From a virus, in IMG/VR virus record IMGVR_UViG_3300045999_008746, positions 1 to 22,463 of that record: a stretch of 22,463 bases of DNA. One strand, 5' to 3'. A model generated the notes under the pieces. It ran no database searches, was not told the origin of the DNA, and worked only from the letters and a program-made list of their open reading frames with translations. Shown here piece after piece: positions 1-22,463 of this stretch (position 1 is its first letter; the number at the start of each line of letters is the position of its first letter). The translations under genes and the position numbers were made by a program.

Positions 1-15
1 GTGGTCAGCACGTGA
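1..15 (+). CDS. 3' end of an upstream gene (partial)
   Basis: In frame 1 the window opens with four sense codons (Val-Val-Ser-Thr) followed by TGA at 13-15. That stop overlaps the GTG start of the next gene as GTGA, the same junction style seen repeatedly in this window. This suggests the operon continues upstream. Nothing can be said about the product from four residues, and the reading is inferred only from the overlap pattern. Confidence 0.35.
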   Translation: MVST

Positions 16-1127
16 AGATTGCCGTTCGCAACTCGTGCGACGACTTCAAGAGCTACCGGGCCGCCCGCGTCAAGAGCCTGTTCAACGTCGAAAGCGGCGC
101 AAACTTCGAACACGAAGCCAATCTGGAGATCGACGACGGCAGTTGGCAGATTGGGCTGATCGTAGGGCCGTCCGGCTCCGGCAAAACCTCATTAGGTAAG
201 CGGATCTTTGGGCGTGACGATGCCATCTACTCGCCAAATGGTTGGGCTCACGACAAGCCCATAGTGGATTGCATTCTGCCGGGCGGTGATTTCGATGCCG
301 TAACCGGCGCGCTTGCTGCAGTGGGCTTGGGCAGCGTCCCCTCGTGGCTGCGGCCGTATCCGGTGCTCTCTAACGGCGAAAAATTCAGAGCCGACCTAGC
401 CCGCATTGTTTGCGAAGAGCCCGACGAAATCGTGGTGGATGAGTTCACCTCCGTGGTGGATCGCCAGATTGCGAAATTCGGGGCCATGGCGTTTTCGAAG
501 GCGTGGAAGCGCACGAAGGGCAAGCGATGCGTTTTGCTGAGCTGCCACTACGACATTATCGAATGGGTTGAACCCGATTGGGTGTACGACACACAGACGG
601 CTACCTTCCAACGCGGGCAAGCCGGGAGGTCTCTTTGGCGACGGCCAAGGTTCGATCTTGAGGTTTGGGAGGTTGACCGGAGTTACTGGCCGCTCTTTGC
701 TCCGCATTACTATCTGAGCCTGCCTCCCATGATCGCCGCAACGTATTACGTGGGCACCGTGGAAGGCGAGCCCGCCTGCCATTTGGCCGTTTCCCCGCGC
801 CTCGAAGTGGGCGGTATGCGCGCCTCTCGCATGGTCGTGATGCCGGAGTGGCAAGGCGCTGGCATTGGCCTGCGCTTCCTCAACGCAATCTGCGAGCACC
901 AAACGTCTGGGCAGGGCAAGTACGGCGACCGGGTAAAGGCCGTGTACTTCCACACCTCGCATCCCGGCCTGTGCGCTGGCCTGCGCCGCGACAAACGCTG
1001 GCGGCAGACGAGCGCCAAGCTGCATGGCGAGTCGAAGAAAGGCGCACGCAAGCGCGGCATGGCGACGGGCTACGGCGGGCACTGGCGGGCGGTGCAAGGC
1101 TTCAAATACATTGGAGCTGCCGCATGA
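12..1127 (+). CDS. ABC-type ATPase fused to a GNAT-like acyltransferase domain
   Basis: The N-terminal half is an ABC-class ATPase. It has Walker A GPSGSGKTS (residues 52-60), an ABC signature LSNGE (119-123), Walker B EIVVDEFT (139-146) running into the D-loop SVVD, and an H-loop histidine at 179. No membrane segment is visible, so this is not a transporter in itself. The C-terminal half, from about residue 225, resembles GNAT acyltransferases: RMVVMPEWQGAGIG (273-286) fits the acyl-CoA-binding motif A, preceded by an HYYLS element (232-236). The arrangement matches the known class of ABC ATPases fused to a predicted acetyltransferase (COG2401-like). The phage Mu Mom DNA-modification protein is also GNAT-like, so nucleic-acid base modification is an attractive but unproven role. 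The GTG start at 12 overlaps the previous stop, and the gene's TGA overlaps the ATG of the formyltransferase-like gene. The substrate is unknown. Confidence 0.85.
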   Translation: MKIAVRNSCDDFKSYRAARVKSLFNVESGANFEHEANLEIDDGSWQIGLIVGPSGSGKTSLGKRIFGRDDAIYSPNGWAHDKPIVDCILPGGDFDAVTGALAAVGLGSVPSWLRPYPVLSNGEKFRADLARIVCEEPDEIVVDEFTSVVDRQIAKFGAMAFSKAWKRTKGKRCVLLSCHYDIIEWVEPDWVYDTQTATFQRGQAGRSLWRRPRFDLEVWEVDRSYWPLFAPHYYLSLPPMIAATYYVGTVEGEPACHLAVSPRLEVGGMRASRMVVMPEWQGAGIGLRFLNAICEHQTSGQGKYGDRVKAVYFHTSHPGLCAGLRRDKRWRQTSAKLHGESKKGARKRGMATGYGGHWRAVQGFKYIGAAA

Positions 1128-1732
1128 AGGTGCTTCTTGCTGGGCAAAAGGTTTTCGGCGCTGCGGCTTTGGAGCTGCTGCTTCATCTTGGCCACGAGGT
1201 GGTCGCCGTGTTTGCGCCGCCGCCCAAAGGCGACAAGGTTGACCGATTGGCGAGCCAAGCGCTGGCTTTCGGCATCCAGCCTCAAAGCGGGCTCACCGCA
1301 GACAAGGTGCCGCCCGGCACGGATCTGATCGTCACGGCTCACAGCCACGACTACATCACCAGCGAAGCGCTGCAGCGAACCACGTACGGTGGCATTGGGT
1401 ATCACCCGTCACTGCTGCCCCTGCACCGGGGCAAAGATGCGATCCGCTGGGCCATCCGGATGGGCGACAAGGTGACCGGCGGCACCGTGTATTGGCTCAG
1501 CGACCACGTGGATGGCGGGCCGATCGCCGCTCAAGACTGGTGCTTTGTGCGCCCCGGCGACGACGCGATGGCGCTTTGGCAGCGAGAGCTTGCCCCGATG
1601 GGGCTGCGCCTCTTTCGGCGCGCTCTCACCGACATTTCCAGCGGAAACATTGTGCGCATCCCGCAGGACGAAAGCCTCGCCACGTGGGAGCCATCTCTTG
1701 ATCGACCCAAACTTGCGAGCGCCAAGCCATGA
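1124..1732 (+). CDS. formyltransferase-fold protein (Fmt/PurN-like N-terminal domain) with altered active site
   Basis: This 202-residue protein matches the folate-dependent formyltransferase fold. It has an N-terminal Rossmann-like start (MKVLLAGQKVFG), the HPSLLPLHRG motif (94-103) and a GGTVYWLSDHVDGGPI segment (119-134) with the expected catalytic Asp at about 130. In methionyl-tRNA and GAR formyltransferases the motif reads Asn-x-His; here it reads Gly92-Tyr93-His94, so the catalytic Asn is missing. The protein lacks the C-terminal tRNA-binding domain of Fmt (usual length about 310 residues), so initiator-tRNA formylation is unlikely. The ATG at 1124 overlaps the previous TGA and has GGAG upstream. 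A longer reading that starts at 848 runs inside the ATPase-GNAT gene and is rejected. By context it may transfer a one-carbon or acyl group to an amine made by neighbouring enzymes; this is inference. Confidence 0.85.
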   Translation: MKVLLAGQKVFGAAALELLLHLGHEVVAVFAPPPKGDKVDRLASQALAFGIQPQSGLTADKVPPGTDLIVTAHSHDYITSEALQRTTYGGIGYHPSLLPLHRGKDAIRWAIRMGDKVTGGTVYWLSDHVDGGPIAAQDWCFVRPGDDAMALWQRELAPMGLRLFRRALTDISSGNIVRIPQDESLATWEPSLDRPKLASAKP

Positions 1733-1788
1733 ACAGTCGTCGAATTGAAGATCTGCACCCGGCCGACGCCCGGAATAAAAAAGCGTGA
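1729..1788 (+). pseudogene. 19-codon remnant duplicate of the endolysin gene start
   Basis: ATG at 1729 opens a 19-codon frame ending in TGA at 1786-1788. Its first 12 residues (MNSRRIEDLHPA) are identical to the start of the M15 peptidase at 2828. Over the first 42 bases, 35 are identical; six of the seven differences are synonymous or start-codon changes. The ATG overlaps the formyltransferase stop (ATGA), and the TGA overlaps the GTG start of the methyltransferase (GTGA). It looks like the scar of recombination that placed the methyltransferase between the formyltransferase and the endolysin. It may persist as a coupling leader, since no good ribosome-binding site precedes the methyltransferase GTG. 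Confidence 0.8.
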
Positions 1789-2831
1789 TTCATCACGGCG
1801 ATTGCCTTGAGGTGATGCGCACGCTGCCCGATTGCAGCGTCGATGCGGTCGTGACCGACCCACCGTATGGACTGTCCTTCATGGGCAAAAAATGGGACTA
1901 CGACGTACCAAGCGTCGAAGTATGGGGTGAGTGCTTGCGGGTGTTGAAGCCCGGCGGGCATCTGCTGGCTTTTGCTGGGACTCGCACCCAGCACCGCATG
2001 GCCGTTCGCATCGAGGATGCGGGGTTTGAGATACGCGACATGATTGCGTGGGTTTACGGCAGCGGGTTCCCGAAGTCGCACAACCTAAAGGACGATTGGC
2101 AAGGTTGGGGCACCGCACTCAAGCCCGCGCTAGAGCCGATCACCGTGGCCCGAAAGCCGTTGGCAGGGACGGTGGCAGAGAATGTGTTGGCGCACGGCGC
2201 GGGTGCGCTGAACATTGATGGGTGTAGAGTTCCGCATGGCGCTGATGTTGATCTTGGCGCAGTGCAGCATTGTCAAACGCATCAAGGCGGTCACACTGTC
2301 ACGCTAAACAATCCCGGCTTTAGCACTGCTACTTACAAACCACAAGGCCGCTGGCCCGCCAACCTAATCCACGACGGGAGCGATGAGGTAACGCGACTGG
2401 CAGGCTCTGCCGCTAGATTCTTTTACTGCGCGAAAGCAAGTAAAGCGGATCGAGATGAAGGGCTAGACGACATTGACGGCAAGATCGTAGGGGCTAAAGG
2501 GAACGGGCTAGCTCGAAAATGCGCGACTTGTGGGGCGTCTGTACTTGATGGGTGCAATTGCCAAGATCGCACATTCGAAAACCCAAAGCGCAAAAACCAC
2601 CATCCAACCGTCAAGCCTACTGACTTGATGCGCTACCTATGCCGCCTTGTTACGCCGCCGGGCGGCGTCGTGCTTGACCCATTCATGGGCAGCGGCAGCA
2701 CAGGCAAAGCAGCGGCTTTGGAAGGGTTTGAATTTATCGGCATCGAACGTGAGGCCGATTACGTCGCGATCGCCCGCCGCCGAATCAATCACTCATACCC
2801 AGAACTTGCCCTGCAGGGAGGCTCGTTGTGA
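1785..2831 (+). CDS. DNA methyltransferase, beta-class (N6-adenine or N4-cytosine)
   Basis: This 348-residue SAM-dependent DNA methyltransferase has its catalytic motif IV TDPPYG (24-29) near the N-terminus. The SAM-binding motif DPFMGSGSTG (298-307) is near the C-terminus and is preceded by HPTVKP (273-278). This IV-before-I order defines the beta class, which methylates exocyclic amines (N6 of adenine or N4 of cytosine). Between them is a variable target-recognition region and a small Cys cluster, CATCG...CNC (Cys246, 249, 257, 259), that may bind zinc. The GTG start at 1785 gives MIHHGDCLEV, a typical family N-terminus. The stop overlaps the GTG of the endolysin gene. No restriction endonuclease is adjacent, so this is an orphan phage methylase. 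Bases about 2200-2600 look less GC-rich than the flanks, in keeping with acquisition by exchange. Target sequence is unknown. Confidence 0.93.
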   Translation: MIHHGDCLEVMRTLPDCSVDAVVTDPPYGLSFMGKKWDYDVPSVEVWGECLRVLKPGGHLLAFAGTRTQHRMAVRIEDAGFEIRDMIAWVYGSGFPKSHNLKDDWQGWGTALKPALEPITVARKPLAGTVAENVLAHGAGALNIDGCRVPHGADVDLGAVQHCQTHQGGHTVTLNNPGFSTATYKPQGRWPANLIHDGSDEVTRLAGSAARFFYCAKASKADRDEGLDDIDGKIVGAKGNGLARKCATCGASVLDGCNCQDRTFENPKRKNHHPTVKPTDLMRYLCRLVTPPGGVVLDPFMGSGSTGKAAALEGFEFIGIEREADYVAIARRRINHSYPELALQGGSL

Positions 2832-3271
2832 ACAGCCGCAGAATCGAAGATCTACACCCGGCCGTCGCCGCCAAAGCCCGCGAATTTCTCCGCCTCTGCG
2901 AGCAGCAATGGCCGGGCAACGAGGTGGATGTGATCATCACCTCTACCATGCGCTCCATGGCTGAGCAGGAACGCCTCTACGCCCAAGGGCGCACCGCGCC
3001 CGGAAAGATTGTCACCAAGGCCAAGCCGGGGCAGTCCATGCACAACTACGGGCTGGCGTTCGATGTGGTGCCCCTGCGCTACGGTAAGCCCGTGTGGGGC
3101 ACTACCGGCGCAGATGGCGAACTGTGGAACCGGATTGGGCAGATAGGTGAATCCGTGGGCCTAGAATGGGCCGGGCGCTGGCAGCGCTTTCGCGAATTCC
3201 CCCACTTCCAATGGACAGGCGGGCTTACCCTTGCCGACCTGCAGAGCGGGAAACGTCCGGGGCTGGCTTAA
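2828..3271 (+). CDS. M15-family peptidase, probable endolysin (L-alanyl-D-glutamate peptidase type)
   Basis: This 147-residue enzyme shows the M15 zinc-peptidase signature SMHNYGLAFD (70-79), giving zinc ligands His72 and Asp79. REFPHFQW follows, with His126 as third ligand and Glu123 in the catalytic acid position. Length and motifs match phage endolysins of the T5 type, which cut the L-Ala-D-Glu bond in peptidoglycan stem peptides. No signal peptide or membrane segment is seen, so release would need a holin. The GTG start overlaps the methyltransferase stop (GTGA). The last 47 bases overlap the 3' end of a convergent minus-strand gene. Lysis at the end of infection is the expected role. Confidence 0.92.
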   Translation: MNSRRIEDLHPAVAAKAREFLRLCEQQWPGNEVDVIITSTMRSMAEQERLYAQGRTAPGKIVTKAKPGQSMHNYGLAFDVVPLRYGKPVWGTTGADGELWNRIGQIGESVGLEWAGRWQRFREFPHFQWTGGLTLADLQSGKRPGLA

Positions 3272-3539
3272 CTTTAGCGTGAGGCTGGCCGGGCTCCGGG
3301 CGCGAAGGCGGAGAGAAAAATTCCACGAACAGCGAGCCCGTAGGCTTGCCCGCCGCCAACGCCTTCTCACCCTCGTACACGAGGTACTCTGAATCCCACA
3401 CCTGCACCACCGGGCCACGGTGCTGCTTCCACGACTGCACCATCACCCGGATGGCACGCCGCGCCGCCTCCGGGGTGAGGTTCCCCGCCACCTTGCGTGG
3501 CACCTTCTCGCCCTTCTCCTGCGCCCATACGCTCGCCAT
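3225..3539 (-). CDS. hypothetical protein (104 aa), second gene of minus-strand pair
   Basis: I do not recognise this protein. It starts MASVWAQEKGEKVP, has a short helix-like stretch (LTPEAARRAIRVMVQSW), then a beta-like segment (PVVQVWDSEYLVYEGE). It ends in a Pro- and charge-rich tail that overlaps the endolysin gene in antisense by 47 bases. The ATG at 3539 lies 3 bases after the stop of the 121-residue gene, so the two are probably co-transcribed. The tail after about residue 75 is low complexity. No membrane segment or catalytic motif is visible. The close spacing to a gene with a perfect ribosome-binding site is the main reason to accept it. Confidence 0.65.
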   Translation of the reverse strand: MASVWAQEKGEKVPRKVAGNLTPEAARRAIRVMVQSWKQHRGPVVQVWDSEYLVYEGEKALAAGKPTGSLFVEFFSPPSRPEPGQPHAKVKPAPDVSRSAGRQG

Positions 3540-3542
3540 ACG

Positions 3543-3908
3543 TTACCCTGCCTTCTTCATCGTGGATTGAGCCTGCTCCCGCTTCTTCACGAACTCAACC
3601 AGTAGATCGCGATAGCCGCGCAGGGCACGAGCATACGTGTTCGACCCACGGATCTCGTATTCCTCCAGCAGCTCAATGTCAGAGGTGGCCGCAAAATCCC
3701 GCAGCGTCTTGGCGTGTGCGTTGTAACTGTAGTTGGTCTCGCTCGTGAACTCCAAGAGCCCCGGCAACTCGCCACGAGCAACCGCAGCCTTCGCCGCACT
3801 CAACAGCGTGACACGCACAGCCTTGGGCGGCCGCAGCGCCACCTGCTTCGCCGCAATGCCAGCCAACAACTTCTCAAGCCCCAATGGAATCACTGAATTC
3901 TCAAACAT
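3543..3908 (-). CDS. hypothetical protein (121 aa), first gene of minus-strand pair
   Basis: The start at 3908 (MFENSVIPLGLEKLL) is chosen because a full Shine-Dalgarno AGGAGG lies directly upstream on the minus strand. The longer frame reaching 4274 would run through the control region and antisense to terS, and is rejected. The product is a soluble, mostly helical 121-residue protein. It has a basic patch (RPPKAVRVTLLSAAKAAV) and a C-terminal helix rich in Arg and Lys ending KKREQAQSTMKKAG. The middle (HAKTLRDFAATSDIELLEEYEI, then ARALRGYRDLLVEF) vaguely resembles small conserved proteobacterial proteins I cannot name. It is transcribed divergently from terS, so it could be a regulator of the shared control region, but no clear helix-turn-helix is seen. 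Confidence 0.75.
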   Translation of the reverse strand: MFENSVIPLGLEKLLAGIAAKQVALRPPKAVRVTLLSAAKAAVARGELPGLLEFTSETNYSYNAHAKTLRDFAATSDIELLEEYEIRGSNTYARALRGYRDLLVEFVKKREQAQSTMKKAG

Positions 3909-4024
3909 CGAACTTCCTCCTGCATTTGAACTAACGCTGCGTTTCGGGTAACGCTTCACATCAACCGCCCCACTGTGTGTTTCGTGAGATTCCGATGGTT
4001 GCGCCCCCAAAAACCGCTTCCCGG

Positions 4025-4040
4025 TATCAGTACGGTGACA
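4025..4040. promoter_or_regulatory. 16-bp dyad, copy 1 (TATCA-N6-TGACA)
   Basis: TATCA and TGACA flank six bases ending in CGG, forming an imperfect dyad. On the minus strand it reads TGTCACCGTACTGATA, which matches copy 2 (TATCACCGGAATGATA) at 13 of 16 positions. The spacing to copy 2 is 51 bp start to start, close to five helical turns. It is a likely protein-binding site; the binding protein is unknown. Confidence 0.55.
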
Positions 4041-4075
4041 ATATGCCAGCCGCAGGGGCGGTTTGCAAGCAGAAA

Positions 4076-4091
4076 TATCATTCCGGTGATA
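4076..4091. promoter_or_regulatory. 16-bp dyad, copy 2 (TATCA-N6-TGATA), over the terS ribosome-binding region
   Basis: TATCA at 4076-4080 and TGATA at 4087-4091 form a perfect 5-bp-arm dyad with TTCCGG between. It ends four bases before the terS ATG, so a protein bound here could block translation initiation or early transcription of the packaging genes. Alternatively TerS itself may bind it as a packaging signal. Confidence 0.55.
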
Positions 4092-4095
4092 CCCA

Positions 4096-4512
4096 ATGAA
4101 GAAAGCCCAGCAGGCCGCACAGCCTCCAACCGCTCCCCCTAGAAAAAAGCCGGGGCCAGTTGGCCACGTGCCGACCGCCCAAACCCGCAACCTTGTATCG
4201 CTCGCCATGCTCAACGACATGACGCACGCGCAGGCCGCAAGGCTTGTGGAGATCGACGAGGTGACACTGCGCAAGCACTACGCGGATGAGCTGGCGCACG
4301 GCAAGGCCCGGATGATTTCCATGGTGGCCGCGAACCTGTACCGCATCGCGCAGCAGACGGCCGATCTGAAGGCCGCGCTCACCGCCAGCATCTTTGTGCT
4401 CAAGAGCAAGGGCGGCTGGAACGATCGCGCCGCGCAGGCCGACGTAGAGGTGGAAACGCCGGGGCCGGTGAAGGTGCGCCTGCGGCTGGGTGACAAGGCG
4501 GAGAGCGCCTAA
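4096..4512 (+). CDS. terminase small subunit-like protein
   Basis: This 138-residue basic protein lies directly before the large terminase, overlapping it as TAATG. Residues about 34-62 (from VSLAMLNDMTHAQAARLVEI to TLRKHY) form a helix-turn-helix of the type found in phage small terminase subunits. There, an oligomer recognises the packaging site and hands DNA to the large subunit. The N-terminus is Pro- and Lys-rich and probably unfolded; the C-terminus after about 115 is also extended and may contact TerL. The ATG at 4096 follows a weak GGTGAT ribosome-binding site that falls inside the second dyad. Identity rests on position, size and the helix-turn-helix, since small subunits vary greatly in sequence. 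Confidence 0.8.
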   Translation: MKKAQQAAQPPTAPPRKKPGPVGHVPTAQTRNLVSLAMLNDMTHAQAARLVEIDEVTLRKHYADELAHGKARMISMVAANLYRIAQQTADLKAALTASIFVLKSKGGWNDRAAQADVEVETPGPVKVRLRLGDKAESA

Positions 4513-5798
4513 TGGGTGCCGCCCGCAAACTGCTTGAGATCGAGTACGAGCGCCCATGGCTGTACCCCGCTCAGCAGCGGGCAATTTTCGATTGCGTGGA
4601 TCTGAACGGCGAGCCAGCCCGCTACGGCGTGGTCGAGGCCAGCACCAAGGCCGGGAAAACGGTTGGCTGCATGGCGTGGATTGTCGAACAGGCGTACATG
4701 AGAGCGGGCATCAACCGCAACTTCTGGTGGGTAGCCCCGGTCTACCCGCAGGCCAAGATCGCGTTCCGTCGCATCAAGGCCGGGCTACCTACAGGATCGT
4801 TCGCGGCAAACGAGGCCGATCTGAAGATCACGCTGCTGGGCGTGGGCTCAACGATCTGGTTCAAGACGGGCGAAAAGCCCGACAACCTGTACGGTGAGGA
4901 TGTGTACGCCGCCGTGGTGGACGAGGCCAGCCGCTGCCGCGAGGATTCGTGGATTGCTCTGCGCTCCACCCTCACCGCTACCAGAGGCCCGGTGCGGATC
5001 ATCGGTAACGTGAAGGGACGGGCCAACTGGCACTACCGTATTGCCCGACGCGCCGAATCCGGCGAACCCGGCTACAGCTACGCCAAGCTCACTGCCTACG
5101 ACGCGGTGGCCGGTGGCGTGCTCGATGCGGCTGAGATCGAGGATGCCAAGCGAGCGCTGCCCGAACAGGTGTTCCGCGAGCTCTACCTTGCCGAACCCTC
5201 CGACGACCAAGGCAACCCGTTTGGCATCCAGCACATCGCCGCTTGTGTCGCACCGCTATCCGAATCCCGCCCCGCCGCCATCGGCATCGACCTCGCGAAA
5301 TCGTTCGACTGGACGGTGGTGATCGGGCTCGATCGCATGGGCAACGTGTGCGGATTCGAGCGCTGGCAGGGGCCGTGGGAAGAAACGGAGCGGCGCATTT
5401 TGCAGCTCACTGGCAACACTCCCACCCTTGTGGACTCGACGGGCGTTGGCGACCCGATCGTGGAGCGCCTGCAGCGCAAGCGCGGCAACTTCACCGGCTT
5501 CAAGTTCACCTCCGAATCCAAACAGCGCCTCATGGAAGGGCTCGTCATGGCCATCCAGCAGCGCCGCATCCGATTTCCAGACGGTCACATTCGCAAAGAG
5601 CTGGAAAACTTCGAGTACGAGTACACGCGCACGGGCGTCCGATATTGCGCGCCGGAAGGCGTTCACGATGACTGTGTGATGGCACTGGCACTTGCAGAAG
5701 AGCAGCGCCGCCAGAGCTTCCCCGAAACCCTCAATTCCCGACCCGACTCACTGCCACGGATTAGCCCGTGGATTTCGGGCGATCGATCTGGAGAGTAA
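4512..5798 (+). CDS. terL: terminase large subunit (packaging ATPase/nuclease)
   Basis: This 428-residue packaging motor has both expected halves. The ATPase has a Walker A variant ASTKAGKT (43-50), Walker B AAVVDEAS with Asp137 and Glu138, and the coupling-type segment VRIIGNVKGR (161-170). The RNase H-fold nuclease has acidic residues in IGIDLAKSFD (Asp260), TLVDSTGVGD (Asp308) and GVHDDCVMALALA (Asp386/387). It translocates DNA through the portal into the prohead and cuts the concatemer. Its start overlaps the terS stop, and its stop lies 2 bases before the portal start. The length is typical, and no motif is missing. Confidence 0.96.
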   Translation: MGAARKLLEIEYERPWLYPAQQRAIFDCVDLNGEPARYGVVEASTKAGKTVGCMAWIVEQAYMRAGINRNFWWVAPVYPQAKIAFRRIKAGLPTGSFAANEADLKITLLGVGSTIWFKTGEKPDNLYGEDVYAAVVDEASRCREDSWIALRSTLTATRGPVRIIGNVKGRANWHYRIARRAESGEPGYSYAKLTAYDAVAGGVLDAAEIEDAKRALPEQVFRELYLAEPSDDQGNPFGIQHIAACVAPLSESRPAAIGIDLAKSFDWTVVIGLDRMGNVCGFERWQGPWEETERRILQLTGNTPTLVDSTGVGDPIVERLQRKRGNFTGFKFTSESKQRLMEGLVMAIQQRRIRFPDGHIRKELENFEYEYTRTGVRYCAPEGVHDDCVMALALAEEQRRQSFPETLNSRPDSLPRISPWISGDRSGE

Positions 5799-5800
5799 CC

Positions 5801-7198
5801 ATGGCAGAGCGCAAGGCCGTCAAGTACGACGCCAGCACCGTTGGCACATCTGGCCTGCAGCAGTACGGCGGATACGTCAACGAAGAGTTCGTGAAAGAGC
5901 TGCGCGGCAACAACGCCGCCCGCGTTTATCGCGAAATGGCCGACAACGATCCCACCATCGGGGCCATGTTGTTTGCCATCACCACGCTGATCCGGCAGGT
6001 GCAGTGGAGCTTCCAAAGCGCCGACGACTCCCCAGAATCAGAGGCCGCCAAGCAGTTCGCGGAAGAGGTGCTCAACGATATGAGCGTCTCGTGGTCGAGC
6101 GTGGTGGCAGAGATCTGTTCCATGTTCACCTACGGCTTCGCGCCCATGGAAATCATCTGGAAGAAGCGCGACGGCACAGATGCCCGTGATGGCAGCCGCC
6201 GATCTGCCTACACGGACGGCCGCATCGGGCTGCGCGCACTCTCGCTGCGCGCCCAAAACACGGTCAACCGCTGGGAGATCGATCCGGAGGATGGATCTAT
6301 CGACGGGCTGTATCAGCAACCGTGGCAAGGCCCGCAGGTGTTCATCCCGATTGAAAAGATCGTGCTCTTTCGCACCACCGAAGAGAAAAACAACCCGGAA
6401 GGCCGCAGCGTCCTGCGCAACGCCTATAGGCCGTGGTACTTCAAGAAGCGCATCGAAGAGATTGAGGCCGTGGGCATCGAGCGCGATCTGGCCGGGTTGC
6501 CTATCGCTTACATCCCCGCGCAGTACCTCAGTTCAGACGCTGACCCGATGGATAAGGCCGTTGCCAACGAGTACAAGCGCCTCATCCGCAGCATCCGCCG
6601 CGACCAACAGGAAGGGCTCGTGCTGCCCAGCGCCCGCGATTCGTCGGGCAACCTCATGTTCGATGTGAAGTTGCTCAACGCAGGCGGCTCGCGCACGTTC
6701 AACACGACGGAGATCATCGACCGCTACGACAAGCGCATCGCCGGTTCCGTACTCGCGGATTTCATCTTCCTTGGCCAAGGGGCCACGGGCTCGTTCGCGC
6801 TTTCCAGCGACAAGACGCAGCTTTTCGCCACCGCAGTGGGGGCGTTCACCACTTCGATCTGCGACACGTTCAACCGCCACCTCATGCCGCGGCTTTGGAA
6901 GCTCAACGGCATGGATGTGGAATATATGCCCACCCTCGTGGCAGGCGATCTGGAAAAGCCGGATCTGACCGCGCTGGGCGAGTTCATCACCAAGCTCACG
7001 ACGGCCGGCGCCCCGTTGTTCCCGGATCGAGAGCTGGAGAACCACCTGCGCAACGCAGCGGGCCTGCCGCTCGCGCCGGAGGAAGGCGTGGATTCAGAGC
7101 TGCGCTCGATGAGCGATCAGACAGACATGGCCGAAATGCAGGGGCGCATCGCATCAGCGACCGCGCAGGCCGAAGGCGAAGCGGATCAAGAGGAATAA
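5801..7198 (+). CDS. phage portal protein
   Basis: This 465-residue protein follows terL. The start at 5801 is preferred because GGAGAG lies six bases upstream and overlaps the terL stop; a start at 5768 adds eleven unlikely residues. The sequence has typical portal features. NDPTIGAMLFAITTLIRQVQW is the early core helix. MFTYGFAPMEIIW and FIPIEKIVLFRTTEEKNNPEGRS form the conserved central strands, and a helical segment (RNAYRPWYFKKRIEEIEAVG) follows. The C-terminal 50 residues are acidic and Gln/Ala-rich (DMAEMQGRIASATAQAEGEADQEE). It would form the dodecameric ring at the capsid vertex through which TerL pumps DNA. It resembles the DUF935/gp29-like portal group, but I cannot fix the subfamily. 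No capsid or protease gene follows, which is unusual. Confidence 0.9.
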   Translation: MAERKAVKYDASTVGTSGLQQYGGYVNEEFVKELRGNNAARVYREMADNDPTIGAMLFAITTLIRQVQWSFQSADDSPESEAAKQFAEEVLNDMSVSWSSVVAEICSMFTYGFAPMEIIWKKRDGTDARDGSRRSAYTDGRIGLRALSLRAQNTVNRWEIDPEDGSIDGLYQQPWQGPQVFIPIEKIVLFRTTEEKNNPEGRSVLRNAYRPWYFKKRIEEIEAVGIERDLAGLPIAYIPAQYLSSDADPMDKAVANEYKRLIRSIRRDQQEGLVLPSARDSSGNLMFDVKLLNAGGSRTFNTTEIIDRYDKRIAGSVLADFIFLGQGATGSFALSSDKTQLFATAVGAFTTSICDTFNRHLMPRLWKLNGMDVEYMPTLVAGDLEKPDLTALGEFITKLTTAGAPLFPDRELENHLRNAAGLPLAPEEGVDSELRSMSDQTDMAEMQGRIASATAQAEGEADQEE

Positions 7199-7201
7199 TC
7201 G

Positions 7202-7540
7202 ATGGCCGACGAAATCAAACTCGTACGCGGCAACAACCGCCCGTACATCAAGATCACGCTCACCGATGCGGATAACGTAGCCATCGATCTGAGTGCAGTT
7301 ACCACCACCGTATCGGTGCGGTTCCGCTCCGTCACGAGCGAAACAACGCTGGCAACGCTCTCAACCACGAAGATTGGCAACGGCACCACGGGCGAAGTGC
7401 AGTTCAACTTCCCCGGCTCCACGCTGGATGTGCCGGCTGGGAACTACGAGTTCGAAATCGAAGTGGACTTTAACGGCGAGAAGCAGACCGTTTACCAAAC
7501 GGTGAAGTGCATCGTTCGCGAAAAGTTCGCCACGACCTAA
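7202..7540 (+). CDS. BppU-like Ig-fold structural protein, copy 1
   Basis: This 112-residue, all-beta protein has the pattern of the N-terminal domain of baseplate upper proteins: a start KLVRGNNRPYIKITLTD, then TTTVSVRFRS, GEVQFNFPGSTLDVPAGNYEFEIEVDF, and an ending VKCIVREKF. Such domains usually attach receptor-binding proteins to the tail tip. It is clearly paralogous to the protein at 11923-12273, sharing VRG, the VRF strand, STLA, TLDVPAG/ALDVPAG, FEIE/AEIE and VRE(K/R)F. The ATG lies three bases after the portal stop. The exact position in the virion is inferred. Confidence 0.75.
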   Translation: MADEIKLVRGNNRPYIKITLTDADNVAIDLSAVTTTVSVRFRSVTSETTLATLSTTKIGNGTTGEVQFNFPGSTLDVPAGNYEFEIEVDFNGEKQTVYQTVKCIVREKFATT

Positions 7541-7555
7541 CCACAGGAGCGAAAC

Positions 7556-7933
7556 ATGGCTATCGTTTACAGCACAGCCGCGAAGAATGCCCGATTGACG
7601 GCGGTTCGCGATCAGATCGATGCAGGGGCTGGCCCCGGCGTGCTGCAGGTTGGCACCGCAGGCATGGCCACCGTGCTCGCTGAGATCACCTTGGGCGATC
7701 CATGCGGAACCGTGGCCGCTGGCGTGCTCACGTTCTCCGGATTCCCACGCAGCGATACCTCTGCCAACGCCGCCGGCACCGCCGCTGCCGCCCGCATTCG
7801 GGACTCGGCAGGCAATGACGTAATCACAGGCTTGACAGTGGGGCTCACTGGAACGGACATCGTGCTCGACTCGGTGACCTTTTCCGAAGGACAGCTTCTG
7901 ATGATCAACACTGCGACAATTTCGCACGCTTAA
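7556..7933 (+). CDS. small virion surface protein, paralogue 1 (125 aa)
   Basis: This Gly/Ala/Thr-rich 125-residue protein starts MAIVYSTAAKNARL and ends in beta strands (DIVLDSVTFSEGQLLMINTATIS). The start motif and overall plan are shared with the 135-residue protein at 8049 (MAIQLSTAVRNARL). I know similar small proteins from structural regions of many proteobacterial phages, but their exact place (tail or capsid decoration) is not established for me. AGGAG lies upstream of the ATG. No membrane segment or catalytic motif is seen. Confidence 0.75.
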   Translation: MAIVYSTAAKNARLTAVRDQIDAGAGPGVLQVGTAGMATVLAEITLGDPCGTVAAGVLTFSGFPRSDTSANAAGTAAAARIRDSAGNDVITGLTVGLTGTDIVLDSVTFSEGQLLMINTATISHA

Positions 7934-7951
7934 CCCGTCAGTTTTCTGCCG

Positions 7952-7979
7952 TTGACAACAAGCAATCGGCGGAGATGAT
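7952..7979 (+). promoter_or_regulatory. candidate sigma70-type promoter
   Basis: A consensus -35 TTGACA at 7952-7957 is followed, after 16 bases, by GATGAT at 7974-7979, which matches the -10 consensus at four of six positions. It lies in the 115-base gap before the 135-residue gene, the largest gap within the structural cluster up to 19.2 kb. It is suggestive only. Confidence 0.35.
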
Positions 7980-7984
7980 TGTGT

Positions 7985-8002
7985 GGCGCGCACTAGCACG
8001 CC
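7985..8002 (+). other. short GC-rich hairpin upstream of 8049 gene
   Basis: GGCGCGC and GCACGCC can pair around an ACTA loop with one mismatch. No T-tract follows, so it is not a good intrinsic terminator. It may act in mRNA stability or processing downstream of the candidate promoter. Its role is uncertain. Confidence 0.3.
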
Positions 8003-8048
8003 GCTATTTCGTCAGGGCCACGCTGTGCTCTAACCATAGGATCAAACA

Positions 8049-8456
8049 ATGGCTATTCAGCTTTCGACTGCGGTTCGCAATGCTCGACTTGACGTAATCG
8101 AATCAACGGTAGGCACGAGCGCGATTCTTCGCATTCGCTCTGGCGCCGCTCCGGCAAACTGCGCGGCCGCTGACACGGGCACCGTGCTTGCCGCGATCAC
8201 GCTTCCCTCAGACTGGATGGCCGCCGCTTCGAACGGCTCAAAGGCGCTCTCTGGCTCGTGGGTGGATTCATCGGCCGACAACACCGGCACCGCCGCTCAC
8301 TTCCGCCTGTACGACAGCGCGGGCACCATCTGCCACTTGCAGGGCACGGTTACGCTCACCGCTGGCGGTGGCGATATGACGGTGGATAGCACGAGCTTCA
8401 CGGCCGGCCAGCAGTTCACCGTTACCGGCTTCACGCTCACTGATGCGAACGCCTAA
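8049..8456 (+). CDS. small virion surface protein, paralogue 2 (135 aa)
   Basis: This 135-residue protein is a paralogue of the one at 7556. Both open with MAI-x-STA-x-(K/R)NARL, have a central TVLAxITL strand, a NTGTAAHFRLYDSAG / NAAGTAAAARIRDSAG segment, and end in a beta strand after a TSF(T/S)xGQ(Q/L) turn. An AGGA ribosome-binding site precedes the ATG. The pair is likely to occupy equivalent structural sites or to have arisen by tandem duplication. Function is structural by context only. Confidence 0.75.
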   Translation: MAIQLSTAVRNARLDVIESTVGTSAILRIRSGAAPANCAAADTGTVLAAITLPSDWMAAASNGSKALSGSWVDSSADNTGTAAHFRLYDSAGTICHLQGTVTLTAGGGDMTVDSTSFTAGQQFTVTGFTLTDANA

Positions 8457-8458
8457 CG

Positions 8459-8899
8459 ATGGCCGACAACCTTGGCTATACCCCCGGAGCTGGCGCTGAG
8501 GTAGCGACAGACGAGATCGATGGCAAGCATCACCAACGCGTCAAGGTGGTGCTTGGCAGCGATGGCGTCTCCGATGGCGATGTTTCAAGCGCAAACCCCA
8601 TGCCCGTGCAGGTGCTTGGGGAAGCCATCGAAGCCATTGAGGCAATGCGCTACGCGCTGCAGGCACTCACCCGCACGGTGGGGCAAATGCAGCCCGATAC
8701 CGCATCGCGTATGCGCGTGGCCATCGACGCCATCTCGGCCAGCCTTACTCTCGCCACCATCACCACGGTGGGCACGGTTACGACGGTTTCAACGCTCACG
8801 AACCAAACGCAGATCGGCGGCTTTGCAGCCACCGAACAAATCCCGTCGCTCATGCGACTCGGCGCAGATTCCTTGCGACGTAACATCTCGGTGACCTAA
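8459..8899 (+). CDS. conserved phage structural-region protein (146 aa)
   Basis: This 146-residue protein starts MADNLGYTPGAGAEVATDEIDGKHHQRVKV. It has an acidic N-terminal half, a helical middle (EAIEAIEAMRYALQALTRTVG) and a Thr/Val-rich stretch (TLATITTVGTVTTVSTLTNQTQIGGF), and ends with SLMRLGADSLRRNISVT. This layout is familiar from phage tail-structure regions, but I cannot assign a role. The ATG lies two bases after the previous stop, and its stop directly abuts the next ATG, so it is translated as part of the structural operon. Confidence 0.7.
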   Translation: MADNLGYTPGAGAEVATDEIDGKHHQRVKVVLGSDGVSDGDVSSANPMPVQVLGEAIEAIEAMRYALQALTRTVGQMQPDTASRMRVAIDAISASLTLATITTVGTVTTVSTLTNQTQIGGFAATEQIPSLMRLGADSLRRNISVT

Positions 8900-10336
8900 A
8901 TGGCAACGACCAACGGCAATCGCAAAATCCTCGATCTCAAGCGCTGGGAATTTTGCACCCCCGCACCGCAGGCGACGGCGGCGGCTCATTTCATCGTTTC
9001 GAGCCGCCACTACCGCCAGCAGCAGCTACTAATATCCAGCAACACTGGCGCGCAACTCTACAACCCGCAAGAAGACGGCTGGATTCTTTTGCCCTCGCCC
9101 GCGCTTGCCGGTACTTTCGGCGCTGGAGCGTGCGGCGTGGCAGGCTCGTTCTCGACGGGCGCCACCGCTGCGGTGTCCTCACTCACGGCCACGGCCGGAT
9201 CGACCACCTCGATCACGACCAACCAAACGCTTGCTCGCGACCTTCGCGGGTACTCGGTTTTCTTCGTTGGCGGCACCAACTCTGGCAAGCTAAAAACGAT
9301 TGCGTCGAACACCATCGGCGCAAACGCCGTCATCACGTTCACAGATGCAGAGGCGGTGGCCTTCGACGCCACGAGCCAGTACCGCATCAAAGCGCCCGTT
9401 TTCTTCGTGCTCGGCGCCGGTACGCTCGCGGCGGGTTCGTTCAAAAAGTATGACTTCGCAACGAACACGTGGGTAACGCTTGCGAACACCGGCCTCCCGG
9501 CAACGGTTGCCACTGACGGCCGGCTCATATCGACGCCGGCATGGATCGATAGCGGGTTCAAATCATTTGCCACCGGCACGGCTACGGCTGGCGGCGCGAA
9601 CACGCTCACGAACTCGGCGAAGAACTGGGCCACGAACCAGTGGGCGAACTCGCAGGTGCGCATCAGTGCTGGCACGGGTGCTGGCCAGATCCGCACGGTG
9701 GCGTCGAACACCAGCACGGTGCTCACCGTTTCTGCAAACTGGACAACGCAGCCCGATGCCACGAGCCAGTACAGCCTTGAAGGAAATGATGACTTCATCT
9801 ACTTCATGGGCAACAACGCAGTAACGCTCTACCGCTACAGCGTGAGCGGCAACACGTGGACAACCCTCAGCCCGGCTGTGGCGCGTGCTGCGGCTCCGGG
9901 CTTGGGCGCGAGCGGCCACTGGATTCACAGCGTAAGTGCGGCTGACTGGACGAACGAAAACGCAATCCTCAACGGCCGTTACATCTACAGCTTCCGTGGC
10001 GGCGCAGGCGCTCTGCTCGACCGCTACGACATCGCCGCGAACTCGTGGGCCGCAATCACTTACGCGCCGGCAGCGGAAACTTTTACCACCGGCTCGAAAT
10101 ACAGCTACTGCAAAGACCGGCTGTACATCTCAAAGGAGGCGACGGGCCGTTGGTTCGCGTATGACTTCGCCGAAAACGCGATGCAGCCTTGGAGCACCAT
10201 GACATACACCCAAGGCGCGGCGGTGCTCGGCGACACTTGTTTCGATGTCACCTACAAAGACGGCGCCACCGAGATCGATTACGTTTATATGCTGCTCAAC
10301 ACCTCGGCCGTATTGCTGCGGCAACAGGTGGTGTGA
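8900..10336 (+). CDS. Kelch-like beta-propeller virion protein with two inserted modules
   Basis: This 478-residue protein carries recurring propeller-blade motifs of the Kelch type: KYDFATNTWVTL (near 183), RYSVSGNTWTTL (near 311), RYDIAANSWAAI (near 374) and a degenerate AYDFAENAMQPW (near 420). Each is a Tyr-Asp strand leading to a Trp turn. Two related Ser/Thr-rich insert modules interrupt the blades, at about residues 85-170 and 218-292. Both contain a GxxxGxxxTIASNT/TVASNT core and end in (A)TSQY. A propeller on a tail suggests binding of host surface glycans or proteins, or a structural hub. The ATG immediately follows the preceding stop. Fold assignment is from repeat pattern only. 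Confidence 0.72.
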   Translation: MATTNGNRKILDLKRWEFCTPAPQATAAAHFIVSSRHYRQQQLLISSNTGAQLYNPQEDGWILLPSPALAGTFGAGACGVAGSFSTGATAAVSSLTATAGSTTSITTNQTLARDLRGYSVFFVGGTNSGKLKTIASNTIGANAVITFTDAEAVAFDATSQYRIKAPVFFVLGAGTLAAGSFKKYDFATNTWVTLANTGLPATVATDGRLISTPAWIDSGFKSFATGTATAGGANTLTNSAKNWATNQWANSQVRISAGTGAGQIRTVASNTSTVLTVSANWTTQPDATSQYSLEGNDDFIYFMGNNAVTLYRYSVSGNTWTTLSPAVARAAAPGLGASGHWIHSVSAADWTNENAILNGRYIYSFRGGAGALLDRYDIAANSWAAITYAPAAETFTTGSKYSYCKDRLYISKEATGRWFAYDFAENAMQPWSTMTYTQGAAVLGDTCFDVTYKDGATEIDYVYMLLNTSAVLLRQQVV

Positions 10337-10337
10337 C

Positions 10338-10502
10338 ATGACCATTGATGAACTGGTTGGGATGTGCCGGGCTCGCCTCGCGAATCTCTCGCAGTTGCGT
10401 TCCTCTGCCGTAAAGCTGGGGGACGCGGATCAGGTCGCACGCATTGATGCGCTGATCGATGAAACGCAGACAACGCTCAACAAACTTCTGACTCTTGGGT
10501 AA
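10338..10502 (+). CDS. small conserved phage protein (54 aa)
   Basis: This ORF encodes 54 residues starting MTIDELVGMCRARLANLSQLRSS and is mostly helical. It contains a Leu/Arg heptad-like pattern and ends ALIDETQTTLNKLLTLG. Small proteins of this plan occur between propeller or fibre genes in other phages. It begins one base after the propeller stop and precedes the 367-residue repeat gene. A two-helix coiled-coil hairpin is likely; function unknown. Confidence 0.65.
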   Translation: MTIDELVGMCRARLANLSQLRSSAVKLGDADQVARIDALIDETQTTLNKLLTLG

Positions 10503-10508
10503 CAGCCG

Positions 10509-11612
10509 ATGCTCCTTACGCTACTCTCCCCGTCGGGAGTTAGCGGCGGCATCGGGGTCGTCAATGCGACACTAGGCACGCTGGAACTCTCCGCTACCGG
10601 AGAGCTAACTACAACCGGCGTGAATGGATCGCTGAGCGCTACGCTTGGCGATCTTTCTCTTTCCTCCTCTTCGCAACTCGAAATCCGTGGCGCGAGCGCT
10701 TACACGCTCGATGCGCTCACGGTATCGGCGGCGGGCAGGCTTGAGCTGCGGGCCACGGCAAGCCCCACGCTCGGTGCGCTTACGCTCAACGCCGCTGGCG
10801 CGATCCAAGCCTCCAACTCTGGCCAGCTCAACGTAACACTTGGCAGCCTCTCGCTCGCAGCGGCCGGCGCGCTGCAGATCAACGCGGCCTCGGGTGGCGC
10901 GCTATCGGATCTCACGGCGGCCGCCACTGGCCGTCTGCTACTGCAGGCGCAGCTCAGCGCCACGCTCGGCACGCTCACCGCCACCTTTGCCGCAGGGCTG
11001 CCCGTTGTCGGTACGCTCTCCAGCCAACTCGGCGCGCTCTCCTCCGCCGCCACGGGCCAACTGCGGATCAGCGGAAACACGTTCTCTGTGCTTGGCGCTC
11101 TCACGGGCTCCGCCTCGGCGCAGTTGCAGGTCGCAGGCACCGTAAGCGCAACGCTCGGCACGCTTGCCGTCACGAGCACCGCCAAGCTGCCCATCGTCGG
11201 CACCTTCTCCGCCACGCTCGGAGATCTGGTTGCCACCTCGGCCACCGGCCAGCTCAAGATCTCGGGCAACTTCGCGGGGACGGAAACTGGGCTCGACGGG
11301 CTGCAGGCAGCAGGGCTTCTGCACATCCGTGGCGTGCTCGCGGCGCTTGAAGCGCAGGATGGATTCTCGGCAGAAGGCAACCTGTACGCGGCCAACTCGG
11401 CAGCGGCCATCTGGGCTTATGTGCTGCCGAACGGCCTGAGCGCGGCCGCCACGGTGGTGCAGATCCACACGATGCTGAGCAACCTGCACCGCATCCACGG
11501 CCTTGAGCCGGGCGCGCCGCTCGCCGTATCTCCCACGCAGCGCACCGCAGGCAGCATCATCCAGAGCATCACCACCGCCGGCACCACCACCACCGTGGAG
11601 CGCCTGCAGTGA
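10509..11612 (+). CDS. repeat-rich fibre-like structural protein (about 11 units of 20-24 residues)
   Basis: Residues about 15-275 consist of imperfect repeats with the plan SATLG-x-L-x4-AxGxLxIxG. Each unit probably supplies two short beta strands, as in fibre shafts or beta-solenoids. The units show alternate small and hydrophobic residues and almost no charged residues. The C-terminal 70 residues are non-repetitive (AAIWAYVLP, then RIHGLEPGAPLAVSPTQRTAGS) and resemble a conserved capping segment I associate with phage tail-structure proteins. It ends in a GTGA overlap with the next gene. Role as a shaft or spacer is inferred. Confidence 0.7.
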   Translation: MLLTLLSPSGVSGGIGVVNATLGTLELSATGELTTTGVNGSLSATLGDLSLSSSSQLEIRGASAYTLDALTVSAAGRLELRATASPTLGALTLNAAGAIQASNSGQLNVTLGSLSLAAAGALQINAASGGALSDLTAAATGRLLLQAQLSATLGTLTATFAAGLPVVGTLSSQLGALSSAATGQLRISGNTFSVLGALTGSASAQLQVAGTVSATLGTLAVTSTAKLPIVGTFSATLGDLVATSATGQLKISGNFAGTETGLDGLQAAGLLHIRGVLAALEAQDGFSAEGNLYAANSAAAIWAYVLPNGLSAAATVVQIHTMLSNLHRIHGLEPGAPLAVSPTQRTAGSIIQSITTAGTTTTVERLQ

Positions 11613-11926
11613 GCGTAAACCCGCGTGCCGTAGCGCTGCAGGGCGTGGGCTTTGGCGCGCTCGCCGTCGCCAGCCTTGGCTTCCTGCTCGATCAGCCCGC
11701 CCCAACAGGGCCGCTGTTCGCCAACGCGCAGGTGCTGCAGGAGGCTTACGCACGCGCACGCGGGGCCGCCTTGGCCGCCACTTCTGTGGAAGAGCTGCTT
11801 GCCAGCATGGAAGCGCTCGACGCGCTCGCAAGCATCGAAGCCCAAAGTATCAGCGCGGTGACAACGGTGAACGACACCTTCGCCTCCGCCAGCGTGTTTT
11901 TCGATATTGCGACGATTGATGATTGA
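11609..11926 (+). CDS. small structural-region protein with hydrophobic segment (105 aa)
   Basis: The GTG start at 11609 overlaps the preceding TGA. The 105-residue product opens MSVNPRAVALQGVGFGALAVASLGFLLDQ, with a hydrophobic stretch at about 10-27 that could be a membrane segment or buried strands. The rest is Ala-rich and helical (VEELLASMEALDALASIEAQ) and ends acidic. Proteins with this start occur next to tail-fibre genes in other phages. Function unknown; a role in virion assembly is likeliest by context. Confidence 0.65.
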   Translation: MSVNPRAVALQGVGFGALAVASLGFLLDQPAPTGPLFANAQVLQEAYARARGAALAATSVEELLASMEALDALASIEAQSISAVTTVNDTFASASVFFDIATIDD

Positions 11927-12273
11927 GCAAACTCGTGGCACCGTTCGAAATAATTCGAGTAGTGCGCGGTGATGAAGGCATCGCCGTAGATCTGCACTTC
12001 ACGAGAGCAAACGGCGCAGGGCTCAACTTGAGTAGCCCAACCACGGAAGTAGTGGTGCGCTTTGCTCCCGCTCACTCAGAAAGCACGTTGGCTCTGCTGA
12101 CCGTCACCAAGGTGAACGGCGGGCAGAACGGCGAATGCGTGGCCACGTTCCCGCCCGGCGCACTGGATGTGCCCGCCGGGTTCTACCACGCCGAGATCGA
12201 GCTGCGCATCGCGGGAGAGCCGCAGACGGCATTCGATCCGCTGAGGTTTTTTGTACGAGAACGGTTCCAGTAG
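11923..12273 (+). CDS. BppU-like Ig-fold structural protein, copy 2
   Basis: This is a second copy of the Ig-like family at 7202, 4.7 kb away. Shared features are a VVRG start, a VVVRFAP strand, STLALLTVTKV, ALDVPAGFYHAEIELRI and the ending FVRERF. The sequences are well diverged, so this is an old duplication or an independent gain. The start is uncertain: TTG at 11923 overlaps the previous stop (TTGA), while GTG at 11935 is also possible; neither has a strong ribosome-binding site. By family it may anchor fibre or receptor-binding modules. Confidence 0.72.
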   Translation: MSKLVAPFEIIRVVRGDEGIAVDLHFTRANGAGLNLSSPTTEVVVRFAPAHSESTLALLTVTKVNGGQNGECVATFPPGALDVPAGFYHAEIELRIAGEPQTAFDPLRFFVRERFQ

Positions 12274-12282
12274 GAGATTTTC

Positions 12283-12720
12283 ATGGCCGCAATGTCGAAC
12301 TATCTTGAGAACAAAGTGATCGATTGGTTCTTTCGAGCCCAAACGTTCACTCCCCCGGCTGGCCTGCACGTGGGCCTGCTTACCTCTGCTCCGTCCGATA
12401 CCGGCGGTGGCACTGAGGTTTCTGGCAACGCTTACGCACGCCAGAACCTTGCCCCGTCGCTCACGAACTGGGCGGGAACGCAGGGCGCAGGCTCGACCTC
12501 CACATCGTCGGGCACCAACGGCACCACAAGCAACAACGGCATCATCACTTTCCCGACGCCGACAGCCTCGTGGGGCACGGTGACGCACTTCGCCATCTAC
12601 GACGCCTCGACCGGCGGCAACCTGCTCTGGTACGGGGCGCTGCAGATTGCGAAAACGATCAACCAAGGCGACACCGTTACGTTCCCGGCCGCCTCGCTCA
12701 CGGTGCAGATTGACGATTAA
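12283..12720 (+). CDS. conserved phage tail-region protein (145 aa)
   Basis: This 145-residue protein starts MAAMSNYLENKVIDWFFRAQTF. It continues with PPAGLHVGLLTSAP, GGTEVSGNAYARQNL, ITFPTPTASWGTVTHFAIYDASTGGNLLWYG and QGDTVTFPAASLTVQID. This conserved pattern is widespread in tail-structure regions of phages infecting proteobacteria, and I recognise it as a family without an agreed role. Its final strand resembles the ends of the 125- and 135-residue proteins, suggesting a related beta-sandwich. AGGAG precedes the ATG at 12283. A strong terminator follows the gene. Confidence 0.75.
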   Translation: MAAMSNYLENKVIDWFFRAQTFTPPAGLHVGLLTSAPSDTGGGTEVSGNAYARQNLAPSLTNWAGTQGAGSTSTSSGTNGTTSNNGIITFPTPTASWGTVTHFAIYDASTGGNLLWYGALQIAKTINQGDTVTFPAASLTVQIDD

Positions 12721-12741
12721 TCGGGTGCAGTCCACCCATTG

Positions 12742-12781
12742 AGCACGGGCGCGCTCAATCCGGGCGCGCTCGTGCTGTTTT
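12742..12781 (+). terminator. strong Rho-independent terminator
   Basis: A 13-bp stem (12742-12754 with 12764-12776, one G-T wobble) closes a 9-base loop and is followed by GTTTT at 12777-12781. It lies between the 145-residue gene and the 707-residue repeat gene. It would end or attenuate transcription of the first structural block, so expression of the large fibre genes may depend on readthrough or a separate promoter. Confidence 0.75.
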
Positions 12782-12804
12782 GCTGCGGCGTGAGGTAACG
12801 AGCA

Positions 12805-14928
12805 ATGTCGAACGCCGTTTTTGGCCGGTTCGTATTTAACCGCACCGTATTCAACGGCACCGGCGGCGAGGTGGCTCGCCTTGCCGCTTCCCCCGCAGCA
12901 GTCTCCACCGCGACAGGCGCGCTCGCTCAGCAGGTGCCGCTTGCTGGCGCGGCCATCGCCACAAGCGCCGCCTCTGTAGCGGCTGACAAATACGCACCGC
13001 TGGGGGCCAATGCCTCCGCGCTCTGCAGCGCCTCCGCTGGGCTCGACAAGCACGCGCCCCTTGGCGTTACCGCTACGGCGGCAAGCACCACCACCGCGCT
13101 ACTCGACAAGTACGCGCCGCTCGACGCCTCCGTGGCCGCACGCAGCGCCACCACGGGGGCCGTCGATAAGTACGCGCCGCTGGGGGCCATCGCCTCTGCC
13201 AACGCCACGGGCTCCGGATACGCCACGTGCATATTCCCCGTTACCGGCGCAGCGCAGGCGATCGTCACTGCCTCCGGAGCTCCGGTGGTGGCCTACGAGT
13301 TCCGGGCCAGCGCCGCAGGGCGGGCCAGCGCTACCGCAACCGCCGTGGGCGAGCTCTCGTGCTCCGCCGCCATCACTGCGCGCAGCACCGTTACCGCCGC
13401 ACTCACCCGCGCCGCGCCGATCGCCGCGACCGCCGCCGGGCAGGGCAATGCAACTGCATTGCTCGACCTCTCGCGCAACCTCGCTGGGGCCGCATCGGCA
13501 GCCAGCAGCGCTTCGGCCGACCCACGCTCGATCTACAACGTGGTCGCCTCTGGCAGCGCCTCAGCGGCCGCCACGGCTGGGGTGCACCTTGGCATCATCG
13601 TAGCAGGCAGCGCCGCCGCACGGGCTTCTGCCTCCGCCGCGCCTACTGCTAGCGCGCCGCTAGCGGGCAATGCCGCGACCCGTAGCACCGCCTCCGGGCT
13701 GCTGCTCATCAACGCCACGTTCGACGGGCTTGCGCAGGCGATCAGCTCCGCCTCAGCTTCGGCCGGGCTGCAGAAGATCGTTTCCGTCGCGGGCGTGGCT
13801 GCAGTCTCGAACGCCGCTGCCGCACTTGGGCTCACGGTGGTGGTGCACTCTGCCGGGGCTGCTGCTGCTCGCTCGACTGCGGCAGGCGCACTGGACACCA
13901 CCCGCCCGCTGGCCGGGGCGATCTCCGCCGCCTCCAGCGCTTCCGCCTTGGCCGTGGCCGACCGTCGCATGGCAGGTGCAGGCTCCGCCTCCGCCTCCGC
14001 CACGGGCGCAGTGCTCGTGGCCTACACCGCCGCCGGATCTGCAGCCGCCACAAGCGCTGCCTCCGCCTCCGCTGATCTGCTCAAGCCGGTGGCCGGTGTG
14101 GTGGCCGCTTGCGTGGCCAGTGCCACCGCCGATGCGATCGCTCAGAAGCCGCTTGCTGGGGCTGCGCAGGCCGTGGCCACGGGGCTGGGCCTTACCACCC
14201 ACGCCACGCCGCTCGCCGCCTCTGCGGCCGCCTCCGGGCTCGCCAGCGCCGCACTCGATCGGCAGCCGAACCTTGCCGGGGTGGTTTCCGCCAGTAGCAG
14301 CGCCTCCGCAGCCATCGAAAGCGCCAAACCCCTCGCCGGGGCAGCGCTCGCGGCACAGGCGGCCACCGCCACGCTGGGCCTTGCCGTGCCCATGGCGGGC
14401 TCGTGCGCCGCCAATACGGGCTCTGATGCCGCGCTTGGCGTTACCGTACCCCTTGCCGCCTCGATCTACGCCACTGGCGTAGCCGCCGCCGCGCTGGGCA
14501 ACGAAGCCACGCCGCTGGCCGGGCTGGCTGCGAGCCGGTCGTCCACCACAGGGGCCATTGCCCGCGCCGCACCGCTCGCGGCCATTGCTGCAGCAGCGCC
14601 CGCCTCGACCGGCACGCTCTCGCTGGCCGTACGCCTTGCAGGCAGCGCGCAGGCGCAGGCTCCCGCCATCACGGCGGCGCTGGGCCATGCCATTCCGCTC
14701 AGCGCTTCGGCCACCGTCACCGCCATCAGCTCCGCACGCATCCGGCGGATCATCTACACAAGTTACGGCTTCGCACTCGCCGCCACGCCGCGCACGCTGC
14801 GCGCCACGGTGCGCGCTGAATTGATCTACGCGGAAGCCACCGCTATACCCGAAGAGATTTACACGGCGCAAAGCGGGGGCATTTACGCCGCCGTTACCGC
14901 GTCGAATGTCACCGCAGAGGCTGCTTAA
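12805..14928 (+). CDS. giant Ala/Ser repeat protein (about 30 units of 20-22 residues)
   Basis: This 707-residue protein is almost entirely built of imperfect units of about 20-22 residues with the plan PLAG-x-AxAxSxASAxLD. The first five units (VPLAG, APLGA, APLGV, APLDA, APLGA) are spaced exactly 20 residues apart. Alternating small and hydrophobic residues suggest stacked beta strands forming a rod or fibre shaft. Charged residues are rare until the C-terminal 50 residues (RRIIYTSYGFALAATPRTLRATVRAEL), which may form a cap or attachment site. GAGG lies upstream of the ATG. It ends directly before the tail-fibre ATG, so the two may be assembled together. Very GC-rich codon use gives long open antisense frames, which I reject. 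Confidence 0.75.
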   Translation: MSNAVFGRFVFNRTVFNGTGGEVARLAASPAAVSTATGALAQQVPLAGAAIATSAASVAADKYAPLGANASALCSASAGLDKHAPLGVTATAASTTTALLDKYAPLDASVAARSATTGAVDKYAPLGAIASANATGSGYATCIFPVTGAAQAIVTASGAPVVAYEFRASAAGRASATATAVGELSCSAAITARSTVTAALTRAAPIAATAAGQGNATALLDLSRNLAGAASAASSASADPRSIYNVVASGSASAAATAGVHLGIIVAGSAAARASASAAPTASAPLAGNAATRSTASGLLLINATFDGLAQAISSASASAGLQKIVSVAGVAAVSNAAAALGLTVVVHSAGAAAARSTAAGALDTTRPLAGAISAASSASALAVADRRMAGAGSASASATGAVLVAYTAAGSAAATSAASASADLLKPVAGVVAACVASATADAIAQKPLAGAAQAVATGLGLTTHATPLAASAAASGLASAALDRQPNLAGVVSASSSASAAIESAKPLAGAALAAQAATATLGLAVPMAGSCAANTGSDAALGVTVPLAASIYATGVAAAALGNEATPLAGLAASRSSTTGAIARAAPLAAIAAAAPASTGTLSLAVRLAGSAQAQAPAITAALGHAIPLSASATVTAISSARIRRIIYTSYGFALAATPRTLRATVRAELIYAEATAIPEEIYTAQSGGIYAAVTASNVTAEAA

Positions 14929-17900
14929 ATGGGCATCAAGATCACCAACAACGCTTACTCCGAACTCGCTGCGGGGCTAAGCACATCGGCCACCTCGATC
15001 ACGCTCACGACGGGCACCGGAAGCCGCTTCCCAACGCTGGGAGCAGGCGACTACTTCTGGGGCACCATCGTCGCTGAGAACAACGTCGATCTGATGGAGA
15101 TTGTGAAGGTGACCGCCCGATCGGGCGACACGCTCACGGTGGTGCGCGCACAGGAAGGCACCGTTGCGGGCGTCTGGAGCACCAACGACAAGTTCCAACT
15201 GCGCATCACCGCGCAGACCATGCTCGACTACTCCGACGTTGCGCACCTCACGGGCGTGCTCCCGATCGCGCAGGGCGGTACTGGATCGACGAACGCAGCC
15301 GATGCGCGTGCGGCGCTGAGTGTGCTCTCGCTCGCGGGCGGCACGCTCACCGGCGAGCTTTACGTTCCAAACTTAACCGTTGGCGGGCAAGGCCGGTCGG
15401 CCCTTAACGCTATCGGCGGCAACATTGGCGCGACGGCTGGCAGTTGGAACAACGCCCAGCTTGAGTTGAAGTCGACAGATGCAGGTACTGTTGCGCTTGC
15501 TTTCCACCGTGCTGGGTACACATCAAACACGATCGAAGCGCGAGATGGTAATGGGCTTCGTATAGACGGCAATTTCATCCTCCACGCCGGTAACTACAAC
15601 AGCTATGCGCTACCGCTCACAGGCGGGACTATTACCGGCACCGTCAGCATTAACGGTGGGGGTTCGCAGCCGCTCAACTTAACGACGAGCAGCAGCAGCC
15701 CGTGGGGATTTGGGTTGACCCGGTCGGACGCAAACGTCTCAAGCAGGGTATTTCTGCACAACGGCAGCGGCAGTTGGACGTGGGTTTACGAACACAACCC
15801 AGTTTTTTATAACGGCGGGGCATACAGCCCATTTCTGCATAGCGGAAACTATAGCAGCTACGCTTTGCCGCTTACGGGCGGGACTATTACCGGCACGCTC
15901 TACTTTACCGATACCACGAACGGCATCTACAAATCCGGTGGTCGCTTAACGGTAAGATCTGAGTCAACTGATGACGTAGCAAACTTTGCAAGTTACGGGT
16001 TGTATCTCCCTAAGACCGGACAAACCGCTGGTCTGTATGTCCAAAGCCCCATAGAGGCTCGCGGTGGATTGCGAATCGGCGACGGTGCAGGAAGCGGCAC
16101 GATCACCGTTGGCGCAGATACGGCGGCGACTGCAAACAGGCTAGTACAGCGCGACAGCGGCGGCGACATATACGGTCGCTACTTTTTCGGCGTTCACTTT
16201 AACCAGTCGAGCAGCAACACAGAGAACCCGTCGATCGCTGCGTTTTGGACAAACAGCGGGGCGGACAATTACAATCGAAAGTCATCGCCAGCGCACGTAA
16301 TAAGCCAATTAGGCTTGCTGACCACGAGCAATTACACGAGCTACGCGCCCTCTATTGGCGGCGGCAGCACGATCGGCGGAATCACGTATTTCAGCAACGG
16401 AGAATCGATCAACCTGTACGGCATTCGTGGGCGATTCACCAACGAGTACATCCACCTCTACAACAAGGTCGGAGTTGGAAACCCAAGTGGGTGGGGGCAA
16501 GGCGAAGGAAATACCCCAAACCAAGGGCTGTCTACGTACGGCGGAATCAACGTCGCTTACGGCACCAATGACTCATCGACCTTTAACGGCACTTTGCGCG
16601 TCAACGGCAACACGATTCGCCAAGGCAACAACCTCGCCCGGCCAATTGCCAACTGGTCGGCAAGCAGCACATCTACGGGCATGGTCATCTTCAAGTTGCC
16701 GGGCAGTTCCGGCAACTACGGCATGGTTCACATGGTATTCGATATTTACGAATACAACTCAAATGCCGTGTCCACAGTCATTGTTGGTGGCCACAATTGG
16801 TCGTCCGGCTGGTACAACGTCGGGGCCAATATTATTGGGCAGTGTGGCAAAGAGGTGCGGCTTGGCTACGTAGACGGTCAATACTGCGTCGTGTTTGGCA
16901 CTGGCTCTTCTACGTGGGAGTACGGCACGATCATCCTGCGCAAGATCCATAACGCTTCGTTCTACGACAACACGATGGATATGGGCGGCGCGTTCACCGC
17001 TTCACAAGTCACCTCCGCATCTTTTACCAACATCACCGGAGATCTTCGTGCGCTGCGTACGCCTGCGTCGTTCAATGCGGGCGGCGCGATCACGCAGGCG
17101 GGAAACCAAGTTCTGCACGCCGGCAACTACAACTCATACTCACCAACACTGACCGGTGGCGGGGCATCCGGTACGTGGGGCATCAACGTCACGGGCTCTG
17201 CAGCGTCTCTGAATTTTGGTGGCGGGTACACCGTGCAGATGGGCGATTGGGGGCTACGCAACACCACACCTTCCGGCTGGATTCAATTGGGGCCAGCAAA
17301 CGGTAGCCACGCCCACATTTACACCGACAGATCAAACTTTTACTTCAACGTAGACCTGTATACGAACGGGTATCTCCAGCTCCATTCGAACAACTACAAC
17401 AGCTATGCGCCAACGCTTACCGGCGGCGGGGCATCCGGTACTTGGGGTATTAGTATCACTGGTAACGCAGCCACCCTCCAAGGATATCAGTGGAACTCTG
17501 CTGGCAAGGATATTCGCGGTAGTGACATCTACGCAGATAGTTGGCTGCGCAATTACAACAGCGGCACTGGCTTGTATAACCAAGCAACCGCAAACCACTG
17601 GTACTCTGACGGTCAATATTGGAACGTCGGATACTCTGGAACGACTGGCATTCGGCTGCGCAACGGGCACGCAGGCTCAATCCTTGGCTACCTGTACGCA
17701 GAAACTAGCGGCCGGTTTGGTTTGCTCAACAGTGGCGGGAGTTGGAGCGTCAGCTTAAACCCAGCCGATCACCGTCACGTGCTGTTTGGCGGAGGTTACG
17801 ATGACAACGCCCACAGCACTCGTGATGGCGTGAGGTTGCTGCTTGGCGGAGGCAATACCGACGCGCAAGGCAACTATTACATTGGAACAAACTTCAACAA

Positions 17901-19188
17901 TTACGGCGGCAACTACACCAAGCTAGACCTTGCATGGCACACGGGCATACGCATTGGCGCACAGGCCGGTTACGGCGGCGTTCGTTTTTACGATAGCGAA
18001 GATTTTGGAACGGTTGTTTTCTCTGTTAACACCGGCGATGCCAACGTTCGCGTCACTAACACACTGTACTCATACGCCTACCGTGGCAACGGAAACGTAG
18101 CGGGCACTGGCGAGGCGATTTATGCCCCTGCTGGCGTGTACAGCACAGGAACCAACTGGCTGTACGGCACGATTTATCTAAACGGTAACTCCATTCAAGA
18201 CTGCAGTCGCATGAACGGGCCGTGGACAAGCGGAGCGCGGTGCTACAGCAACGAATGGATTGAGTTTGGCAATTACAGCGGCCTGTACAGCCCGCTGAAC
18301 GGGGCGCATTTCTACCCGAACAACGTCACTTATGGGTCGTGGCGCATCGCTGGAAGCCGAAACGGATGGCATGGGATTCATTTCGATTCTGGCTCGACGC
18401 TGATGGTGAACAGCAACGTCGTCGGGTTTCATCGCGAAGGTTACGGCTGGCAAATGCGGTGGTCGGCGGGCACGGGTTACATAAGCAAAGGCGACCCCGG
18501 TGGCGGCACGGACGCGACCATTCTCGACAGCAGCAACTACAACAGTTACTCACCAACCCTCACCGGCGGCAACGCGTCGGGAAGTTGGAACATTACGGCT
18601 GCTCGCGCCACACGCGCCAACGGCAACTTCTACATCGACGACAACTACGGCAACGGCATCGTTGGCGTGTACTCCTCGTATCGCTACCAAGGCGTGTTCG
18701 CCATGGGCGACAGTTACAAGCTGCCTGCCGATGGCACAACCACAGGCAGCCTGTACGGCATCGCGTGGTCGCATCCAAACGCAGGCGGTATTGCGGGCAA
18801 CCTTACCGACCACGGGATGCTCATTATCAATAACGGTGGGTTTCGTTGCGCTATCTCGAACTCGATCGTGGCCAGTGGCAACATCACCGCGTATTCTGAT
18901 GAGCGGTTAAAGCGCAACTGGCGTTCAATGCCGGATAATTTCGTCGAGCGGCTCGCGCAGGTGCGCAACGGGCTCTACGAGCGTATCGACGACGGTATGG
19001 AGCAAGTTGGCGTGTCGGCGCAATCGCTGCAACCGTTGCTGCCGCAGGCGATCCTCAAGGCGAAGGATGAAATGGGCACGTTGTCTGTGTCGTACGGCAA
19101 CGCCGCGATGGCGTCGGCCGTCGAGCTGGCCAAGGAAATCGTAGCGCTCAAGCGCGAGATTGAAATACTGAAATCCAAACTTCACTAG
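14929..19188 (+). CDS. tail fibre with C-terminal S74 intramolecular chaperone
   Basis: This 1419-residue fibre has a short attachment domain at residues 1-105, followed by the linker motif LPIAQGGTGSTNAADARAAL near 109-129. A very long shaft and head region then carries six copies of a (H)AGNYNSYAPTLTGG-like element, near residues 217, 302, 463, 728, 816 and 1198. Such elements are typical of trimeric fibres. The C-terminal 97 residues form an S74-type self-cleaving chaperone: TAYSDERLKRNW contains Ser1323 and Lys1328, where related endosialidases and fibres cleave after trimerisation. The last 25 residues are a heptad coiled coil (ELAKEIVALKREIEILKSKL). It probably binds the host receptor. 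The ATG abuts the previous stop, with AGAGG upstream. Confidence 0.93.
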   Translation: MGIKITNNAYSELAAGLSTSATSITLTTGTGSRFPTLGAGDYFWGTIVAENNVDLMEIVKVTARSGDTLTVVRAQEGTVAGVWSTNDKFQLRITAQTMLDYSDVAHLTGVLPIAQGGTGSTNAADARAALSVLSLAGGTLTGELYVPNLTVGGQGRSALNAIGGNIGATAGSWNNAQLELKSTDAGTVALAFHRAGYTSNTIEARDGNGLRIDGNFILHAGNYNSYALPLTGGTITGTVSINGGGSQPLNLTTSSSSPWGFGLTRSDANVSSRVFLHNGSGSWTWVYEHNPVFYNGGAYSPFLHSGNYSSYALPLTGGTITGTLYFTDTTNGIYKSGGRLTVRSESTDDVANFASYGLYLPKTGQTAGLYVQSPIEARGGLRIGDGAGSGTITVGADTAATANRLVQRDSGGDIYGRYFFGVHFNQSSSNTENPSIAAFWTNSGADNYNRKSSPAHVISQLGLLTTSNYTSYAPSIGGGSTIGGITYFSNGESINLYGIRGRFTNEYIHLYNKVGVGNPSGWGQGEGNTPNQGLSTYGGINVAYGTNDSSTFNGTLRVNGNTIRQGNNLARPIANWSASSTSTGMVIFKLPGSSGNYGMVHMVFDIYEYNSNAVSTVIVGGHNWSSGWYNVGANIIGQCGKEVRLGYVDGQYCVVFGTGSSTWEYGTIILRKIHNASFYDNTMDMGGAFTASQVTSASFTNITGDLRALRTPASFNAGGAITQAGNQVLHAGNYNSYSPTLTGGGASGTWGINVTGSAASLNFGGGYTVQMGDWGLRNTTPSGWIQLGPANGSHAHIYTDRSNFYFNVDLYTNGYLQLHSNNYNSYAPTLTGGGASGTWGISITGNAATLQGYQWNSAGKDIRGSDIYADSWLRNYNSGTGLYNQATANHWYSDGQYWNVGYSGTTGIRLRNGHAGSILGYLYAETSGRFGLLNSGGSWSVSLNPADHRHVLFGGGYDDNAHSTRDGVRLLLGGGNTDAQGNYYIGTNFNNYGGNYTKLDLAWHTGIRIGAQAGYGGVRFYDSEDFGTVVFSVNTGDANVRVTNTLYSYAYRGNGNVAGTGEAIYAPAGVYSTGTNWLYGTIYLNGNSIQDCSRMNGPWTSGARCYSNEWIEFGNYSGLYSPLNGAHFYPNNVTYGSWRIAGSRNGWHGIHFDSGSTLMVNSNVVGFHREGYGWQMRWSAGTGYISKGDPGGGTDATILDSSNYNSYSPTLTGGNASGSWNITAARATRANGNFYIDDNYGNGIVGVYSSYRYQGVFAMGDSYKLPADGTTTGSLYGIAWSHPNAGGIAGNLTDHGMLIINNGGFRCAISNSIVASGNITAYSDERLKRNWRSMPDNFVERLAQVRNGLYERIDDGMEQVGVSAQSLQPLLPQAILKAKDEMGTLSVSYGNAAMASAVELAKEIVALKREIEILKSKLH

Positions 19189-19197
19189 GAGACTGAC

Positions 19198-19596
19198 ATG
19201 GCAATTACGTATACGTACAAAGTAAACGCCGTTCGCGTACAGAGCGAAAATGGCTTGAGTGATGTTGTCAAAGAGGTTGATGTGACCGTCACGGGCACGG
19301 ATGGCGCAGCAACGTTTTCGCTTCCGGCGTCACTGAAAGTGGGCAGCCCAAGCCCAGAGGACTTCACCGCGTTTGGCGATCTCACCGAAGAGCAGATCTT
19401 GGCTTGGCTGGACGCCCCGCCGGTTCCGGGCGTGCCGACGACGCTCGAAGGCATCAAGATGCACATTGCATACGTGGTCGCCAAGGAAGCCGAGAGGCTC
19501 GCGATGGAGCAGAAGCCGCTTCCGTGGGCACCGGCCCCAACCATTCCGCCTGCCCCAACCGTTCCGCCTGCCCCAACCGTTCCGCCTGCGGCCTAA
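19198..19596 (+). CDS. small tail-associated protein with Pro-rich C-terminal repeats (132 aa)
   Basis: Residues 1-100 form a conserved small domain (TYTYKVNAVRVQSENGLSDVV, TVTGTDGAATFSL, FGDLTEEQILAWLDA). It is of a kind found beside tail fibre genes in many phages; I think it corresponds to the DUF7936-like group. The tail has three copies of PAPT(I/V)P, encoded by an exact-length 18-bp tandem repeat at 19534-19587. AGGAGA lies at the right distance from the ATG. Position right after the fibre suggests a fibre assembly or attachment role. Confidence 0.72.
   Translation: MAITYTYKVNAVRVQSENGLSDVVKEVDVTVTGTDGAATFSLPASLKVGSPSPEDFTAFGDLTEEQILAWLDAPPVPGVPTTLEGIKMHIAYVVAKEAERLAMEQKPLPWAPAPTIPPAPTVPPAPTVPPAA
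19534..19587 (+). repeat. 18-bp tandem repeat, three copies
   Basis: The unit GCCCCAACCGTTCCGCCT occurs at 19552-19569 and 19570-19587. A first copy at 19534-19551 differs by one base (ATT for GTT). It encodes the Pro-rich tail of the 132-residue protein. Copy-number change by slippage would lengthen or shorten the tail without a frameshift. Confidence 0.9.
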
Positions 19597-19599
19597 GCA

Positions 19600-20211
19600 A
19601 TGCCGACGCCCACAGGCACAATATCGTTGTCGGATGTAAACGTTGAGCTTGGCTACGCTTCGACGGCTTACATCACGATGAACGACGCCAACGTGCGCAC
19701 GCTTGCGGGCGTCGGCGGCAGCGGCACGATTATTTCTATGAATGACCTGCGCGGAAAAACGTGGCAGGCGCTTTCTGCTTCATTGCCGTACTACGAGCAA
19801 GCCGGCGGCTACGATGTAAACCTTCTAGAGTTCGTTTATCGGTCAAGCCCGGCTTACACAGAAAGTTATGTAGACATTATTTTGCGCAACGACGGCACCG
19901 GCGCTTATCGACACGGCAACTCGTTCCAAGCCACCACCGACTTCACTTCATTCACGTGGAAAACCGGCACCGGCGGCGTTGGTGACTACTACGCATACGT
20001 AACGCTCAGCAGCGGAGCGCTCAACCAAGGAACGACGGGCACGCTTTTGGCGCTTAGTACGAATCGATCGTGGCGTGTGCTTGCTTCCGGCAGCTCAATC
20101 GGCTCGTATTATGCCGACGCCGCCGGGACTATCAGCATTAGGGATGTGAACAGCAACGTACTGGCAAGCCGATCATTCTCGATGTACTGCAACACTGAAA
20201 TTGGCACCTAG
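19600..20211 (+). CDS. tail-tip or fibre-associated protein (203 aa)
   Basis: This 203-residue beta-rich protein starts MPTPTGTISLSDVNVELGY and has the sequence ITMNDANVRTLAGV followed by GTIISMNDLRGKTW. The repeated (I/S)SxNDxxxR element is typical of small phage tail-tip or fibre-associated proteins. The C-terminal half is rich in Tyr, Ser and Gly (TSFTWKTGTGGVGDYYAYVTLSS), with a final strand. The ATG is three bases after the preceding stop and has no strong ribosome-binding site, so translation is probably coupled. It may bind the fibre or a host sugar; the exact role is unknown. Confidence 0.7.
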   Translation: MPTPTGTISLSDVNVELGYASTAYITMNDANVRTLAGVGGSGTIISMNDLRGKTWQALSASLPYYEQAGGYDVNLLEFVYRSSPAYTESYVDIILRNDGTGAYRHGNSFQATTDFTSFTWKTGTGGVGDYYAYVTLSSGALNQGTTGTLLALSTNRSWRVLASGSSIGSYYADAAGTISIRDVNSNVLASRSFSMYCNTEIGT

Positions 20212-20274
20212 CATTGAGCCGCTCAGAAATTTCGGCTAGGTTTTCATGCACTTCAACCCCACGAGGAAGCGCCC

Positions 20275-20463
20275 ATGTCGCAGGAAATTGAGTTCACACT
20301 GAAGATCGACGGAAACGATGCCAACGTGATCATGGCTGGCCTGCTGGAATTGCAGGCGAAGGTGAGCGTGAACACGATGTTCAAGGTTCGCCAGCAACTG
20401 GACGCCCAGATGGCTGCCGCGAACGTGCCGAAGGAACTGGCGCAAGGCGCAGCGGCCGCCTAA
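20275..20463 (+). CDS. small hypothetical protein (62 aa)
   Basis: This 62-residue protein (MSQEIEFTLKIDGNDANVIM, then ELQAKVSVNTMFKVRQQLDAQM) combines a beta start with two helices. Short phage proteins with this plan are common near tail and lysis genes, but I know no function. GAGGAAG precedes the ATG at 20275. A strong hairpin follows its stop by about 37 bases. Confidence 0.65.
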   Translation: MSQEIEFTLKIDGNDANVIMAGLLELQAKVSVNTMFKVRQQLDAQMAAANVPKELAQGAAAA

Positions 20464-20500
20464 GTATCAAGGGCGCGACAACCGGAAAGCCATCTGCTGT

Positions 20501-20534
20501 AAATGCACGCAACTGACGTTGCTTCGTGCATTTT
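20501..20534. terminator. bidirectional intrinsic terminator hairpin
   Basis: AAATGCACG (20501-20509) pairs perfectly with CGTGCATTT (20525-20533). Inside, CAAC (20510-20513) pairs with GTTG (20518-20521) around TGAC, leaving a CTT bulge. An A-tract on the left arm and T-tract on the right fit termination in either direction. It separates the structural block from the membrane-protein and phosphoesterase genes. Confidence 0.7.
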
Positions 20535-20588
20535 CATGCGCTACACAATCCAAGCGCTTGATCGCGTTGGGCTTTCGAGGAGTGGTCG

Positions 20589-20846
20589 ATGGATCTTTCG
20601 GTTGTCGCTGCCTTGGTGGGCATTCTGGGTGCTGGCATTGGAGTTTGGGTTCGCCTCAACAACAAGATTGCCAAGCTCGAAACGCAGCATGACCTGCGCG
20701 ACGGGATTCTGAAGCACTTCGATGCCAGTACCCGCGTCACACGGCTCGAAACACAGCTCGAACACACTGAGCGTCAGTTCCATCAGATCAACCAAGCGCT
20801 GCAGCGCATCGAGTCGAAGCTAGATACCAAGGCGGATCGGGCTTGA
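20589..20846 (+). CDS. membrane-anchored coiled-coil protein (85 aa), lysis-region candidate
   Basis: The product has one N-terminal transmembrane segment (LSVVAALVGILGAGIGVWV, residues 3-21). A charged helix follows, with clear heptads (IAKLETQ, TRLETQLEHTERQFHQINQALQRIESKLDTK). This is the architecture of small phage membrane proteins linked to lysis, such as accessory holin- or inner-spanin-like proteins, but there is no decisive motif. GAGGAG lies upstream of the ATG. No second overlapping spanin frame is evident. The endolysin is far away at 2828, so this may instead act in membrane attachment or superinfection control. Confidence 0.65.
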   Translation: MDLSVVAALVGILGAGIGVWVRLNNKIAKLETQHDLRDGILKHFDASTRVTRLETQLEHTERQFHQINQALQRIESKLDTKADRA

Positions 20847-20852
20847 TGCCTC

Positions 20853-21950
20853 ATGCCAACCCCGCCGCTGCCAGACAAGTTCCTCGCTGAGATCGCAGAG
20901 ATCATCGCCCAGCACGGGGGTAACGTGCGCAAGGCCGCGACTGCAGAAGCAGCGAGCCTCAATCTGACCATCGGCGGCTTCGAAAGCCGCGCCAAGGTGG
21001 CAATGCAAAAAGGCTTTTGGAACCGCGAGCAACTACCGCTTGCCCGCCCCTCACAAGCTGCTGCCGCACCGAAGATTCCCACCGCTCCGGAGCTGCCGGA
21101 TGACGACATTCCGACTGCCGACCTCATCCAGATGCTGCAGCGCCGGGTGCAGAAGCGGATCGAACACGTTACGGCCAAGCGCTGGCGCAGGTTCGATGTG
21201 CCGATCGACGGGCCGTACGCACTGCTGCTGATGGGCGACCCGCACATCGACGACAACGGGTGCGATTGGAACATCCTCAGCGCGCACTGCGAGCTGGCGG
21301 CCCGGAACAAGGGCATCTACGCCTGCAACCTTGGCGACACGACGAACAACTGGGGAGGAAGGCTTGCCTCTCTGTGGGCTCATCAAGACACGAGCGCACA
21401 CACCGCCCGGAAGCTCGTGAAGTGGTTTTTCAACGACTCCGGGGTGCCGTGGTTCCTCTGGCTGATCGGTAACCACGACGCCATGCCGGGCCCGGTGGGC
21501 CGGGATGCGCTGGAGCGGTTCAAGCCGCACGGCGTGGTGATGGAGGAATGGGGTGCCCGTGTCACCCTGCGCTCTCCAAACGGCTCAGAGTTCCGGATGC
21601 ACCTCGCCCACGACTTCCCCGGCCACAGCCAGTGGAACCCGCTGCACGGGCTCCAGAAGGCCGCGCTGATGAACGATTGGGCGCACCTGTACGGGGCTGG
21701 GCACAAGCACAACTGGATGCTTTCGCAGAACGAGCACGAGCACCGTGGCCAGATCTACTGGCTGGCGCGTGCGCGGGGGTACAAGGTGCTCGACGACTAC
21801 GGCGACCGGCTAGGCTACGGCTCGCAGGCGCACGGACACTCGATTCTTGCGGTAGTAGATCCGGGCGCGGATGGCCCCGGCCGAATAACGTGCTTTAGTG
21901 ACCCACAGGAAGGCGCGGAGTTCCTTGCCTTCAAGCGTAGACGCGCTTAA
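20853..21950 (+). CDS. calcineurin-like metallophosphoesterase with N-terminal DNA-binding-like segment
   Basis: This 365-residue protein has a full metallophosphoesterase core: GDPHID (128-133), LGDTTN (160-165), GNHD (206-209), a His at 253 in LAHDFPGH, and GAGHKH (281-286). These ligate two metals for phosphoester hydrolysis. The second motif reads GDTTN, where many relatives have GDxxD or GDxxN. Residues 1-60 (KFLAEIAEIIAQHGGNVRKAATAEA, then ESRAKVAMQKGFW) look like a small helix-turn-helix domain. A low-complexity linker joins it to the core. Targets could be nucleic acid or nucleotides. ATG at 20853 lies six bases after the membrane-protein stop. The last 141 bases overlap the antisense zinc-ribbon gene. 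Confidence 0.88.
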   Translation: MPTPPLPDKFLAEIAEIIAQHGGNVRKAATAEAASLNLTIGGFESRAKVAMQKGFWNREQLPLARPSQAAAAPKIPTAPELPDDDIPTADLIQMLQRRVQKRIEHVTAKRWRRFDVPIDGPYALLLMGDPHIDDNGCDWNILSAHCELAARNKGIYACNLGDTTNNWGGRLASLWAHQDTSAHTARKLVKWFFNDSGVPWFLWLIGNHDAMPGPVGRDALERFKPHGVVMEEWGARVTLRSPNGSEFRMHLAHDFPGHSQWNPLHGLQKAALMNDWAHLYGAGHKHNWMLSQNEHEHRGQIYWLARARGYKVLDDYGDRLGYGSQAHGHSILAVVDPGADGPGRITCFSDPQEGAEFLAFKRRRA

Positions 21951-22181
21951 CGCCTCGCGCCGCCCGGCATCCACGCCGTCGCACAGCGCCTCGATCAACC
22001 GGGTGAGGTACACGGGGCGGCCCGTGATCTTCACAATTCGGTTGCACGTTTTGCACATCGCCCCGGCTTTTGATTCGCAGCCGCAGGACGGACAGTTTTT
22101 CCGGCCATTGCTTATCGGCTGACAGCCGATGGCCAGTTCTCGCCAGCGCGGAATCGCCCGCGCCCGCCAATCATTTGCCAT
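21810..22181 (-). CDS. small zinc-ribbon protein (123 aa)
   Basis: The start at 22181 (MANDWRARAIPRWRELA) overlaps the stop of the upstream minus-strand gene by 11 bases, a coupled junction. The product has CPSCG and CKTC (Cys30, 33, 43, 46), a CxxC-x9-CxxC zinc ribbon, followed by a helix (YLTRLIEALCDGVDAG). It ends in a basic tail (RARIYYRKNRVSVRLRAVA). This suggests nucleic-acid binding. The 3' end overlaps the phosphoesterase gene by 141 bases in antisense, which lowers confidence in the far C-terminus. No family is recognised. Confidence 0.6.
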   Translation of the reverse strand: MANDWRARAIPRWRELAIGCQPISNGRKNCPSCGCESKAGAMCKTCNRIVKITGRPVYLTRLIEALCDGVDAGRREALSASTLEGKELRAFLWVTKARYSAGAIRARIYYRKNRVSVRLRAVA

Positions 22182-22461
22182 TAAGCCGGAACGCCTCTGC
22201 CATGGCGTTGTTCGCGTACGTGACCGTATCGGCGTCACGGCTCGTGTGGCTGATGAAGGTGAGGTGCGCCATCATCCGCAGCCACCCCTCATCTGCGCGC
22301 AATGCAGCCGCTTCCAGCGTTGCGATGCGTGCTCGCATTGCCTCCATCTCTGAGGCCGCGCAGCGCGACCCGTGGCGCAGATCCGAAATGATTTCACGCA
22401 GCTCCGTGGTGGAAAGCGAGCCTGCAAGACGCTCTTCCATCCACGAGCCCGGCGGTGACAT
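22171..22461 (-). CDS. hypothetical helical protein (96 aa), possibly extended beyond the window
   Basis: The 96-residue reading starts at ATG 22461, two bases from the window edge, so its ribosome-binding site and true start cannot be checked; a second Met lies at residue 8. The product is helical (MEERLAGSLSTTELREIISD and EMEAMRARIATLEAAALRADEGW), suggesting a coiled coil, and ends AMAEAFRLNGK. It overlaps the zinc-ribbon gene start by 11 bases, forming a minus-strand operon. No function is recognised. Confidence 0.55.
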   Translation of the reverse strand: MSPPGSWMEERLAGSLSTTELREIISDLRHGSRCAASEMEAMRARIATLEAAALRADEGWLRMMAHLTFISHTSRDADTVTYANNAMAEAFRLNGK

Positions 22462-22463
22462 TT

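Follow-up and report, generated by a model that had tools for sequence, protein, structure and literature searches.

What do the enzyme genes at the start of this viral stretch do together? The window (the whole 22,463-nt stretch of DNA that was analyzed) begins with three consecutive enzyme genes on the plus strand, which the original prediction read as a single cassette for a complex base modification, encoded back to back with overlapping stops and starts. The first (12–1127) encodes a 371-residue ABC ATPase-GNAT fusion (phrog_11143), with an ABC half at about residues 1–204 and a GNAT half at 205–371. It is followed by a single-domain formyltransferase-fold enzyme of 202 residues (FT; 1124–1732) and a beta-class N6/N4 DNA methyltransferase (1785–2831). 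The predicted overlap is present between ABC-GNAT and FT, as an ATGA at 1124–1127, but FT and the methylase are separated, with the FT stop at 1732 and the methylase start at 1785. Filling this gap is a relic of an endolysin 5′ end (1729–1788, plus strand), within which 1730–1770 is an 85% copy of 2829–2869. The endolysin gene itself (VanY/M15 peptidase type; 2828–3271, plus strand) lies outside the module and overlaps the methylase ORF at 2828–2831. At the other end, the window edge truncates a ParB-like gene to its last codons (1–15, plus strand; V-V-S-T and TGA). The full gene was found in a longer contig from the window phage’s twin, whose ABC-GNAT protein is 100% identical to that of the window (L002:9441–10004; 187 aa), and it encodes a ParB-N domain and a C-terminal domain here called TAIL. 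We consider that these genes probably include a module with which the phage modifies its DNA to shield the genome late in infection, with ABC-GNAT and TAIL as its core and FT as its usual third member in this branch.

The ABC ATPase-GNAT fusion proposed from the letters of the window was borne out. The ABC half matched PF00005 above the cut-off (3.5e-6). The GNAT half of the window protein matched PF13508 below the cut-off (0.0013), and the same family was matched at E values up to 1 by 80 of 80 scanned GNAT halves (best 1.1e-7). Both folds were also recovered by structure, using AF2 models with a pLDDT of 82.8 for the whole protein and 88.8 for the GNAT half by itself: the ABC half aligned with 9a5y_B (Z 15.7, rmsd 3.0, 185 residues aligned) and the GNAT half with 1y9k_C (Z 15.6, rmsd 2.4, 130 aligned). 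Residues were counted in 166 of the 171 loci. Ten of the eleven positions checked in the Walker A, signature, Walker B, and H-loop elements were identical in 166/166 relatives, the remaining one being T in 134 and S in 32. The CoA loop of GNATs has the motif Q-x-x-G-x-G/A, and it was complete in every relative counted (Q281, G282, G284, and G286 in 166/166). The C-terminal part of the GNAT half was net positive, at residues 300–330 in 166/166 and at 331–355 in 164/166. PADLOC gave only weak matches to the protein, the best being mad3 (2.4e-8).

Co-occurrence of the ABC-GNAT and formyltransferase genes across phages, named as a test in the original prediction, was found in both directions. FT lies directly downstream of ABC-GNAT in 132 of the 145 unique loci that offer at least 800 nt on that side, with a median of 15 nt between profile matches, and in 37/42 after collapse at 70% identity. 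Conversely, ABC-GNAT is upstream of FT in all 56 unique FT loci with at least 800 nt upstream, from 74 loci taken from the best 80 of 358. Among named phage records with an ABC-GNAT of at least 50% identity, 18 of 19 also match FT (60 of 65 FT matches listed). These tallies draw on the best 80 relatives per search, at roughly 52–76% identity, together with the identical contig. Loci that shared 500 identical nt within the gene were counted once, each denominator omits loci whose flanks were short or whose genes were incomplete, and the main tally used ORFs of at least 40 aa. Profiles were built iteratively from the loci on which they were counted, and weak matches lean towards agreement. FT is absent in 13/145 loci, and no substitute enzyme was recognized by eye in the loci that lack it.

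The third gene fared differently. Its product was correctly named as a beta-class methyltransferase, with PF01555 at 1.5e-34 and DPPY before DPFMGSGSTG; the order DPPY before FxGxG is that of beta-class methylases, and PADLOC methylase models also match it. Its predicted membership of the cassette was not upheld. The genes are adjacent and co-oriented in the window, and three other stretches (L139, L144, and L233) have a related methylase no more than about 0.5 kb downstream of ABC-GNAT, as might be expected if methylation were an integral step of a three-enzyme DNA-modification cassette. We regard that arrangement as very unlikely, given that a PF01555-type methylase occurs in only 5 of 171 unique stretches, one of which is the twin L002, where it is about as near, and another L031, where it lies about 9 kb from ABC-GNAT. 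At 70% identity this methylase class remains in 2 of 46 representatives (L002 and L031). The methylase also looks inserted, because two 85% identical copies of the endolysin 5′ end flank it, as an insertion might leave. The ABC-GNAT and FT pair is thus associated far above chance and the three-gene cassette is not, and the methylase looks like a separate, later addition, accessory to the conserved module.

A third core part, TAIL, was invisible to the original prediction in the window. This domain of approximately 37 residues is borne either on a ParB-like protein, as in the window’s phage, or on a short protein of as few as 41 aa; ParB fusions make up 78 of 164 TAIL proteins. TAIL lies upstream of ABC-GNAT in 154 of 155 loci, within 60 nt in 149 of them, and in 42/42 loci at 70% identity. 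The full ParB-TAIL protein matches phrog_620 (2e-55) and phrog_28816 (2.9e-9), the latter being the sole family matching TAIL (49/49); in Pfam, TAIL had no match worth naming (best 0.0045). TAIL was found twice in a set of 298 genomes from a single bacterial family, both times abutting ABC-GNAT; the set was centered on a known TAIL genome that is itself one of the two finds. It was found in 0/14 control genomes, and TAIL, FT, or ABC-GNAT in 0/34 Mom-control loci, these controls being close Mu relatives. The TAIL gene of one Porphyromonas phage record (PP754929) is labeled ‘acr candidate protein’, a label presumed to stem from a paper whose authors predicted candidates with a pair of programs and asked for these to be validated (PMC10367356). 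An independent counter-defense protein, such as an anti-CRISPR, that neighbors ABC-GNAT by chance would be hard to reconcile with this near-constant position, with the lack of TAIL elsewhere in the 298 genomes, and with the ParB fusions, and we consider it highly improbable.

The name formyltransferase holds for the fold of FT. PF00551 is its sole Pfam match (2.1e-20), and the Pfam scan of its 202 residues found no C-terminal tRNA-binding domain, as had been predicted and unlike methionyl-tRNA formyltransferase. Its nearest solved relatives, however, are the hydrolase domains of 10-formyl-THF dehydrogenase (9e-44), with methionyl-tRNA formyltransferase at 3.5e-28. Classical 10-formyl-THF formyltransferases (Fmt, ArnA, PurN) have a catalytic Asn-His-Asp. 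Counted in the 125 of 147 adjacent FT domains with at least 150 residues, His94 and Asp130 are kept in 125/125, and the usual catalytic Asn, at position 92, is found in 0/125, the window FT having Gly92. Judging from sequence, FT resembles the hydrolase domain found at the N-terminus of 10-formyl-THF dehydrogenase (ALDH1L1), without the classical catalytic triad. The two are alike in sequence, in keeping His and Asp, and in lacking Asn, whereas the phage enzyme stands alone as a single domain or is joined to ABC-GNAT and has Gly in place of Ile at the Asn position (113/125). FT could accordingly be pictured as an enzyme that recycles folate or removes formyl groups (10-formyl-THF to THF), serving nucleotide supply and only traveling with ABC-GNAT, as its nearest relatives and the missing transferase Asn would allow. 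This seems unlikely to us, as FT and ABC-GNAT form one ORF in two loci (L055 and L128), and both these fusions and the presence of ABC-GNAT at every tested FT locus argue for a shared substrate. PADLOC gave no FT match. We rejected phrog_9240 as a genome-wide probe of FT exclusivity: it matches 298/298 genomes and 12/14 controls, presumably through other formyltransferases.

If ABC-GNAT, TAIL, and usually FT work together, is DNA their target? The original prediction invoked Mom of phage Mu, and the GNAT half does share the superfamily fold with Mom, but no relationship in sequence was detected. As a candidate Mom homolog, it scored an hhalign probability of 0.35% (80 GNAT halves against 8 Mom proteins, the Mom profile being shallow at 85–99% identity). 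The Mom family PF25680, which Mu Mom itself matches at 2.1e-75, did not appear among the 15 families that the scan of 80 GNAT halves listed, and a predicted viral structure search with the GNAT half returned GNATs, none named Mom among the best 50 of 749 listed. At the level of sequence, then, the GNAT half is an ordinary GNAT rather than a Mom-like one, and a functional analogy with Mom would rest on the Com slot, not on homology.

Forty-four loci carry a Com zinc ribbon upstream of TAIL; the window’s own phage has ParB-TAIL instead, and the Com argument runs by family. Com and TAIL ORFs, computed from the longest start of each, overlap in 42/44 loci by a median of 44 nt, compared with 50 nt for com/mom in Mu, and the same Com profile detects Com in 33/34 Mom loci. 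We tallied the gene after Com in 63 unique Com loci, a sample that began with Mu Com as first sequence, took the best 80 of 294, and so leans to Mu-like phages. PF01555-type methylases accounted for 33, D12-type adenine methylases for 11, and Mom for 10; the ABC-GNAT/TAIL module followed in 1/63, and 8/63 had no recognized modification gene next. Pfam was run on one member per methylase cluster and blastp linkage placed the rest; profiles also recovered the PF01555-type and Mom clusters (33/33 and 10/10). Because Com is followed by Mom or a DNA methylase in 54/63 loci of this Mu-centered sample, DNA modification is the best reading of the module. RNA structure at the Com-TAIL junction gave a mean z of −1.03 (n = 44), vs. 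−0.13 for ParB-TAIL (n = 78), but the Mu mom positive control failed, at +0.79 (n = 29).

The GNAT half could instead be directed at the host. Its structural neighbors are mostly protein and small-molecule acetyltransferases, RimI and N-terminal acetyltransferases among them, and the phage GNAT Rac is described as modifying host RNA polymerase (PMC7824862). A takeover factor of this kind would modify a host protein or RNA (e.g., a ribosomal protein, RNA polymerase, or tRNA), with FT acting on the same target. GNAT fold neighbors are no guide to substrate, however, and the Com slot (mostly with DNA-modification genes in the sample taken), the ParB partner, and the terminase nearby in several phages argue against a host target, which we hold to be rather improbable. 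Taken together, Com slot, ParB partner, and late position point to phage DNA modification.

Known DNA-modification systems offer partial parallels. As in the Mu com-mom operon, Com stands before the module in 44 loci with a similar overlapping-gene geometry, and a GNAT-fold enzyme would be the catalyst; unlike that operon, the module has Mom in 0/171 loci (searched with a profile built from close relatives of Mu Mom) and adds the ABC ATPase half, TAIL, and FT, and the window phage carries ParB-TAIL rather than Com. The Com-linked adenine methylases of Mu-like prophages, such as Hin1523/Hia5, likewise sit in the Com slot, where methylases occur in 44/63 loci, but differ in transferring methyl, in being one gene, and in their unrelated fold. 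Dnd phosphorothioation similarly combines an ABC ATPase with a ParB-superfamily protein, DndB, in one DNA-modification system, whereas its chemistry concerns sulfur in the backbone and the main text of the source mentions no formyltransferase (PMC10853773).

For the favored reading, DNA modification by the module, we infer a working in which TAIL, alone or on the ParB-like protein, would bind the ABC-GNAT enzyme and deliver it to DNA. The ABC halves would dimerize with ATP and clamp or scan the DNA, and the GNAT half, with its full CoA loop and basic C-terminal part, would acylate an exocyclic amine of a base, with FT supplying or elaborating the group from 10-formyl-tetrahydrofolate. In Com-bearing phages, Com may switch translation on, as for mom in Mu, and protection would come at about the time of genome packaging. 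The chemical group, and the order in which FT and the GNAT half act, are more speculative. The 10-formyl-THF dehydrogenase domain formylates a phosphopantetheine thiol, and HypX has been reported to make formyl-CoA. By analogy, FT might make a formyl thioester from 10-formyl-tetrahydrofolate and CoA, and the GNAT half might pass this formyl, or else an acyl group that has been formylated, on to exocyclic amines of DNA bases, a scheme that we offer tentatively and think unlikely. Were it true, it would amount to a folate-derived, ATP-driven N-acyl DNA modification with a subunit as small as 41 residues, carried by phages or prophages of many bacterial phyla.

The ABC-coupled GNAT was reportedly first predicted to be a DNA acyl-modification enzyme by Iyer, Aravind and colleagues in 2013. 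Searching one open literature library, we found no report of TAIL, FT, or the Com slot with ABC-GNAT, on which the 2013 prediction may say more. This prediction, acyl modification of a DNA base, is stated for Tenacibaculum phage pT24 in a paper whose main text has neither ‘formyltransferase’ nor ‘ParB’ (PMC7824862); the pT24 protein has the same domain pair as the window protein and is 36% identical to it. The present analysis adds TAIL, FT, and the Com slot. What had been a lone prediction, that ABC-GNAT acts on DNA, can now be put to the test as a module of defined parts: a very small subunit that is almost always present, a partner tied to folate, and a connection to Com, the switch of phage Mu. 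The family is common; should a new base modification be confirmed, it would be a widespread one and would provide a way of making phage DNA restriction-proof of which we found no description in the open literature searched.

The ABC-GNAT family was found in at least 568 viral stretches and in 285 stretches of a species-level genome collection with titles spanning several phyla. Near distant ABC-GNAT relatives (28–47% identity), FT was not found in the Pmp13, LE4, Javan141, and pT24 stretches examined. TAIL was matched in Javan141 (9e-5) and, only in a small test set, in Pmp13 (5e-4), with no match in LE4 or pT24. Because these relatives have no FT and mostly no TAIL match, FT, and perhaps TAIL, is not needed by every branch. 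The position of the module also varies. In the window, the terminase large subunit gene (4512–5798, plus strand; PF17289 6.5e-5, just over the cut-off) lies 2.8 kb from FT and is followed by a Mu-like portal protein gene (5768–7198, plus strand; PF06074 5.9e-32). In Gordonia NHagos, terminase comes directly after the module, genes 1–4 encoding ParB-TAIL, ABC-GNAT, FT, and terminase, and in Pmp13 and LE4 it is two to four genes further along. Its place beside the module is taken by tail or other genes in Komp_PAO1_1, the Porphyromonas phage, and pT24. In several of the loci that lack FT, terminase-looking ORFs, as judged by eye, come next.

The window, a virus record of 22,463 bases, has four successive genes at its left end. 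They encode an ABC ATPase-GNAT fusion protein (ABC-GNAT; 12-1127), FT, a protein with a formyltransferase fold (1124-1732), a DNA methylase of the beta class (1785-2831) and, at 2828-3271, an endolysin; a terminase and a Mu-like portal gene lie further on. The ABC-GNAT gene overlaps the FT gene by ATGA and, by GTGA, an upstream gene cut by the window edge. In a longer contig (L002) with an identical ABC-GNAT protein, this upstream gene encodes a 187-aa ParB-like protein. ABC-GNAT relatives were gathered from viral contigs and a species-level genome collection, duplicates were dropped before counting, and neighbour genes in the resulting 171 unique loci were located with profiles made from the window proteins and their relatives. 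FT lay downstream of ABC-GNAT in 132 of the 145 unique loci with at least 800 nt there (viral 66/72, genome 66/73; 37/42 representatives at 70% identity), at a median distance of 15 nt across all 147 FT neighbours. In the reverse test from FT (best 80 of 358 matches, 74 of those tested), ABC-GNAT stood upstream in all 56 unique loci with room. Eighteen of 19 named phage records with ABC-GNAT at 50% identity or more also appeared among the FT matches listed, and in loci L055 and L128 the two proteins form one open frame.

The original prediction had joined ABC-GNAT, FT and the methylase in one DNA-modification cassette. Conserved co-occurrence in both directions upholds the pairing of the first two, but not the membership of the methylase, which is an accessory in the window. 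Its type was present in 5/171 stretches: close by in L002 (the twin of the window phage), L139, L144 and L233, and about 9 kb off in L031. Two 85% identical copies of the endolysin’s first codons (1730-1770 and 2829-2869) flank the methylase, as if an insertion had brought in or duplicated the start; the methylase thus appears to have been inserted between the FT and endolysin genes.

A near-constant partner lies upstream. The C-terminal ~37 residues of the ParB-like protein (TAIL; Y-x-x-Q-Y-G-V-I-V-x-C-x-D-E-x-x-Q-x-x-x-Y-x-x-L-x-x-x-G-x-x-x-K-V-V) are conserved, whereas the remainder varies, and in other loci this stretch is a separate short protein. TAIL was found upstream of ABC-GNAT in 154/155 loci with room, at most 60 nt away in 149 of them; 78 of 164 TAIL-bearing ORFs were ParB-fused, 81 were under 95 aa (shortest TAIL protein, 41 aa) and 5 were other. 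Its sole family match was phrog_28816, and no Pfam family matched. Among 298 genomes of one bacterial family, TAIL occurred twice, one of these being the genome on which the set was centred; both times it abutted ABC-GNAT, with FT next. Genome G083 of this set carries a third, distant ABC-GNAT-like gene (5e-29; C1:3013491-3014375) that had no TAIL match and may represent a separate branch of this family. In a Porphyromonas phage, a 42-aa TAIL gene (L401:3876-4004; PP754929.1 33155-33283) is labelled ‘acr candidate protein’, and its position suggests a modification-module subunit rather than an acr.

Four distant phage records showed no FT in the stretches examined. Three of them (Pmp13, LE4 and Javan141) keep a ParB-like neighbour. 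Only Javan141 has a TAIL match that holds (9e-5); that of Pmp13 is doubtful, reaching 5e-4 in a small set but failing at 0.01 in a larger one, and TAIL is absent from the examined stretches of LE4 and pT24. From this pattern, TAIL and ABC-GNAT look like the core in the window’s branch and FT a nearly constant addition; further out, TAIL and FT both fade. The ABC and GNAT halves are annotated as separate genes in Streptococcus phage Javan141 (L397:3986-5049) and pT24 (L400:3884-5056), perhaps reflecting a genuine division of the gene or else an interrupted reading frame.

In 44 loci the TAIL gene stands directly after a Com zinc ribbon (PF10122; 2.5e-13 and 1.8e-11 in two tested), the position that mom has in phage Mu. 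The Com and TAIL ORFs overlap in 42/44 (median 44 nt), resembling Mu, where the com-mom overlap is 50 nt. Translation of mom is switched on when Com binds a hairpin in the RNA close to the start of mom (PMC6483171). The same profile found Com in 33/34 Mom loci of close Mu relatives; unlike the module loci, none of the 34 contained TAIL, FT or ABC-GNAT. A query with Mu Com as its first sequence gave 63 unique Com loci among the best 80 of 294; in these, Com was followed by a PF01555-type methylase in 33, a D12-type adenine methylase in 11, Mom in 10 and the ABC-GNAT module in 1. The remaining eight had no recognised modification gene next, four being Com-like ribbons before other genes and one lying at a contig end. 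Given this majority, the slot is mostly one for DNA modification in the sampled loci. The very short ribbons before non-modification genes (L351:452-559; L353, L366 and L379 near 3000) may reflect another role for this motif; one of the genes after them has a weak, sub-threshold match to a capsid scaffold family. The cultured Pseudomonas phage Komp_PAO1_1 has the Com form (Com, 49-aa TAIL, ABC-GNAT, FT; Com at 4e-4 by tblastn and 1e-21 by profile), and its module does not adjoin the terminase.

Residue conservation accompanies the gene association. Ten of 11 checked positions in the ABC half and four in the GNAT CoA loop were identical in 166/166 proteins. Structurally, the ABC half resembles ABC ATPases, including SmsC2 and PhnK (Z about 15). 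The GNAT half, proposed earlier for comparison with Mom, models as a normal GNAT (pLDDT 88.8; Z 15.6) and showed no relationship to Mom by sequence; its basic C-terminal part would suit nucleic acid binding, without proving it. FT comes closest to the 10-formyl-THF dehydrogenase N-terminal domain (9e-44), then methionyl-tRNA formyltransferase (3.5e-28), GDP-sugar formyltransferase (about 1e-24), ArnA (2e-19), PurN (9e-18) and HoxX (6e-12). Its His94 and Asp130 are invariant in 125/125 domains, and the transferases’ Asn position holds Gly (113), Ile (10), Ala (1) or Ser (1). In the alignment examined, the dehydrogenase domain carries Ile at this position, FT mostly Gly. The dehydrogenase domain loads formyl onto a phosphopantetheine thiol, and the resemblance of FT to it makes formyl-CoA an attractive guess as the donor for GNAT.

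The evidence best supports a module that modifies DNA late in infection: TAIL, either joined to ParB or encoded after Com, would recruit an ATP-driven GNAT to DNA, GNAT would acylate a base, and FT would provide or elaborate the acyl group. A scheme in which GNAT acts before FT adds to its product is an equally good fit. Since distant relatives lack FT, the core of the proposed module can probably act without it, using another acyl-CoA. We infer DNA as the target from the Com and ParB context, the terminase context in some phages, and the prediction of ABC-GNAT proteins as DNA-modifying enzymes in PMC7824862, which cites a 2013 paper. We consider DNA modification likely, a confidence held down slightly by the weakness of two points, the terminase neighbourhood and the match to TAIL in more distant relatives. 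To that published prediction, a phage base-modification system of this kind would add the near-constant TAIL partner, the regular FT neighbour and the Com slot, none of which was reported in the literature searched.

Elsewhere in the window, a 1419-aa protein (14929-19188) that has a peptidase S74 chaperone domain at its end (1e-5) is probably a tail fibre. Proteins of 112 and 116 aa (7202-7540 and 11923-12273) are similar by eye, sharing VPAG-Y and VRE-F-type endings, and are possible duplicated structural proteins. Two repetitive proteins also lie in the structural region (10509-11612 and 12805-14928), one with L-G-x-L-type repeats and one Ala/Ser-rich.
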